A stretch of 64,000 bases of DNA from a virus, in the IMG/VR virus record IMGVR_UViG_3300009104_001827, positions 147,118 to 211,117 of that record; one strand, 5' to 3'. The translations under genes were made by a program, and so were the position numbers. This document shows positions 1 to 64,000 of this stretch, in pieces. The notes beneath the pieces are model-generated. The model saw nothing but the letters and a program-made list of their open reading frames with translations. It ran no database searches and was not told the origin of the DNA. Position 1 is the stretch's first letter. Every line of letters begins with the position of its first letter.

Positions 1-569
1 TCAATAGCGTAACACAAGCTGACGCAACAGACATTAGTTCTATCGATACTCGTGTCTCTAAAGAAACATCCCTAAGGGACTCAAAGGTTAAAAGCATTGA
101 CACTCGTGTTTCCACGGAAGTCTCAACCAGAGGAAAAAAAATCGACAGCCTCGATATTAGAGTTTCTCTTGAAACCTCTACCAGAGGAAAAAATATCGAC
201 AGCCTCGACACTAGAGTTTCTCTTGAAACCTCTAATCGTGGAGTGGCAATCAACAGCATCGACACAAGGGTGTCTTCAGACATCAAAAGTCTCGACGAGC
301 GCTTGACGGACGAAGAAAATACGACGAAGATTTTAGCGAATCAAGACGTAACGAACGGCGCTTCAAGCCAAGCAGTAAGCCTTGTCGGCCTTGGATTTGT
401 AGAAAATTCGGAACCAGTGGTCGTTGGAATGCTTCGAAGCACCGACTCCGACGATCCTATCGTTGCTTGCATGCTCTCAGGAGCCGCATCGCACTCAACT
501 GCAACATTCTTGTTCTCAGACGAGATTCCTTCCAATAATTATAAGTTAGACGTTATCCTAACAAGATAA
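1..569 (+). CDS. Tail-fibre-like protein, C-terminal part (5' end outside window)
   Basis: The reading frame is open from base 3 to the TAA at 567-569, so the gene enters from the left and its start is not seen. The visible part (about 188 residues) has five copies of an 18-residue unit with the core (S)IDTRVS, followed by a roughly 75-residue tip. Eighteen residues equals five turns of alpha-helix, so the repeats probably form a nearly straight trimeric coiled-coil shaft. The tip, from about base 420, resembles the last 45 residues of the next gene: both have a small hydrophobic core, a Cys-Met pair and end in a YxxDV(I/A)-type strand. The gene is 12 bases upstream of that related gene and was probably co-transcribed with it. 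Role as a tail or receptor-binding fibre is inferred from the architecture; the N-terminal virion attachment part is not visible. Confidence 0.75.
   Translation, partial: NSVTQADATDISSIDTRVSKETSLRDSKVKSIDTRVSTEVSTRGKKIDSLDIRVSLETSTRGKNIDSLDTRVSLETSNRGVAINSIDTRVSSDIKSLDERLTDEENTTKILANQDVTNGASSQAVSLVGLGFVENSEPVVVGMLRSTDSDDPIVACMLSGAASHSTATFLFSDEIPSNNYKLDVILTR
18..287 (+). repeat. Five 54-bp tandem repeats coding the fibre shaft
   Basis: The phrase coding (S)(I/L)D(T/I)RVS recurs at 42, 96, 150, 204 and 258, exactly 54 bases apart. The copies starting at 126 and 180 are nearly identical in DNA, which suggests recent duplication. The outer copies have diverged. Confidence 0.9.
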
Positions 570-581
570 CCTTAAGTTTCA

Positions 582-1859
582 ATGGCCAGTAAAATACTAG
601 CAGAGGAACTTCAGTCGGGCTCTTATAGCCTGAGTACTAACGAAAGTAACGGAGGGACAGATATAGGCGCTATCGAAGAATTCGACAGCACCTCAGCCTA
701 CTCCGCTAACGATAAAGTTAAATACCGCCCTAACGCCAGCACGGCATATTCCGTATACAAAATCAATTACGACATGCCCGCAGACAAGCTTCCCGCAAAT
801 GCGCCGGAGGCTGACGAATGGACCGGAGCTAACACCTATGACGCAGACTCGGCGTACTCCGCAGGAGACAAAGTCAACTACTTAGGAAGAGGCTATATGG
901 CTCACGCTGATCATGACGCAAGTAACCACAACATTTCGAACGCTGCCCACTGGGGGCTGGCGAGCGCAATGTTTACCAACATTACCTTGCGTATAGATGG
1001 GTTTAACGATGGAGATATTGCCGATACACGGACAGTTGAAAGTCTTAACGTTAGAATTGCGAATGAAGAATCAGCGGACGGCGTAGCCAAGGAGGTATTC
1101 TCCACAGAAGATGGCTTCGCAACAAATAAGACCAGCATCGACGTACGGGTTGCGCTCGAAAAGACCACTCGCGAAAGTGAGGTCAGCAGTACAGAGGACG
1201 ACATCGAAGCTGAGAAAACCGCTCGCGAAAGTGAGGTCAGCAGTACAGACGACGACGTCGAATCCGTCACGAGCAATCGTGGCAGCAAAGTGACCTCGGT
1301 CGATAACCGGTGGTCATCCGAAGTGTCAACATGGAATTCTTCCCTTTCTGAAGAAGAGGGTACAATGACGTACATCGAGGGCATTCCCTTGACTAAGCCT
1401 GACTCAAGCCCCAGCAATGGGACAACCTTAGGGTCTGGATCTGACGACTACTCAATCAACGCTGACGGGAACGTGGTTACTATCACCTATCCCTCCAGGA
1501 CCTTTGGGGTAGATCCAACCAGCCTTACCGCCTTCGATGATGAAGGAACTTACGTCAAAGGCGACCAGGTTTCCTACGACAGCAAGTCATGGCAGGCCCT
1601 AAGCGACCATGACGGATCACAAGGAACCACTCTCGATAACCCAGGCGACACCGCCGGGGAATGGGAAAACATCACCAATAAAACGGTTCCCGCCGCAGTT
1701 GCATCCTTAAGGATGACTGCCGCTGGGTTCGCCGCAGGTGCACCAATGCTTATGTGCATGGGGCAAGGAACCCCTACAGCGACACAGGCAAGCTTTGTTC
1801 TTTCGGCCGCGCCGGAAGAAGACAGCCACTACGTGATGGATGTAGCAGTTGCTATGTAA
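582..1859 (+). CDS. Tail-fibre-like protein with carbohydrate-binding-type modules
   Basis: 425 residues. The N-terminal third holds two modules of the type seen in chitin-binding (CBM5/12-like) domains, with the pattern AYSAxDKVxY followed by an aromatic and a polar loop (residues 35-60 and 88-125). The middle (about 175-260) has 18-residue coiled-coil-like repeats related to those of the preceding gene. A third CBM-like module with the pattern TYVKGDQVSY lies near residue 325. The last 45 residues resemble the tip of the upstream gene. The ATG at 582 follows the upstream stop by 12 bases, and a terminator follows at 1901. What is seen is the modules and repeats; glycan binding during adsorption is inferred. 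The same W/Y-GD-V pattern recurs in the giant protein at 38270-58039, so the fibre genes share a module pool. Confidence 0.75.
   Translation: MASKILAEELQSGSYSLSTNESNGGTDIGAIEEFDSTSAYSANDKVKYRPNASTAYSVYKINYDMPADKLPANAPEADEWTGANTYDADSAYSAGDKVNYLGRGYMAHADHDASNHNISNAAHWGLASAMFTNITLRIDGFNDGDIADTRTVESLNVRIANEESADGVAKEVFSTEDGFATNKTSIDVRVALEKTTRESEVSSTEDDIEAEKTARESEVSSTDDDVESVTSNRGSKVTSVDNRWSSEVSTWNSSLSEEEGTMTYIEGIPLTKPDSSPSNGTTLGSGSDDYSINADGNVVTITYPSRTFGVDPTSLTAFDDEGTYVKGDQVSYDSKSWQALSDHDGSQGTTLDNPGDTAGEWENITNKTVPAAVASLRMTAAGFAAGAPMLMCMGQGTPTATQASFVLSAAPEEDSHYVMDVAVAM
1161..1268 (+). repeat. Two 54-bp tandem repeats in the second fibre gene
   Basis: The stretch beginning cgcgaaagtgagg is repeated at 1170 and 1224 with only a few changes over 54 bases. 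The period is the same as in the array at 18-287, which supports common ancestry of the two fibre shafts. Confidence 0.85.
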
Positions 1860-1900
1860 TAGTCTCACTAATTAGAATATAATTAAATTCTAACATTTTT

Positions 1901-1925
1901 AGCCCCCCATTGGGGGGCTTTTTTT
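1901..1925 (+). terminator. Rho-independent terminator after the fibre genes
   Basis: An 8-bp GC-rich stem, AGCCCCCC (1901-1908) pairing with GGGGGGCT (1912-1919), has a 3-base loop and is followed by a run of seven Ts. It lies 41 bases after the stop of the 425-residue fibre gene and before the ATG at 1940. Confidence 0.92.
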
Positions 1926-1939
1926 GTGTAAACCCAACC

Positions 1940-2593
1940 ATGGGCATATTTGACATTTTCCGCAATTGGCAAAAAAATGAGCTCGGCCAGTTCTCCGAGA
2001 AGAAGGGACAAAAGAAAAAGAGCAAGAAATCCTCAAGCATAGACCCCGAAAAAGCAAAGATCATGCGAAAACTCAAACATAAATCGAAATACCTTGAGCT
2101 AGAATACGAGGAAGCGAAAGAGATTCTAGAGATCGCTAAAACCGAATTCTTTACAAGCATACAAGAGTATTGCCAAGCCAACCCCGAGGCAAAGAACCCT
2201 CTTTGTCCCGTCGAGCCCAACAAGAAAAAAGACAAAACAGACATGGATTTCCCCGACGAACTAAAAACAATCTATCGTGAAATAATTAAAGCGACACACC
2301 CAGACCACCACCAAGAGGGTGACGAAGAGGAGCTAACAGAAACATTGATTAGCGCAACACACGCAAAACAAGAAAACAAAATAGAAGACCTAATCAATAT
2401 ATCCTTCGACCTAGATATTGATATATCAAACATTAGCCTAGACCTTATAGAGGAAGTGGAAAAGGGTTTAAGAAAAAAAGAAATTAAAATAAAGAAAATG
2501 AGAAAAAATAATGCGGTAGTTTGGTATTATGCTCCGCCGGACCAACGGAAAATATTTATCGAACGCATTTGCCCCATTAAAAAAGAAGAATAA
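1940..2593 (+). CDS. J-domain-like (DnaJ-type) protein
   Basis: 217 residues from the ATG at 1940. A TTG 30 bases upstream is in frame but sits inside the terminator stem, so it was not used. The N-terminus is MGIFDIFRNW, followed by a Lys-rich segment and a long charged helix. Near residue 120 the sequence ATHPDHH contains the HPD tripeptide of J domains, preceded by the helix DELKTIYREIIK, which fits J-domain helix II. J domains stimulate Hsp70/DnaK ATPase, so the protein may recruit host DnaK to a phage assembly or replication step. The J domain sits after a long helix rather than at the N-terminus. The C-terminus is very Lys-rich. No good promoter was found between the terminator and the ATG, apart from a TATAAT at 1878-1883 lacking a -35 box. 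Confidence 0.65.
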   Translation: MGIFDIFRNWQKNELGQFSEKKGQKKKSKKSSSIDPEKAKIMRKLKHKSKYLELEYEEAKEILEIAKTEFFTSIQEYCQANPEAKNPLCPVEPNKKKDKTDMDFPDELKTIYREIIKATHPDHHQEGDEEELTETLISATHAKQENKIEDLINISFDLDIDISNISLDLIEEVEKGLRKKEIKIKKMRKNNAVVWYYAPPDQRKIFIERICPIKKEE

Positions 2594-2599
2594 TTTGCC

Positions 2600-2628
2600 T
2601 TGACATTTATTCCATTTAATGCTAGAAT
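2600..2628 (+). promoter_or_regulatory. Sigma70-type promoter for nrdB
   Basis: TTGACA (2600-2605), a 17-base spacer and TAGAAT (2623-2628). Only six bases separate the -10 box from the GTG start codon at 2635, so the expected transcription start is the start codon itself or within one or two bases of it. Confidence 0.85.
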
Positions 2629-2634
2629 CAACGC

Positions 2635-3648
2635 GTGAATGACAAAACAGGAGAACTTTTAAGCGACAATATCGCTGGAGTGAACAGGATCTTGCCCCAT
2701 AAACACAAGTACGCCTGGGATCTCTTTATAACTAGCTGCGCCAACAACTGGATGCCTACAGAAATATCCATGCAGGGCGACATACAACAATGGAAAAATG
2801 ACGAAATCACAGAAGATGAAAAACTCCTCGTCAAGAGGTGCCTCGGATTTTTTGCTGGAAGCGAGTCTTTGGTTGGGAATAACCTGCTGCTTTCTGCTTT
2901 CAGATTTGTTACGGACGCTGAGTGTCGCCAGTATATTTTGCGCCAGGCTTTCGAGGAAAGCCTTCACAACCTTACTGTCGTTTATATATGCGACAGCCTG
3001 GACCTGGACATTGAAGAGGTTTTTACTGCCTACGAAACAATCCCAAGCATTAAAGCAAAGGACGATTTCCTCCTAGAAATTACAACCGACATCACAAGGC
3101 AGGAACTTAACTACAAAACAAAAGAAGGCAAACAGGAAATACTCAGAAACCTTCTTACTTATTATATAATTTGCGAAGGAACCTTCTTTTTTAGCGGATT
3201 TGCCATGATGCTCGCACTAGGCAGGCAAAATAAACTCCAGGGGATATCCGATCAAATAAAATATACTCTAAGGGACGAAAGTTCCCATATTGCGTTTGGT
3301 GTTTATTTAATAAACACAATCATAGAGCAGAATCCCGGAATCTGGACTAAGGCAATACAAGAGGAATTCGTAGACCACATGAAAAAGGCTGTGGACCTGG
3401 AGATTGCATATGCTCACGACGTATTGCCTACGGGCATTTTGGGTCTCAACGCAGAAATGTTCATTGACTACATGCATTACATAGGCAATCGGCGACTGGA
3501 AGCTATCGGCTTAGACTATCGGTTTCCCGGAGACAAGAACCCATTCCCCTGGCTAGGAGAGGTAGTAGACGTGCAGGCTATGGGCAATTTCTTCGAAAGA
3601 AGGGTCAGAGAATACCAGCAGGCAGGAACGCTTGAAGATGATTTTTAG
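2635..3648 (+). CDS. nrdB: Ribonucleotide reductase class I beta subunit, class Ic-like
   Basis: 337 residues, GTG start. It supplies the radical-generating metallocofactor subunit for reduction of ribonucleotides to dNTPs. Visible metal ligands are E77 (in GSESLVGNN), E108 and H111 (in EESLH), E181 (in CEGTFF), and E215 and H218 (in RDESSH). Two features are unlike standard NrdB. The first ligand is Glu instead of Asp. The residue four after H111, where the radical Tyr sits in E. coli NrdB (Y122), is Val115. Both changes recall the Chlamydia class Ic enzymes, which use a Mn/Fe centre instead of a tyrosyl radical; those carry Phe at that site, so Val is unusual even there. The C-terminal tail has the Tyr and acidic-Phe end typical of R2 proteins. 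The alpha subunit (nrdA) is not in the window. The upstream promoter implies a leaderless message. Confidence 0.93.
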   Translation: MNDKTGELLSDNIAGVNRILPHKHKYAWDLFITSCANNWMPTEISMQGDIQQWKNDEITEDEKLLVKRCLGFFAGSESLVGNNLLLSAFRFVTDAECRQYILRQAFEESLHNLTVVYICDSLDLDIEEVFTAYETIPSIKAKDDFLLEITTDITRQELNYKTKEGKQEILRNLLTYYIICEGTFFFSGFAMMLALGRQNKLQGISDQIKYTLRDESSHIAFGVYLINTIIEQNPGIWTKAIQEEFVDHMKKAVDLEIAYAHDVLPTGILGLNAEMFIDYMHYIGNRRLEAIGLDYRFPGDKNPFPWLGEVVDVQAMGNFFERRVREYQQAGTLEDDF

Positions 3649-3680
3649 TTAGACAAAAAAGGCATCAAGGTGTATATAAC
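3649..3680 (+). promoter_or_regulatory. Probable promoter (good -10, weak -35)
   Basis: TATATA (3673-3678) overlapping TATAAC (3675-3680), with a poor upstream match TTAGAC at 3649. The -10 ends seven bases before the ATG at 3688, the same tight geometry as the nrdB and 6143 promoters. Confidence 0.4.
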
Positions 3681-3687
3681 ATACATC

Positions 3688-4146
3688 ATGAGTCACATAG
3701 ATTACCCCAATAATAACAACCCCAACAATTCGCCCGCGCCCAATTACTCAAGCCAATCGGCGTTTGTTCCCGGGCTTGCTAAAGGTGACAGGGGTTACTA
3801 CGGTAACGATAATGGAGGGGCTTATTCAAACTCAAACAGCGCAATAGCTCTTTTTGCGGCCGTGCAAAACCTAACCGCTGGAGATCACTCCCCCCCAGGA
3901 AGCAAATTAAACGAATGGTTGGACGTCACGAATTCCGACACATGGGCCGACATTGGGATTGCGCCCCCAGCCAACTGGAGAGAGGTTACCCCTACGTATA
4001 GCCATACAACAAACTACCCCCCGGCGACATTAGTTCAGTACGTTGAGTCCAGAGGCAAAACTGGATGGTTCGATAGGGACGAAAACGGAAACCTAGTTAC
4101 TAGACTTCTTAAAAACAAGCCCGCAAACTCAAACTTAAAAATATGA
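3688..4146 (+). CDS. Asn/Pro-rich protein of unknown function, possibly structural
   Basis: 152 residues from the ATG at 3688; an in-frame upstream start at 3670 overlaps the -10 box and is less likely. The N-terminal 40 residues are low-complexity Asn, Pro, Ser and Tyr. The C-terminal part has the segment NYPPATLVQYVESRG followed by GWFDRDENGN. This loosely resembles the Y..G..V.Y modules in the fibre genes and giant adhesin of this window. No family was recognised. Its stop overlaps the next start by four bases, so it is translationally coupled to the coiled-coil membrane protein. A virion surface role is a guess from composition. Confidence 0.7.
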   Translation: MSHIDYPNNNNPNNSPAPNYSSQSAFVPGLAKGDRGYYGNDNGGAYSNSNSAIALFAAVQNLTAGDHSPPGSKLNEWLDVTNSDTWADIGIAPPANWREVTPTYSHTTNYPPATLVQYVESRGKTGWFDRDENGNLVTRLLKNKPANSNLKI

Positions 4147-6116
4147 TTTTTTCATTTGGATATTTAATTTCAGCGCTAGCAATTTCCGGAATTGCTGCAT
4201 ATTTCAGCGTTGTTGGGCTGGCAACCATTTTTCCCGGGGCAATCGGAGCTGTCATAATCATGGGGGGAGTACTTGAAATAGGAAAAATCATAACGGCCAT
4301 CTGGTTACATAGAAACTGGAAGACAGCACCACTTCTAATTAGAAGCTACCTTTGTTTTGCGGTATTTACGCTCATGGGAATTACTAGTATGGGAATCTTT
4401 GGTTTTCTCTCTAAGGCCCACATAGAGCACCAGGTTACAACCGAAAAGACCCAGGCCCTCGCAGCCCAAGTAGAAAATAAAATATCACGAGAGAAAGACT
4501 ACATAGCCAGGCAAAAAGAATATATTGAAAACCTTGAGTCCAGAACAAGCGAGAGCGCCTCTGACATTCGCATCGACATTGATCAAGAAAACGCCAGAAT
4601 TGCAGACATCACCGAGCAAATGAATAAGGATATAGCATTCGAACAGGGAAGGATTGATGCCGCGAACAAAAAGATTGCAGAGATGAAAGCTGAACTTGCA
4701 GAGCTAGAAGATAAGGCCGGAGGACTATTCAGCAATAAAAAGAAAAAAGTAGAAGAACTCAAGGCCCTCCAAAAGGAGCCACTAGAAAGTCTGGCCTCAG
4801 AGATAGCGACATACAATAAAAACATCACAGATTTTAGATCCGAAGCCCAAGCGGCTATAAAGAAAATCGAAGATAAAAAAGACGCCTTCAGACAAAAAAC
4901 CGAAGTAAAAGGCGAAAGCTTGGCGCCGGAAATAGAAGAGCACAGTAGAAATATAGCGGCAGCATATAATAAAATAGATGACCTTGAAAAGGAAAAGTTC
5001 AATTATCAAGATAACGCAAAAAATCTCGAGGCAGAGGTTGGTCCCGTTAAATACGTCGCAGAACTAATTGCTGACCTTACGGGAGTTGAATTCGATATAT
5101 CCCAGGCAGTCAGAATAGTCATTGTTATCTTAATTTTTGTCTTTGATCCGCTAGCTATCCTCCTGGTTATCGCTGCCAACATCAGTATAGCCAAGCATTT
5201 TCCGCAACATACTAAAGAACTTAAATCCCTTCAGTCTGAAGTCGACAAGCTAGATTCCCTAAAGCTGGAACTCAACGAAAAGAATGACGAAATCACAAAA
5301 GAAAAAGAACGTCTAGCGTCGGAAGAACACGCGCTTTCTAAAGAGGAAAAAAGAATAGAGAAAGACCTCTGCATGGCGGGAGAAGTTCTCTTGGCGCTTA
5401 AAACAGACATTGACAACCAAACGCAAAAAAAAGAAGACATAAACAAGGATATCCTTGCTGCAAAAAACTCCCTCAAGGAACTTAAGTCTAACGCCGATAA
5501 AGCCAAATCAGACCTTTCCCAGCAGGAGCAGGAAATAAAGGCCAAGTCCAAGGCTATGGCAAACAAAACTCAAAAATTAAAAGAAGACAAAGCCGCCGCC
5601 ATTAAGGCTGAGGCAAAAATTAACGCCATTACAGCGAGCACAGAATCCCAGCAGAAAGAATACCAGTCCAAGATAGACGGACTGCAAGAAACAATCGATG
5701 AGCTCATGGCAAGCAAACTCAACATAAAAGAAGAAAAGCTTCAACTAGAAAAAGAGCGCGACGCAATCAAGGCAGACATAAAGATTCAACGAGACCTAAT
5801 TTCCTCACTAGAGAAAACCTATAAAAAGGCATCCAAGACAGGAGGGATTAAAGACGCTTTCTCTAACTACGACCTCTATGAAGTCGTCACAAACATGGAA
5901 GACGGCAACAAATTACTATCGATCAAAGACTCAAGGGAGCGCGTACATCAGTTCATTATCCCCACCATGTATGCAAAGGTAACGCACGAATACTTCCATC
6001 GCGTGGTAGAGTCGCTAGAATCAATTTTGGACCCCGACGATCTACCACACGAATACGCAATAGAGATTGCAAAATACATTAGAGGCCCACGCCCGAAATA
6101 TAAATGCTTGACTTAA
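4143..6116 (+). CDS. Membrane-anchored coiled-coil protein
   Basis: 657 residues with an unusual layout. Three or four hydrophobic segments lie within the first 95 residues, then a long charged coiled coil (about 100-305), then one or two further membrane segments (about 320-350, containing DPLAILLVIAANI). A second long coiled coil spans about 360-575, and a small globular C-terminus follows. The two coiled-coil arms should lie on the same side if the first cluster has an even number of crossings. Similar 'coil-containing' membrane proteins occur in other large phages with no known job. It could organise replication or lysis complexes at the inner membrane, but nothing here decides it. The ATGA overlap ties it to the upstream gene. 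The -35 box of the next promoter overlaps its last codons. Confidence 0.8.
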   Translation: MIFSFGYLISALAISGIAAYFSVVGLATIFPGAIGAVIIMGGVLEIGKIITAIWLHRNWKTAPLLIRSYLCFAVFTLMGITSMGIFGFLSKAHIEHQVTTEKTQALAAQVENKISREKDYIARQKEYIENLESRTSESASDIRIDIDQENARIADITEQMNKDIAFEQGRIDAANKKIAEMKAELAELEDKAGGLFSNKKKKVEELKALQKEPLESLASEIATYNKNITDFRSEAQAAIKKIEDKKDAFRQKTEVKGESLAPEIEEHSRNIAAAYNKIDDLEKEKFNYQDNAKNLEAEVGPVKYVAELIADLTGVEFDISQAVRIVIVILIFVFDPLAILLVIAANISIAKHFPQHTKELKSLQSEVDKLDSLKLELNEKNDEITKEKERLASEEHALSKEEKRIEKDLCMAGEVLLALKTDIDNQTQKKEDINKDILAAKNSLKELKSNADKAKSDLSQQEQEIKAKSKAMANKTQKLKEDKAAAIKAEAKINAITASTESQQKEYQSKIDGLQETIDELMASKLNIKEEKLQLEKERDAIKADIKIQRDLISSLEKTYKKASKTGGIKDAFSNYDLYEVVTNMEDGNKLLSIKDSRERVHQFIIPTMYAKVTHEYFHRVVESLESILDPDDLPHEYAIEIAKYIRGPRPKYKCLT

Positions 6117-6136
6117 TTTAAAAAATAAGCTAAACT
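6108..6136 (+). promoter_or_regulatory. Sigma70-type promoter for the recombination/replication operon
   Basis: TTGACT (6108-6113), a 17-base spacer and TAAACT (6131-6136). The GTG start codon at 6143 begins after six bases, which predicts a leaderless transcript. The -35 box overlaps the stop of the preceding gene. Confidence 0.8.
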
Positions 6137-6142
6137 ATAACG

Positions 6143-6472
6143 GTGAATAAAAAGAAGGTTCTAGAGAGGCTATTACCAAAATCAAGCCTCACTTCTCGCG
6201 GAGACTACTTCAAGCAATACGCAATCTTTAACTCTCTATTTAAAAAATACAACAATGAGAGGTTTTGGTCTGTGGTAAATTTCGGAGATAAACTAACAAG
6301 TCTTTATTTTTTCAAAACCCCATTCGGAGGAGAACTTCTCTTAAAAAAATACCAAGAGTTCTGCTATAGGCCCAAGGGCAAGGATCAAAAGTATTCCCTT
6401 GGAAAAAAATCCGGCAAAGATGTTTCAATCCCAATAGTCAACAAAACAACCCGAAAGTTTCTTAATGAGTAA
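6143..6472 (+). CDS. Small basic protein of unknown function
   Basis: 109 residues, GTG start seven bases after a -10 box. Rich in Lys, Tyr and Phe (pI clearly basic), with no recognised motif or membrane segment. It is the first gene of the operon that continues with the UvsX-like recombinase, whose start overlaps its last eight bases. That position and basic charge would suit a DNA-binding accessory of recombination or replication, such as a loader or single-strand-binding factor. This is inference only. Confidence 0.7.
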   Translation: MNKKKVLERLLPKSSLTSRGDYFKQYAIFNSLFKKYNNERFWSVVNFGDKLTSLYFFKTPFGGELLLKKYQEFCYRPKGKDQKYSLGKKSGKDVSIPIVNKTTRKFLNE

Positions 6473-7562
6473 AGTAACCGCACTAAACCAGATACAATCG
6501 TTTCTGGACGATAAAAATAATAAAAAATACCACTTCAACAACTTTGAAGAATTGGACTACAAAATTCCATCTGGAAGCCTAAACCTAGATATAGCACTGG
6601 GAGGAGGGCTAACGTCTGGCGCACATAGGTTTACAGGAGTTAATGAGGGAGGAAAAACAAGCTGCGCACTCTCCTTCGCAAGGAACTTCCAGAACTTATT
6701 TGAAAAAGACGGAATGGTAATCGTGATTAAAAGCGAGGGCCGCCTAAGTAAAAGCCTACTAGATCGCAGCGGCATAGACACATCTCCCTCGAAATTTTTT
6801 GTATTAGACTGCAATATATTTGAAAAAGTATTTGAACTTATACGGGACCTAGTTTACAATAACGAAGAAAATAAGAGGTATATGTTTATAGTGGACAGCG
6901 TTGATGCCCTTTGTAGGATTAACGATATAGATAAATCTTTCGATGAGCCAGAACAGGTCGCCGGAGGAGCTCTTATTACTTCGGTCTTTCTAAAAAAAAT
7001 GGTACTCCCAATAAGTAAAATGGGGCATACCCTAATCCTTACTTCTCAAGTAAGAGTGGAGGTTTCAACCAATCCTTACGCATCAAGGGGAGGGCCAAAG
7101 GTTAAACAGGCGGGCGGAAACGCGATCAAACATTATGCTAATTTTATTCTTGAATTCGAAGAAAGATACAATTCAGATATAATGTTCACAAACCCCTCTG
7201 CATCAAAACTAGAAGACAAAGGGGACCCAATAGGTCATTATTGCAAGATTCGATTTCGCAAAAGCGTTAATGAAAAAACTGGGGCTCAAGTTAGGTATCC
7301 CATTAAATATGGAAGAACGGACGGAAACTCTGTCTGGAAGGAAAGGGAAATCGCAGACATGATGTTTGTTTTTCAAATGGCAATAAAGAAAGGCGCATGG
7401 ATATCCTTCTCAGAGGACCTCGTAAAAGAACTTGAGTTAAATGAAATTGAACACGAAGCCAAATTCCAAGGTGAACAAAAGTTCTTACAATACCTTGAAT
7501 CCAATGAAAAGCTTTGTGATTTCCTCTACGAAGAGTTCAAGAAATTTAGCAATGCGATTTAA
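6465..7562 (+). CDS. uvsX: RecA/UvsX-family recombinase
   Basis: 365 residues. The Walker A motif GVNEGGKTS lies at about 58-66, matching the RecA/UvsX G-P/V-x-x-x-GKTS pattern. Walker B is MFIVDSVDAL at about 140-149. The segment LTSQVRVEV (about 190) corresponds to the RecA motif around the conserved Gln that couples ATP to DNA binding. The fold region ends near 250 and is followed by a charged C-terminus. It should form filaments on single-stranded DNA and drive strand exchange in recombination-dependent replication and repair, as T4 UvsX does. The gene overlaps both neighbours by a few bases, in one operon with an endonuclease, DnaB, primase and a RecB-like nuclease. Confidence 0.88.
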   Translation: MSKVTALNQIQSFLDDKNNKKYHFNNFEELDYKIPSGSLNLDIALGGGLTSGAHRFTGVNEGGKTSCALSFARNFQNLFEKDGMVIVIKSEGRLSKSLLDRSGIDTSPSKFFVLDCNIFEKVFELIRDLVYNNEENKRYMFIVDSVDALCRINDIDKSFDEPEQVAGGALITSVFLKKMVLPISKMGHTLILTSQVRVEVSTNPYASRGGPKVKQAGGNAIKHYANFILEFEERYNSDIMFTNPSASKLEDKGDPIGHYCKIRFRKSVNEKTGAQVRYPIKYGRTDGNSVWKEREIADMMFVFQMAIKKGAWISFSEDLVKELELNEIEHEAKFQGEQKFLQYLESNEKLCDFLYEEFKKFSNAI

Positions 7563-7959
7563 AACCATCCAAGGGTCTCTTAAAAGGCTATCCAAGCCTC
7601 ACAAATACATAATTGACTGGGAAAAAGAAAGCAGAAGCAAACTACAATTCCAAGTCAAACAATTACTGAAGAAACACTGGAAGTCTCATGTGGTTTTCGA
7701 AGAATTTCCAGTCGCAGGAACCAAAATGTCCCTCGACTTTTATAATGCAAACAAGAAAATAGCGATAGAGGTCCAGGGGAAACAACACACAAATTACACC
7801 CCTCACTTCCACGGCGGCAACCAAGCAAACTTCCTATCCCAAAAGAGAAGGGATTATCATAAAAAAATCTTTTGCGAAAAAAACGAAATTAAACTTATTG
7901 AGATACATGAAGGAGAAGATATTGGGGAAAAACTTATCAAAAGTGTATTATATAAATAA
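7552..7959 (+). CDS. PD-(D/E)XK-type endonuclease, DUF559/Vsr-like
   Basis: 135 residues from the ATG at 7552, which overlaps the uvsX stop; a longer frame open from 7441 runs inside uvsX and is unlikely to be used. The core motif is SLDFYNANKKIAIEVQGKQH: an Asp, then E-x-Q-G-x-Q-H about ten residues later. This is the metal-binding centre of small restriction-endonuclease-fold nucleases such as DUF559 and Vsr. A Lys-rich helix follows, then a final strand with IKLIEIHEGED. Position after uvsX suggests a role in recombination or repair, for example cutting branched or nicked intermediates. Substrate is not determinable from sequence. Confidence 0.72.
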   Translation: MRFKTIQGSLKRLSKPHKYIIDWEKESRSKLQFQVKQLLKKHWKSHVVFEEFPVAGTKMSLDFYNANKKIAIEVQGKQHTNYTPHFHGGNQANFLSQKRRDYHKKIFCEKNEIKLIEIHEGEDIGEKLIKSVLYK

Positions 7960-8225
7960 TGAGCAACGAGGATTTAAACCCTAACGCACTACCCGAATTC
8001 CAAATGCCAAGGAATTTATTAAATCAAATCTATGAATTCACAGGCTCCACGGAGCAAAACAAAGGATTCATTCTTGGCTTTGTGGACCAAACAGGATCTC
8101 CTCAGATAATCTCACATGCATCTTCGCCTATTATTGAAATGGGAATCAGGAAGGCTGTCGAAGAATATTTATCTGAGTTTGGCGGCATAGTTTTGCCGGG
8201 AGTGGACCCAGAAGAGCAAGAGTAA
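7959..8225 (+). CDS. Small acidic protein of unknown function
   Basis: 88 residues, start codon overlapping the previous stop (TAATG). Acidic, with no recognised motif, membrane segment or cysteines. It ends just before the promoter of the helicase gene, so it closes the uvsX operon. The tight coupling and intact frame support it as a real gene; the function is unknown. Confidence 0.65.
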   Translation: MSNEDLNPNALPEFQMPRNLLNQIYEFTGSTEQNKGFILGFVDQTGSPQIISHASSPIIEMGIRKAVEEYLSEFGGIVLPGVDPEEQE

Positions 8226-8230
8226 AAATC

Positions 8231-8259
8231 TTGACACAGGGCCCACTTTGTGATACCAT
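8231..8259 (+). promoter_or_regulatory. Sigma70-type promoter for the helicase-primase operon
   Basis: TTGACA (8231-8236), a 17-base spacer and TACCAT (8254-8259), with a TG extension at 8251-8252. The ATG at 8270 lies ten bases after the -10 box, so the leader would be only about three to five bases, too short for a Shine-Dalgarno site. Confidence 0.75.
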
Positions 8260-8269
8260 ATAAAACAAT

Positions 8270-9790
8270 ATGATTTATTCCTATGAATGCGAGCAACAAT
8301 TACTTGCCGGCTTAATAAAACATCCAAAAATTTATTCAGAGATTGCCACCTTCATTTCCGAAGAGGACTTCTTCAGTCAATCCAGCCTAGTTAACAAAAC
8401 TATTTTTTGCGTCCTAAGACAGTCCCTTAGCGCAGGAGAGCAAATAGATGAAGTGATCCTCTCCGAAAGGGTTCAGTCGCTCGGAATATCATTTGAGGAC
8501 AACCTAAACCTCTCGGACTATATCAAGGCTCTTGCAATGAGAAAAGTTTCTGCGTCTTCCCTTATGGACACCGCTAGAGAGCTAAAGAAACTAACCGTCA
8601 AGCGAGGACTGTGCGACGCGGCAACGGATATTGTTGAAAAAATAACAGCCCTACCCAATACCACTCCTTACGACGAAATCGTACAGTCCGCAGATCAAAT
8701 TTATAACGATAAAATTAATCTATATCAAGAGGGGTCTGACGCCCCCGAAAATATTTTTGAAGAAATGGAGCAAACCATAGAGGCTAGAGGGAACGATCCC
8801 GTATCCGAATTTGGTTTCTTGGGTCCCCACGACTCCATAAACAATCTTTATGGATCACTCCTTAGGCCTGGAAACATCACTGTCCTTGTCGCTCGCTCAG
8901 GGGTGGGCAAAACCCAGTTTTGCATGGACTTCTGCACAAAAACCTCTGCAAAATACGACAACCTTACAGTGCTCCATCTAGACAATGGGGAAATGAGTAA
9001 AGAAGAAATCATGAATCGACAGTGTGCCTCCATGTCTGACGTTCCGCTAAACTTGCTTGAGACGGGACAATGGAGACAAGCCGGAGCTGAGACGGTCAAA
9101 AAAGTAAGAGACACATTCAAGAAAATCAAAAACATGAAATTCTTCTACTATAACGTCGGGGGAATGTCTGTGGACAGCATGATAAATACGGTTAGAAGGT
9201 TTTACTATTCTAGCGTCGGAAGAGGAAACAAGATGATATTAAGTTTTGATTATATTAAAACTACCTTTGAAAAATTTAACACCAAATCGGAATGGCAAGT
9301 TGTAGGAGAAATGGTAGATAAGTTTAAACGCCTAGTTCAAAAAGATATAGTATTCGAAGGAGAACCCATGATAGCCATGATGACTAGTGTTCAAAGCAAT
9401 CGGGCAGGCATTGTCGGAAACAGGAACTCAGACGCTTTAGTTGAAGATGAAAGCATAGTCTCCCTATCGGACCGCATCATACAATTCTCCTCCCACCTCC
9501 TCAGTCTCAGGCAAAAAACCACAGACGAACTTCAAACTGAGCCCGCAGGATTCGGCTCGCATAGGCTTACATGCCTCAAGCATAGACACTTAGGTCCAGA
9601 AGTGTATCGAGCGCTCAACCCCATTGAGCTCCCAGATGGATCAAAAAAGAAAAACTTCATCAATCTTGAAATATCAAACTTCAACATAACAGACAAGGGA
9701 GATCTTCAGGACATGTCAGATCATATGCTGTTAAATAACGTAGAACTCGAACCCGACAACAACTTCTTTCGTGCGCCAGAAATATCATGA
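8270..9790 (+). CDS. dnaB: Replicative DNA helicase, DnaB/gp41 type
   Basis: 506 residues. An N-terminal helical domain (about 1-150) with ECEQQLLAGLIKHP at its start matches the DnaB primase-interacting domain. The RecA-like motor follows, with Walker A (ARSGVGKT) near 207-214 and a Walker B-type strand ILSFDYIKT near 323-331. The segment AMMTSVQSN fits the motif containing the sensor Gln, and a later Arg-rich part could supply the Arg finger. It should be a hexameric 5'-3' helicase unwinding DNA ahead of the phage polymerase. It heads an operon with the primase (4-base overlap) and a RecB-like nuclease. Confidence 0.88.
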   Translation: MIYSYECEQQLLAGLIKHPKIYSEIATFISEEDFFSQSSLVNKTIFCVLRQSLSAGEQIDEVILSERVQSLGISFEDNLNLSDYIKALAMRKVSASSLMDTARELKKLTVKRGLCDAATDIVEKITALPNTTPYDEIVQSADQIYNDKINLYQEGSDAPENIFEEMEQTIEARGNDPVSEFGFLGPHDSINNLYGSLLRPGNITVLVARSGVGKTQFCMDFCTKTSAKYDNLTVLHLDNGEMSKEEIMNRQCASMSDVPLNLLETGQWRQAGAETVKKVRDTFKKIKNMKFFYYNVGGMSVDSMINTVRRFYYSSVGRGNKMILSFDYIKTTFEKFNTKSEWQVVGEMVDKFKRLVQKDIVFEGEPMIAMMTSVQSNRAGIVGNRNSDALVEDESIVSLSDRIIQFSSHLLSLRQKTTDELQTEPAGFGSHRLTCLKHRHLGPEVYRALNPIELPDGSKKKNFINLEISNFNITDKGDLQDMSDHMLLNNVELEPDNNFFRAPEIS

Positions 9791-10833
9791 GCCCATCAAA
9801 AATACAAGAAACGCTTATATCCTTGGGGTACAAGCTCTCAGACAGAGGGGTGTACTGGCAGACCAACGCCGTATTCAGGAACGGAGACAACCAAACCGCG
9901 CTACAAATATACAAAAACACTGGAGTCTGGAAGGACTACGTTCAGGACACCGCCTTCTCCCCCTTCAAGAGGCTGATTGAGGCTACGCTCGGGACTAACG
10001 ATAAAAGCGTTGTAGATAAATATATCAACGATGAGGATGCCGGCCTACTCTATCTAAAAAAAACCACCGCAGCACCAAAGATAGAAATGGAAGAAATCTA
10101 CGGAGACGATATGCTAGAGAGGCTACTTCCTCATTATAAATTTTATAACAACAAAGGTATATCCACTGAAATTTTACAAGAACTTAAGGGCGGTCTCGCG
10201 ACCTCGGGCCAACTCAATCAAAGATTTGTTTTTCCTATTTTCAATGATTTAAACCAAATCCATGGATTCTCCGGCAGGGATATGTTAGCGAACCCAAGCA
10301 AGAGCAGACCAAAATGGAAACACATAGGAAAGAAGAAGAATTGGATTTACCCATTTTACGCAAGCGACAAAACAAAGGAAGCCATAAGCGCTAGCAGAAC
10401 AGTAATACTGGTCGAAAGCATAGGGGACGCATTAAACCTAAAAGAAAACTCCATTGACAATTGCCTAGTTGCCTTCGGTCTCAATCTCTCAGGAAAACTG
10501 ATATGCCACTTAGTATCGCTATCTTTAGATCAAATTGTGATTGCCTTTAACAACGACTCCGACAAGGCAGACAACAGAGGGCTAACTGCGGCGGTCAAGA
10601 GTTACCTTACCCTCCTACAAGTATTTGAAGCCGATAAAATCAAAATCTGCCTGCCGACGAAAAACGATTTTGGAGATATGAATAAAGACGACTTTGCCGA
10701 GTGGAAGGCAAAAGCCAAGAATGTCACGAACGTCGATCAAAAACCGAACATCATAAACCTTATATCTGAGCTTGCCCCTCAGGGCAAGATTCCCAAAAAG
10801 CTACTTGCACGAAAAAAACTTTTAGAAAAATGA
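9787..10833 (+). CDS. dnaG: DnaG-type primase (TOPRIM), no obvious zinc domain
   Basis: 348 residues. The TOPRIM core has VILVESIGDALNL (about 206, with the catalytic Glu) and AFNNDSDKADNRG (about 255, DxD-type metal site). Upstream is the RNA-polymerase-like subdomain with RFVFPIFNDLNQIHGFSGR, corresponding to the bacterial DnaG motif 'R-x-x-F-P-I-x-d-x-x-G'. The first 60 residues contain no CHC2 or CxxC pairs, so the classical zinc-binding domain appears to be missing or replaced. The start overlaps the helicase stop by four bases. The product should make RNA primers on the lagging strand together with the helicase. Confidence 0.85.
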   Translation: MSPSKIQETLISLGYKLSDRGVYWQTNAVFRNGDNQTALQIYKNTGVWKDYVQDTAFSPFKRLIEATLGTNDKSVVDKYINDEDAGLLYLKKTTAAPKIEMEEIYGDDMLERLLPHYKFYNNKGISTEILQELKGGLATSGQLNQRFVFPIFNDLNQIHGFSGRDMLANPSKSRPKWKHIGKKKNWIYPFYASDKTKEAISASRTVILVESIGDALNLKENSIDNCLVAFGLNLSGKLICHLVSLSLDQIVIAFNNDSDKADNRGLTAAVKSYLTLLQVFEADKIKICLPTKNDFGDMNKDDFAEWKAKAKNVTNVDQKPNIINLISELAPQGKIPKKLLARKKLLEK

Positions 10834-11903
10834 GCGCCAAGAAGGTATATCTCTCAGCCAGCAGAATTAAGACCGCACAACAATGCTCTTGGACCTATTG
10901 GTGCAAATATATCCTTAAACTGCCAGACAAATCCAACGACGGCGCCAGCAAGGGGTGGATCTGTCATTTAATTTTTGAGGTGCTTGGAAGAAAAGATCGA
11001 AACGACATTTTAAATCTAATACTCTCCGATGGCTCAATATGGGGCGTTCCGGCTATCGAACGTCTAGTACTATACCACGCCAAAAGATTAAACGTTAACA
11101 CCGACGAACACCTCGGAGAGATCGACAGGATGATACTAAACGGCCTCAATTACGACTTTGGCGGGCAGCACAAGCCGGGACTAGAAAAAGAATTCTCCGA
11201 AAAAGACTTCCAACTTTCAGTGGACGAGGAAGGCATTAAGTATAACATAAGAGGCTTCATAGACAAGCTATTCCTCTACGAAGATAAGCGGGCTATAATT
11301 AGGGACTTTAAAACCAGTAAGCAAAAATTCAAAGGGAAAGAGCTTACGGACAACATGCAGGACCTAATGTATTGCCTCGCCGTAAAAAAGATGTTTCCAG
11401 AATACAAGAGCGTATCAGAATTTCTTTTTCTTAAATTCGATCTAGATCGAGATTTATTCGGGAGCCCCGGCACAGGAGTAATCAGGATGGACGATATTAG
11501 CGATGACGCCCTAGAGGGGTTTGAGTATGAATTAACAGAAATCCAAAAATACCTAGAAACGTTTGACTCAAGCAAGGCCACCAGCAATTTTGCGGGGGCA
11601 CAAGATTACCCCAAGGATGGAACCTTTGGCGGGCCGCTAGCGTGCGGGAAAGATGGATTTAAAAAGTGCAAAGGAGAGAACGTGCTAGATTCCTCCGGAA
11701 ACCCAATTAAAGCCTTCATATGTGCCTTCAGGAAGCCCTTTAAGTATTATTCTCTTGTAGACGAAGGGGGGAATATTAAAAAAAGTGTATTTATTGATGA
11801 CCTCGAAGGACTAAAGGAGTCCGCACTCGAAGGAGAAACTATCAAGGAAAAAGAATATGAAGGATGCCCATACTGGAAAAGAAAAGACAGGGGAGAACTA
11901 TGA
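10830..11903 (+). CDS. Cas4/RecB-like PD-(D/E)XK exonuclease
   Basis: 357 residues. The N-terminus YLSASRIKTAQQCSWTYWCKY carries the Ser-Arg helix and first Cys residues typical of Cas4/AddB-like nucleases. The catalytic centre is visible as FIDKLF (about 144) followed by IIRDFKTSK (about 156), the D...DxK pattern, and a downstream QDLMYCLAV helix matching motif QxxxY. C-terminal cysteines (around residues 270-300 and near 350) could, with the N-terminal ones, hold an Fe-S cluster, though spacing is irregular. Expected role is end processing for recombination or host DNA degradation. It is in an operon with helicase and primase. No CRISPR array or other cas gene is nearby. Confidence 0.8.
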   Translation: MSAKKVYLSASRIKTAQQCSWTYWCKYILKLPDKSNDGASKGWICHLIFEVLGRKDRNDILNLILSDGSIWGVPAIERLVLYHAKRLNVNTDEHLGEIDRMILNGLNYDFGGQHKPGLEKEFSEKDFQLSVDEEGIKYNIRGFIDKLFLYEDKRAIIRDFKTSKQKFKGKELTDNMQDLMYCLAVKKMFPEYKSVSEFLFLKFDLDRDLFGSPGTGVIRMDDISDDALEGFEYELTEIQKYLETFDSSKATSNFAGAQDYPKDGTFGGPLACGKDGFKKCKGENVLDSSGNPIKAFICAFRKPFKYYSLVDEGGNIKKSVFIDDLEGLKESALEGETIKEKEYEGCPYWKRKDRGEL

Positions 11904-12303
11904 ACAAGCCCCTTATGTTGGCACCGCGCTCCTATTCAAGAACCTTATTCTTTTAGCAAAAAGAATAGAGATATGTCCACATACAAAAGAACGAGTCAAA
12001 TACGGCGGGTATTGGTCGATTTTTTGCGGAGCAGTAGAAGAAAATGAAGCCCACTATATCGCTGCACACAGAGAGGTCTTCGAGGAGACTGGCCTAAATC
12101 TAGATAAAAAAATGTTTGTGCATCAAGAATTAGTTGAAGACCTACGCCTATATACTTATGAACTTGATGAAATGGTCCACCCTACATTGAATTACGAACA
12201 CACAGAGTGGGGGTATTTCAAAATAGATCAAATCAAAATAAGCCCCACCCCAATAGACGAAAAAATTGCGGAGAGGATACAGGGCTTCAGGCGGTCTGTG
12301 TAA
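11857..12303 (+). CDS. Nudix hydrolase
   Basis: 148 residues. A complete Nudix box (Gx5Ex7REVxEExGL) spans about residues 58-80, with the glutamates needed for metal binding. The only in-frame ATG upstream of the domain is at 11857, so the gene overlaps the preceding nuclease by 47 bases. A second ATG at 11900 is in another frame. Nudix enzymes hydrolyse nucleoside diphosphates linked to another group: oxidised nucleotides, NAD, dNTPs, sugar nucleotides or RNA caps. The substrate cannot be told from the box alone. Context among replication genes makes nucleotide-pool cleansing or turnover plausible. Confidence 0.85.
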   Translation: MKDAHTGKEKTGENYEQAPYVGTALLFKNLILLAKRIEICPHTKERVKYGGYWSIFCGAVEENEAHYIAAHREVFEETGLNLDKKMFVHQELVEDLRLYTYELDEMVHPTLNYEHTEWGYFKIDQIKISPTPIDEKIAERIQGFRRSV

Positions 12304-12312
12304 TTATAAATA

Positions 12313-13587
12313 ATGAAAAGGAGAACCTTTATAGAGGTTGGCGCAGCAACTGGAATTGGCAGTCTCACCTTGCCCCAATTGCTTGCGTCAAATAAAAGAG
12401 CACTTAATGATAATAAATCGATTATCGTTGTTTGGATGAATGGAGGGCCGTCACATCACGAAACCTTTGACCCTAAACCATACGCACCCCAACCATTCAA
12501 GGGGCACTTTGAGGCGATCCCTACAGTTGCAGACGGGATACAGCTCCCCGAGCATCTAGTTAAGTGCGCGGACTGCATGGACAAATGGGCCATAATTAAG
12601 GGGCTATACCACGACAACAACAACCATAGCTCTGCGCATGAAATTATGCACTCTGGCTACAAAGCCAAGGAGCCTAATCAGCAACAAAATTTTTACCCCA
12701 GCATAGGATCAACAATTGCGGAACATGCCAAGAGAGACGGCGAAGTTCCCCCATATGTTGTTATCCCCAACCACAGCAGAGGAACTCGTCCCGGATATTT
12801 GCCTCATGAATTCGGGCCTTATGAAACAAAGACTCGCCCTTCTTCTAGCGAAACATACAAAGACACGAATTTCACACTCAACGAATCACTAACCATTAAT
12901 AGAGTTGACAATAGAGGAGATTTATTAAAATCCTTCGATAACTTTAGGTCGGTTTTAGATAAATCTGGAATGACGAAGTCCATTGATGAATTCAACATAA
13001 AAGCTCAAGGACTACTTACTAGCGGGCAAGCAGCAAAGGCCTTCGATATTGAAAAAGAATCTACATTCACAAAAGATTTGTATGGCCCAGGATTCGGCCG
13101 TGATTTACTACTCGCAAGGCGCTTAGTTGAAAACGGCGTAAAAATGGTTACCGTAAAAACTCCCTTTGGCTGGGACACTCATCAAGCGAGCGACAAAAGC
13201 ATGGGAAACAAGAACCTGCCCCAGTTCGACGTGGCGTTTAGCGCGTTAATTAACGACCTTCATTCCAGAGGCATGATGGAAGACGTTATGGTTGTAGCTT
13301 GGGGTGAATTCGGTAGAACCCCAAAGATTAATGCCAATGGAGGCAGAGACCATTGGTCTCGCTCAATGGCTGCCGCCATCGCAGGAGGAAAGGTGAGCGG
13401 GGGCGTTGTCGCCGGAGAAAGCGACAAAACTGGCTCAGAGCCCATAACAGGAATAACCCCTCCAGACGTACTAGTTACGCTTTATGACCACATGGGAATA
13501 AACCCAAAACACAATTACTATGATCACAGCGGGAGACCTCACCCAATAATTAACTCAGGTAGAATACTTACAGAATTATTCGTATAA
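12313..13587 (+). CDS. DUF1501 family protein with Tat-like signal
   Basis: 424 residues. The N-terminus is MKRRTFIEVGAATGIG followed by a hydrophobic stretch, close to a twin-arginine export signal. The body matches DUF1501 (alkaline-phosphatase-superfamily-like): NGGPSHHETFDPKP near 40, the RPGYLPHEFGP segment, VAWGEFGRTP near 330 and GGRDHWSRS near 345. The family is strongly expanded in Planctomycetes and Verrucomicrobia, where many members are exported and neighbour surface-protein genes; its reaction is not established. In a phage this is a likely acquired host gene, perhaps acting on sulfated or phosphorylated surface polymers. It lies 9 bases after the Nudix gene and 9 before a VWA/TSP3 surface protein. 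Confidence 0.85.
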   Translation: MKRRTFIEVGAATGIGSLTLPQLLASNKRALNDNKSIIVVWMNGGPSHHETFDPKPYAPQPFKGHFEAIPTVADGIQLPEHLVKCADCMDKWAIIKGLYHDNNNHSSAHEIMHSGYKAKEPNQQQNFYPSIGSTIAEHAKRDGEVPPYVVIPNHSRGTRPGYLPHEFGPYETKTRPSSSETYKDTNFTLNESLTINRVDNRGDLLKSFDNFRSVLDKSGMTKSIDEFNIKAQGLLTSGQAAKAFDIEKESTFTKDLYGPGFGRDLLLARRLVENGVKMVTVKTPFGWDTHQASDKSMGNKNLPQFDVAFSALINDLHSRGMMEDVMVVAWGEFGRTPKINANGGRDHWSRSMAAAIAGGKVSGGVVAGESDKTGSEPITGITPPDVLVTLYDHMGINPKHNYYDHSGRPHPIINSGRILTELFV

Positions 13588-13596
13588 TATAAACAA

Positions 13597-15561
13597 ATGA
13601 AAAATAAAAAACTCAAACAACTATCCATTATTAATTTAATTATAGGATATATAACATTAATGCTATTTAGCTTATTAGTAATACTGAACCAACCGACAGA
13701 ATTGATGGCTGAAGATCAAGACCTTACAGTGGTCAAGGCTTCTGACGAAGATAAAACGGAAGCCCTAGAGCCGCCAGACGAAGTTAGCGCAAAAGAAAAA
13801 GAAATAATCTATATAGACGGGCACCCAACAACATATATTAGAGACAATAGTATAGGCGTAGATAGGCTATCAGGTGTAATTATTGATAACGTACCCAACA
13901 GACTGGTCGAAAGGGACGACCTAAGGGGTAATATCGCGATAGCAAGAGACACTAGAAATGAAAACCTATTAATAGATAGGCGCGATAATATAATTATTGA
14001 TGAAACAATTGATAGACACAATTATAGCAATAGGACTGGCGCTAGCGTCGGTGATAGGCTATATGGGGTTCGTAATAACTCTTTTGTTGATAATAAAAAC
14101 AATAGAAGAGATCGGTTGGTTGAAGACATTGATGCTGGAATTCTAGATAGGAGGCTAAATGAGGCAAACCCCTTCGAGGAAAACACTGAAGAAGTCGGCG
14201 AAGACTTTGGATTAGACGGAAACGATTTCGCTGGAGTTACGCTAGCAGAAGACGATGAAGGTGAGTTAGATTTTGATATTGACGATTTCAAAAATGCAGA
14301 AATGGGCTCAAAAGGCTACGGAGTCGATAAAGGAAACCTGTACGCCTACAACTACCCCAGCCAGGGCGTTGGAGCTGGTATTGGAAATGCCGGTGTTGGC
14401 GCCGCAGCAGGATTTGCGGGCATTGGCGCCGGAGTTGGACAGGCAGTACTCAACGGAGAAACCGTCCCTACCCTAGGAGGAGTAGGAACATCTCCCATCA
14501 TTCCCGGCAATCTGGAAGTTACCCCCGAAAACGACAGAGACGGAGATGGGCTTCCCGCCTCAGTTGAATCTCAAATTGGAACCAACCCAAACAATGCCGA
14601 TACAGATGGTGACGGCCTAAGCGATGGAGACGAAGTGTTTAGCTATTCTAACCCCCTAGATAAAACAAGCACCCCCCTCGATTCCGGCTCGGCTCCCCTC
14701 CCCCAATTTGGCGGGGTTGGCGGCTTAGTCAGTGGAGCAGGATCAGGTGTTGCGGCCGGCTTGGTAACCGGCATGGTTAAGAAGCAACTCGGAATTGGAA
14801 TTGCCCCCAAGGGGTGCGCCGAGTGCGGAGGTGAGTGCAAAGGGCACGGACACGGGCACGGACACGGAAAGCACGAATACGATTTGCCGCCCGATGGAGC
14901 GTTGCACATTATGATCCATGTCGACGGAAGTGGGAGTATTCTCGCAACCAGGCGCCAGCTGGACATCATGAAGGACACTCTTATGAAGGACGCGCTACTT
15001 CCCTACTATAATAATGACGAGTCTCTATACAATAAGAGGGTGACCATTATAGATAACTCGGGAGAACGAACGCTGAGATTCTATACGGAAGCAGCAAAGA
15101 AAGACAATGTTCTAGCGATTGCGTTCCAAGATGAAGCGGCCCCCGATTATCACCTACCCAATTTTAATAAGACCCCACAAAATGCGTATAGCGCAGACTT
15201 GGGCAAGCTTAGATCGAACCTGAACGGATACGGCGGATTATACAGAGGCATAATGTTCCAAGTGGACAGGGGACGCACTTTTGCAAAGTCGTTCAAGGAG
15301 CTTGTCGAGTGCGCGTGGAATGGAGAGGGGTACCTGGAAAAACCGGGGACGAACCTCAAGAAGTATCACAGAGACAACAACCTGCACAATATCAAGAATA
15401 AGAACGGAATCGTTTTCAGTGATGAGTATCACGCGAAGTCTGAGGGTGATCCACAATACTATTTGGACTTGATCTTCAAGGCTTCGAAACGAGTGGGTCT
15501 GGACCTTCAAGCAAAGGGCGCTGGACTTACGGACGGTAAATATAACCAAAAGATTGATTGA
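13597..15561 (+). CDS. Exported VWA-like protein with thrombospondin type 3 repeats
   Basis: 654 residues. A hydrophobic N-terminal segment (about 12-32) should be a signal anchor. It is followed by an acidic region containing many D-R-L and N-x-x-I/D motifs (about 75-210). Next comes a Gly/Ala-rich hydrophobic stretch (about 250-285), then Ca-binding TSP3 repeats with NDRDGDGLP and DTDGDGLSDGDE (about 310-350). A Cys/His cluster with GCAECGGEC and HGHGHGHGKH follows (about 405-425). The C-terminal domain starts with IMIHVDGSGSI (about 440), a DxSxS MIDAS motif of von Willebrand A domains. A TATAAT at 13583-13588 precedes the ATG by eight bases. Surface adhesion or envelope remodelling is inferred. 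Confidence 0.75.
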   Translation: MKNKKLKQLSIINLIIGYITLMLFSLLVILNQPTELMAEDQDLTVVKASDEDKTEALEPPDEVSAKEKEIIYIDGHPTTYIRDNSIGVDRLSGVIIDNVPNRLVERDDLRGNIAIARDTRNENLLIDRRDNIIIDETIDRHNYSNRTGASVGDRLYGVRNNSFVDNKNNRRDRLVEDIDAGILDRRLNEANPFEENTEEVGEDFGLDGNDFAGVTLAEDDEGELDFDIDDFKNAEMGSKGYGVDKGNLYAYNYPSQGVGAGIGNAGVGAAAGFAGIGAGVGQAVLNGETVPTLGGVGTSPIIPGNLEVTPENDRDGDGLPASVESQIGTNPNNADTDGDGLSDGDEVFSYSNPLDKTSTPLDSGSAPLPQFGGVGGLVSGAGSGVAAGLVTGMVKKQLGIGIAPKGCAECGGECKGHGHGHGHGKHEYDLPPDGALHIMIHVDGSGSILATRRQLDIMKDTLMKDALLPYYNNDESLYNKRVTIIDNSGERTLRFYTEAAKKDNVLAIAFQDEAAPDYHLPNFNKTPQNAYSADLGKLRSNLNGYGGLYRGIMFQVDRGRTFAKSFKELVECAWNGEGYLEKPGTNLKKYHRDNNLHNIKNKNGIVFSDEYHAKSEGDPQYYLDLIFKASKRVGLDLQAKGAGLTDGKYNQKID

Positions 15562-15586
15562 CTTTTTGCCTCCCCGACAACACAAT
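15558..15586 (+). promoter_or_regulatory. Probable promoter for clpP
   Basis: TTGACT (15558-15563), a 17-base spacer and a weak -10, CACAAT (15581-15586). The ATG at 15594 begins after seven bases. The -35 box overlaps the stop codon of the upstream gene. Confidence 0.6.
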
Positions 15587-15593
15587 ATATTGT

Positions 15594-16331
15594 ATGTCAA
15601 ACAAAAGTAAGGACCGAACACCAGAAGAGATAGAGGCTAATGTCGAAAAATTAAAAGCCGAAGCATCAAAAGCTCAGGCTGAAGCTCGGAAAGTTATAGC
15701 TGAAGCGGATACCGCAGAGACAAGAGCTCAAAAGGAAAGGTTTGAGTTCGAAAGGTATCAGGAAGAAAGAAAAAAAAGGCTTTCCGTTGATAGGGAAAAT
15801 CGCGTATATCGATTCAGTGGTGGGGTAGATAAATCCTCAGTTGAAAAATGCAGAGACGCCCTAACTGAATGGTCGAGATGCTCTCCAGGGTGTGATATAG
15901 AAATTGTATTTGCCTCCCCTGGCGGAGGAATAACTGCGGGGTTTGAATTATTTGACTACATCCAGCAATTAAGATTTGCGGGTCACAAAATCACAACAGG
16001 ATCTTTAGGTATGGCTGCATCTATGGCGGGCATATTGCTTCAAGCTGGCGAACATCGCTGGATTGGGCACCAATCTTGGATACTAATACATCGGGCAGCC
16101 TTTGGGGCCATTGGTAAAACTTTTGAAATTGAAGATGAGGTGGAATTAATTAAAAGAATTGAAGAAAGGATAATTGAAATTTTCACCTCTAGATCAAATC
16201 TTACAAAATTAAAAATTAAAAGAAATTGGAACAGAAAAGATTGGTGGATAAATGCAGACGAAGCGCTAGACATGGGTCTTGTTGACGAAGTTAGAGGCAA
16301 ACTGCCAGAGGGAAAAAACATCGGCGGCTAG
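15594..16331 (+). CDS. clpP: ClpP-family serine protease with N-terminal coiled coil
   Basis: 245 residues from the ATG at 15594; an in-frame TTG at 15558 coincides with the -35 box and is rejected. Residues 75-240 are a ClpP domain. Ser143 sits in GMAASMAG, His166 in ILIHRAAFG, and an acidic residue (probably Asp216 in RKDWWINADEA) completes the triad. The first 65 residues form an extra charged, Ala/Glu/Lys-rich helix not present in bacterial ClpP, where the N-terminus normally gates the pore. The gene could act as head-maturation or regulatory protease. A separate head protease exists at 26851-28437, and a Clp ATPase with a ClpP-docking loop lies at 20912-23440, so a two-part energy-dependent protease is more likely. 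Confidence 0.85.
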   Translation: MSNKSKDRTPEEIEANVEKLKAEASKAQAEARKVIAEADTAETRAQKERFEFERYQEERKKRLSVDRENRVYRFSGGVDKSSVEKCRDALTEWSRCSPGCDIEIVFASPGGGITAGFELFDYIQQLRFAGHKITTGSLGMAASMAGILLQAGEHRWIGHQSWILIHRAAFGAIGKTFEIEDEVELIKRIEERIIEIFTSRSNLTKLKIKRNWNRKDWWINADEALDMGLVDEVRGKLPEGKNIGG

Positions 16332-16427
16332 CGGACGATTCCGTTCTAAAGTCCATTCCTAAAACACACGCCCCAGCAGACAGGGGCAACAAAAGCCAAG
16401 GTTTCCTCACCTAGACATACATTAACC

Positions 16428-16456
16428 TTGACAATTAAGCTTAAATCGGGTAGACT
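16428..16456 (+). promoter_or_regulatory. Sigma70-type promoter for the PHP-SET-exonuclease-polymerase operon
   Basis: TTGACA (16428-16433), a 17-base spacer and TAGACT (16451-16456). Transcription should start near 16463, giving a leader of about 12 bases before the ATG at 16476, with no Shine-Dalgarno match. The 96 bases before it hold a short GCCCC/GGGGC hairpin (16370-16387) without a T run and nothing else recognised. Confidence 0.8.
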
Positions 16457-16475
16457 ATATACAATTCCGATTAAG

Positions 16476-17201
16476 ATGATTCCTCTATTTACTTCTCACT
16501 ACAGCATTGGCAAAAGCATATTAACGCTCGACCACCCAGACAAGCAAACCGAGGGCGGCTCAACCAGCGTATTTAGTATCGCTCAAAAGAACAACCTAAA
16601 AGAAATATTTTTGGTAGAAAACTCACTGACCGGATTTCCTCAGGCGCTCACGATATCAGCGGAGCTAGGAATACAGTTATGCTTCGGCCTTTTGCTCAAA
16701 ATCTGCGAGCAAGACCATAAGATTATCGTCTTCGCAAAAAACTCAAAAGGATGCAAAAGATTAAATCAAATATACAGCGAAGCGTTCGCGGGAGATAAAG
16801 AATGTATCTCAACCGAAAACTTAAAAAAATTCTGGAACAGTAAGGAGCTTATGCTCTGCATACCGTTTTACGACTCTTTTATATATAAAAATATAATGAC
16901 GTTTGACAGTTGCACGCCAGACCTGTCCGCGTTCAGTCCGCTATTTTTTCTCGAAGAAAACAACCTACCTTTTGACAATCTCGTTCGCCAGAAGGTCGAA
17001 GCATATGCCGAATCAAGAGGGCATGACACGCAGTTAGTTAAATCCATTTACTACGAAAACCAAGAAGACGCAGAAGCCTTGCAGGTCTATAAATGCATAT
17101 GCAGCAGAAGGTTCGGAAAGAGCTCTCTGTCAAAACCGAATCTAGACCACTTCGGAAGTGATGAATTTAGCTTCGAGAGCCTACTTAAGAAGAAAAAATG
17201 A
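16476..17201 (+). CDS. PHP-domain protein: detached N-terminal domain of DNA polymerase III alpha
   Basis: 241 residues from the ATG at 16476; an upstream in-frame TTG falls in the -35 box. The pattern follows the PHP domain of DnaE. PLFTSHYSIG matches the opening H-x-H-S-x-Y-S motif, FSIAQKNNLKEIFLVEN the first helix-strand, GIQLCFGLLLKI the 'GI-x-P-hydrophobic-G' turn, and HKIIVFAKNSKGCKRLNQIYSEA the 'H-l-x-v-x-a-k-N-x-x-G' motif. The end, KSIYYENQEDAEAL, matches the segment just before the palm domain. Most metal-binding His and Asp residues are replaced, so it is probably structural rather than catalytic. The polymerase body is encoded 1.1 kb downstream in the same operon. Confidence 0.7.
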   Translation: MIPLFTSHYSIGKSILTLDHPDKQTEGGSTSVFSIAQKNNLKEIFLVENSLTGFPQALTISAELGIQLCFGLLLKICEQDHKIIVFAKNSKGCKRLNQIYSEAFAGDKECISTENLKKFWNSKELMLCIPFYDSFIYKNIMTFDSCTPDLSAFSPLFFLEENNLPFDNLVRQKVEAYAESRGHDTQLVKSIYYENQEDAEALQVYKCICSRRFGKSSLSKPNLDHFGSDEFSFESLLKKKK

Positions 17202-17710
17202 AATACAAGCTATACAATTCAGGGAAAACCTTCCTTGACAGATCCCCTATTTCAGGCAGGGGCGTTTTCGCCTCTGAACCCTTTCGCAGGGGAGAACTCA
17301 TAGAGCAATGCCATTTCATTATACCAGAACAAGATAAAGGCGGCAGAGATAAGGAACTCTTGAGATACATGTTTGCCATAACCAATGAAGAATCAATAAA
17401 ATCCTCCAAGGAAACATTCCTTAAGATTTTTCTAGGAAATCTAATCGACAACAAGAAGGACGCGGGCAGCGAGCGCTCACAAGCAATAAAGAACTGCGTT
17501 GAGCTTGGATATAAATCGCTAGACAAACTATTCGATTCGGCAGTTGTACTCGGAAACGGAATGATATTTAATCATTCAGACAAACCAAATATTGATTATT
17601 GTTTTAATGAAGACGACTTCTGCTTCGACTATAATGCATCTAAAGATATACAACAAAACGAAGAGCTCGTAATTAATTACGGCAACCCAGAAAGGGGAGA
17701 TATAAAATGA
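17198..17710 (+). CDS. SET-domain protein (putative lysine methyltransferase)
   Basis: 170 residues. The N-terminal motif SGRGVFASEPFRRGELIE (about 19-36) matches SET-I, and GNGMIFNHSDKPNIDY (about 119-134) contains the NHS pseudoknot core that binds S-adenosylmethionine. EELVINYG (about 154-161) is the closing motif with the catalytic Tyr. There is no post-SET Cys cluster. SET proteins methylate protein lysines. The target is unknown; position between two parts of the polymerase suggests a replication protein, but host histone-like or ribosomal proteins are also possible. It overlaps its neighbours by four bases on each side, so it is a stable operon member. Confidence 0.85.
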   Translation: MKYKLYNSGKTFLDRSPISGRGVFASEPFRRGELIEQCHFIIPEQDKGGRDKELLRYMFAITNEESIKSSKETFLKIFLGNLIDNKKDAGSERSQAIKNCVELGYKSLDKLFDSAVVLGNGMIFNHSDKPNIDYCFNEDDFCFDYNASKDIQQNEELVINYGNPERGDIK

Positions 17711-18348
17711 AAGAATCGCTATTAAGATTTAAAGACAAACAGAAATATCTTATTTTTGATTATGAAACCTGCAACCTCAACCTCATGTCAAAAGATAATA
17801 AACCTTGGCAGCTTGCATTTCTTTTAGTTCAGGGCAATAAAATATTAGACAAAGCCGACTACATACTCTCTTGGCCAGACATCAACGTCTCTAAAGACGC
17901 AGCCAGAATAACAGGCTTTTCCTACGCCAAGTATAATAAGAGAAAAAGCTGCCCGCTGAAGGCGTTAGATCACTTCGAAAAATATTTATACGATAAAAAA
18001 ATCCTAACCGTCGGACACAACATACTCGGATTCGACTTATATATCCACAATATCCACCGCAAGCTTTGCGGGAAAACCTCCGACTACTCATATATAGAAA
18101 ATACGCTAGACACCGTGTGCCTTGGGAGGGCTATTAAAGCGGGTATAAAGAGGCAGAAGGGGACAGACCTACTATCGTGGCAGTATAGGCTATTAAACCA
18201 CCGCCAAAAAGGCCTGAAGGTAACACTAAAGCAATGCTGCAAGGACTACGGAATAAACTACAATCCGGAAAAATTGCATGATGCGCTTTACGACATAGAG
18301 AAAAACAACGAAGTATTTCAAAAAATGCTATGGGAGGTGGAGGTATGA
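17707..18348 (+). CDS. DEDD-family 3'-5' exonuclease (DnaQ-like)
   Basis: 213 residues. The motifs are YLIFDYETCN (about 14-23, Exo I with D and E), TVGHNILGFDLYIH (about 101-114, Exo II) and HDALYDIEKN (about 191-200, Exo III with the His of the DEDDh group). The fold spans the whole protein. It should supply proofreading for the alpha-type polymerase encoded next. Bacterial epsilon subunits bind alpha through its PHP domain, and here the PHP-like protein is encoded two genes upstream in the same operon. Start and stop overlap neighbours by four bases. Confidence 0.88.
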   Translation: MKESLLRFKDKQKYLIFDYETCNLNLMSKDNKPWQLAFLLVQGNKILDKADYILSWPDINVSKDAARITGFSYAKYNKRKSCPLKALDHFEKYLYDKKILTVGHNILGFDLYIHNIHRKLCGKTSDYSYIENTLDTVCLGRAIKAGIKRQKGTDLLSWQYRLLNHRQKGLKVTLKQCCKDYGINYNPEKLHDALYDIEKNNEVFQKMLWEVEV

Positions 18349-20900
18349 TATCCAACTTCAAAAAATACAAAGACTGCATGCCCCCAGGTGTACTGCTTCC
18401 GAATATTAAGATCAATAAGAAATATTACGACGAGCTCGAAATCCCGAGCGATTCATCCAATTTCGACTTCCTTAGACACTTATGCCTAAAGGGAGTAAAA
18501 GAAAAAAATATTAACAAGAAAAACGATGACGAAAAGCAGACCTATTATTCTAGAGCAAAAATGGAACTCAAAATCCTTGACGAGCTTGGGTTTATCGACT
18601 ACATTTTACTTAACTGGGATATTCTTGAGTATTGTCATAATAACAATATTCCTACTGGGCCTGGCCGTGGCTCGGCGGCTGGCTCGCTTGTTCTATATCT
18701 GATAGGCGTAACAAAAATAGATCCGGTAGAACATAATCTCTTTTTTGAGAGATTTGTCTCTAAAAGCAGGGCAAAATCCACAGAACATAAGGGAGTAAAA
18801 TACCTTGACGGAGGACTACTGGCGGATATTGACAATGATATAGCCTACGAGCATAGGCAAGAAGTAATAAAATACATCGAGGGAAAACACCCAAATAGCA
18901 CTGCAAAGATATTAACTTTAAATACGCTTAGCAGCAAACTCTGCCTTAGGGAATGCGGGAAAATAGTAGGAGAATTAGACGAGCAGGAAATTTCACTAAT
19001 TACGGACGAGATTCCTAAGCAATTTGGCAAAGTAGACCCTCTTAGCGATTCCTATAATAAAAGCGAAAAAATTAAGGAATGGGCCGACGCCAATCCGCGC
19101 ATATTCGGTGTTGCGAAAAAACTTGAAAACCTGAACAAGAACACGGGAGTTCATCCCTCCGGCATCGCAATTGCCGCAGAAAATATCTCAAACATATGCC
19201 CAATACAAAAGACGAAAGACGGAAGCCTTATTACCGGGTACGATATGAATTGGGTTTCAGAATTAATGGTTAAATTCGACATACTCGGACTTCGAACATT
19301 AAGCGTTATCAATACGACCTGCAAGCGAGTGGGCATATCGGCTGAGGACATAGACATAAATGACGAAGGGGTCTATCTCCCGTTGCAAGACCTTCGCCAC
19401 CCTCATGGGCTTTTCCAAATTGAGGCAGATACAGACTATAAGGTTTGCAAGAAAATTCAGCCCAAAAATATAGAAGAGCTGAGCGCAGTACTGGCAATCG
19501 CTCGCCCAGGTGCATTGGACTTCTTAGATAATTATCACAATCACGTTTCCACGGGCAACTTCCAAAGCATACATCCCTTCTTCGACGACATCCTCTCGCA
19601 CACCGGCGGCATCCCACTGTATCAGGAGCAGTTAATGCAAATGGCCGTAAAGGTTGGATTCACGCTTGACGAATCGGAGCAAATAAGAAGAATAGTGGGT
19701 AAAAAGAAAATCAAAGAAATGCCGATATGGAAAGAAAAAATTAAAGATAAAATATCCGAAAACGGAGTTGATAAAGAAGCCGGAGACGTCCTATGGAGAG
19801 TGGCAGAAGATAGCGCAAACTATTCGTTCAACAAGAGTCACTCAATCGCATACTCCACTCTATCAGCCTGGACAACATATCTAAAATTCAAACACCCCCA
19901 ACAGTTCTTCTTGTCATTGCTTCAGATGACTAGATTTGAGCCCTGCCCTCAAGACGAGATTGGCAAAATCAGTCAAGAGCTATCTTCTTTTGGCATTAAA
20001 CTATTGCCTCCAAATTTGGCAAAGTCAAAAATGGACTTCTCGATAGAGGGTCCAGATATACGCTATGGATTAAATAGCATTAAGGGAATTAGCGAAAAGT
20101 CGCTTAAGTCTTTAATGGAATTCAGAAAAGAGAGCGGAACCTCAAAATATGACATGTTCATGTCTGCCAAGCAGGCCGGACTGAATATAGGTACGGTTTG
20201 CGCCCTCATCCAGGCCGGAGCTCTCTCCAATTACAACGGCAGCAGGCCGCTGCTAGTATTGGAGGCTCAAGTATTCAACTCCCTGACAGAGAGGGAGAAA
20301 AGAAACTTTGTCGAACTAGGCCCAAAGTTTGAGTATAGATTGCTAGATTCTATAGTCCACGCAAGAGACAACGATCTTGTCGGGGACGACGGGAGACCCC
20401 TCTTTAAGGAGTCTAGATTTCAGACCTTCAAGAAAAAGTACGAGCCCTATAAGCAAATTTACATAAAAAATAGCAAGTCTCAGAGTTTCGCAGACTGGTA
20501 TTTTGAGAATCAGCTATTAGGATATTCTTATAGCCAAAACCTAAGGTCTGTATTCTCAAGAAAACCTGAAACATTTGTAAATTATAGCGACTACGAATTA
20601 ATGGGCAAGAATTCCGCAGGAAGAATTATAGGGATGGTGCAGGATTCTTTTGTGAGGACCAGTAGAAGCGGAAATAAGTATATGAAAATTGAAATTGCAG
20701 ACGAGAGAGGAGTATTTCAATGCATGCTATGCAATAGTCGAAGAGGTAACAGGCTGGACGAATTCTTGGAAGACAACGACGTTCCAGATAAAAACAGTAT
20801 AGTAATTGCCTATGGCTCCAAAGGGGAAGACGCCTTCTTTCTGGAAGACATGAAAATTATGGATGAGCAAATTTACATGAAGCTCGCAGACCTCAAATAG
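18345..20900 (+). CDS. dnaE: DNA polymerase III alpha subunit (DnaE type) lacking the PHP domain
   Basis: 851 residues. The ATG at 18345 overlaps the upstream stop (ATGA) and follows GGAGGTGGAGG; the ATG at 18330 in the same frame lies upstream of this site. The protein begins where the PHP domain of bacterial DnaE ends. GFIDYILLNWDI and GPGRGSAAGSLV (about 105) are the palm/fingers entry. ADIDNDI (about 161-167) carries the catalytic Asp pair, and KFDILGL (about 310-316) the third Asp. GVHPSGIAIA and YSFNKSHSIAYS are further conserved blocks. A 20-residue insertion precedes the DIDND motif. A helix-hairpin-helix region and an OB fold (about 760-800) follow. It is about 300 residues shorter than E. 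coli DnaE, mainly from the missing PHP domain. Confidence 0.92.
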   Translation: MISNFKKYKDCMPPGVLLPNIKINKKYYDELEIPSDSSNFDFLRHLCLKGVKEKNINKKNDDEKQTYYSRAKMELKILDELGFIDYILLNWDILEYCHNNNIPTGPGRGSAAGSLVLYLIGVTKIDPVEHNLFFERFVSKSRAKSTEHKGVKYLDGGLLADIDNDIAYEHRQEVIKYIEGKHPNSTAKILTLNTLSSKLCLRECGKIVGELDEQEISLITDEIPKQFGKVDPLSDSYNKSEKIKEWADANPRIFGVAKKLENLNKNTGVHPSGIAIAAENISNICPIQKTKDGSLITGYDMNWVSELMVKFDILGLRTLSVINTTCKRVGISAEDIDINDEGVYLPLQDLRHPHGLFQIEADTDYKVCKKIQPKNIEELSAVLAIARPGALDFLDNYHNHVSTGNFQSIHPFFDDILSHTGGIPLYQEQLMQMAVKVGFTLDESEQIRRIVGKKKIKEMPIWKEKIKDKISENGVDKEAGDVLWRVAEDSANYSFNKSHSIAYSTLSAWTTYLKFKHPQQFFLSLLQMTRFEPCPQDEIGKISQELSSFGIKLLPPNLAKSKMDFSIEGPDIRYGLNSIKGISEKSLKSLMEFRKESGTSKYDMFMSAKQAGLNIGTVCALIQAGALSNYNGSRPLLVLEAQVFNSLTEREKRNFVELGPKFEYRLLDSIVHARDNDLVGDDGRPLFKESRFQTFKKKYEPYKQIYIKNSKSQSFADWYFENQLLGYSYSQNLRSVFSRKPETFVNYSDYELMGKNSAGRIIGMVQDSFVRTSRSGNKYMKIEIADERGVFQCMLCNSRRGNRLDEFLEDNDVPDKNSIVIAYGSKGEDAFFLEDMKIMDEQIYMKLADLK

Positions 20901-20911
20901 TGTAAGTTATC

Positions 20912-23440
20912 ATGATGGAGCACAAACCAAACTTTACCCCCAGAGCGCAGAGGGCAATAGAAATATCAAAAAAAACCGCCAAAGACATGGGCTCGAAGAC
21001 CGTTGCGCTCGAGCATCTTTTCCTGGGCATACTGCACCTCAAAGCAGGAGTAATCCACGAAGTGCTCTTGGGAGTGGGAATCAGCCCTGCTAATCTTATT
21101 ACTGCCATTTCCAATAGAATAAAGGAAGAGGCAGTCTTCCACGCCTCTGAAGACACTCCCGAATTTGATCCAAAATTCAAGCAGGTACTAGAAATAGCTG
21201 CACTAATTAGCAAAAATTTTGGGCATGATTATGTAGGGATAGAGCACATGCTTTTAGCAATGCTAAAATATGACGGTTCTCCGATTAATGAGTATTTCAA
21301 ACTCCTCGACATACCCGAAGATCTGATTATTGAACAAATTAAAAACTATTTTCAGCTTACAGTGCCGGAGGTCCCGATCATAGGAGGGTTCCACCCTTTC
21401 TTTATAAATCCCCAAGGAAACCCCCAGAACCAAGCAGGGGCAGAGCCCTCCCAGAGTAAGCCCCGGCGCCAAACGATGATCGATAAGTACGGGGTTAATT
21501 ATGTGGAAATGGCGGCAGATAATAAATTTGACGAAATAATAGGAAAAGAATCCGAAATCCTGGAGGTATGTGAAATTTTATGCAGGAGAATAAAAAACAA
21601 CCCAGTACTCCTGGGAGACCCTGGCGTTGGGAAGACTGCAATCGTAGAGGGCCTCGCGCAGTCTATAGTAAAAAGCTCCGCACCAGAACACCTGCTTGAT
21701 AAGCAGATATACGGGATAGATCTAGCCTCTATGATTGCGGGAACCAAATACAGGGGGCAATTTGAAGAAAGGCTCAAAGGAATGCTTGAAGAAGCGATAG
21801 AAGACGATAGGATAATTTTATTCATTGACGAGCTGCACACCTTAGTCGGCGCTGGCAGCGCAGAAGGAACAATGGATGCGGCAAACATATTAAAACCCCT
21901 CCTTTCAAAAGGAGCCATAAGATGCATTGGAGCGACAACAAACAAAGAATACAAAAAAAGCATACTTAAAGACGGTGCGCTTGATCGAAGATTTCAGCCC
22001 GTAACATGCAGGCAACCAAGCGAAAAGGAAACCCTAGAGATACTTAAGGGGGTAAAACATAAATATGAGGAATTCCATTACGTAGACTACGACCAAGAGT
22101 GCCTTAAGCTCATAGTAGATTTGGCAGCAAGATACATTCCGTCAAAGCAATTCCCTGACAAAGCGCTAGACATATTAGATCAAGTAGGCGCAAAAGTAAA
22201 AATAAAATCTTTTGTCCGGCCTAAGAAAAGCAAGGCAATGGAGCTAGAACTGGAAGACCTCATGAGAGAAGAAGATATCCTACGAGGTCAAGGAATAGAT
22301 TGCTCAGGAGTAAACAAAAAACAAGAAGACCTTCTAGAAAAATACTCAAAGTCCCTGCAGAACTGGGCAAACAAAAACTTTAAAAACAGAAAACGAATAA
22401 GGCCTCAGGATATTTACAGAACCGTCTCCCAACTCACCAACGTGCCCATGGCAGAACTCTCAAGGACTGACGCCCAGAGATTTCTCAACCTTGAAGATAA
22501 AATGAAATCAAAGATTATTGGGCAAGACCATGCGGTCGCGACAATCTGCAAAGCAATACTACGCTCAAAATCTGGACTCAGAAATGAGAGCAAACCAATC
22601 GGCAGCTTTCTGCTTCTAGGTCAGACCGGTTTGGGTAAAACCTATACCGCAAAAACGATAGCCTCATCCCTTTTTGGGAGTAGTTCTGAAATAATTGCGG
22701 TAGACATGAGCGAGTATTCTGAAAAAATTTCCAGCACAAGACTATCGGGCGCTGCACCAGGCTACGTTGGCTACGAAGAGGGTTCCGCGCTAATAGACAA
22801 AATCACAAAAAACCCATATAGCGTAGTATTATTTGATGAAATAGAAAAGGCACACCCAGACGTAATCCAGTCTCTACTACAGGTCCTCGAGGAGGGTAGA
22901 TTAACAGACGGACTAGGAAGGGTTGGCGATTTTACAAATAGCATAATTATCCTAACAGGCAACATAGGCTCGGAAATTGCCGGACAGGGCGGTAGTATGG
23001 GATTCGCAGCAGCAGAAGACCAGCATTCTATTATTGTTGACAAAATTACCGAAAAGGCGAGCCAAGCACTTAGGCCAGAGTTTGTAAACAGGATAACAGA
23101 AGTTATAGTTTTTAATTCATTTAGTAAAGAAGATTTTTCCAAGATATTAAACTTAGAGCTCAAACCATTAAGGAAGAAACTCAAGGAAAGAGACATATCC
23201 CTACGCATAGGAAAGAATCTAAGAAGTTCAATTATAGAGAAAACTCAAGATTCAAACTATGGCGCCAGGCCTGTAGCAAGAATAATTCAAAAAGAAATAG
23301 AGGACGAACTGGCTGAACTCCTAATTAACGGGAAGCTCAAAGACGGCGAAAAAATCTCTTTCACTGGGTCCGTCGGAGAAGTAAGTTATTCCATTACGGC
23401 AAAACCGGCTTCTGAGGATCAAACGCCTCCTCTTCCTTAA
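20912..23440 (+). CDS. clpC: Clp/Hsp100 AAA+ ATPase, ClpA/ClpC type
   Basis: 842 residues with a full two-ring layout. The N domain (1-145) has two repeats beginning TPRAQRAIEIS and FKQVLEIAAL. D1 has GDPGVGKT (about 236) and FIDELHTL (about 306). A short middle segment follows (about 440-490). D2 has GQTGLGKT (about 570), LFDEIEKAH (about 640) and the sensor region with YGARPVAR. Residues 696-698, MGF, lie in the D2 loop where ClpA/ClpC/ClpX carry the IGF/LGF-type tripeptide that docks on ClpP. ClpB lacks that loop, so this is an unfoldase for a protease, probably the phage ClpP at 15594-16331. It follows the polymerase by 11 bases; its last 47 bases overlap the convergent gene at 23394-23939. 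Confidence 0.9.
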   Translation: MMEHKPNFTPRAQRAIEISKKTAKDMGSKTVALEHLFLGILHLKAGVIHEVLLGVGISPANLITAISNRIKEEAVFHASEDTPEFDPKFKQVLEIAALISKNFGHDYVGIEHMLLAMLKYDGSPINEYFKLLDIPEDLIIEQIKNYFQLTVPEVPIIGGFHPFFINPQGNPQNQAGAEPSQSKPRRQTMIDKYGVNYVEMAADNKFDEIIGKESEILEVCEILCRRIKNNPVLLGDPGVGKTAIVEGLAQSIVKSSAPEHLLDKQIYGIDLASMIAGTKYRGQFEERLKGMLEEAIEDDRIILFIDELHTLVGAGSAEGTMDAANILKPLLSKGAIRCIGATTNKEYKKSILKDGALDRRFQPVTCRQPSEKETLEILKGVKHKYEEFHYVDYDQECLKLIVDLAARYIPSKQFPDKALDILDQVGAKVKIKSFVRPKKSKAMELELEDLMREEDILRGQGIDCSGVNKKQEDLLEKYSKSLQNWANKNFKNRKRIRPQDIYRTVSQLTNVPMAELSRTDAQRFLNLEDKMKSKIIGQDHAVATICKAILRSKSGLRNESKPIGSFLLLGQTGLGKTYTAKTIASSLFGSSSEIIAVDMSEYSEKISSTRLSGAAPGYVGYEEGSALIDKITKNPYSVVLFDEIEKAHPDVIQSLLQVLEEGRLTDGLGRVGDFTNSIIILTGNIGSEIAGQGGSMGFAAAEDQHSIIVDKITEKASQALRPEFVNRITEVIVFNSFSKEDFSKILNLELKPLRKKLKERDISLRIGKNLRSSIIEKTQDSNYGARPVARIIQKEIEDELAELLINGKLKDGEKISFTGSVGEVSYSITAKPASEDQTPPLP

Positions 23441-23939
23441 CCATAGGATCTTCAAATTTTTCCCCAGGATTCTCGGTGGCCTCTTCCGGGGCGTCGTTAA
23501 AGATTAACATGCACGCCATAAATCTATCGCTCTGCTCGGGGTATCTCTGCTTCATGTTTGGGTCCGTTATACATCTCCCCATAAATCCGTCGCCGGATTC
23601 TCCCTCAGATGGGGTGGGGTATCGCTTGTCTTCATTAGATAAAAAGTTATTCTTGTCCTTTTGCTCCTCTTCGTCTGTTGACGGCAACTCTGGAGCTGGC
23701 GCAGAGGGGTAGAGCTTTTCGTACTCTACGAACTTAAAGGCCTCTTCTATCTGGTCATAAGAAGTCATGATCCTTTGTTGCACCCAGTCTTCCAAAACAT
23801 CGCCATCCTGCAAGAGCTCAAATAGGCCCTGCGCGCATTTTGCAATTTGATACAACTGAGATTTGTACATCCGAATGGAGTTCGAGTCCTCCGCCTCAGA
23901 CTCCATTCTGGAGAATTTAATATCCTCTAGATCATTCAT
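23394..23939 (-). CDS. Acidic protein of unknown function in the capsid operon
   Basis: 181 residues, acidic, with a helical N-terminal half (1-75) and a Pro/Glu/Asp-rich linker. A small C-terminal motif reads FMGRCITDPNMKQRYPEQSDRFMAC, where two Cys flank an Arg/Tyr-rich turn; similar short Cys motifs appear in other phage structural operons. No function is recognised. It is the last gene of the minus-strand head operon and overlaps the convergent Clp gene by 47 bases, with no terminator visible between them. A minor head or neck role is inferred from place only. Confidence 0.65.
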   Translation of the reverse strand: MNDLEDIKFSRMESEAEDSNSIRMYKSQLYQIAKCAQGLFELLQDGDVLEDWVQQRIMTSYDQIEEAFKFVEYEKLYPSAPAPELPSTDEEEQKDKNNFLSNEDKRYPTPSEGESGDGFMGRCITDPNMKQRYPEQSDRFMACMLIFNDAPEEATENPGEKFEDPMVKEEEAFDPQKPVLP

Positions 23940-23961
23940 CCTATTTAATTACACCAAAAAA

Positions 23962-24423
23962 TTAAGCCGGAGCGTCATCGCCTGAAATTTGTCCAGGCCT
24001 CGCGGCATACATATTATAACTATGTACCAGTGCATCCAGTTTTTGCTGAGTGTGAGAAATTAAGCTTCTGTAGTTTTTTGCTATTTCGCTTTTATTTGTG
24101 CGGGTGATAACCGAATCCCCTTCTCTGATAGTATGGAAATCCAACTCCCCTTGAGATCCATCAACAAGCCTAAGCACATTCCTGCTCTGTCGCCTATAGT
24201 ATTGAAGCAAATACATTTCCCTAAGGATAGATTTTTCCTCCTGAAGAATAAGAGATAAATCCGTTAACTCGAAATTTGTATTTATGAGGGTGTTGAGCTC
24301 CCCCAAGTGAGCCTCAAGCCATGCAGTAATTAATGCTATTTCCGCTGCACGTTCTTCCGCAGACTCCGAGAAACATAATTCCGAGTCATAAATTTGCGTT
24401 GCCAGATCAGATAAAGCGGACAC
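23962..24423 (-). CDS. Helical protein of unknown function, possible head-completion protein
   Basis: 153 residues, almost entirely predicted alpha-helix: LTDLSLILQEEKSILREMYLL near 52-72 and a second long helix near 115-140. The C-terminus is small and disordered. No catalytic motif or membrane segment. Position two genes downstream of the capsid protein fits head-tail connector or completion proteins, which are small and helical in many phages. Not demonstrated by any motif here. Confidence 0.6.
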   Translation of the reverse strand: MSALSDLATQIYDSELCFSESAEERAAEIALITAWLEAHLGELNTLINTNFELTDLSLILQEEKSILREMYLLQYYRRQSRNVLRLVDGSQGELDFHTIREGDSVITRTNKSEIAKNYRSLISHTQQKLDALVHSYNMYAARPGQISGDDAPA

Positions 24424-24428
24424 TATGG

Positions 24429-24890
24429 CTATTCCTCCAGAATTTCGATAAGCTTTTTATGCTTGGGGTTATTTGGGTCAAGCTCAAACGGTGGCCCATT
24501 ATCAATTACAACATTTGTGCCAAGATTCTCAGACTTAAAAGCCTTTGTGAGTTTGTTTTTCAAGATTGTCCTATTCCCCGAAGGAAAAACCCCTGCGCGC
24601 ACAGCAACCTCCTGGAGTTCGGTCAGACTCATTCCCGCCATATTCTCCTCAAATATCCTGGCGTCATTCGTTCCGTACGGATTGCTCTTTCTTACCTCCA
24701 GAATCTCCTCTAGCTTTTTAACGTACTCTAAGTTCTGCTCGTACGTTTTTCCTGTGGTTTGATTTAAATCTTTTAATTCCGGCTTCCTGGCGGCCTTGGC
24801 GGCCTTAGCTCGCTTAGCTGGCTTAACCCCTCGGGCGGGCTTACCCTTACTAGAGGCAGCTCTCTTCTTGTTTGTTTTTTTAGTACTCAT
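24429..24890 (-). CDS. SAP-domain protein with a basic histone-like tail
   Basis: 153 residues. The first 37 residues are Lys, Ala, Arg and Ser rich, as in histone H1-like bacterial proteins. Residues about 90-122 read MSLTELQEVAVRAGVFPSGNRTILKNKLTKAF and fit the SAP motif (helix-L-x-x-G-x-x-x-G-x-K/R-x-x-L-x-x-R/K-L), a small DNA-binding domain. The protein should bind DNA and could help condense or package the genome or bind it inside the capsid. It is transcribed in the same direction as the capsid genes but separated from them by a terminator, so it probably has its own promoter in 24891-24944, which holds a TATATA stretch. Confidence 0.7.
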   Translation of the reverse strand: MSTKKTNKKRAASSKGKPARGVKPAKRAKAAKAARKPELKDLNQTTGKTYEQNLEYVKKLEEILEVRKSNPYGTNDARIFEENMAGMSLTELQEVAVRAGVFPSGNRTILKNKLTKAFKSENLGTNVVIDNGPPFELDPNNPKHKKLIEILEE

Positions 24891-24944
24891 ACTTCCTTAT
24901 ACCTTTCTTAGGAGATACACATATATATGGTGTGCGTGAAAAAC

Positions 24945-24974
24945 AAAAAAATCCACCCATAAGGTGGATTTTTT
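24945..24974 (-). terminator. Rho-independent terminator after the major capsid gene
   Basis: ATCCACC (24951-24957) pairs with GGTGGAT (24963-24969) around a 5-base loop, flanked by A6 on the left and T5 on the right. On the minus strand the stem is followed by a T run, 26 bases after the capsid stop. The flanking runs also allow it to work in the plus direction. Confidence 0.9.
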
Positions 24975-24999
24975 GTTTAAAAACTAAGGTTTTAAAGCC

Positions 25000-26181
25000 T
25001 TATACAATTATGCCTGTGAGAACCTTGTCGTCAAGGATCATGCGACCCTCTTCGATAGCGCCATAGTAACCAATCTTTTGTGATCGGGATACCCATTGGT
25101 CGTCAACGACGAGATCGAACTCAGAACCACTTTCCGCGTCGGTTGCGACAGCGCGAAGCATGGATTCCTTGGATAGATCGATACCGAGGCAGATTTCCTC
25201 TTTGTCTCCGTCGAACGTTTCGTCGGTGGCGTTTTTAACATCAGCATCGCCGACTCCGCCATCGCCGTGCTTGTCCCAGTCCTTATCGCCAGAAGCAGTG
25301 TCAAACACTGTGTTCCACTTTTGCTCCTTACCCATTTCGTTGATTTCCATGATGGAAACACCATAGAACTCAGGAATGCCAGCGGAATTAAAGATCTTAT
25401 CTCTAAAGCTGTCGGTTCCAGCAATGTCTCCGCCGCCCGCGATTTTACCGCCGCCGCCATCAGAATGAGTTACATTACTTCTTGTGTTAATTGGGTTATA
25501 AGCCAATCCACGCAGTTCCTCAACGATTTCGGGAGAAACGATGAGGTCAGTAACCCCACGACCCCTGCGGTCGGCAGGAGTGCCTTTCGTCCACGAAGTG
25601 TTAATTCTCTTAGCGAGAGTAAACAGTTTGTTAAGGTCTGCCAAAAGGAAGCGATCCTTCGAATGCGACCGGAAGACATGCTTCAGTCCATTCGTTTCGG
25701 CATTGGCCAAGGCAGTCATAATCATAACCGCAGAAGTCTTCTCTTGCTTGAGAAGGATTTCCTGGGCAATTCTTGTAAATGTCTTACTAACGACATCAAG
25801 CCTGGAACGTTGAGCGAATCTCTTGTCAAAAGAAACCGCACTATCCAAACGATAGGTCGTAAATTTCATTTCCTGTTGGACAGGAGCCACGTGATTGGTC
25901 GGAAGGCCGCCAGGGGAGTTTTGACTCCAGATCTGGATGTAGTCTTCGTCTGTAATATCGTGGTAAAGGTCCAACGGAATACTAGCGTTGTCTTCAGAAC
26001 CAAACTGAAGAGAGCTAAATAGGTTGCTCAGCGTAGGAGCCGTGTTAACGACTTCGGCCAAAAGAGGTCCGATGAAATCGCCGAGGGCCGCTTGGGCTTC
26101 ATAAGCTACATCGCGGTTCTTGGAAGCCATAGCTTTAATAAGCTCGACTTGCTCTGGAGTTCTTTCGATTTTTATTTCCAT
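25000..26181 (-). CDS. Major capsid protein (HK97 fold)
   Basis: 393 residues. An N-terminal helix (1-50) is followed by a core with long helix-rich segments (YRLDSAVSFDKRFAQRS near 112 and FTRIAQEILLKQEKTSAVMIMTALAN near 136-161) and DLIVSPEIVEELRGL near 213, a pattern common in HK97-type capsid proteins with a spine helix and P-domain. Two Gly/Asp-rich loops (around 240-255 and 300-320) may be surface or Ca-binding loops. It is called mainly from position: protease/scaffold, small decoration-like gene, then this gene, a strong RBS (GAGGAG ten bases before ATG) and a terminator right after. Those expression signals suit the most abundant virion protein. Confidence 0.8.
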   Translation of the reverse strand: MEIKIERTPEQVELIKAMASKNRDVAYEAQAALGDFIGPLLAEVVNTAPTLSNLFSSLQFGSEDNASIPLDLYHDITDEDYIQIWSQNSPGGLPTNHVAPVQQEMKFTTYRLDSAVSFDKRFAQRSRLDVVSKTFTRIAQEILLKQEKTSAVMIMTALANAETNGLKHVFRSHSKDRFLLADLNKLFTLAKRINTSWTKGTPADRRGRGVTDLIVSPEIVEELRGLAYNPINTRSNVTHSDGGGGKIAGGGDIAGTDSFRDKIFNSAGIPEFYGVSIMEINEMGKEQKWNTVFDTASGDKDWDKHGDGGVGDADVKNATDETFDGDKEEICLGIDLSKESMLRAVATDAESGSEFDLVVDDQWVSRSQKIGYYGAIEEGRMILDDKVLTGIIV

Positions 26182-26199
26182 GTTGTTATTCTCCTCAAG

Positions 26200-26832
26200 T
26201 TAGAAAGAAATCTTGCAAAGCCACTTGGTTCCGTCCTCATTCTTGGCGATAATTCTGCCAACGTCACCCGCTGCGGCATCGTCGACCTTAAATAGGCCTT
26301 CCTTGCCAGCACCACCAACGGTAAGTCCCTTTCCAACTCCACCATCTCCATCTAGGGCGTCGTTCGTGAGAAGGACCATGCCTCTAGTTAGAATGGGAAC
26401 AGTTTGTCCAGGAAGTACGCATTGAAGTTCGTCTTTCTTTACGGGATAACGAAGAAGATTTTCTCCGTTTTCGTCGTAAGCCAATGTTTCCTTAAGTGTG
26501 ATACCTAAAGCGGGGTTGCCCGCTGCAGATGATGCCTTAACGACATTCATATCATTCACTGGATACGCGTTATAACCAACATAGGCGCTCGAAGGTTCGT
26601 TGCCTAAGTATGCTCTAAACGGAGCTCCAGTACTCGCTAGGCCAGAGGGGAGATCACCTGGTAACTGGGCGTTATCTTCCGCCGCAACCACAACTCCCGA
26701 GTCCCAGTCTTTATCGGCAGTACCTCCTGGCACCAACGCTTGAAAGTTGGCCAGTCCGTCTACCTTCAACGAAAAGAGGTTAATAACCTCGTGCTCGCTA
26801 TAATCTCTGAATGGTTCTAATCTTTTTGCCAT
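26200..26832 (-). CDS. Probable capsid decoration or stabilisation protein
   Basis: 210 residues, Gly/Ala/Val rich, mostly beta, no cysteine-rich or catalytic motif. It sits between the head protease/scaffold gene and the major capsid gene, where phages often encode a decoration protein that binds the shell after expansion. The RBS is AGAGGA. It shares a Gly/Asp-rich loop style with the capsid protein (both contain DKDWD). The short C-terminal segment GRIIAKNEDGTKWLCKISF looks like a final beta hairpin. Function is inferred from order only. Confidence 0.6.
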   Translation of the reverse strand: MAKRLEPFRDYSEHEVINLFSLKVDGLANFQALVPGGTADKDWDSGVVVAAEDNAQLPGDLPSGLASTGAPFRAYLGNEPSSAYVGYNAYPVNDMNVVKASSAAGNPALGITLKETLAYDENGENLLRYPVKKDELQCVLPGQTVPILTRGMVLLTNDALDGDGGVGKGLTVGGAGKEGLFKVDDAAAGDVGRIIAKNEDGTKWLCKISF

Positions 26833-26850
26833 TATTTTATTCCTCTAAAA

Positions 26851-28437
26851 TTAATATGTCACCTTCACACTGTCCCGAAAAGCTTTCGCGAATCTCTCGC
26901 GGAGGCTCTCTTCAGTTTCAATGGATTCTCCATTGTTATTAGGAAGGCTTGCGTCTTCAGAAGTCGCTTGGTCGAGGGACTGCTCCACATCTGCGGTAGC
27001 CTCAGCCTCTTCAACAGCTTCTTCTTTAACGCTTTCTTCGGTAGTAGCCTTAGATTCCAATCTCTTGGTAACTTCGGCCTCGATCTTGGCTTCCATTTCG
27101 TCGGCCAATTTTTGTAAATACTCTTTATTCTTTGTCTTGAATAATACCGCAAGCTTTTCTTGATATTCTGCGAAAGCTTCGTCGGCTAGATCCAGAGAAG
27201 AAACTTCCGATGCGACGATCTTCTTGTCTTCGCTGTCAAGCTCATACAATTCCTCAATCGCCTCCATACGGGAATCAAATCTCGCACGCGCTTCTCTTTC
27301 AGCATTCTCTTCCTCGAGACCTTCTAGCTTGGTTTCGGTTTCGGTAAGCTTCTCCTGAAGTTCCGAGAGTGTTTTTGCCAGCTCATCTTTCTGAGTCTGG
27401 GCTTCGGCTTGGTCAGCTTTTGCTTGTTCGATCTGGTCGACATACTCTTGGCTTTTCTCGCGAATGGCGTCATGAAAAACCTTAGTAATGTTGGCAATAG
27501 CTTCATCCGAAAAGTCCTTCGCAGCCGCCTTTTCAGAAAGGAGCTGTTCAATATCTTTTAATAGTTCTTGCTTTTCCATAGTATTAAGAAAAAATTCGTG
27601 GTCAGATTGTATTACATTAGTGGATTCTAAATGAGAACTTTTTTCTTTATCAGTATAATGCTCCCTAACGCGTTGATCGTCAACTTTTTCTTTATCCTCC
27701 GCCAAAGATTCTTTAGTTAGGACTCCAGTAACATCTGCTGCGGGGGTATTAGTGAACCCTATCCCCAAGGGGTATATCTCACCAACAATAAGCCTATTGA
27801 CCTTTTGCCCATCTTCAAGTTCGCCGCTACCACCAAATGATTTTAAATGAGGGGTCAAGGCTTCCACCTCAGCAGGATCAGTAATAACCTCCGAGTCCCC
27901 AATGTTACCGTTGCCGACGGCAACAGCAAATTCGTTAAAGCCTATCTCCCAACTTGCGGAAACACTATTATATGATTCGCTTTCAGGATCAGAAGAAGCG
28001 AGCAGTACATCCGCAAACTCCGGCGACGCAGTCTTATATACTACTGCCCCCAAAGATATGTTGAACGGATCGCTTGAGCTTGCATCCACTTCGCTTAAGA
28101 TTTCTCCCTCACCCTTGTACTCGGAAAACTCTGCAGACACGATATGGCCAACGATATTGTCCTTTTGGTGTTCTATGTTTGTGGGCTTATGAATAAAATA
28201 ATCCTTAATTGCCATCGCCGACATAGTGTCAATCCCATCCCCGTTTTGATTAAATTTATTAACCACCGCAGCATTAAATGCCACACCGACCAGATCGATA
28301 TTTCTGTCTAGATCTATACTATCCGGAATTAATTCCTTAAGGGGCTCAAGCGATGCAGTCGAAATATTCATGTCCTCAACAACAGAAGAGGCAGTAACAA
28401 CGCTTTTGAATTTTGCAGTATATTTAAATTTTTCCAT
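26851..28437 (-). CDS. Prohead protease fused to a scaffold-like coiled coil
   Basis: 528 residues. Residues 1-240 resemble phage prohead proteases: FIHKPTNIEHQ (about 88-98) supplies the likely catalytic His, and SVSASWEIGF (about 160-169) the Ser block. The segment EIYPLGIGFTNTPAA ends the domain. A linker leads to a highly charged coiled coil (about 300-460) and an acidic C-terminus, the usual make-up of a scaffold. An internal Met near residue 287 (MEKQELLKDIEQ) begins exactly at the coiled coil and could start a separate scaffold product, as in lambda Nu3, though no strong RBS precedes it. The protease should cleave the scaffold and capsid N-terminus during maturation. A TATAAT (28463-28468, minus strand) upstream lacks a -35 box and may be a late promoter. 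Confidence 0.8.
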   Translation of the reverse strand: MEKFKYTAKFKSVVTASSVVEDMNISTASLEPLKELIPDSIDLDRNIDLVGVAFNAAVVNKFNQNGDGIDTMSAMAIKDYFIHKPTNIEHQKDNIVGHIVSAEFSEYKGEGEILSEVDASSSDPFNISLGAVVYKTASPEFADVLLASSDPESESYNSVSASWEIGFNEFAVAVGNGNIGDSEVITDPAEVEALTPHLKSFGGSGELEDGQKVNRLIVGEIYPLGIGFTNTPAADVTGVLTKESLAEDKEKVDDQRVREHYTDKEKSSHLESTNVIQSDHEFFLNTMEKQELLKDIEQLLSEKAAAKDFSDEAIANITKVFHDAIREKSQEYVDQIEQAKADQAEAQTQKDELAKTLSELQEKLTETETKLEGLEEENAEREARARFDSRMEAIEELYELDSEDKKIVASEVSSLDLADEAFAEYQEKLAVLFKTKNKEYLQKLADEMEAKIEAEVTKRLESKATTEESVKEEAVEEAEATADVEQSLDQATSEDASLPNNNGESIETEESLRERFAKAFRDSVKVTY

Positions 28438-28482
28438 AACTCTTTAGAATAATCTTACACTTATTATATTTCTTCGAGAAAA

Positions 28483-30354
28483 CTACCCGATAAACATCGG
28501 AGTAAAAGTAGATTGGACATTATCTGCCTCAAGCTCCGTCATATCATAATATATCTTAATCATCCAATTACCAAGTACTAACGCAGAATACGAGTCTTTC
28601 CTTGCTTTCTCGGGCCCGCTTTGCCTTCGCAGGTTGTCCGGAAGATCAAAGGTTTGCGTCCCTTGTGGAGAAGTCTTGATTTGGATTAGTGCGCATTCGG
28701 ATTTAGTAAGATCTACCATATCGGTTTGATGCTCCACAAAGTCTATCATTTTTGCGGAGTCAGATTGCCGGGATTCAGACTCTGCAGTTCTTAAGAATTT
28801 GATTTTCTTAATTGGAATCTTCTTCCTCCTTTGCTCATGATACGCGTCATCCGTGGCCCTTGCGCCGAACCATATACGCTTATGATCGAAATTCGCTTGA
28901 AGTAATTCGTTGGCTATGCGAATCCATGATGAACTAGGTTTTCTTAAATAACAAATTACATTAGCTTCCGGATCGTACTCTCTCTTCGCCGCGAGCAAAT
29001 CATCCCGGTAATCTTCTTGCTTATCAAAATTAGGGCTCATAAGTCCAATCTTTCTCTTTTTCTTCTTAAACACACTACTTTCATTTACGGCATTAATAAA
29101 CTGAAGCCCGCCATTATAATCCCCAACTATGCAAACTATGTTAAAATTACTTAATATATAATCAAAATAATCTATATGTTGCTTTAGATTTGTTCCGGAC
29201 AGCGCATATCCATGGACCATAGTGCCCAATCTTTTATTGTCGTCTAGTTTAAATACCGTCATAGCAAAGTCGTCAGAACTTTCCGACTCGGCCCAGCTGG
29301 GGTCAAACGCTAAAAGGTACTTTGCCCCAACCTCCCCTTTTACCTCAACTGAAGGGGAGCCTCCATCCGAAACAGTACATTCAGACATCCTTGAAGTTTT
29401 AAAGTATCCGCTGCTGTCGTCTGTAAATATGGCTCCGAACTCTCGCTCAAACTGACTATGGCTCATTGAGCTTTTTGCTTGATTAATGAGATTCTGATCA
29501 TATAGTTGCAACGGGGCGCAATCGTAACTGAATTGCATGATCGTTCTAGCCGCATTATCCCGCTCGACATCTTCAGATAGGATTAGATCCTCAAATTGAC
29601 TATACAGTTTATACATATACTCAAATTTATAAGAAGCGGAGGATAACATGATTAGCTTATTGTTGGGCCACTGATGCCGGTCTTCCTCCTTCATTTTCCC
29701 TTCCTCTATTAAGCTGGTCTCTAACTTATACAGGTCGTCTCTTTGCGTTGGGTTTTCTACAACAGAAAGAAAGGGAACTATAACTTCATTATAAATCCTC
29801 TCAGGCATAAGGGCAAACTCATCGATTATAATCCTATGAAACCTAAAGCCCCGAAGCTTTTCTCCGTCTCCCAAGGGAAGGGCTCGAATCCTAGAGTCTC
29901 CTATCTCCATAAGCCACTCATCATTACTCTTGGATTTCCTTGTGATACATTGCGCCAGCAAAGCTGCTTCGGGCTTAGAGGCAATATCTTCAATTTTCTT
30001 AAATATCATTTTCGCCTGCCGAAAAGACTTCGAAAGTATTCCAATTTCAACCCCTTGGTTCATTATGGCGTCTAGAAATGCAAATATTCCTGTAGTAAAA
30101 GATTTTGACATCCCCCGGGACCAAACCCCCATAAAGTAATCGGTTTCAAACATGGCCTTGATTGCGGCGTGTTGAAAAGGAAAAAGTTTTATTCCTGAAA
30201 GTAGATCTGTAGCAAAAGTTACGTTTTCCCTTAGAAATTTATACAAGAGTATCCTCGCCTCTCGCTCCTCAATGAAACCCTTTTTATCTAAAAGAATTTC
30301 ATTAATATGAGGCCCCTTACTCTTTTTAAGTTGCTTTCCCGTTTCCCAGCTCAT
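28483..30354 (-). CDS. terL: Terminase large subunit
   Basis: 623 residues. The ATPase has a Walker A of the phage type, WSRGMSKSFTTG (about 78-89), and Walker B RIIIDEFALMPE (about 174-185), with SKSFRQAKMIFKKIE between. The nuclease half begins with LLAFDPSWAE (about 345, first Asp of the RNase H-like site), followed by CIVGDYNGG and a later DD pair. It powers DNA packaging and cuts concatemers. It overlaps the XPF-like gene upstream by 29 bases. No typical small terminase or portal is adjacent; the 352-residue gene at 31926-32984 is a possible but unproven small-terminase candidate. Confidence 0.9.
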   Translation of the reverse strand: MSWETGKQLKKSKGPHINEILLDKKGFIEEREARILLYKFLRENVTFATDLLSGIKLFPFQHAAIKAMFETDYFMGVWSRGMSKSFTTGIFAFLDAIMNQGVEIGILSKSFRQAKMIFKKIEDIASKPEAALLAQCITRKSKSNDEWLMEIGDSRIRALPLGDGEKLRGFRFHRIIIDEFALMPERIYNEVIVPFLSVVENPTQRDDLYKLETSLIEEGKMKEEDRHQWPNNKLIMLSSASYKFEYMYKLYSQFEDLILSEDVERDNAARTIMQFSYDCAPLQLYDQNLINQAKSSMSHSQFEREFGAIFTDDSSGYFKTSRMSECTVSDGGSPSVEVKGEVGAKYLLAFDPSWAESESSDDFAMTVFKLDDNKRLGTMVHGYALSGTNLKQHIDYFDYILSNFNIVCIVGDYNGGLQFINAVNESSVFKKKKRKIGLMSPNFDKQEDYRDDLLAAKREYDPEANVICYLRKPSSSWIRIANELLQANFDHKRIWFGARATDDAYHEQRRKKIPIKKIKFLRTAESESRQSDSAKMIDFVEHQTDMVDLTKSECALIQIKTSPQGTQTFDLPDNLRRQSGPEKARKDSYSALVLGNWMIKIYYDMTELEADNVQSTFTPMFIG

Positions 30355-31261
30355 TTTTATCTATATAGTATTGTAAGTCTACGCCCCACAGCGCCTCTCC
30401 TAGTTTTAATATTTTTGGAATAATTAACTCCGAGGCCTCCCTGCTCCCGGAAAAAACGAATTGACATGTGTCAGCAAAATCATGAGCCAAAACCCTCATG
30501 TTATGATAAATAAATTTAAGATTAGTCGAATGCGGGCCCCACCTGTTCTTTTTGTAAATTTCATTAATGGAGCTTTCTGTTATAATAAACAAATAACAAT
30601 CCATATCCCTTGCTCGCTCGAGCTCTCTCCTGAATCGGTCTAAATTATTTACGCTCAATGTCCCAATGAAGTCCCCTGCGCTTTTTCGGTCGATATAGGT
30701 ATAGTCATAATCACTTCCTGCTGCGGTATAGTCTCCGAAGTCAAGTTTCATTACGTCTGAATTACGGAAGCTCAGTGGCTTTTGTTCTCTTGTGTCAATA
30801 AAAATCTTAATATCATCAAGATCGACATCCCCAAACTCACAGGGAAGCCTTTTAGAAAATAAGGGGTCCACTCCAGCCTTCTGACAGGCCTGAGTATAGC
30901 TCCCAAAGTGATCGACATAAGTATCCACATCAGGAAGTTCAGCCAACCTTAACTCTACATGAGAAGGACCCCGCACAAGCTTTTTGTCACTTATCCTCTC
31001 CCGAAGCAACTTCAGAATATATTCCCCCACCTCCTTTTTTTCGTGAGACTTGCACCACTTAATTAATTGAGCCCTGCTATCAAAATCCTTACGGAAGTAG
31101 TCTTTTTTATTTTTAAACGGCAATGGCTCCCCTGTTAATTTATTCAATTTAGGAAAATACTTAGTATAATATTCGGCCATATTGGTGCCGTGTTGCTTAA
31201 GGTGACAATGAAGTCCCTTTTCGGAGGTAAAACCCTTGTCGCATATTTTACAATTAATCAT
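30326..31261 (-). CDS. XPF/ERCC4-type nuclease with a C2H2 zinc finger
   Basis: 311 residues. The N-terminus has C4, C7, H20 and H24 spaced as in a C2H2 finger (CxxC-x12-HxxxH). Residues 150-250 match the ERCC4 nuclease: FIDTREQKP, then LDFGDYTAAG, then YIDRKSAGDFIGTLS, the last being the (E/D)RKxxxDF signature with the metal-binding acidic residues. ERCC4 nucleases cut branched DNA such as flaps, forks and Holliday junctions. Placed directly upstream of terL with a 29-base overlap, it may trim branches so that concatemers can be packaged, a job done in T4 by endonuclease VII. That comparison is functional inference, not homology. Confidence 0.82.
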   Translation of the reverse strand: MINCKICDKGFTSEKGLHCHLKQHGTNMAEYYTKYFPKLNKLTGEPLPFKNKKDYFRKDFDSRAQLIKWCKSHEKKEVGEYILKLLRERISDKKLVRGPSHVELRLAELPDVDTYVDHFGSYTQACQKAGVDPLFSKRLPCEFGDVDLDDIKIFIDTREQKPLSFRNSDVMKLDFGDYTAAGSDYDYTYIDRKSAGDFIGTLSVNNLDRFRRELERARDMDCYLFIITESSINEIYKKNRWGPHSTNLKFIYHNMRVLAHDFADTCQFVFSGSREASELIIPKILKLGEALWGVDLQYYIDKNELGNGKAT

Positions 31262-31929
31262 AACTCTACATCATATACTTTAAGGTTTTCCGCAGGCATC
31301 CTCCTCCGTTTCCCAAAGTATCCCAACCTTTGCCCTAGCCAAAAGACAATCAACGCGACCCTTGGAACCTTGAATATTTTTCCATCAGAATTCGTCACAG
31401 TTGGGACCTGGGAGTGCAATACCCGAGCAAGTAAGGTCCTCTCCATATCGACCATTTTACAGTCTTTAATTGAAATATTTCTCACCATCGGCCTATTCAC
31501 ATCATCGTAATCCGTCCAATTTCCCAAGTCAACACATGCCCCATCCCACCATTTTGAATAATCATTTATAAATTTACAATTCAATATAGAGATGTCCCTC
31601 GCGCCACCCTTTATGGTAATATGTTGTTTTGTGTTAGTTGATATAAATTCACAATTAACAAATTGAATATTTCCGCCCCGGACAATATCAACGCAGTCCT
31701 CCGTTCCCCCAATGATTTTTGAATCAGCAATATAAACATCATAGCAAAAAGACAGCTTAAGCCCCTCGTCGCCCTTGCTTCCGTCTATCACACAATCTCG
31801 AATTTCATAAGCAAGAGGATCCCTCCCTGGTCTCCACGAAAGCCCTAAAGCGGAAGTGTCATTAAATTTATCAACCCCCTTGGAGTGGCAATAAAATTTT
31901 TGTCCGAATATTTCTTTAGTAAACATCAC
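31258..31929 (-). CDS. Right-handed beta-helix protein
   Basis: 223 residues. Successive short strands with the rhythm of a parallel beta-helix (pectate-lyase-like): IRDCVIDGS, VYIADSKIIGG, IQFVNCEFIST, ISILNCKFIND and ISIKDCKMVDM, each with an Asn/Asp/Cys turn. The C-terminal 40 residues are hydrophobic then strongly basic (RVALIVFWLGQRLG followed by KRRR) and could touch membrane or DNA. No catalytic residues are evident. Beta-helices in phages usually bind or cut polysaccharides. Position inside the packaging operon rather than with fibre genes is odd. Overlaps both neighbours by four bases. Confidence 0.65.
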   Translation of the reverse strand: MMFTKEIFGQKFYCHSKGVDKFNDTSALGLSWRPGRDPLAYEIRDCVIDGSKGDEGLKLSFCYDVYIADSKIIGGTEDCVDIVRGGNIQFVNCEFISTNTKQHITIKGGARDISILNCKFINDYSKWWDGACVDLGNWTDYDDVNRPMVRNISIKDCKMVDMERTLLARVLHSQVPTVTNSDGKIFKVPRVALIVFWLGQRLGYFGKRRRMPAENLKVYDVEL

Positions 31930-32984
31930 AGGGAATCAGACTTTGATATTCCAAGAACTCTAGCTTTCCAATCTGGCATTTTTTCCAGCTCATCCATTTC
32001 GTTGCTAATGAGCTTTTGTTGCATTTGAGCCATCTTTAACATGATACCCCTTTCCTCTTCCTCCTGAAACAGCTGCACTAGGTTAAGTATGCTTGCGTTC
32101 TTTGAAACCTGGCTTGCTATTCTTTTGGATCTGTCGCCCTGAAGCTTGGAGATTAAGGATTCCATTCTTTTTTCGCATTGATTGTATTCTTCGCTTTTTG
32201 TTTTTAGGATTTCAGTCAACCTAATGGTCATGTCTTGCTGCTCCTCCGCTTCATCAAACATTCTATTGAGTTTGTCCATTGCGCTTTGAATTCTTTTTAA
32301 ATGGATATAATCCATACAAACATTAATATACAGATTTATTTCGTCCGTGGTAAGATCCGGCTTATCCCAGGTAGCCCTAACAAATTCTGCCTCAAACAAA
32401 TTGCGGTCCTCAAGGCCCGTGTAAGTTTCAATTACCTGAAGAAACCGTGGTGCAGACATAAACTTCCTTAAAGCCTCTATGCATCGTTTGTATTGCACCG
32501 TCATTTTATCCTCGGAAATTTCGACGCCGACGCAATCCTGAATTTTCTTCATTATTTTGCTATCTGCCTTCGGAGGGGAATATTTAATGTTCATTGCGGT
32601 TTCATTTTTAGGAACATCTAAACCTTCCTCGTGAATAAAATCATGAACCGCCCAGAACTCTTTGCTCATGTGTTTTATTTCTGCCCCGGCAAATACGAGC
32701 CTTGCTAACGCCACGCTACTCACATCTGCGGCGGAGTTGTTTCGAATAAATTCCTTTTGCTCCTCTGTGAGCTGGATATCATCTTTTTTGCTAATGTGCC
32801 GAGTAGAATAGTCAATCCCCGCTTCCTTCATGAATTTTCTAACAAGTCGCCCCTCCCTTGTTCTGCCGTCAAGGGAGTCGTCCATAAAAACGTCTCTAGT
32901 TAATTTGGACAAATCTCCAATTATTGGAGCATTCTCTTTAATAAATGCCTTTTGATCTTCCGTAAGCTCCGGCAGCGGTTTCAT
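31926..32984 (-). CDS. Helical protein with N-terminal duplicated motif, function unknown
   Basis: 352 residues. Two repeats of about 55 residues open the protein: LTEDQKAFIKENA near 6 and LTEEQKEFIRNN near 71, each followed by a small three-helix unit, probably helix-turn-helix-like. The rest is helical, with a coiled coil at about 230-340 rich in Gln, Glu and Met. Lying between the sigma factor and the terminase block, it could be a small terminase subunit (DNA-binding N-terminus plus oligomerising helices), or a transcription cofactor for the adjacent sigma factor. Neither is proven. It overlaps the sigma gene by 47 bases and the beta-helix gene by four. Confidence 0.6.
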   Translation of the reverse strand: MKPLPELTEDQKAFIKENAPIIGDLSKLTRDVFMDDSLDGRTREGRLVRKFMKEAGIDYSTRHISKKDDIQLTEEQKEFIRNNSAADVSSVALARLVFAGAEIKHMSKEFWAVHDFIHEEGLDVPKNETAMNIKYSPPKADSKIMKKIQDCVGVEISEDKMTVQYKRCIEALRKFMSAPRFLQVIETYTGLEDRNLFEAEFVRATWDKPDLTTDEINLYINVCMDYIHLKRIQSAMDKLNRMFDEAEEQQDMTIRLTEILKTKSEEYNQCEKRMESLISKLQGDRSKRIASQVSKNASILNLVQLFQEEEERGIMLKMAQMQQKLISNEMDELEKMPDWKARVLGISKSDSL

Positions 32985-33780
32985 ATATAATAATTTCTCC
33001 TTTATCTAAAATAGACGCAGCCTTGTCTTTGAAAATTTTCTTTAAATTTTTCAATTGCTTATAGCCTGCTTTTCGACCCCTTTCGCTCGTCTTATACCCC
33101 ATCACCTTAGCGACTTCCTCTTCATCCATATGTTGGACGTAAAGCATATCGTAAACCTTGTATTGCTTCTCGGGCAACGCCTCTTTCATTGCCTTCGCTA
33201 ATTTACCCGCAGCCTCCTCAATGTCGACTTGAGTATCCTGTATGGAGCCAACCTCATGAGTGTGATGTTCTATGGTGACAGCCATCTTAATGTCATAGGC
33301 TGCCTTCTTAGTTTTGCTCCACTTTAAATACAATGGGCACTCGCTATCCTGTAGCCCGCTTGAGGTGAAGCCGCACAAACTGCCCGGGGTTATTCCTGGA
33401 TCCTTCCCGGATCTGGACTGATTAAAAGGGCAATTAAGGCAAGGTCGGACAAAATTAGAATAGTTATTACGCAAAATATTTTTCATTTGATTAGTAATAA
33501 TCTTATTGATCCACGGCCCTAGTGGGCGGCTCTGATCCCATTGGTCCCATTTTTTAAAAATATGAGCGCGTATAATTTGCTCTACATCCTCAAAATCAAA
33601 CCAGGACAGGGAGTCCAAAAACCACTTGCCCCGTCGCTTTCTTATCTCCAGATTAATGTCTTCGAATTTATCCTCAAAAGAGAACTGGGGAGCTTCACCA
33701 TCAAGATCCTTGTCTTTTGGAGGTTTTTCTTCTTTTTCTTTGTCTTTTTTTCTTGGGCGCTTCATTGGACGAATCTTCAA
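32938..33780 (-). CDS. Phage RNA polymerase sigma factor with zinc-binding insert
   Basis: 280 residues. After a Lys-rich N-terminus, residues about 58-108 resemble sigma region 2: WFDFEDVEQIIRAHIFKKW, then GPWINKIITNQMKNILR. Cysteines 114, 117, 136 and 148 form a likely zinc site between the two DNA-binding parts. Residues about 208-255 match region 4 with LPEKQYKVYDML, then DEEEVAKVMGYK and a recognition helix. It should redirect host RNA polymerase to phage promoters, probably late ones, as T4 gp55 does. The first 80 bases overlap the upstream zinc-ribbon gene; the true start could be lower, because the conserved part begins only near residue 35. Confidence 0.75.
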   Translation of the reverse strand: MKIRPMKRPRKKDKEKEEKPPKDKDLDGEAPQFSFEDKFEDINLEIRKRRGKWFLDSLSWFDFEDVEQIIRAHIFKKWDQWDQSRPLGPWINKIITNQMKNILRNNYSNFVRPCLNCPFNQSRSGKDPGITPGSLCGFTSSGLQDSECPLYLKWSKTKKAAYDIKMAVTIEHHTHEVGSIQDTQVDIEEAAGKLAKAMKEALPEKQYKVYDMLYVQHMDEEEVAKVMGYKTSERGRKAGYKQLKNLKKIFKDKAASILDKGEIIIYETAAGAYGRSKGIY

Positions 33781-34090
33781 CCGTTGCTTCCTCTATAGGG
33801 GGCAACAGGTCCCCTAAGCTTATCTTTCTATTCCCCAAGCCTCCTGAGGATACTTTACATTTAAAATCCCCTATTGTTGGGACTTCGTATATATCTGTAC
33901 CATCCAGCTCGTCCGAGCTCTCTTGGCGAAGGCGGTCGCCTTGCTTATTCTTTGCTCGAGAAACCGTTGTCCTTGGTTTAGTTGAGTCGCCTTTGCTTGA
34001 CAACAATTCTCCGCACTCCCCACAAAATTTAGGGACATCCATTGAGTATAGGTTTTTATGTCCACATGACTGACAATAAGTAAACGGCAT
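33701..34090 (-). CDS. Zinc-ribbon protein with basic tail
   Basis: 129 residues. The N-terminus has a CxxC pair in YCQSCGHKN and a second in KFCGECGEL, a zinc ribbon of the kind found in transcription or RNA-polymerase-binding proteins. The middle is polar and the C-terminus very basic (APKKKRQRKRRKTSKR). It directly precedes the sigma factor gene and overlaps it by 80 bases in another frame, so the two are co-transcribed. A role as a sigma partner or a DNA- or RNA-binding regulator is inferred from the ribbon and the pairing. Confidence 0.65.
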   Translation of the reverse strand: MPFTYCQSCGHKNLYSMDVPKFCGECGELLSSKGDSTKPRTTVSRAKNKQGDRLRQESSDELDGTDIYEVPTIGDFKCKVSSGGLGNRKISLGDLLPPIEEATVEDSSNEAPKKKRQRKRRKTSKRQGS

Positions 34091-34125
34091 ATACTATATA
34101 TAAGGCTTTTTTGTTAAAAAATCTA

Positions 34126-34722
34126 CTATATTAAATACCCAGCGATTAGCTTTGCCTGGTTTTGCATAAACTCTTCCGTCGTCATGCCCTCCACATCCCC
34201 AGGAAATGCTTCGATTTTTGAGATATAATCCACGCCCAATATTCCGATAACCTTACCATTTAAAGTCGTAATCGGAACATTATAAATTGCCTGCACACCC
34301 TTAGAGTTCAACAAGGACCTGAAACCGCTGTCTCGAATTTCATTAATATCCAAGCAAGAAAAAGACCCAACCGAGACTAATTCCGTAATATATTCGCTAT
34401 AGTTAGAAACCCTATGATCTTGAGAATGAATACATTCAGAGCTTATCCCCGCCTCCACAGTTTCGTGCGTACAGCTAAATTTTTGCTGGCCTCTTCCGGA
34501 AAAAAAATGCCCTCCATTATGAAATTCTAGAACGTAAGCCCTACCGGAGAACATCATCTGCTTAGTATACTTCAGTGCCGTATTAACGTTAGATCCCGCC
34601 CTTACGTGCCCCTCTACCGTATTCTTGTGGCGCTCAGACCATTTCTTTTTCGCCCAAACCCCAACTAAGGTAGCAACAGAAGACACGATAGTGGCAATGG
34701 CTGTGAGCAATTCAGTTTCCAT
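34126..34722 (-). CDS. Membrane-anchored GAF-like domain protein
   Basis: 198 residues. A single membrane helix (about 5-24) is followed by a basic patch (AKKKWSERHK), so the rest is probably cytoplasmic. Residues 45-195 look like a GAF domain: YVLEFHNGGHFF, a central loop with Cys and His residues (CTHETVEAGISSECIH), and the end strand pair VQAIYNVPITTLNGKVIGILGVDYI, the typical GAF hairpin. GAF domains bind small ligands or act as redox or light sensors. No output domain is attached. Being next to the lysis genes it could sense a host signal that times lysis, but this is speculation. The start lies six bases after the stop of the lipoprotein gene. Confidence 0.65.
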   Translation of the reverse strand: METELLTAIATIVSSVATLVGVWAKKKWSERHKNTVEGHVRAGSNVNTALKYTKQMMFSGRAYVLEFHNGGHFFSGRGQQKFSCTHETVEAGISSECIHSQDHRVSNYSEYITELVSVGSFSCLDINEIRDSGFRSLLNSKGVQAIYNVPITTLNGKVIGILGVDYISKIEAFPGDVEGMTTEEFMQNQAKLIAGYLI

Positions 34723-34727
34723 AATAT

Positions 34728-35042
34728 TTATTTACACTTACAAACTCCATTAATGCGCTGCTTTCTGTATACAAACGCAGATCCGAAAGTACATATAATA
34801 ACCGCTAATACAATCCATCCTAACCCAGATGTAGGCTGATCGGTATTAATTGATACAGAATTTGAATAGTACTCCTCCCTGTTTATTGTCCCATTTTTAT
34901 CTGTATCAACAGCTTCGAATGACTCTACTACATTTGGCACCGGAGCGGACGGTGCGGCGTTTCGACTTTTAAATATCTTCGGGCCACTACAGCCAGTGCT
35001 CATAAATATTAACAATATTAATAATATAATTTTATTCATCAT
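34728..35042 (-). CDS. EF-hand lipoprotein with C-terminal membrane helix (u-spanin-like)
   Basis: 104 residues. A signal peptide ends in the lipobox FMSTGC, so Cys18 should be lipidated. Residues 46-57 (DTDKNGTINREE) are a perfect EF-hand calcium loop. Residues about 74-92 are a membrane helix followed by a basic C-terminus (YRKQR). An N-terminal outer-membrane lipid anchor plus a C-terminal inner-membrane helix is the topology of unimolecular spanins such as T1 gp11, which fuse the two membranes at lysis. The periplasmic part here, about 55 residues, is short. A good RBS (GGAGGAG) precedes the ATG, which overlaps the upstream holin-like gene by four bases. The EF-hand is unusual for a spanin. 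Confidence 0.65.
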   Translation of the reverse strand: MMNKIILLILLIFMSTGCSGPKIFKSRNAAPSAPVPNVVESFEAVDTDKNGTINREEYYSNSVSINTDQPTSGLGWIVLAVIICTFGSAFVYRKQRINGVCKCK

Positions 35043-35473
35043 CTCCTCCTACTGGGTATTGCATAAAAACCTACGACCATAAAGCATAGGTCTAAAAACG
35101 AAGAAAGCATAAGCCCCCCCGTAAGCCTCACTACATGAAAGTCCTCTCCTCCAAAAAACCAAGAAAATATACCCCACCTAGTGTTTTCGCCCTTAGGGAC
35201 AATAACATCATAACTAATATTTGGATTGTGAGCATAAAACAACATTAAATAACATAAAGTAAATGTTATAGACATAAATAATATTCGTCTAGTTATTTTT
35301 ACGAACGGATCCTTTGCTTGGGCGGCTTGACTTTTAATAGCCGCTTCAATCATCTTCTCATCCCTTGCGGCCAGCATGAGCTGATCTTGTCGCTTCTGCT
35401 CAAGCCAGGCGTTCAAGATGTTTGCTCCTATCTTGATTCCGGCGCCCAGAATAGTATTTAGAATTGCGCCCAT
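35039..35473 (-). CDS. Holin-like membrane protein
   Basis: 144 residues from the ATG at 35473, which overlaps the upstream stop as TAATG; a longer frame from 35572 reads through the upstream gene and is rejected. N-terminal Gly/Ile-rich amphipathic helix (GAILNTILGAGIKIGANIL), then a charged helix (about 25-55), then two membrane segments (ILFMSITFTLCYLMLFY near 66-82 and GLMLSSFLDLCFMVVGFYAI near 118-138). This layout resembles the 3TM holin family known from gene-transfer agents, though identity is not certain. It lies between another small membrane protein and the u-spanin-like gene, which supports a lysis role. Confidence 0.6.
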   Translation of the reverse strand: MGAILNTILGAGIKIGANILNAWLEQKRQDQLMLAARDEKMIEAAIKSQAAQAKDPFVKITRRILFMSITFTLCYLMLFYAHNPNISYDVIVPKGENTRWGIFSWFFGGEDFHVVRLTGGLMLSSFLDLCFMVVGFYAIPSRRR

Positions 35474-35655
35474 TATTTTTTGTTTTTCCCTAGGTCGGCA
35501 AGCCCCTGGCCCAAGATATAGGCTATCATGGGGGTCACAATAGTCGTGATATGATCCGCATCCCAGCCCCACCCGAAATGGTGATTAAGCATAGGAACAG
35601 CGGTGGCCACTACGGCTGCCCAAAATTTCTTGCTGTGGTAGAATTGTTTTTCCAT
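35473..35655 (-). CDS. Small membrane protein, holin or holin partner candidate
   Basis: 60 residues with a hydrophobic segment at about 10-23 (KFWAAVVATAVPML), a His/Trp-rich turn and a second hydrophobic helix at about 36-50. The C-terminus is basic (ADLGKNKK). A clear RBS (AGGAGA) precedes the ATG. Size, two helices and place between the papain-like protease and a larger holin-like gene suit a class II holin or antiholin. No sequence motif proves it. Confidence 0.6.
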   Translation of the reverse strand: MEKQFYHSKKFWAAVVATAVPMLNHHFGWGWDADHITTIVTPMIAYILGQGLADLGKNKK

Positions 35656-35676
35656 TATTTTTTCTCCTTATTAAAG

Positions 35677-36621
35677 TTACATTATTTCTATAATGGCCCA
35701 AAGGGCCGTAATCGCCATTGCTGCAATAATTAAATATTTTTTATTAAACTTTTTCTTCTCAGGCTTTGGATCAGGTTCTGGATCAGGTTCTGGATCAGGT
35801 TCTTTCTCCTCGGACTTAACGTCTAGATAATAGGGTCCGACGGCATTAATGATCGCATCCCGATATAAAGAATCCTCCATGAAAAAGTACCCTTTGTTCC
35901 CGAACCATCGCCCCCAGCTATTTTGAAACTCCCAATATAGCTTCCCGTCAATCTCCTTCCAGCCAATCATCGACACTGCATGCCCACCGACAACTTCGGA
36001 GGACAAAAACTTATCAGAATTCACAACGCCCGTGCTGTCGGTTTGAAAAAAATGCCTTCTGACCTTAATCGACGTCCATAGAGGCTCTTTTAATAAAGCC
36101 GACTTAATCCGGTCTGTATCTCCCTTGGGAATTACATAGTATCCATTAATCTTATACTTAAGCGCGTTCTCCGGAGCCTCAGGAGACATGGGCGCCCCCT
36201 CCTTGCGGAGGTCTGGCCAATATTTCTCTTCGCAGCACCCTTCTTTGACCAGCCCCTTGCATGCGCCACGGATGGTCGTGCCGGAATAATCTTCTCCCGG
36301 CCAAGGGTCATATAATTGCCCTTTTTTATAAATCCACATAGCACTAGGCTCCTTGTCCTTGAATTCTTCCGTCGAACCGTAAACAACGCGGCCGCTGTGG
36401 CCAACGCAAGACCCAATTGACCCTTGGTTCTTGACGCGAGGCGTAAGGTCGCGCCTGGAAAACTCCTTTAGATCAACCTCTCTGGCTCGCCATATCCTTG
36501 AAGTGATCCAGTCTCTGGAATCAACGGGGGCATCAGGCACGTTTAATTTACATCTTCCGAAATATTTAGCTCTAGCTTTTTGCGCTATCCAACTTCCCGA
36601 TAATATATTTAAGTATTTCAC
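35677..36621 (-). CDS. Membrane-anchored papain-like (C1) cysteine protease
   Basis: 314 residues. All active-site parts of family C1 are present: Q66 and C72 in NQGSIGSCVGH, H214 in VGGHAVSMIGW, and N234 in FQNSWGRWFG. There is no obvious signal peptide or long propeptide. After the protease domain comes a linker of PDPE repeats (coded by tandem 12-base repeats near 35770-35805) and a C-terminal membrane helix (about 294-314). Location directly before two holin-like genes and a u-spanin-like gene suggests a lysis role, perhaps cleaving peptide cross-links or host envelope proteins. Family C1 members usually cut proteins, so processing of virion or host proteins is an alternative. The start overlaps the phoH end by 50 bases. 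Confidence 0.82.
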   Translation of the reverse strand: MKYLNILSGSWIAQKARAKYFGRCKLNVPDAPVDSRDWITSRIWRAREVDLKEFSRRDLTPRVKNQGSIGSCVGHSGRVVYGSTEEFKDKEPSAMWIYKKGQLYDPWPGEDYSGTTIRGACKGLVKEGCCEEKYWPDLRKEGAPMSPEAPENALKYKINGYYVIPKGDTDRIKSALLKEPLWTSIKVRRHFFQTDSTGVVNSDKFLSSEVVGGHAVSMIGWKEIDGKLYWEFQNSWGRWFGNKGYFFMEDSLYRDAIINAVGPYYLDVKSEEKEPDPEPDPEPDPKPEKKKFNKKYLIIAAMAITALWAIIEIM

Positions 36622-37285
36622 TTCTCAGTATGTCCTCTTTTCCAAATCTAAATGCATGTATACCTCTCTTTACACTTTCCCTGTCGTTAAACAGGTCAAA
36701 CATGGCCGGAAATCCACTCTTTCCATTGATGTCGCTCTGCATAAAGTCTCCACAAATAAACAATTTGCAATTCTCCCCAATTCTAGTGACAAGCGTCGTA
36801 AGCTCCTTATAGGTAAAGTTTTGAGCTTCATCTGCAATTACGATCTTATCCTTCCAGTTTGCTCCTCTAAGATAATTTATCGGCATTGCAGAAATTCTGC
36901 CACTTTCAAGCATTTCCCTTTTGGCAGTATTGTTTTTAGGAAGCATTTCATAAAGCTTGTCCTCCAGTGGCGCCATATAGGGATTGAATTTTTCATCTAT
37001 ATCCCCAGGCAAGGCCCCAAGCCCCTTTTCTGCGCTCTCAATGACTGTGCGGACATATAGTAAATCCATCTTATCTGACGCACTCAAAAGCCTCAACGCA
37101 GAATAAACTGCCATATAAGTTTTAGTGGAGCCCGCCGGTCCGGCGACAAACATTATCTTAGTATCATCGTTGAACGCGATAGACAAAAACCTTTTCTGCC
37201 TATCCGTCAACCTTAGTGAATGGATATGAACGCTTTGTGCCAATTGTGGGATAACAAAATTTTTTTTAGACTTATCGTGAGCCAT
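36572..37285 (-). CDS. phoH: PhoH-like ATPase
   Basis: 237 residues. Walker A is VAGPAGSTKTYMA (about 46-58), with Thr in place of the usual Gly before Lys-Thr, a variant to note. Walker B is KIVIADEAQNFT (about 147-158), with the Q-N that marks PhoH proteins. IYVRT-type and LFICGDFMQSD segments follow the family pattern. PhoH-like genes are common in marine phages and are induced by phosphate limitation in some bacteria; their activity is ATP-dependent RNA or nucleotide related and not settled. The gene is first in the minus-strand lysis/packaging operon. Its promoter must lie in the AT-rich divergent gap upstream. Confidence 0.88.
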   Translation of the reverse strand: MAHDKSKKNFVIPQLAQSVHIHSLRLTDRQKRFLSIAFNDDTKIMFVAGPAGSTKTYMAVYSALRLLSASDKMDLLYVRTVIESAEKGLGALPGDIDEKFNPYMAPLEDKLYEMLPKNNTAKREMLESGRISAMPINYLRGANWKDKIVIADEAQNFTYKELTTLVTRIGENCKLFICGDFMQSDINGKSGFPAMFDLFNDRESVKRGIHAFRFGKEDILRSEILKYIIGKLDSAKS

Positions 37286-37337
37286 TAGCTATATATGTAT
37301 ATACACACTACAGAACGATAAAGTGTACTTATATATA
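37286..37337. promoter_or_regulatory. Divergent AT-rich promoter region between phoH and the small gene
   Basis: A 52-base gap between divergent starts contains alternating TATATA stretches near both ends (37290-37303 and 37330-37339). They could serve as -10 boxes for both directions. No convincing -35 hexamer was found, so these may depend on the phage sigma factor. Confidence 0.4.
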
Positions 37338-37544
37338 ATGAAAGATACCAGAGATATACTGAGCTACCTCAGCAATAATCTTAATGGGTACGAATCTACC
37401 ACTTGGCTTAAAGCGGAAAATGATCTTCTCGACGGGCTCTCGCCCGCAGATATGATACTTGACGGCGAGGCGAGAAGGGTTGGTAGGATTTTGCCGAAAG
37501 AGATAAAGAGAATTAAAGCTAAGAAAAAACAGAAGAAGGCTTAG
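37338..37544 (+). CDS. Small protein resembling the DUF2384 (MbcA/ParS/Xre antitoxin) domain
   Basis: 68 residues from the ATG at 37338; a GTG five codons upstream is less likely. The run WLKAENDLLDGLSPADMILDGEARRVGRIL fits the DUF2384 pattern, in which a Trp-Leu, a 'G-x-x-P' turn and a small helix form a toxin-binding surface. The C-terminus is a Lys/Arg-rich helix. Known members pair with RES-domain toxins, and none is seen here. It is the only plus-strand gene in this region, divergent from phoH and convergent (26-base overlap) with the next gene. It could block a host toxin-antitoxin system or act as a small regulator. Confidence 0.5.
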   Translation: MKDTRDILSYLSNNLNGYESTTWLKAENDLLDGLSPADMILDGEARRVGRILPKEIKRIKAKKKQKKA

Positions 37545-38259
37545 GCATTAGTTCCTTAGGCCAATATTCGCTCAGATCTAGAGCGGATTTGAAGCCTGTG
37601 GGCGAATGAAGAGGAGCCTTCCTGATTCTGGCAATTATGCCCGGCTTCTGGGCGAATGGTATATTTTCATCTTTCCTAATTTCTGAAATAGATAGCTCCG
37701 CATATAAATCTATTAGACGGTCCCATTGCTTGTGCATGGATTCAGCCTTGCTTAAAAATTTTTCAATTAATAATTCCTTGGGAACATTTATAAAAATTTC
37801 ACTACAAATCAAATCGTCTATTAGATGATTTAGCGGCACCCCCTCAGGAATAGAGCTTTCACCGGAGAAAAATTCTATTGCGGTAACCTTATGCTTGTCA
37901 TCGAGATCTTTAATTATGCCCCTGCCAAATGGGTTGGCTTCAAGAATAAACCGATCGACCTGCCCCCGCACCCACTCCTTAGACGGTTGACATTCGCCGT
38001 ATATGAGCTGCCCAGGTCGAACGCCGTCGGGGTTCTCAAAGAGCACCCCCGTGATTTCCGCTTCGTTCTCTATTTTGACAACCCTTTTTCTGAAAAATTC
38101 ATAGCAGGCAAAAAAGCTAAATTCTTTATGTCTGGCCTGCCCCTGAGGAATTAATCTCGTGCAGTTTGAAAACAGTCCCCGGGTAATGAAGCCTGCTTTT
38201 GATAGAAAATGCACCTCTACTACGGTGTTGCTCAGAGCTCCATATAATATGTTATCCAT
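37519..38259 (-). CDS. Protein of unknown function downstream of the giant adhesin
   Basis: 246 residues, mixed alpha/beta, no membrane segment, single cysteines only. No family recognised. It starts ten bases after the stop of the 6589-residue gene, so the two are probably translated from one message. Such small partners of phage adhesins are often chaperones or baseplate attachment proteins. The C-terminal region (ELSISEIRKDENIPFAQKPGIIARIRKAP) is basic. Function left open. Confidence 0.6.
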   Translation of the reverse strand: MDNILYGALSNTVVEVHFLSKAGFITRGLFSNCTRLIPQGQARHKEFSFFACYEFFRKRVVKIENEAEITGVLFENPDGVRPGQLIYGECQPSKEWVRGQVDRFILEANPFGRGIIKDLDDKHKVTAIEFFSGESSIPEGVPLNHLIDDLICSEIFINVPKELLIEKFLSKAESMHKQWDRLIDLYAELSISEIRKDENIPFAQKPGIIARIRKAPLHSPTGFKSALDLSEYWPKELMPKPSSVFS

Positions 38260-38269
38260 AATTGTATTA

Positions 38270-41200
38270 TTAGTCAGTATCTACTTTATTACCAGTATCT
38301 TCCCAGGAATCTTTCCATTTTGCAGACCCCAGTATCGACAGGAAAAGTTCCCCGTTGGGAATTATGGTTCCACCAGGAAGGGCATTCCCTATCTTCTCTT
38401 CCCATGAATCACATATTCCGCGCATTCTAGCCAGGCATTGCGAGTGCGCAGCCCCACCGATGTAAATCACTTCGCAATCACCATCTACGCCTGCGGCCCC
38501 ATATTTATCGCAGTATTCAGTTGTGATTTCAATTAGGTCTGCGTCCGTAAATCCCGGATGGCCTTTATATGGGCCGCCGGGTTGAAAAGTGTTGCTATCA
38601 CTATAATTCGATGCGACCTGCGGATTTCTAGCGAAAGCTTCAGCCTCCTCTTGGGTGTCAAAATAATCGTTGGGAAATATTGACATTGTTCCCGCTAAAT
38701 TACTGCCCTCCCGGACGCCAGCGGCGCCTTGGTGTTTAGAATTATCATGTGATCCGTCGTAATCATCAAAACCAACAACAGGTAATTTAAAAGTTCCACC
38801 CCCACTCTTTACCCACCAAGGGGGGATATGCTCACCGTCCACGTGGGGAAGAGAGTGGTTAGTATACGGAAATACCGAGTCACCCACTGGCGTACCCCCC
38901 CAACGGCCGTCAGGATTATAAGCATTCCACGGGTTCGAGGCGCCGACAACATACGAAGTTCCGGCACCAAGATGGGTAGTGAATTCATCGGACGAATTTA
39001 ACCTAAGAAACGCCTGACATTCGTAAAGCTCCCCCTTCCACCAAGCCCGGTCCCCCGGGTAATATTGCGTTCGCGGAGTCATCGTGACGTATATGTCAGC
39101 ATTATCTCCCGCGCCCTCAGGTTTCCCTCCTTCACTTAGTTCCCAGCCTCCATAATCCCAAATTCTCTCGAGATTTATATTCTCCCATAGCCAATTTCTT
39201 CCAGCAACCCATTTTCTCGTCTTATGATCGTACCAGGAAAACCCTAGTTTCTCCCTTTCTTTTGCCCTGCGTATCACCCAGTTTATCGCCGCATCGCGCG
39301 AAGCAAACATTTTAGACCCCCTACAGGTTATTGATACATCCTCAGAGTCATAAATATCCGTAGAGCCTTTCAGTATGTTGTCGCTTCCTGCTTCTGCGTT
39401 TATGTACCATTTAGTAAGCTCCTGCTTGTTTCCGGAATCTAGGTAGCTCTCTGAATAAAACGCGCCCTTCGCTCCAGTCAATAGCCAGCCCAGGGAATCC
39501 CCATTTTCACCAATGTATTCCCACTTGTTATTTGCTCCGCCAGGAGCATCATCTCCTGTTCCGTAGCCAGATGCACTTCCCCCTTCCTCATTAAATCTCC
39601 ACACCTTCCAAACGCCGCCGTCTTGGGTTTTTACTAAATCCCCCCTATAGTAGCCGGGCGGGGAATATGGACGCACCTGACAGCCGCCCCATGCCCCCGG
39701 TTCTAAGTTGTTGCCGAAACCCCAACCCGACATTTGAAGGGAGGGGTGGAGCTTTCTAAGTAATCGTTCCCATGACTTTTTTCTTAAAAGGGGCTGGTCA
39801 TAAGCCTCACCCAACCACATCGGGCCATTCGAGGAATCCGGAAGGAACTGGTTGGTGACTTTCTTCGCTCCGGACCAGTCCACCTTACCAAAAGCGTCCC
39901 CCACCTCAGTTGGGGGTGTGTTTATCGACGAATTTGCGCCCGCATCCACGTCCGCTTGCGTGGCAATACGATAGTCTCCCCACATCATCGGATGGTCCTC
40001 AGCACCCCCCATCGTTGACTCCCCGGGTACGTTGCGATATATGGGGTCCAACACGGTAGGAGATAATCCATCACTGATCTTGTCGTCATATTCCTCCTGC
40101 CACCTAGATTTACTTTCGCTAGGCGGGGGAAAGGGCTCGTAGGAGCCCAAATGCCAAAAGGCATAAATTGCGCAGGTATCCCACGCAGCTCCCACACCAT
40201 GACTGCCGCAATTTTTAGCCAAGAACAGATCTCCATCAGACAATATTACGTCTCCCGCGCAGTGAGGAAGGCTGGCGTTAGTATAAGCGCTTCTATATAA
40301 GCTTTCTCCTAGTGGTCCAGATCCAGCAGGTTGGGCGGCAGTTCCAGGCTCGCTCGCGTAATACGGCCGATACATCGCAGGCAAACCATTAGTCATAGTT
40401 TCCCAGTCGGCTGCAGACACTCTTCCATATTCCCCCCACGTCGGCCTCCAGTCGAACATTCTCCAGGGATGAAAGAACATTATGGAATTGTAAACATTAA
40501 AAAGACCCCAATCGTGGCCAACTTGACCACCGTACCAAAGGGCATCTGCACTAAGAACATTCCATCCGCTTTTCTTGGCGATAAAAGAGGAATCTCCGCG
40601 ATGCTCCAATTCGCCAATACCCAAACCTAGTTCGCTGGTCCCCGATGCGAAGTTCAGCATGTATTGCCTAATCGAGTCACCGGCACCCGTGGGCCAATAC
40701 CCATTGGGCAAGTCAAAAGTCCACTCCTCCCACTCCTCCCCAAACTCATCGACCCAATCGTCAATAGTCTCGTGAAGCTCGCCATTGACCCACTCCCGAT
40801 CCCACCCAGGGAAAACCACGGTATATCTCTTGCCCAGTTCAATATCTTTCGCCCATATTATTTCCGGGGCATAAATCGTCGATGCCAGCGGATTATATTC
40901 GTCAATTTCCTCCGCATTTATAAACCTTTCGGCAAGTTCAAACCTCAATTCTCGATTATGTCTAGCCGTATATGGCCTATCCTTCCAATTCTCAATCATA
41001 TCTTTGGCGGAATAAAGCGCGAATTTCTCAGGATTCTGGTCAGCGCCTTGATTATGAGAAGTGCAACCTCCGTCGCCGGGAGTGCCGCCGTCGGAAACCT
41101 GATTGTCGGGCCCTCCGTGATGATTGCCGATGACCCAATGCGGCTTAGTCCCTGCCCCGTCCTCAATACTGCTCTTCCAAACCCCGGTGGTCCCAGGCAT

Positions 41201-44200
41201 TGTGTCGTCCCCCCTTATACCAAGGCCTCGATTGTAGTTGTCTGTCGCAGGATCACCCCAATCACCCCAATCTTTAGCCCAGTCGTGAGGCATCAGCCAT
41301 AGGTTTCCTTTATATATAACCCTATCACCATGACGATACCACGTAGAACTGTCCCAATCAAGTATTTCCTGAAATAAATCCGTCCACCATGATTGAATAA
41401 ACTTGGTCCCGGCTTTCGGAAAATCTCCATATTTTATTGTGCCGCTCGGAATGTCGTTGTATGCCCTCCATAAGCGACGGTTACGTTTGGGGCTACGATG
41501 ATCCTGAATGGATATTATATCTCCGGCGGATATATCATTTTCCCACAACCAGTTCATACATTCCCCTACGGGGATATTAGTTAAATCCGTGACCGCCAAT
41601 TCATTGTATTGAGAACTTCGTTTCGATTGAGAGCAGTAGGAGTCCATTTGATTTTCTCGCCCACGCCAGGAATGGGCCTCATCGGGCCCAATCGTAAAAT
41701 TATTCATTCCGTGCCTTTTGAGTTGGCCGTAAGCTTCCATGACATCTGTCATCGGGCCAAACCCAAAGTCTACCGCTCGCTGAGGGAATTTATAAAAACC
41801 AGCATATCGATTGAGCGAGCCCGCTCCCTGTTGAGCAAGGAAGGCTAACCAATGCTCGTAATTAGAGATTCCGGGGGCGGTATGTGGAGCCCCCTGCGAC
41901 TGGCGTCTGTGCGGTAGTTGATTACCGGAAGAAAAGACTTGTCCCGCAAGCGTAAAGGTAGGATATGAACCAAAATTGACGCCAATCCATACCTCTAATC
42001 TCTGTGTCCAATCCCACCCTTGGCGAAGCTGATTAAGAGCAAAAACCCAATCCCAAACGCTATAACCGTTGCCCGCATCCAAGCCTTCCAATTGTTCTGC
42101 CCCAGCGGGAAGATACCTCTGCCAGTAAGTTGGAGAGGGAACCTCACGGTTAATAAAAGTATAGCCTTGAGTATCAGTCAATTCTATAGTTTCTTTATTA
42201 TCTGAGGTTCGTTGATTCCATCCTGGAACATCGAATACGTCAAATTCCCCCAATCCGGAAAAGTTGTCGGGTTGTCGTTGATCAAGGCCCGCTGAATAAT
42301 TTCGATAATCCACCGCAAGGGACACCTTGCCAGCCTTGTCGCCCCTGTCTGCCCATGCCAGCGCGCAATGGCCGCCTATTTTTTCGGCGAAACCCGTGTA
42401 AATTTGGCTATGACCAATGGAGGTGGCGTAACCTCGCAGGAACCTTTTATACGGATCGCCGCCCCACTTTTGGCCCAGCTCCATTGTTTGGTGCATTATG
42501 CCTATCTGAGTTCGCCACCTGTGCTCCTTTTCGAGGCGGTCCACAGACCACATACTACTGTAACCAGTTTTCCCAGCCCCGGCCCCGTCTTTATCGGGAG
42601 CTATGTATGTGCCGTTAGGAATGGGCGCACCACCCTCAATACCTCCTTGACCCTCTTCCACCCTCCAATGCATTCTATATACTGTTCCACCAAAGTTGAA
42701 CCTATCGCCGGGCTTCAAAAATGTATAATTATCGTGAGAAATTGCATCGCCGACCAAACCGTGATTGTGATACTTGCCCAATTTGGTCATGGTGTTGGAG
42801 TTCGGATCCAACCAACCCCAAGACACATTCTCGCCGACGCCTTGGTTTTCTTGCCCGACAAGCAAACTGAATTGCGACTTCCAACTTTGATGAGCCTTAT
42901 CCCCGAAGGGCAAAGACCACGGGTCGCACATCCAGGCCCCAAACATGGCGGTTGAGGGGAAATTTATCCTTCTATACTCCAAATGACCCTGCAAGAGCAA
43001 AGAAAATACAGAGTCAGGTATTACCTCCGGACAACCTTGAGTAAGCGCTCCGGTCTGCAGTCCCAATATTTTTGTCAGACTCCCGCGTCCTGACGCCGCA
43101 GTAAGCCTTGGGTTCTTTGGTTCGTCCTTCACTCCAAACTGAGAGCTCTCAGCTTTAGTGGTATCAAAATCGCCAACAATCCAAGCATCATCATTAAATC
43201 TGTCATTGAAATTTCCGCCGAAAATAGAGTAGCCGAAAGTGTACGCCAAAGAATCTCCAAACGAGCTATGCAAGCCCCAAGTATCGGTCGCAGCCTCTGA
43301 GTATCTCTCAATTTTGGAGTATATTGGCCATTTTATGTCAGGATGATACTCTCCTTCATTCCCTGCGGTTGCCATATCGGGCACCTCGGAAATGCTACCC
43401 GCCGGCTTCCAGCTGTAAGTTTCGTCGCCAGTAAACCGGTTCATAAATTTAAACGCATCAAGCGCGCCTCGGGGGTGGTGAGTAGGGAGTGCTGGGGCCC
43501 ATTGGGAAACGCTCATCTCCCCCATCACTTGCCACCAATTATACATGCCATCAGGAGGATTTTGTGAATTATTCGCATGATTCACTACGCCGGGAAAGTA
43601 ATAATTGTTCCATCCGTGCTCAGAAGCATTAGAGAATAAATCGATCAAGTCCAGTTGACCTGCTGTGGGCCATGATTTAAAATTGAAGTCCCGTATAAAG
43701 CTCGGCGCGAACGGATCTAGTGAACCCCACCCGCAGCTCGCGTCTCCCCACGCTAAGCTCACTACATGGGAAAGCATGTTCGTCCAGGTGACAGTTATAC
43801 CGGTCGGCGCATTGGAGCCAGACACAAAACTGCCCAATAGATTATGGGTAAAATCTATATATTCGGTGTCGAGCAAATTCTTCTCATTCACTATATTGGT
43901 ATTACTGTCGCCATAGAATGGGTTGACAGATTCTCCGAAAATCGAACCTGCCGTCCCGAGATATTCGTTGTCTTGCCCTCCATAATATAAATACATAGTC
44001 CCTGACCCCCCATAATCGACTTGACTGGTGACGCCGACGCCCGCATGGTCAAGGTCTAGGTGCCACCCTGAAATTCTTTCGTCGGCCCAGGTTGACGCAT
44101 TAGTTCGAAGGGAGGTATAGCTCTTTCCTCCAATAATATCCCCGGAGGAATCCGGGGCATACATGACCTGGAAGCCCTTGGAAAATAACTCCCCGCTCTC

Positions 44201-47200
44201 GTTTACATAACTAATTGTTGCCCATCTATCAAGCTGCCATTCCCTGTAAAAATATTGAATTGGGTTAACATTAATCATTGACGCGGAGGACTCCCTCCAA
44301 TACAATTCCCCAAGAGAACTGCCAGGTTCAAAGGAAAAGAAATGGTCTTTAATACATTGGTAAATCGTGCCTTTATGAGTTACAAAATCAGGTTCGCGAC
44401 CAATAAACGCAGAACCCGCCTGATCGGCATTGGACCCTGCTACCATATCACTACCATAACCGTGATGAAATAGTGTATTTGGTTGCCCGTTTAGGAGCTG
44501 CGAATGCCCAGAGGGAAGGCTTGTTCGGTATGATTTGTTTGATACCCATGCGTCAGCCAATCGATTAATTTCCGGGAGAACCTTGTCCCGAATATCCTTC
44601 GACCCCTTACGACACAACTTGCCATCGATAAATTGTGGCCACTTTCGAATTCGCCGCTTGGGTTTACTCCAAAAGCCAAAAGAATCCATAAATACCTGCT
44701 TTGCAATAATAGGCTCACCCTCTCGACCACTTGCGTCATCAAGAATTACCGCAGGAGCCCCCTTGAACGAGTAATTCTCTAAATAAGGACGCAAACCAAC
44801 GCCCCCACATTTGTATGACCTTCCTTCCGATATAAATGTCGCACAATCACCTTGTAAAGATATGAATTCTACATTTGGAAAAATAAATTCGGGGCCATCC
44901 AAAAATTCAGATTCCAATCCGAGCGCATTCCCAAGTGAGCGCCCCTCATATTCATCCCTATCAGAGCCCGATATTTTATTCTCACCCGTTCCAAAAAGAT
45001 TTCCCGATTGAGAAAGAATGAGAGAATTATTACCAGAGGCGGCGACAGCGATAATCTCGTCTAGTTCCACGGCTTGATTGTTGTTATTACCATGAGAAAT
45101 TAAATGCGGTTTTATAAAGATTTCCCTAGTGCAGAAATGCGTGTCACCGAATGCTTTTTTATATAATTTGAAATTTGCAGTGCGGGGCATTTTAATTTCC
45201 GACGAAGGAAAAGTGTGAGTAGCACCGTCGTTTGGCATCATTCCTAATTTTCCCAAAGGGAACCATCCAGACAAACCCGTCGACCCAAGTGTGCCACCTG
45301 CGCCATTTTCCTGATTAACAAGGGCATGCATCGCCTCACCAATAGAGCCAAACGTGAGAACCTCCACGTCAGGCTTCTGCCATTTCCCTAATTTGTTGGT
45401 ATCCGCCCAATCCGACTTGAGCGTTTCAGGGGGCAGAGTCTCAAGTCCTCCGTTCTCCGTTATGCTCGGAATGGATATTTGGAGATGCTCCTGAAGTAAT
45501 GTACCTTCTACGCCTTCGCCGGGGCCGACGTAAACGACATGAGAAACGTGGTCTATCCAAACCCGACTTCCGGGCTGATAAGTTTTACCATAGGCCCATT
45601 TTTCAGGAGGTAGTGCCGGTTGCTCTATTGCGCTCCACGAAGGATCGTAAATTGGGTTAAGGCTAGAGGGGGCGGTGCCCTCTAACTTATAAAAACCTTT
45701 GCCGGACTCCCTGCCCAATCTATCGCCTAAATCGAAATCGCTTTCGATTCCCCCGGTTTTGTTTCTCCAATCTATTTGCTGCAGGGAATTGTCCCCAACG
45801 CCGAACACTTTGCCTGAGGCAGTCCTTATTAGAATGTGGTCGGAGCCAGCCTCAACTTGCAGCGCCTTATCAGAGCCATAATCCTCGTGGTCGTATAGCG
45901 TATGAGGCTCGGGAGTAAGAGTTGTACTGCTAATCTCATCCTCTATATCTGCCAGCGAATTTGTGCTCAGGTCATAGGTTTTAGTGATCGCCTTGGGTGC
46001 GGGCATCGACCATTTTTTGCCGTCCACTCGCTCAAGGGATTCGCTAAAGCCTATATCGCTAGTATTGTCGTCCTTCATGGAAACGAACACCAGAGTACCG
46101 AAAAGGTCATCTCCATCAGCGACCTGAGCGGTAACAATGTCGCCCTCATTATAGGAAGATTTCGATATTGTACTGCCTTGATATTCTGGGTCCTCACCCA
46201 TGCCGGCAGCCGCAGTATAATCGAAAAACCCAGAAAACCCGCGTGGCGAATACTTTATATGATTTTCCCAACTTCCGATGCCAGGCAAATTGGACCCGTA
46301 AATGGCGTCGTTATCAAGTATCCAACCCGCATGAAAGACAATATCCCCACTGTCATGAAATTCTTCGTTCACGGCCGCACCACCAATTTCGGCAGAAAGC
46401 AAATACCTGAATTTTCCCTCATCGCCCAGTAACCCCCATCCAGTTGGCTGACCCCAGTCATATTCCCACATGTAAAAAGTGTGATACCCTTGAGCAAGTA
46501 CGAGCGGTGGATCGAGGTCCTCATGATGACCTCCCCCATTATTCTCGGGCCACGTCCAAGCGCTCGCTGCCATCACTTTGTCCTGATCATAGCCCGTACC
46601 TGTTTCTCCAGCAACGCCATCGGCATAAGCTCGTACGTCAGGAGGGCCGTCATCGAGAATCGACCACACAACCCTATGGTCATTATACGAAATCATCCCG
46701 TATCTTGTTTGAACAATAGTGCTCCAATCTCCAGCGGTTCTTGCATCGGTCGTTTTTCCCGGAGAATACATAACTCCCCACCTTCCTTGGGTCAAAATCT
46801 CAGGCTTAATAGTTCTTAAAACAATCCCAGAAGAAGGTCTTACGTATATATGGAAGAAAATTCCTGAATCCTTCCTCCAGCCGGTCCCAGTGCCGGTAAA
46901 AGCTAGTTTCCCTACGATCTCTCCGTCAATCACGGGGAAGAGGGCATTCCCTACGCCATAATTTTCCGCATTAGACGATATTTCAGTAAAATCAATATCT
47001 ATCCCGCTCATAAAACACTCGAAGCGCTCGCCGTCCTCCTTCTTAGTTTTCTCTGCGTCAGTAATGTAAATCCATTGTCCGTATTTAGCGGTATAATACC
47101 AATTGCCGCCGGTTTTGCCCAATGACGTCAGCTTATTGTTTGCAGCCTGGGAGGCCCTGGCAAGGAAGGTGTGTCCTAATATCGGGTCTTCCACCCAATC

Positions 47201-50200
47201 CCTCATATAGGTTTGACTGACATACTTATTACGGAACCATTCGCTTTTCGCCAGGGTCCTTCGCTCAAGGGTCGACTTATGCCTGATGGCCCCGTATCGA
47301 GTGGCTCGATCTGCTTCCGTCAGGGGCCCTGCCCAATGCAGCTTTGCATATTCTTCGCCCGTCATCCAAGGGTAGAGTTCTTCTCTAGCATCAGCTACGT
47401 CAGTCCAAACATTCATATAATAATCCCAGTCGGTTTGGTCGCCATACCAAGTATAACCGGCGTAATCCTCCTTTTGTTCGTAGTCCTCTAAGGGGTATGG
47501 AAGTATCCCGGTCACCATATCTGTACTAAGTTTTCCGGCAGCACCACCAATTCCATTTCCAGCCCGGTGCTGGATCCGATATTCAGTTTTAACCTCCGCG
47601 TCCTCAGTCCATATCTCTGCGCCATATCCTAACAATAATGGAGCGTTTATGGTAAGGTTGGTCACCAGTAGTCCTGCAGGGTTATTAACGTTCCCCGCAT
47701 TTTTCACATACATCACCAATGCATTATTTCCTGCCGCTCCAGCTCCAGCCCTAAAGATATTACTAGCCCCGATGCCCTGGGGTCCGATGTCTATGGAGTT
47801 AAGCTCCCCAAACCACCCCCCATACCAGGCTGCGGTCACAGGCTTGCAGGAAACGCTATATATAAAAGCTGTCGAGTCACTCGAGGTAGTGTGGCATATA
47901 AATTCTACGCTGTGAGAGGTATGCGTGGCGACGAAAGTAAACTTTGTTTCCGTCCATCCAGACCCCAAATCTCCGACGTCAATGGCTTGGTGCCCACTTC
48001 CTGCATAATCGTTAACTAGATTTCCTCCTTGTACCGCTTCTAAGTTGTCAACAGTCGCGGTCGGCACGCCTCCCTCCCACGCCCAAATTATTGCTCCAAC
48101 ATCAGGCTCGGAGTAGGCGGTCCGGTATGAGACAAAAAACCGCACCTCATATTTCTGGCCCACCGTCAGGGGTTTTGGATAATTCGGCCCATACCTTTCT
48201 GCACTCAGTTCAGATCCTTGATGCCACTGAGTGAAGCCTGCTCCGCCAAGCTTGTCGGGATTCCATGTTCCAAGCTGAACGTATTCATTAACCGATGGGT
48301 TGAGGGATCCGGAGTCTTTATGGCCCCCGAATCCATATGTGTTAGGCGTATAATCATACCCCCAGGGCACGAGGTGCAATCTTGCCGCGCCACTGAGGCC
48401 TCCTGTTTCAACATGAGACTGTAACCCCCAATAATAATTCGCGCCCCCGTATTTACTTCGCATCACGCCTGGCTCAGTGTCGTAGCCCAACTGGCGCGAT
48501 CCCCACGCACTGCAATTGTCCTGTATAATTACAACCTTGGCGAAATTATAAACCCCCATACAGGCCAAATCAGAGAGGCTTGGCTTATTGGAGTTGTCCC
48601 AGGTGGTCGGATGATTTGGCCGGCTATAGTCGTAGCTTTTGTCAAGCAAATTACTGAGATATTCAAAACGGTTACCGTGGTTATCCAGATGCAATTCTAG
48701 CGTCTGAGCCACGTAGTGGGTCGTTTGGTTTAATTGTTCATACGCTGGATAATGCATCCCGTGGTCGCGAAGCTCCTCATCCAAGTTTGAGCCACTCGCC
48801 CCAAACCAAGATGTTGCAGTATTCCCAAACCCGTCCCTGTCGTTATTCTCCCCCCAAAAAGTCCCCCATTTTGTAACTCCGGGTAAAATTTGTTGTTCCC
48901 CAGATTTGCGAGCATGATCGTGCCAGTATGTGGTATACTTGGGGTTGCCGTTGTTGTCCACAAAATCCGGATGATCCTCTAGCCATAACCACACGTTGGC
49001 AGTCCAGTTGTCGGGAAATAATGGTCGCCACCCAAAAAGGTACTGGTGGCCATTGCCACCAGCATAACCAAGCATAGACTTATTAAAGTCCCAATTAGTC
49101 AGGTAAGATGTTGTCTCCCATTCCTCACCAGTAACCAAGTCGGGATTTATGCTGTGCCACCCGGCCTCACTGTGGATTTGAATATCCAGCATTGTATTAT
49201 CCACTGCGAAGTCGAATGACACTGTAACCTGTGATACATCAATTCCTTCATCAAGGTGAAAGGCTTGATAGAAAACGGGAGTGGCTTGCGGCCATAAAGT
49301 CGGCACCCCACCTTGTTCACTCCACCAAACCCCCACCCAGCTACTTCCTTCTGGCGCATCCAGCCAGTTCCCCGGAATAAGATTGTTTGGTATCCAGGCC
49401 GCTGGGTAGAGGGGGTCGTTCGCCGTTGCGGGTAACACGCCGTTGGGCTGCACAGACCAAGCGGTATCCTTTTTGCTGTCGGAAGAATATTGGCCCCCAA
49501 ACTGGACCCCAGTATTATAAATGTTAATCTCTTTGTGAGATTCTCGCTGAGTCAGTACGGACCATACCGCAACATCAGCGGGGGTTTTGTCCACCGTAGT
49601 AGTGACGGCTCCCTTGGCATATTGTTTATCAAATTCGTTGGAATTATAATAGGTTGCGGTGCTCGCCCTCCAATATCCATTATAGAACCAAATTAAATTA
49701 TCTACATTTGCAACGTGCCTATATACCGGGTAACCACCGGTTGGACTGGGGAGGTCGACCTTCCGGTACGATCCCGCAATCCCCACGCTGGGGTCACTGA
49801 TGGTTGTGCCGTCCTGACGGATTACATTTCCACCAAAGAACTCAATGGAACCCCAGTCTTCTTCAGCGATCCTTTTAACATCTGGATTTAAACCATTGCT
49901 GTCCGTAGCAACATAGGCTGGCCCCGTGTTTGGCCAATATTTATGGAGATAATTATTGTTTAAATTATCGAAATTTGTGCTGGCTGCATCCTGGGTAACC
50001 AGCGGGGTGATACTCTCGCTTACGCTATTCCACTCGCCAGGAATAACTCCAGGAAAGGTGTGGGCTCCAGCGCCTTGATCCCCAATTTTACTCCAAAGGG
50101 AGCCCGAGTAGGATACATATTGACCGTTAACATAATCTATATGTTCTATATATGGCTCCCAGGTTTCTCCGTAGGCAATATTGCCTTGTATTAGCGATCC

Positions 50201-53200
50201 ATATTTTACGGCTTCCCCACCCGCAAATGGGTCGGGATCGCGGTCCGTCATATGATGAATCAGGCCCCAGTTGTCATTTTGCCAAAGTTCATTTACCGTT
50301 AAATCTCCGAACGAATCAAAGGTATCGCTCCCACCATGGAACATAACATTATCCGCTCGCCTGACCTCGCCATGGGTTGCTTCGCTGTGGAAATCCAAGC
50401 CTTGCACCGGGATGTCCTTGCACCCTATAATTGACCCTAGGATTTTTACATCGCCGTCTTCTGTGACGTAGATCGTAGAATGCTCATTTGTTGACGCCCA
50501 AACAACATTATCATCTGTTAATTTTACCGGAAACGGGACCGCCGGAGCATTGCGGTTTGCAGCCAATTTAAGGCAGTTCGCCCTAAGATTATTGTCATCG
50601 TTATTATTGAGAGAGTGCTGACTCGGGCGATCCATGTATGAATAATTTGCTCGATCCTTAAGCCTATACATCGCAAGGGCGAGGCATTCAGTGCCAGATA
50701 CCGTCATGGTCTTGCTATCGTGGAAGTAATCTATAACGCAATGATTTTTGTGCGATCCCCCGTAAGGCAGGTCTAGATCTGGCCAGCCTATGTACTCCCA
50801 TTTGGGACTAATCCCCGGCTCGTCTTCCGGAAGGGCGTTTTCGATGGAGACCCATCGTTCGCCCAAATGCTCCCTTTCCTTAAACCAACTAATGGACTCA
50901 TTATCGGTCCACGGAGCTGCTTCGCGGGCTCCATTGTATTTCTTGTCGTGCCCCCACCAGCTCCGCTCATTCCAATCCGGGGTGCCCCATTCGCGCGTAG
51001 TGTTAAAGCGGTCCCCATCGTCCCATTGAGACGTTGGGTACAAATTCTGAAATTTACCATGTGGCCACGAGATGCCGTTCCAGGAAGTGAGCTTGTTGGA
51101 AATTTCCGCATTATCCCGATACGGAAAAAGCCAAGCTGGAACCATCCACCCTCTGTCATTTTGTACGGCCGCCCCCGCCATATGTCGCTCTTTGCTCCCC
51201 TCAAACCCTGCGACAACAAAATGTTCCCTCTTCTTCGTCGCAGAATTATCGGTATCTGTGCCGCCATAAAATTCCCAAGCGGGCTTTATCATCATGGTAG
51301 AAAGACTCTTAGCGTACTCCGATGTACCATCGAGAGAGAACGAGACATCATAAGCACCCTCCGCTCCGGATCGAGCCTGTCTTGCGAATGGAATATAGTC
51401 CTCAGAGTTGAGAATAAAATGAGTATTTACGACCTTGGGAACGCCCCGGTTGTCAGGCTTATCAAACCCGACGCATTCAATCCCCCCTTCTTTCCAGAAG
51501 TTTATATTGTCGTACCACGGAAGAATTCTTCCTGCGATTTTTAATTGCTCCTGAGAGGCCCACCAAGGTGTCACGCCAGCAGGATATAACTCTTCCTCCG
51601 GAATCCATGTTACATTATTATGCAAATAGGAATCTTGCTCGGCGCTAGTCTTATCGAACCAGTCTAACGGAAATGTGGCCCATGCCATCCTCTCCCATTG
51701 CGGGGCAGGGTTAGCCCGGTTATGATCTTTTGTTAGGTACGTCGCCCACCCCGCAAGGTGGGGGTCGTTTTTATTGCTTGCAATTGGGTCGCCTGCGGCG
51801 TGGTTAAAGTTGGCATATGATAAAAGGTCGAATCTGTCTTCGGCATCAATCAAATCATGAGACCAATCTCCCCAGTCTTCGGGATCGTCGCTAGAGCTAT
51901 TGAAGCTTTTATCTGTGATGCCTAGGGAGTTGTTTTCGTTCTTCCCGAATCCATATAGCTTCTTGTCTGTAGTAATAAATACGGTATTACCTCCCCCAGA
52001 CCTAACGAAATCTATGTCGGGTTCTGGGTCTAATAAGGTATCAGTCGTGCCGTTCGCGTATATTTTTACCCTTTGCAGCTCGTCGTCTTGTGCGTCCTTC
52101 AATGGGGCACACATATTATGCTTTCCAAACGTATCTAAGTTCCATTCTAAATTTGAACCGTAATATGTTTCAGGTTTGCCGTCAATTTTCTTATAATTAC
52201 TAATTCCGAGGTACCCCAACTCGGAGCTGTCCATTCCAGAGGCATACAGCTTATTATTTGAGATCATGAATCTATTTTGCCAGCCCAAACCAGCAGAAAC
52301 GGCATAGGTTTTGCTAACGGCATTATTTACGTCAAGATACGTATCTGCGTCCACATCCGGAGCCGCGCCACTTACGTTTGTAATCTTAACTGACATTGGG
52401 AGGATCGCCGTGTTCTGTAGTCCCGCAAATGAATTGCCCAATTTAAATTCTGAAACGAACCCTAAATTCCCCCTCAAGACCGTGGGCGAATTAAAGGCAT
52501 AATTAAATAAATCAACATCTTTCCTTTGTGTGCCCCCAGGGTTCTCATTAGAGAAAAGGGATAACGTCAATTCTTTTGTTGAACTCATATAGCTCTGGCC
52601 ATCAACGGCTTGCATCTCGAATGAGATATTAATATTCAAGCCGGAATTGGTAAATATATTTGACATGTTATCAAATGGCCTCAAAAGATATTCGCTTTCG
52701 CCATGAGTGGAGTCGAGTATATTTTCTGCGCTGGGACTAACTCCTCCCGCTGGTTCGCCTGAAGCATTATGAGCGTCTAAGCATGAATAAAATACCATTA
52801 CGTCATTTGATTGGCTCAGCTCGTTTTGCGTCGGCAAACTTCCGGAATCCTCATTGGAGTTCCACACCACACCTCTTTCCTTCGCGTAGACTATATCTCC
52901 CAATTCATAGGGTAAGTTATTTTTCCATTCATCCACTCGCTGCCACATGGATTCAAACAAAGACGGCTGAACGCCAGAAGACGCGCGCCGAGCGTAATAT
53001 AATATATTTAGTTCCTTTGTGAAATCTCCGGTGTCGAATGATTGATCGTGGGTCCAGGGAGCAATCTCTCCCTCTGGTCCGCTGATGTTTTTCCATTTTG
53101 GCATTACCTGCAATTTATCTCCAAGCTGCTCAAGCAGTCCTATATTAGATCCGTTGTTTTCTATTTTGAGTATTGAAGAATTTTTATGGGACACTTCATC

Positions 53201-56200
53201 GTATTGGTATTCAATTTTACTATTCATGCCGCCCAACAAAGAATCTGAATCGAGGAGCGACTCACTAATAATCCTTGATGCATACTCCACAGGTCGAACA
53301 AATACCCAAGATTCACTCACGCCAGGTACTTGGCCTGCGGGGATATCAGTATCGGCTTGCCACACATAGGTGCCATCGTGCACTGCCTCGTCAGCGGAGT
53401 AGGCCTGGTTGGAAAGCCACTGAGATGGTTCGCCGATCCTTATGTAGGGACTTTCCATAATCCCTGCGTATGTCAGTCCAAAATCAGAATAAGAATCGCC
53501 GGTGTTTATCGGCAACCTTAGGTATCTTCCTAAAACATTAGCATTGGACATAGAGGAAATAAACCCAGAGTAGGTCGTAAAGTTATTCCCGTCCGCCCCC
53601 TTTAGCTGGGGGATTAGTTTAATTGTTTGATTGGAATTGATGCTGATTTCCCCACCATCATATATTGCGCCATGATTTGGATGGCCAGTATCGGCGTTTC
53701 CTCCAGTATATATTTCAGTTGTTAACTCTATTGTTGGAGGGTATGACTCATCCTCTTTAACGAACTTAATTGGATTTACATCGCCCACTCCTCGACTATC
53801 GAGATTAAATCCTGCGTCGAGATTGAAGTCGATATCACTATCAATCGAGTCCACCCAACCCCTGAAGGCCCGTATGGCAGGATGCCTATCTTCATCTTGA
53901 TTATTCTCGTTAAGTGGGTGTGGAAGGTCTCCCGAAGAAAGGGTGTCGCCTTCTGCCCTCAGATCAACGTTCCAGTCCTCATAGTTAACACTTACATAGT
54001 CAAGCGATGCCAAAAACAAAGGGCTATCTGCATCCGGAACGCCGCCGACCCAAGTATCTATCATATGTGTTGTGGGATATTTTATTCTTGGAGTCCAGAA
54101 CTTCGCATTGTTGCCGGAGGCATCATAGGTTTTTAATCTTGGCCCAAAAATATCCAGCCTAGAGTTGAAGGCTTCAGACACGGCGTATTCGCTTGAACCT
54201 TCGGCCTTATGTATAAAATCAAAATCTCCTTCAGTTAAAAAGTATTGTGGCTCCACGCCAGCAGCGATCTCCTCTGAAGATGGATAGGTGCGATCAAGGT
54301 CAAATTCCCTACGCGCCACCGGCTGCCAATATTCACTAGGACGAATAACCAATGTATAGTTGCTCGTAAATCCACTCATAGTCCCGGAATTTATCGACAC
54401 GGGGAATTCGTAGATTTTTTTACCGACATACCCGGAAATGTCAGCCTTATATTGAAGGCCCTCTATAACGGTTGAGTTTTGCAAGTTCCCTTCCAAAACA
54501 AAATTATCATCCAATAGGGGAGTTGCATCCGAGACATAACAGAACTGTTTAATTTTAACCCGCCATTCATTGTCGTCCATTTTTACGGCGTCACCAATTC
54601 GATAGTAATTTTCATAGGTAAGATCATATGAATAATTATCCGAACCAAAGAGGTCCCTCTGTCGAATTTTGAATTTTCCATCCAATTCCTCCAACCCGTA
54701 ATATTGAGCGTAAGCCCTTCCTCGATTGTCATTATTTGCGGGATCGACATTAGGGTCAATGCGCTCTGCGGTAAATTCGTTCTCGGTAATTTCGAGCCAA
54801 GTCGTTTCGGCATATAAGTTCTTTCCTCTAAATCTGGAATATTGTAGATCTTCTACTAGGTTCGATAAAAAATACGCCGTCTCACTTGCGGACTCTTTTG
54901 GAAATATCCCAGGAACAATCCCCACACCGGCCGGATCTGCAGGAGAATCTGTATCCTTTATGCACTGAAAGCAATATGAGGCGACCGCTGCGTCTGCCTT
55001 AAGAAATAAAAACTCAGCACTATCCAAAAGGTTCGTATTCTCATCTGTGGGATAGCGCCCGGCCCACTCCTGGTAGGTCAGGCTTTCCCCCGAATTCGGG
55101 TCGACCATAGTAGGGGTTTTCTCCTTAAGTGTGACAAGATCTCCGACCTTGTAATTTTCGGCCTGCTCCATATCCCACGGAGCTATATCATACAATCTTT
55201 CAGACATTAATCCAAGTCCGCTTGCTCCATCAAGAGAATTAAACCACTGAAGTCCTAGCGTAATCCCCGATTTGTTATTCGGGGGAGAAGTAGATAGGCC
55301 CGTCTGTGACGACTTAAAGATTTTAACCCAACCATCGTAGAGGGTAATCTGAGTAACCATGGATAATGGTGAAATCGCGGTATTGCTGAGAATACTTAGC
55401 CTGGTCCACTTCTCTTTGTTTAAAATTGGATCGTTATCTGCCGATGCCCCCATCGAGACATTAGCCTTAAAGAATAAATTTAAATGTAATGGAAAAAAGT
55501 TTTCATTATCATTCTTTAGGGATTTGTAATATATTTTTGCTCCGTCGTCTTGATATACGTATACTGTGTTATGCTCGTTTCCCGGAGAAACCCATTCAGA
55601 ATATACTTTCTCTTGTCTCCAGGCATCACACGCGATTGCTGTGGTCACCTCCCACCAATCTTCCCGTGGGACCCTAGTCATATTGCCTCCGGAATATTCC
55701 TTGGTATCATTCCATTCAGGTATATTTGCCAAGGTCTGAACGTTGCCCTGGGGATTTCCCGTACGATCAACAGTTAAACTGAAAATAGATTCCTGCTGGA
55801 GGTCCGATCGCCCCAAATCTATAAAGTGTTTTGCCTCAAATAAATTTTGCGATGTATCCGCATCAATCGTAGTCGACAAAACCTGATTGCCATCGGCAGT
55901 AAGATCTTTAAACTTACTACCGTCAAAACCCTTAAAGCCAGTCTGAAGCAACCCTAATGCTGCACTAAACTCTGAATCCGACATCTCGTCAGTTCTTTTT
56001 AGAATAGGCAGAAAAGCGGCGTCAACGTGAGAATTGATAAATTTCTTGCCTTCATTCTCGATCTGATCTGCCCTGCCGAGCTTGTTGCCTAATATTAAAT
56101 AGTGACAGGGGTTGTCTCCACTAACCGAGGCGCTACCGGTTATAGTCTTAATTGAGAGCAATTTGGTCAAAGCCTGATCCTGGGTGCTGGACTCAAGTTC

Positions 56201-58039
56201 GTAGTCATAATCTACATTCGTTTTTGGTTGTCCATGATCTAAGCTCATCGAGCCCAGCGCCCCATGCCCGCCGACATACATATTGCCATTACTGAAAATT
56301 TGGGGCGTTACGAATTCGATTCTCTGCCGAGAAAGCACATCCTCGACCATCATGATATACTTGCCTAACTGTGTACTGCCCTTATTGGAGCCGGGGTGAA
56401 CACCCCCTCTTCTCCTCGCGTGAACATAGCCCCTCCTCATATAAAAAAATGGCGTAAGATCTCGATATTGAAAATGTAGAAGATCTCCCTCGGAGGCCAG
56501 GTCAGTATTAATATTGTTGGGGTTCAATATTCCCTGAAGATAACGATTTATGTCGGATCTGGATATTTGGGATGTAGAATATGTGCTAATCCCTGACGTG
56601 GAGCTGTAGGAGCTTAACTTTGTGGTCCTTCCAAAGGTGACCGCCAATCTAGGCTGCCCCCCATGATCCTTTCGGAGGGTTTTTGTATAAATAAATATAT
56701 CATATCCGCCATCTTGGTACGGGCCGCTTTCACTGCTGGCGCCAGAATACCATGACCGGCACTTATCCCTGCTATATCTTTTTAAGGGTTTTGCGAATTT
56801 CACCAATAAGTGACCGAAGATATTGGAAGACCCAGTAAAGTCTGCCATTCTTATGCGGCCCGCTTCTCGCTGTACGGGTTGGCCTGCTAGGTTTGTTTGG
56901 CCTTGGTACGAGCTATTATGGGCAAACTTTTTGATTTCAAATTTTTTCTCAGAGAAATATTTGTATATTGATGCAAGCGATGAATTTGGGCGATTAATTT
57001 GAGAGTCATACTTAACCCAATACTCATTAATCTCACCGCTTTCCGAACCGTACCATGGGGTTCTTTCGGAATTCCATGATCCGTTCGCATTAGAAGCGCT
57101 CGAGGGGTAAGTTTTAGCGGCCCCAACCTCTTTTTTGCACATGGCTAAGGAGGGAAATCCAATTAAATTAAACGTTTCCGTCCAGTTGGTTAAATCATCG
57201 ATGTTTGCCAGTCCAGATGGGGGATTATAGCTAACTATATCGCCAGGAAAATAAGTTAGGCCGGAATTCCACTGGCTAGACCCAGATATGTTGTCCTCGG
57301 CACTCATTTTTGCATCTAAAAAATCGAAGGAAGCCCCCATAACAGCATTAAGCGAAGTTGACGAAAATCCAAACCTCCTGTCGGGGAGCGCACTTATATC
57401 ATTGTCCCCAAACCCGTATTCAGGATAATCCACAATATATCTATCTATTATCTGCCCATCTTGCCCAGTTGCCGGTGAGGCCGTTCTTGCGGATCCGCCC
57501 CCAAAAGAAATTTCCGAAACGGGCCTTAATTGAATCGGGTTCTTAGATGAACCAGATTTGGGAATTAGACAAGAATAACACACTAGATATTTCATGTCAA
57601 TAAACTCTGATAAATTTAAACAAATTTCATTGTCGTGCATTATTCCTCCCGTCGCCCATTCACTCTTGGCATCAACCTCCCTCAAGCTCCCGGCCTCGCT
57701 AATTGAGTAGTCTTGTGCGAGTTCAGCGAAACTCTTAAAATAGGTATTAAAGTTTGCGTCAGATACTCCTGCTCCGGCACTCTTCAGGACGCAGACATAT
57801 AAATTAAATTGACTTGGTTTTGATCTAGATTTTCTATCCAAGAAATCGTCTGCGCCAGAGACCTTGTGAACAACCTGCCCCAAATCATAGTTTTTGTACG
57901 GCCTGAACCTTGCGTACCACACGGGGAGCGCCCCAGGAAGCCCAACCCTTGAAGCGCCGAAAAGTGTTCTTGTTGTCGATATGGTCGTGGGATCGGCAGA
58001 AAGAAAGTTTAAATTAAAATCTATGTTTACGCCACCCAT
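38270..58039 (-). CDS. Giant adhesin-like virion protein (6589 residues)
   Basis: One uninterrupted frame of 19.8 kb, ATG at 58039. It is rich in Gly, Asp, Asn, Tyr and especially Trp. At least ten copies of a short carbohydrate-binding-type module (W...Y..GD.V.Y......W) are visible, near residues 255, 773, 960, 1537, 1725, 2635, 4150, 5565, 5925, 6125 and 6325. RCC1/BNR-like propeller blades occur in two groups. The first, near 1926, 2022 and 2520, includes KKLYGFGKNENNSLGI. The second, near 4071, 4343 and 4400, includes GKVFGVGDNSL and GNLFGTGEN. No signal peptide, membrane segment or enzyme motif was found. It shares modules with the small fibres at 582-1859. Most likely a long tail adhesin binding surface polysaccharide. 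A sigma70-type promoter at 58585-58613 drives it together with the GNAT-like gene. Confidence 0.85.
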   Translation of the reverse strand: MGGVNIDFNLNFLSADPTTISTTRTLFGASRVGLPGALPVWYARFRPYKNYDLGQVVHKVSGADDFLDRKSRSKPSQFNLYVCVLKSAGAGVSDANFNTYFKSFAELAQDYSISEAGSLREVDAKSEWATGGIMHDNEICLNLSEFIDMKYLVCYSCLIPKSGSSKNPIQLRPVSEISFGGGSARTASPATGQDGQIIDRYIVDYPEYGFGDNDISALPDRRFGFSSTSLNAVMGASFDFLDAKMSAEDNISGSSQWNSGLTYFPGDIVSYNPPSGLANIDDLTNWTETFNLIGFPSLAMCKKEVGAAKTYPSSASNANGSWNSERTPWYGSESGEINEYWVKYDSQINRPNSSLASIYKYFSEKKFEIKKFAHNSSYQGQTNLAGQPVQREAGRIRMADFTGSSNIFGHLLVKFAKPLKRYSRDKCRSWYSGASSESGPYQDGGYDIFIYTKTLRKDHGGQPRLAVTFGRTTKLSSYSSTSGISTYSTSQISRSDINRYLQGILNPNNINTDLASEGDLLHFQYRDLTPFFYMRRGYVHARRRGGVHPGSNKGSTQLGKYIMMVEDVLSRQRIEFVTPQIFSNGNMYVGGHGALGSMSLDHGQPKTNVDYDYELESSTQDQALTKLLSIKTITGSASVSGDNPCHYLILGNKLGRADQIENEGKKFINSHVDAAFLPILKRTDEMSDSEFSAALGLLQTGFKGFDGSKFKDLTADGNQVLSTTIDADTSQNLFEAKHFIDLGRSDLQQESIFSLTVDRTGNPQGNVQTLANIPEWNDTKEYSGGNMTRVPREDWWEVTTAIACDAWRQEKVYSEWVSPGNEHNTVYVYQDDGAKIYYKSLKNDNENFFPLHLNLFFKANVSMGASADNDPILNKEKWTRLSILSNTAISPLSMVTQITLYDGWVKIFKSSQTGLSTSPPNNKSGITLGLQWFNSLDGASGLGLMSERLYDIAPWDMEQAENYKVGDLVTLKEKTPTMVDPNSGESLTYQEWAGRYPTDENTNLLDSAEFLFLKADAAVASYCFQCIKDTDSPADPAGVGIVPGIFPKESASETAYFLSNLVEDLQYSRFRGKNLYAETTWLEITENEFTAERIDPNVDPANNDNRGRAYAQYYGLEELDGKFKIRQRDLFGSDNYSYDLTYENYYRIGDAVKMDDNEWRVKIKQFCYVSDATPLLDDNFVLEGNLQNSTVIEGLQYKADISGYVGKKIYEFPVSINSGTMSGFTSNYTLVIRPSEYWQPVARREFDLDRTYPSSEEIAAGVEPQYFLTEGDFDFIHKAEGSSEYAVSEAFNSRLDIFGPRLKTYDASGNNAKFWTPRIKYPTTHMIDTWVGGVPDADSPLFLASLDYVSVNYEDWNVDLRAEGDTLSSGDLPHPLNENNQDEDRHPAIRAFRGWVDSIDSDIDFNLDAGFNLDSRGVGDVNPIKFVKEDESYPPTIELTTEIYTGGNADTGHPNHGAIYDGGEISINSNQTIKLIPQLKGADGNNFTTYSGFISSMSNANVLGRYLRLPINTGDSYSDFGLTYAGIMESPYIRIGEPSQWLSNQAYSADEAVHDGTYVWQADTDIPAGQVPGVSESWVFVRPVEYASRIISESLLDSDSLLGGMNSKIEYQYDEVSHKNSSILKIENNGSNIGLLEQLGDKLQVMPKWKNISGPEGEIAPWTHDQSFDTGDFTKELNILYYARRASSGVQPSLFESMWQRVDEWKNNLPYELGDIVYAKERGVVWNSNEDSGSLPTQNELSQSNDVMVFYSCLDAHNASGEPAGGVSPSAENILDSTHGESEYLLRPFDNMSNIFTNSGLNINISFEMQAVDGQSYMSSTKELTLSLFSNENPGGTQRKDVDLFNYAFNSPTVLRGNLGFVSEFKLGNSFAGLQNTAILPMSVKITNVSGAAPDVDADTYLDVNNAVSKTYAVSAGLGWQNRFMISNNKLYASGMDSSELGYLGISNYKKIDGKPETYYGSNLEWNLDTFGKHNMCAPLKDAQDDELQRVKIYANGTTDTLLDPEPDIDFVRSGGGNTVFITTDKKLYGFGKNENNSLGITDKSFNSSSDDPEDWGDWSHDLIDAEDRFDLLSYANFNHAAGDPIASNKNDPHLAGWATYLTKDHNRANPAPQWERMAWATFPLDWFDKTSAEQDSYLHNNVTWIPEEELYPAGVTPWWASQEQLKIAGRILPWYDNINFWKEGGIECVGFDKPDNRGVPKVVNTHFILNSEDYIPFARQARSGAEGAYDVSFSLDGTSEYAKSLSTMMIKPAWEFYGGTDTDNSATKKREHFVVAGFEGSKERHMAGAAVQNDRGWMVPAWLFPYRDNAEISNKLTSWNGISWPHGKFQNLYPTSQWDDGDRFNTTREWGTPDWNERSWWGHDKKYNGAREAAPWTDNESISWFKEREHLGERWVSIENALPEDEPGISPKWEYIGWPDLDLPYGGSHKNHCVIDYFHDSKTMTVSGTECLALAMYRLKDRANYSYMDRPSQHSLNNNDDNNLRANCLKLAANRNAPAVPFPVKLTDDNVVWASTNEHSTIYVTEDGDVKILGSIIGCKDIPVQGLDFHSEATHGEVRRADNVMFHGGSDTFDSFGDLTVNELWQNDNWGLIHHMTDRDPDPFAGGEAVKYGSLIQGNIAYGETWEPYIEHIDYVNGQYVSYSGSLWSKIGDQGAGAHTFPGVIPGEWNSVSESITPLVTQDAASTNFDNLNNNYLHKYWPNTGPAYVATDSNGLNPDVKRIAEEDWGSIEFFGGNVIRQDGTTISDPSVGIAGSYRKVDLPSPTGGYPVYRHVANVDNLIWFYNGYWRASTATYYNSNEFDKQYAKGAVTTTVDKTPADVAVWSVLTQRESHKEINIYNTGVQFGGQYSSDSKKDTAWSVQPNGVLPATANDPLYPAAWIPNNLIPGNWLDAPEGSSWVGVWWSEQGGVPTLWPQATPVFYQAFHLDEGIDVSQVTVSFDFAVDNTMLDIQIHSEAGWHSINPDLVTGEEWETTSYLTNWDFNKSMLGYAGGNGHQYLFGWRPLFPDNWTANVWLWLEDHPDFVDNNGNPKYTTYWHDHARKSGEQQILPGVTKWGTFWGENNDRDGFGNTATSWFGASGSNLDEELRDHGMHYPAYEQLNQTTHYVAQTLELHLDNHGNRFEYLSNLLDKSYDYSRPNHPTTWDNSNKPSLSDLACMGVYNFAKVVIIQDNCSAWGSRQLGYDTEPGVMRSKYGGANYYWGLQSHVETGGLSGAARLHLVPWGYDYTPNTYGFGGHKDSGSLNPSVNEYVQLGTWNPDKLGGAGFTQWHQGSELSAERYGPNYPKPLTVGQKYEVRFFVSYRTAYSEPDVGAIIWAWEGGVPTATVDNLEAVQGGNLVNDYAGSGHQAIDVGDLGSGWTETKFTFVATHTSHSVEFICHTTSSDSTAFIYSVSCKPVTAAWYGGWFGELNSIDIGPQGIGASNIFRAGAGAAGNNALVMYVKNAGNVNNPAGLLVTNLTINAPLLLGYGAEIWTEDAEVKTEYRIQHRAGNGIGGAAGKLSTDMVTGILPYPLEDYEQKEDYAGYTWYGDQTDWDYYMNVWTDVADAREELYPWMTGEEYAKLHWAGPLTEADRATRYGAIRHKSTLERRTLAKSEWFRNKYVSQTYMRDWVEDPILGHTFLARASQAANNKLTSLGKTGGNWYYTAKYGQWIYITDAEKTKKEDGERFECFMSGIDIDFTEISSNAENYGVGNALFPVIDGEIVGKLAFTGTGTGWRKDSGIFFHIYVRPSSGIVLRTIKPEILTQGRWGVMYSPGKTTDARTAGDWSTIVQTRYGMISYNDHRVVWSILDDGPPDVRAYADGVAGETGTGYDQDKVMAASAWTWPENNGGGHHEDLDPPLVLAQGYHTFYMWEYDWGQPTGWGLLGDEGKFRYLLSAEIGGAAVNEEFHDSGDIVFHAGWILDNDAIYGSNLPGIGSWENHIKYSPRGFSGFFDYTAAAGMGEDPEYQGSTISKSSYNEGDIVTAQVADGDDLFGTLVFVSMKDDNTSDIGFSESLERVDGKKWSMPAPKAITKTYDLSTNSLADIEDEISSTTLTPEPHTLYDHEDYGSDKALQVEAGSDHILIRTASGKVFGVGDNSLQQIDWRNKTGGIESDFDLGDRLGRESGKGFYKLEGTAPSSLNPIYDPSWSAIEQPALPPEKWAYGKTYQPGSRVWIDHVSHVVYVGPGEGVEGTLLQEHLQISIPSITENGGLETLPPETLKSDWADTNKLGKWQKPDVEVLTFGSIGEAMHALVNQENGAGGTLGSTGLSGWFPLGKLGMMPNDGATHTFPSSEIKMPRTANFKLYKKAFGDTHFCTREIFIKPHLISHGNNNNQAVELDEIIAVAASGNNSLILSQSGNLFGTGENKISGSDRDEYEGRSLGNALGLESEFLDGPEFIFPNVEFISLQGDCATFISEGRSYKCGGVGLRPYLENYSFKGAPAVILDDASGREGEPIIAKQVFMDSFGFWSKPKRRIRKWPQFIDGKLCRKGSKDIRDKVLPEINRLADAWVSNKSYRTSLPSGHSQLLNGQPNTLFHHGYGSDMVAGSNADQAGSAFIGREPDFVTHKGTIYQCIKDHFFSFEPGSSLGELYWRESSASMINVNPIQYFYREWQLDRWATISYVNESGELFSKGFQVMYAPDSSGDIIGGKSYTSLRTNASTWADERISGWHLDLDHAGVGVTSQVDYGGSGTMYLYYGGQDNEYLGTAGSIFGESVNPFYGDSNTNIVNEKNLLDTEYIDFTHNLLGSFVSGSNAPTGITVTWTNMLSHVVSLAWGDASCGWGSLDPFAPSFIRDFNFKSWPTAGQLDLIDLFSNASEHGWNNYYFPGVVNHANNSQNPPDGMYNWWQVMGEMSVSQWAPALPTHHPRGALDAFKFMNRFTGDETYSWKPAGSISEVPDMATAGNEGEYHPDIKWPIYSKIERYSEAATDTWGLHSSFGDSLAYTFGYSIFGGNFNDRFNDDAWIVGDFDTTKAESSQFGVKDEPKNPRLTAASGRGSLTKILGLQTGALTQGCPEVIPDSVFSLLLQGHLEYRRINFPSTAMFGAWMCDPWSLPFGDKAHQSWKSQFSLLVGQENQGVGENVSWGWLDPNSNTMTKLGKYHNHGLVGDAISHDNYTFLKPGDRFNFGGTVYRMHWRVEEGQGGIEGGAPIPNGTYIAPDKDGAGAGKTGYSSMWSVDRLEKEHRWRTQIGIMHQTMELGQKWGGDPYKRFLRGYATSIGHSQIYTGFAEKIGGHCALAWADRGDKAGKVSLAVDYRNYSAGLDQRQPDNFSGLGEFDVFDVPGWNQRTSDNKETIELTDTQGYTFINREVPSPTYWQRYLPAGAEQLEGLDAGNGYSVWDWVFALNQLRQGWDWTQRLEVWIGVNFGSYPTFTLAGQVFSSGNQLPHRRQSQGAPHTAPGISNYEHWLAFLAQQGAGSLNRYAGFYKFPQRAVDFGFGPMTDVMEAYGQLKRHGMNNFTIGPDEAHSWRGRENQMDSYCSQSKRSSQYNELAVTDLTNIPVGECMNWLWENDISAGDIISIQDHRSPKRNRRLWRAYNDIPSGTIKYGDFPKAGTKFIQSWWTDLFQEILDWDSSTWYRHGDRVIYKGNLWLMPHDWAKDWGDWGDPATDNYNRGLGIRGDDTMPGTTGVWKSSIEDGAGTKPHWVIGNHHGGPDNQVSDGGTPGDGGCTSHNQGADQNPEKFALYSAKDMIENWKDRPYTARHNRELRFELAERFINAEEIDEYNPLASTIYAPEIIWAKDIELGKRYTVVFPGWDREWVNGELHETIDDWVDEFGEEWEEWTFDLPNGYWPTGAGDSIRQYMLNFASGTSELGLGIGELEHRGDSSFIAKKSGWNVLSADALWYGGQVGHDWGLFNVYNSIMFFHPWRMFDWRPTWGEYGRVSAADWETMTNGLPAMYRPYYASEPGTAAQPAGSGPLGESLYRSAYTNASLPHCAGDVILSDGDLFLAKNCGSHGVGAAWDTCAIYAFWHLGSYEPFPPPSESKSRWQEEYDDKISDGLSPTVLDPIYRNVPGESTMGGAEDHPMMWGDYRIATQADVDAGANSSINTPPTEVGDAFGKVDWSGAKKVTNQFLPDSSNGPMWLGEAYDQPLLRKKSWERLLRKLHPSLQMSGWGFGNNLEPGAWGGCQVRPYSPPGYYRGDLVKTQDGGVWKVWRFNEEGGSASGYGTGDDAPGGANNKWEYIGENGDSLGWLLTGAKGAFYSESYLDSGNKQELTKWYINAEAGSDNILKGSTDIYDSEDVSITCRGSKMFASRDAAINWVIRRAKEREKLGFSWYDHKTRKWVAGRNWLWENINLERIWDYGGWELSEGGKPEGAGDNADIYVTMTPRTQYYPGDRAWWKGELYECQAFLRLNSSDEFTTHLGAGTSYVVGASNPWNAYNPDGRWGGTPVGDSVFPYTNHSLPHVDGEHIPPWWVKSGGGTFKLPVVGFDDYDGSHDNSKHQGAAGVREGSNLAGTMSIFPNDYFDTQEEAEAFARNPQVASNYSDSNTFQPGGPYKGHPGFTDADLIEITTEYCDKYGAAGVDGDCEVIYIGGAAHSQCLARMRGICDSWEEKIGNALPGGTIIPNGELFLSILGSAKWKDSWEDTGNKVDTD

Positions 58040-58554
58040 TACTTGCTAAAAATTACCTTTGAATATTTATCGTCTATGGGTTCTATTTTTCCACCCATAA
58101 ACTTTAGCCATCTAATACCGAGGCTATTATCCGCCTCAACAATATTAACCAAATGATCAAATTCTTCCCCAAACAGCCAATCAAAATGCTCTCTGGATAT
58201 TCTCATAAATTCATATACTGCAAACATAGCTTTAAGGTTGCCAAATGACTTAAAAAAGTCGCTCTTAGATTTAATCATGTCCAGAGAATTCCTAGAGCCG
58301 AGCACCCAGACCTGACCTATGCGTTCTTGAGGGGAATGGGCGACCCCGGTGGAGCCGATATATGTTTCGTCTTTTAAGCAAAAGCTAATTGTTCGAATTG
58401 ATCTGTTGAAGGTTTCATAAACATGCTTTTCGTGGTTTGGCCACCCGAGATAATCCGAATGTCGCGAGTCCACGTTCCTTGGATTCAATGATAGCTCGAT
58501 AATATCTGAGTCGATGACATCCCTGACATAACCGTGTTTTCCTAATATTTTCAT
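58039..58554 (-). CDS. GNAT-like protein related to phage Gp13 family
   Basis: 171 residues. The layout follows GNAT acetyltransferases: SIRTISFCLKDETYIGSTGVA forms the central strands, VWVLGSRNS resembles the T7 Gp13/DUF2833 motif, and the end (EADNSLGIRWLKFMGGKIEP) matches the last helix and strand seen in GNATs ('N-x-x-x-I-R-W-L-K-x-M-G-F'). The acetyl-CoA loop (R/Q-x-x-G-x-G/A) is not clearly conserved, as is common in the phage branch. Its stop overlaps the start of the giant gene by one base, so it may modify or assist that protein. A leader of about 30 bases with AGGA precedes the ATG. Confidence 0.65.
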   Translation of the reverse strand: MKILGKHGYVRDVIDSDIIELSLNPRNVDSRHSDYLGWPNHEKHVYETFNRSIRTISFCLKDETYIGSTGVAHSPQERIGQVWVLGSRNSLDMIKSKSDFFKSFGNLKAMFAVYEFMRISREHFDWLFGEEFDHLVNIVEADNSLGIRWLKFMGGKIEPIDDKYSKVIFSK

Positions 58555-58584
58555 GCCTTTTTCCTATAGTTTATACACTAAATA

Positions 58585-58613
58585 GTTATAGGTCCCAACA
58601 ATATAAGTGTAAA
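58585..58613 (-). promoter_or_regulatory. Sigma70-type promoter for the GNAT-like gene and giant adhesin
   Basis: On the minus strand: TTTACA (58613-58608), a 17-base spacer and TATAAC (58590-58585). Transcription would start near 58578, leaving a leader of about 24 bases with a Shine-Dalgarno-like AGGA. This differs from the leaderless-type promoters of the plus strand. Confidence 0.7.
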
Positions 58614-58643
58614 GAAGTTAAGCGCGCATGGAGCGTCATATCA

Positions 58644-58649
58644 TATAAA
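58644..58649 (+). promoter_or_regulatory. Candidate -10 box for the sulfotransferase island
   Basis: TATAAA ends six bases before the ATG at 58656, the same distance as at nrdB. No -35 match was found at the right spacing, so this may be a late or phage-sigma promoter. Confidence 0.4.
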
Positions 58650-58655
58650 ATAAAA

Positions 58656-59255
58656 ATGAGAATTTCGCACAAAAACAAATGGATCTTCCTGTCGTCATCC
58701 AGAACCGGCTCCACTTCTACTCGTAAAGCATTAGATAAATTTAGTGACATAAAGTCGGTGCATTATTCTAAATGCGAAGAAGAGCAAAATCCATTCTATA
58801 ACCATATAAGCTTAAGGGAGGTTCAATCTATATTCAAGCATGATAATATAGACTTCAAATCATACACAACATTTACTGCGGTACGCAATCCATGGGACAG
58901 GGCGTTATCTTTGTATTTTCACTCTCAACAAATTATGCATAATCCTGCCCCCACCGCATTTAGCGATTGGATAAAAAAAGTACAAGCCAGAGGCCCTTTA
59001 TATGGTCAAATTTACAACCAGTGCTTAGATGATAAAAATCAATATGCGATAGATTCTATAATCAGGTTTGAGCATATGCAAAAAGACTTCAATGTTGTTT
59101 GCGACAAAATAGGGATCTCAAGACAACAACTTCCACACGTAAATGCAACCAAACACAAACACTACACCGAATACTATAACTATGAAACCCATGAAATCGT
59201 TGCCGAAAAATACGCAAAAGATATTGAACATTTCGGATATGAATTTGGAGATTAA
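58656..59255 (+). CDS. Sulfotransferase family 2 protein
   Basis: 199 residues. SSRTGSTSTRKAL (about 14-26) is the 5'-phosphosulfate loop that binds PAPS, and AVRNPWDRALSLYF (about 75-88) the 3'-phosphate motif of carbohydrate sulfotransferases. The C-terminal 50 residues (LPHVNATKHKHYTEYY) are nearly the same as in the next gene, so the two arose by tandem duplication. It should transfer sulfate from PAPS to a sugar hydroxyl. No PAPS-making enzyme is in the window, so the donor would come from the host. First gene of the plus-strand glycan island; its DNA is visibly more AT-rich than the adhesin gene. Confidence 0.85.
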   Translation: MRISHKNKWIFLSSSRTGSTSTRKALDKFSDIKSVHYSKCEEEQNPFYNHISLREVQSIFKHDNIDFKSYTTFTAVRNPWDRALSLYFHSQQIMHNPAPTAFSDWIKKVQARGPLYGQIYNQCLDDKNQYAIDSIIRFEHMQKDFNVVCDKIGISRQQLPHVNATKHKHYTEYYNYETHEIVAEKYAKDIEHFGYEFGD

Positions 59256-59257
59256 AA

Positions 59258-59842
59258 ATGATAAGTCACAAACATAAATTTATTTTTGTTCATATCAATA
59301 AAACTGGAGGTACGAGTATTGAAGTGTTATTAAAGAAGTATTCAAACAAATTTGAAAAACATCAATCAATTATTGACTTAAATAAAGAAGCATCTTCTAA
59401 CGATTATTTTAAATTCACTTTCGTAAGAAACAGTTGGGATAGATTCTTATCCTTGTACAAATACCGAATAAAAACAAACCAAACAAAGCTTGGTAGTAAT
59501 CCCATACCCTTTAAAGAATGGGCAAAACATATCTATGATAAGAACCCGAAATATTACAATACTCCTAACAAATTTAAACTTCTTATGTTATCAGATCAAC
59601 TTGACTGGATCACAGATGCAAATGGTAGTGTGAACATGGATTTCATCGGAAGATTTGAAAACCTCCAAGAAGACTTTAATATCGTGTGTGACAATATTGA
59701 AATTCCACATTCACAACTTCCACATATAAACAAAACTGAACACAAACATTATACCGAATATTACGATGAAGAAACAAAGCAAATCGTTGCCGAAACATAC
59801 GCAAAAGACATTGAGTATTTCGGATATAAATTTGGAGATTAA
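59258..59842 (+). CDS. Sulfotransferase family 2 protein (paralogue)
   Basis: 194 residues. It has INKTGGTSIEVLL (PAPS loop, about 14-26) and FVRNSWDRFLSLYKY (about 67-81). The end LPHINKTEHKHYTEYY closely matches the preceding gene, while the central substrate-binding part differs, suggesting a duplicated enzyme with a new acceptor specificity. It starts two bases after the upstream stop and ends one base before the next ATG. Confidence 0.85.
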   Translation: MISHKHKFIFVHINKTGGTSIEVLLKKYSNKFEKHQSIIDLNKEASSNDYFKFTFVRNSWDRFLSLYKYRIKTNQTKLGSNPIPFKEWAKHIYDKNPKYYNTPNKFKLLMLSDQLDWITDANGSVNMDFIGRFENLQEDFNIVCDNIEIPHSQLPHINKTEHKHYTEYYDEETKQIVAETYAKDIEYFGYKFGD

Positions 59843-60478
59843 ATGATTACTTTTATTCACATAGGAAAATGCGGCGGCACTACAATCAAAAGAACACTGA
59901 TAGATAATGCTGTTAAATTTAGGCATATTCACCTTAAACGTCCTGAGCATGAGCCTGACTCAAAATATCTTATTGCATTGAGAAATCCAGTAGAGCGTTT
60001 TATTTCAGCGTTCTATTGGCGCAGATTTTTATTACTCAGCGGTCAAGAAGCTGGAGGAAAAGAGCTAGAATTTTATAAAGAGTATAAAGATTTGAACAAC
60101 GTATGCGAGCATCTTTTTGACGAGAACAGCAACTTAAATCCATTGATTGACTCGAAAATTCACCAACATTATACATGCGGACACCCCTCTCATGTAGGCA
60201 TGGGCATCGATTATTATATTGGAGGCATAACAAGAGAACTGACTCCGAAAAATGTTTTTGGCGCGATATGCACTGAAACACTCTCTCAAGATATGAAAAG
60301 ACTGTTTGACGTTGAAGTTACCAGGCATGCTAGAAAAAATTCTGCGAACAAGTTAGAAACAACACAGCAATCAAGATTTCTCTTAAAGAAATATTTAGCA
60401 AAAGACTATCAATGTATTGATAAATTATATTTATCGAATATCTTATCCGAAGAGCAATACGAAATATTAAAAACATGA
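59843..60478 (+). CDS. Sulfotransferase family protein
   Basis: 211 residues. IGKCGGTTIKRTL (about 7-19) and ALRNPVERFISAFYW (about 47-61) are the two PAPS-binding motifs. The middle and C-terminus have no close similarity to the two preceding paralogues: they include GHPSHVGMGIDYYIGG, and the end of the protein is helical. A third sulfotransferase in tandem, probably with a distinct acceptor. Confidence 0.82.
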   Translation: MITFIHIGKCGGTTIKRTLIDNAVKFRHIHLKRPEHEPDSKYLIALRNPVERFISAFYWRRFLLLSGQEAGGKELEFYKEYKDLNNVCEHLFDENSNLNPLIDSKIHQHYTCGHPSHVGMGIDYYIGGITRELTPKNVFGAICTETLSQDMKRLFDVEVTRHARKNSANKLETTQQSRFLLKKYLAKDYQCIDKLYLSNILSEEQYEILKT

Positions 60479-60484
60479 AAAAAA

Positions 60485-61816
60485 ATGATTAGCCATAAAC
60501 ATAAATATATATTTGTCCATATCCCTAAATGCGGAGGAAGCAGCACGGAACTATCCCTGCTTGAGGCGGAGGGCGTGGATTGTAGCGATGCCAACGAAAT
60601 AAACCAATTACCCGAAGATATACTGAGTACATATTTCATGAACAATGATCTTGCCATGGAACCCCAACACTATACGCTTGAAGAATATCCGGAGTATTTT
60701 CAAAAAGAATATTTTTGTTTTACAATAATAAGGAATCCGTGGGAGATTTGGGTTAGCGAGTACCATCACGAATTGAGGGTCAGGAAAAGACTGGGCAGAC
60801 CTAAAGTCACTTTTGAGGAGTTTATACGGAAGAATAAAGGCTTCAAGTATCACCTTCGAAGCCAAATGGATTTCATTAATCAAAACATGGACTATGTAGG
60901 TAGAATGGAGAGTATAGATTCTGACTTTATGGAAATATGCGACAAATTAGGTATTGACGCTCAGCTGAAACACAGAAACAAAGGAAAATACGAAAATCAT
61001 TACAGCGAATACTACAACGAAGGGATTCTATCTCTTATAAATTCACACAATTCCCTCCTAGGATCAACTGGAAAACTTGATGCGCAACTTATGGGGTACG
61101 AGAGTAATCCCGGCAATCCAAAGAGTGAAAACGAAGAAAATCCCCACGAAGCAACAATGGACAATGTCTTCTTTATTAATCTCGACAGTAGAAAAGACCG
61201 AAAAGAGCTCGTAGAGAATGAACTCAACGAGCTAAATTGGTCTTATGAGAGATTCCCCGGAACCAAAACTTCTGACGGAAGAATAGGGGCGACGATAAGC
61301 CACATAGGAGCGCTAGAGTTGGCTGCGGCGAGAGATCTGGATTACGCCGTAATTTTAGAGGATGATATCCACTTTAGGGATAAAGCTTTATTTTTGCGCC
61401 AGCTCAAAAAATGCCTAAAGGAGATCAATGACTTTGATGTATTACTTCTTGGGGGGCAGATTGGGCCAAAAGACGAGAGAATTACCGAATACGCGTTTAA
61501 ATTAAAACACTGCGTAACCGCAACGGGCTATATAGTTAACAAGCATTACTACAAGCGATTCCTTGAGCACTCGAAGAAAGGGCTTAATTTATTAATTGAA
61601 AACCCATCAGGGATCCGAAGTCAAAATCAATATGCATTTGATATTTATTGGTGGGAATTGCAGGAAAGGGATAAATGGTACATGGTCGCTCCCGCCTGCG
61701 TAGAACAAAGGGATGGATTTAGCGACATCAGAGAACAATATACTGACCACAGAAAATTATTCACAACCGCCTGGAAGGAGAAATCTCACCTAATTAATAC
61801 AAAGGGATATTGCTAA
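60485..61816 (+). CDS. Fusion of a sulfotransferase and a GT25 glycosyltransferase
   Basis: 443 residues. Part one (1-200) has VHIPKCGGSSTELSL and IIRNPWEIWVSEYHHE, a family 2 sulfotransferase. Part two (about 220-430) is a glycosyltransferase family 25 domain: VFFINLDSRKDRKELVENEL, SHIGALELAAARD and YAVILEDDIHF, which carries the EDD metal/sugar-nucleotide motif, then ATGYIVNKHYYKRF. GT25 enzymes act in lipopolysaccharide and other surface-glycan synthesis. Joining both activities would let one protein add and sulfate a sugar. There is a clear acidic linker at about 200-222 and no frameshift. Confidence 0.85.
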   Translation: MISHKHKYIFVHIPKCGGSSTELSLLEAEGVDCSDANEINQLPEDILSTYFMNNDLAMEPQHYTLEEYPEYFQKEYFCFTIIRNPWEIWVSEYHHELRVRKRLGRPKVTFEEFIRKNKGFKYHLRSQMDFINQNMDYVGRMESIDSDFMEICDKLGIDAQLKHRNKGKYENHYSEYYNEGILSLINSHNSLLGSTGKLDAQLMGYESNPGNPKSENEENPHEATMDNVFFINLDSRKDRKELVENELNELNWSYERFPGTKTSDGRIGATISHIGALELAAARDLDYAVILEDDIHFRDKALFLRQLKKCLKEINDFDVLLLGGQIGPKDERITEYAFKLKHCVTATGYIVNKHYYKRFLEHSKKGLNLLIENPSGIRSQNQYAFDIYWWELQERDKWYMVAPACVEQRDGFSDIREQYTDHRKLFTTAWKEKSHLINTKGYC

Positions 61817-61818
61817 TT

Positions 61819-62532
61819 ATGAGTAAAATCTGCATACCCAAAGTAGCCTGGTTATACTGGGACAAGGGCTGGAGCAATGCCCCAACCATAGTTCGAGCGT
61901 GCAGAAATAGGCTAACCAGAATCAACCCCGACTGGACCTTTCATTTTTTGTCCGACGAAAATTTAGATGAATTTATTAATTTAGATGGACTTGGGAATAT
62001 TCCTGTGCAGGCGAAGTCTGACGCGATAAGAATCCTTCTTCTTGAGAAGTTTGGGGGAATATGGCTAGATGCAACATTGTACGTTAATCTACCCCTTGAT
62101 GAGTGGCTGTGGGATAATTTAGGGCAGGAGTTTTTTGCTTTTAGCAATCCTCGTAAAAACTTCGGCAGGATTGTCTCGAGCTGGTTTCTTGCGGGAAGAA
62201 ATGACAACTATATTATAAATAAATGGAAGATCGAAACCTTAAAATATTGGGAAAATAGAGAAGAGGCCGATCAATATTTTTGGTTTCATAATCTATTTAA
62301 AGAAATGTACGATAAAGATGAAAAATTCAGCCTCCTTTGGGATAGGACTAACAAGATTGATTGCGATGTTGGCACAAGACAAGGGCCTCATTTTTTTGCC
62401 CCATATACAGACGAAATACTTAAATCAATAGCGTCGCAGGAAGTCCCCGCTTCTCCAGTATTTAAATTGACCTGGAGAGTAGACCTATTGAAATCTCCTG
62501 TCATTCAAGAATTATTCAAAGATGATATGTAG
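61819..62532 (+). CDS. Capsular-polysaccharide-type glycosyltransferase
   Basis: 237 residues from the ATG at 61819; an in-frame TTG three codons earlier lies inside the upstream gene. KVAWLYWDKGWSNAPTIVRAC is the typical N-terminus of the capsular polysaccharide synthesis/GT32-like family. QAKSDAIRILLLEKFGGIWLDATL (near 60-82) contains the D-x-D-like nucleotide-sugar site, and RTNKIDCDVGTRQGPHFFAPY is near the acceptor end. It should add a hexose to a growing surface glycan. It follows the fusion gene directly and is the fifth gene of the island. Confidence 0.82.
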   Translation: MSKICIPKVAWLYWDKGWSNAPTIVRACRNRLTRINPDWTFHFLSDENLDEFINLDGLGNIPVQAKSDAIRILLLEKFGGIWLDATLYVNLPLDEWLWDNLGQEFFAFSNPRKNFGRIVSSWFLAGRNDNYIINKWKIETLKYWENREEADQYFWFHNLFKEMYDKDEKFSLLWDRTNKIDCDVGTRQGPHFFAPYTDEILKSIASQEVPASPVFKLTWRVDLLKSPVIQELFKDDM

Positions 62533-62547
62533 AATAAACGCAATGCG

Positions 62548-62604
62548 GGTAGGTTAAAAATATTATATATAATATGCACATCTATTCAAAGAAAGCAACC
62601 TACC
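62548..62604. repeat. 8-bp inverted repeat in an intergenic gap
   Basis: GGTAGGTT (62548-62555) and AACCTACC (62597-62604) are perfect inverted copies 41 bases apart, in a 105-base gap with an AT-rich core (TATATATAATATG). It may be a regulatory hairpin or just chance. A TATAAA at 62623-62628 could be the -10 box for the next gene. Confidence 0.45.
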
Positions 62605-62637
62605 AATCTTCGATTAGTGTAATATAAATTTATAGAA

Positions 62638-63360
62638 ATGAAGGTCCTACAATATTCATATCCCCGCAGCGGCTCTACCGTAGTCTGGAATATTCTAGAG
62701 GATCTCCTCTCCCCCGAGAACACAGAAAATAAAGATAGATTCTTTTATCCAGCGAACGTGATTAAGACACATGACCTAAGGTACTTTAGACAATTCTATG
62801 CATTCAAAGGAAAAATTAAATTCTACAATATTGATTATAAATGTGGCCTCCTGGTATCTACGATTCGACACCCAATAACAAATTGTCTTTCACTGTTAAG
62901 GGTAGGAATGGTAGGGGCGTCCCCAGATAAACCTTCTGTATCAAAAGCACAAGGAAAAGAAGAAGTTACAAATGAAACAATTACATTAAAATTACAAAAC
63001 TATATTAACCATTACGAATGGATGTTAAAACAATTAAAAGAAAAATCAAGCAAAAGAAATACAATCCTCTTTGATTATGACCAACAAATAAAACCAATTA
63101 AGCCTATACTGAATACATTAGAGGGGAAGCTAGGAATACTCATTTTAAATAAAGAAGATAAAATTAAATACTTCCTACCGCCGACCTTAATGGATCATGG
63201 ACTCGATAAATTTGACCAACAAGACAATTCCACCTTAATGCACGGAGAGCATGTAAAATCAAATAAATACCCAATTGAGCACGAAATTTTAGCTTTAGAA
63301 AATCCTTTAATTGAAAAAGCGACAGAACTCTATCTTGAGCTTCGCGAACAATATACTTAA
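62638..63360 (+). CDS. Sulfotransferase-like protein, different subfamily
   Basis: 240 residues. The N-terminal YSYPRSGSTVVWNIL (about 6-20) is the PAPS loop in the 'YPRSG' form of the aryl/carbohydrate sulfotransferase-1 group. STIRHPITNCLSLLRVG (about 79-95) is the 3'-phosphate motif. A Lys-rich middle and a C-terminal helix follow. It differs from the family 2 paralogues upstream, so the island has recruited sulfotransferases at least twice. Confidence 0.75.
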   Translation: MKVLQYSYPRSGSTVVWNILEDLLSPENTENKDRFFYPANVIKTHDLRYFRQFYAFKGKIKFYNIDYKCGLLVSTIRHPITNCLSLLRVGMVGASPDKPSVSKAQGKEEVTNETITLKLQNYINHYEWMLKQLKEKSSKRNTILFDYDQQIKPIKPILNTLEGKLGILILNKEDKIKYFLPPTLMDHGLDKFDQQDNSTLMHGEHVKSNKYPIEHEILALENPLIEKATELYLELREQYT

Positions 63361-63364
63361 CACT

Positions 63365-64000
63365 ATGGAATATACACTTATATTAAATTATTACAATAAG
63401 TCAAAAGAATTATTGATCAAACAACTTAATGCTGTATCAAAACAAACCATTAAGCCCAAATTAATATGGGGCTGCTTCATGGGGTGTGAAGATGACGAAT
63501 TATTGCACACATATCAAGAAATAACAAAAGACTGGGATAATGCCTGCTTTATAGATTCCGATTATAATTTTAAATATATAGGAAGATATCAACTAGCCCT
63601 TACAGCTCCTACGGAAATAATCGTTATGCTTGATGACGACAGAATCCCTAATCCACAATATTGCGAATGCATGATCAAGATTGTTCGCAATGAGGAATGT
63701 CTTGTACAGCAGTACGGATGGCAATTGGATAAAAGGCCAGGTGGAGAAATACAACTTAAAAAACAAAAAATCCCCCGCCCAGTAGATTTTGTAGGTAAAT
63801 ATTCAAGCCCATACGAAGAATGCAATTCAAGATACAGGAAAGAAACGCCTATACTTGCTCAAGCGGATTACCTTTGTGGAGGAATGGTTTTTAGGAAATC
63901 TTCATTAAAGTACCTTTTTCAAGAAGATATATATACCACAGCAACAGGAGAAGACATTATGTTTTGTCTAAGATGTAAAAAAAATAACATCCCTGTTTAT
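63365..64000 (+). CDS. Family 2-type glycosyltransferase (3' end outside window)
   Basis: The frame is open from the ATG at 63365 to the window end (212 residues). MEYTLILNYYNKSKELLIKQL resembles the GT-A start 'sviip-y-n-r-x-x-x-L'. Near residue 88, EIIVMLDDDRIPNP carries the DDD metal-binding motif. ADYLCGGMVFRKS and TGEDIMFCLRCKK (near the end) match the acceptor region with the ED catalytic-base motif of GT2-like enzymes. It starts four bases after the sulfotransferase stop, so the glycan island continues beyond the window. Confidence 0.75.
   Translation, partial: MEYTLILNYYNKSKELLIKQLNAVSKQTIKPKLIWGCFMGCEDDELLHTYQEITKDWDNACFIDSDYNFKYIGRYQLALTAPTEIIVMLDDDRIPNPQYCECMIKIVRNEECLVQQYGWQLDKRPGGEIQLKKQKIPRPVDFVGKYSSPYEECNSRYRKETPILAQADYLCGGMVFRKSSLKYLFQEDIYTTATGEDIMFCLRCKKNNIPVY

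Follow-up and report, generated by a model that had tools for sequence, protein, structure and literature searches.

The protein described here, a chain of 6589 residues (about 700 kDa; protein A) encoded by a siphovirus-type jumbo phage, is probably a virion-attached, modular and fast-evolving glycan adhesin. Its gene runs from ATG to stop on the minus strand (Table 1) and takes up 19,770 bases (30.9%) of the window, by which we mean the whole 64,000-base stretch analysed, the end (positions 147,118 to 211,117) of the 211,117-base virus record IMGVR_UViG_3300009104_001827. The first-pass annotation had already read the product as a giant modular adhesin, and this is still the best reading in view of its hypervariability, the polysaccharide-modifying genes flanking it and those of its modules that recur in a small fibre and in a tail fibre. 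A chain of this length may, as that annotation proposed, reach across a thick layer of extracellular polymer. The strongest recognisable element of the protein, a series of RCC1 repeats, had been missed.

The gene is real and unbroken. Contig 3300007515_000003 carries it without a single difference in 19,770 bases, contig 3300013113_000869 differs at one site in 19,233 compared bases, and the last 1400 residues of protein A are identical in contig 3300013116_000380. Since the same full gene is found in separate contigs, an assembly join was rejected, and the single frame of 6589 residues covering about 31% of the window, as first reported, is confirmed. Homologues of 5895 and 3846-3847 residues in a conserved gene order also speak against an artefact, either as an assembly join or as a chance open frame, and the probability of one is negligible.

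Table 1. Position of the giant gene, its recognisable parts and its neighbours in the window
Feature	Position	Strand	Evidence
Giant gene, protein A, 6589 aa	38270..58039	-	ORF, identical contigs, homologue B
Conserved N-terminal part, residues 1-720	55880..58039	-	49% identity to B over 700 aa
CBM5/12-like module, residues 257-299	57143..57271	-	Profile searches
CBM5/12-like core, residues 1143-1159	54563..54613	-	Profile built without A
CBM5/12-like module (weak), residues 1704-1746	52802..52930	-	Profile; B above cut-off at 1673-1712
RCC1-like repeat 1, residues 1911-1945	52205..52309	-	Alignment with B, profile
RCC1-like repeat 2, residues 2009-2040	51920..52015	-	Over Pfam cut-off in genome search
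RCC1-like repeat 3, residues 2512-2538	50426..50506	-	Weak alone, conserved in B
Long insert separating RCC1-like repeats 3 and 4, residues ~2595-3955	46175..50257	-	Trp-rich
RCC1-like repeat 4, residues 4060-4090	45770..45862	-	Over Pfam cut-off
RCC1-like repeat 5, residues 4329-4360	44960..45055	-	Over Pfam cut-off
RCC1-like repeat 6, residues 4390-4415	44795..44872	-	Profile
RCC1-like repeat 7 (tentative), residues 4604-4625	44165..44230	-	Alignment with B
Hypervariable C-terminal region, residues ~4700-6129	39653..43942	-	Strain G053; 5739-6129 without counterpart there
CBM5/12-like module, residues 5561-5601	41237..41359	-	Profile searches
C-terminal cap with YIGG..QCLAR motif (conserved), residues 6459-6589	38273..38665	-	Residues 6459-6579 31% identical in B
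Downstream 246-aa gene	37519..38259	-	Beside the giant in all relatives seen; less conserved than the other neighbours
Upstream 171-aa gene	58039..58554	-	PHROG 308 (T7-like internal virion protein); same place in relatives
Divergent cassette: four genes with sulfotransferase domains (the last a fusion with GT25), followed by a capsular-polysaccharide-synthesis-type glycosyltransferase	58656..62532	+	
Small fibre-like protein, three CBM5/12-type modules	582..1859	+	Pfam CBM_5_12, 39.2 bits, E 7e-10

A long homologue, protein B (5895 aa), is encoded on a 204,906-base contig, where the 171-aa and 246-aa genes and those for the terminase, the presumed capsid protein and a probable portal are conserved with it, and its local matches to A are collinear along both chains. 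Two further phages have relatives of 3846 and 3847 residues, flanked by the same pair of small genes, so that the order small gp13-like gene, giant, 246-270-aa gene is common to all of them. This size series (3846, 3847, 5895 and 6589 aa) in a conserved slot separates fixed from swapped parts and opens a direct test of how giant phage adhesins grow. Identity between A and B is 57% at residues 1-100 and 67% at residues 401-500, among the best windows, and drops to about 10-40% across most of the remaining chain. Residues ~190-710 are also conserved in the two shorter relatives, and residues 6459-6579 retain 31% identity even in B. The N-terminal part is likely to be the attachment end, its ~700 conserved residues most likely anchoring protein A to the particle. 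In both shorter giants (L186:3393-14936, 3847 aa, and L187:3485-15025) a glycine-rich hydrophobic insert lies within the conserved N-terminal part, and a DUF4214-like domain just under the Pfam cut-off is present in the former and in B and was not found in A.

Between these ends the chain appears to change fast. Of the genes around the giant, 12 share 89-98% identity between the close strain G053 and the phage of protein A (capsid 97%, terminase 96%, PhoH 97%, sigma factor 94%, minimum 89%), whereas the giant of G053 is only 36% identical over residues 5097-5738 and 49% over residues 6130-6589, and the ~390 residues from 5739 to 6129 are missing. The giant therefore diverges faster than other virion genes, a tempo measured in a single comparison with the sole divergent close strain. 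Fixed ends enclosing a fast-changing interior are what one would expect of a protein that recognises the host, and the C-terminal third would be the host-contacting part, ending in the conserved cap. The 246-aa gene beside the giant, 78% identical in G053, co-varies with it and is a candidate assembly partner or chaperone.

Most of the chain, Trp-rich stretches included, has no match to anything. No match to any of the three thirds of protein A was found by tblastn among 50,697 phage records, its N-terminus has no relative among 84,980 prokaryote genomes and matched no solved structure in a PDB profile search, and PHROG searches with all pieces returned no tail family and one match, an RCC1 family. 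The absence of any sequence link to known receptor-binding proteins, or of the N-terminus to a solved structure, counts against the adhesin reading. So do two AlphaFold models with pLDDT 28-29, one for residues 3950-4650 with B (two-row alignment, pLDDT 28) and one for residues 184-710 with three relatives (four-row alignment); neither model was used for fold searches. The protein had also been described as Trp-rich. This holds for A, with 3.4% Trp overall and 11-29 per 500 residues past residue 2000 (short last bin excepted), but the trait is not conserved, B having 1.9%.

Protein A has seven RCC1 propeller repeats, of which six are good and one is weak, in an order common to A and B. Pfam RCC1_2 matches two stretches of A (42.9 bits against a cut-off of 22; best E 3.7e-11, in the 43640-47239 piece) and also B (39.4 bits), and the three single matches over the cut-off in the 211-kb record all fall within the giant frame. 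The seven repeats of A, placed by eye and alignment, start at residues 1911, 2009, 2512, 4060, 4329, 4390 and 4604, and their partners in B at 1985, 2082, 2567, 3856, 4095, 4157 and 4423, with similar spacings in A and B (98/97, 503/485, 1548/1289, 269/239, 61/62 and 214/266). A profile made from six B repeats recovered six in A, five at 3.0-11.5 bits and repeat 3 at -0.6, while 200 shuffled copies of A gave no match of at least 2 bits. In a PDB profile search, repeats 4-7 matched RCC1 structures (E 2.7e-4) and repeats 1-3 had no match.

These repeats are dispersed over ~2,700 residues, with inserts of up to ~1,550 residues; the large insert between repeats 3 and 4 is poorly conserved except at residues 3529-3684. 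Judged from the sequence, the repeats may fold and close as a propeller, and an RCC1-type propeller with long inserts would most likely be the scaffold presenting variable modules, including the CBM5/12-like glycan-binding ones. It is possible, though rather doubtful, that all seven form one propeller clasping adhesin domains on its loops, the ~1,550-residue insert included. If true, new binding modules would evolve as propeller-loop insertions and not only at the fibre tip. Our literature search on phage RCC1 propellers with inserts found nothing.

The first-pass annotation had counted a CBM-like motif at least ten times in the chain. The core is indeed over-represented: W-x(4-9)-[YF]xxGxx[VIT] occurs 12 times where shuffles give 2.1 (at most 9), and [YF]xxG[DESQN]x[VIT] 16 times where they give 3.0. 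Only about three copies are clear of noise, a profile made without protein A finding three clear ones (residues 259, 1143 and 5562) and four weak. Pfam CBM_5_12 (PF02839) scores 12.9-18.5 bits in A, below the cut-off of 26.2, so these modules are filed as CBM5/12-like only, and this too weighs against the adhesin reading. The same family is above the cut-off in B (29.2 bits), in the small fibre and in a tail fibre of 3810 residues ending in an S74 chaperone domain, and CBM5/12-like matches occur in several frames of the genome including both fibres; the claim that modules of A recur in the small fibre was therefore correct. By contrast, 'built of glycan-binding modules' was too strong a description of protein A, as the CBM5/12-like modules make up a few hundred of its 6589 residues and the rest is mostly unmatched. 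A glycan is the putative target of the protein.

Sulfotransferase and glycosyltransferase genes adjoin both A and B, as would be expected of a phage handling surface polysaccharide; in the window, the sulfotransferase genes stand four in a row (58656-61816), divergent from the giant operon. The giant gene itself lies in the region of the terminase/capsid operon and not near the tail operon, and the stop of the 171-aa gene overlaps its start codon (TAATG). This upstream gene matches PHROG 308, 'internal virion protein' (E 2.4e-10), with Pfam Phage_T7_Gp13 at 15.7 bits, below the cut-off of 25. Both the position and this match to a T7-like family count against an adhesin. Large ejection proteins are known from podoviruses and N4-type phages, and protein A might likewise be internal to the virion or ejected from it, reaching the cell with the DNA. 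Such a role would suit its upstream neighbour, whose distant relatives in autographiviruses adjoin ejection genes and tail-tube B, and the glycine-rich hydrophobic stretch of the 3847-aa relative, which could insert in a membrane. However, A and B lack this stretch, Pfam and PHROG searches found no lysozyme, transglycosylase or polymerase domain in A, and its extreme C-terminal hypervariability and the CBM5/12-like modules common to A and tail or fibre proteins fit ejection poorly, which makes an ejected protein very unlikely.

Elsewhere in the record, a predicted siphovirus-type tail, encoded far from the giant gene, is indicated by a frame of 3032 residues with a match to tape-measure proteins at its end, by a minor tail protein of gpM type, by the S74-capped fibre and by a J-like fibre of 1649 residues in the tail operon. 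Protein A, with no tail family among its PHROG matches, showed no homology to central fibres of lambda J/Tal type, for which the genome has the separate J-like protein. With this central fibre, the S74-capped fibre and the small fibre already present, and the giant encoded near head genes, protein A could instead form a filament, whisker-like or decorating head or tail, with environmental polymers (mucus, marine gel, biofilm) as its target and not a specific host receptor. RCC1-like proteins are present in the GAP32 virion and eleven in the hairy-tailed phAPEC6 (PMC5259590, PMC7247149), but phage CBB is whiskered and yet has no homologue of the GAP32 RCC1 protein (PMC5259590), so RCC1 is no whisker marker. 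Rapid block-wise divergence between close strains also fits host tracking better than general stickiness, and we consider such a filament unlikely. If the adhesin reading is right, protein A would be carried on the virion and would hold the phage to cell-surface polysaccharide, after which the J-like tail fibre would commit the particle, so that the giant would bind first.

For the presumed major capsid protein, the 50,697 phage records gave no match and IMG/VR gave 298 relatives, which places the phage in an uncultured group known here from environmental contigs only. In a wider set of related phages, variable large proteins of ~400-1911 residues are encoded downstream of PhoH, in the stretch up to the homologue of the 177-aa gene (35039-35572), and count in favour of the adhesin reading. 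This stretch is in the same neighbourhood and is not the identical slot, as the giants are on the other side of PhoH. In one related phage, an 1889-aa protein beside PhoH (L205:8323-13992) has several immunoglobulin-type domains.

Giant phage proteins, CBM-rich long adhesins and virion RCC1 proteins are already known (PMC7162821, PMC8540738, PMC5259590, PMC11370258). Predicted proteins of huge phages reach 7,694 residues (Al-Shayeb et al. 2020, PMC7162821), some of them tentatively annotated as structural, and protein A is in this size class. Long Tal adhesins known from siphophages that infect lactic acid bacteria, as in Oenococcus phage Vinitor162 (PMC8540738), are elongated and modular with several CBMs along the chain, but they have ~2,170 residues, sit at the tail tip and carry other CBM families, and a sequence relation to A was not detected. 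RCC1-type repeats as in A are found in proteins of Rak2-like phages (GAP32 gp1, phAPEC6) and of W70 (W70_237-239), and mass spectrometry detected them in virions of GAP32 (PMC5259590) and W70 (PMC11370258); those of A differ in their dispersal and long inserts. One published suggestion for phage RCC1 repeats is DNA ordering (PMC7247149), and protein A supplies a further function hypothesis for them in virions. As far as our searches reach, three things are new: RCC1 repeats dispersed between very long inserts, a size series in one conserved slot, and the hypervariability measured here.

The nearest parallel in a related phage is a 1466-aa RCC1 protein (L190:6218-10618) in the same region, beside PhoH, with about eight RCC1-like repeats split, as in A, by an insert (5 + 3 around ~850 residues). 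It has less than a quarter of the size of A, lies on the other side of PhoH and shows no detectable homology outside the repeats, whose profile found only two weak repeats in A. Its insert contains Asp-box-looking motifs (DDFGDNW, SDGGKSF) and is possibly a propeller inserted in a propeller; a sialidase-like identity, suggested by eye, is not claimed as there was no PDB match. At the start of the window, a 54-base unit is repeated in tandem (122-234; 2.1 copies, 93%) inside the open frame there.
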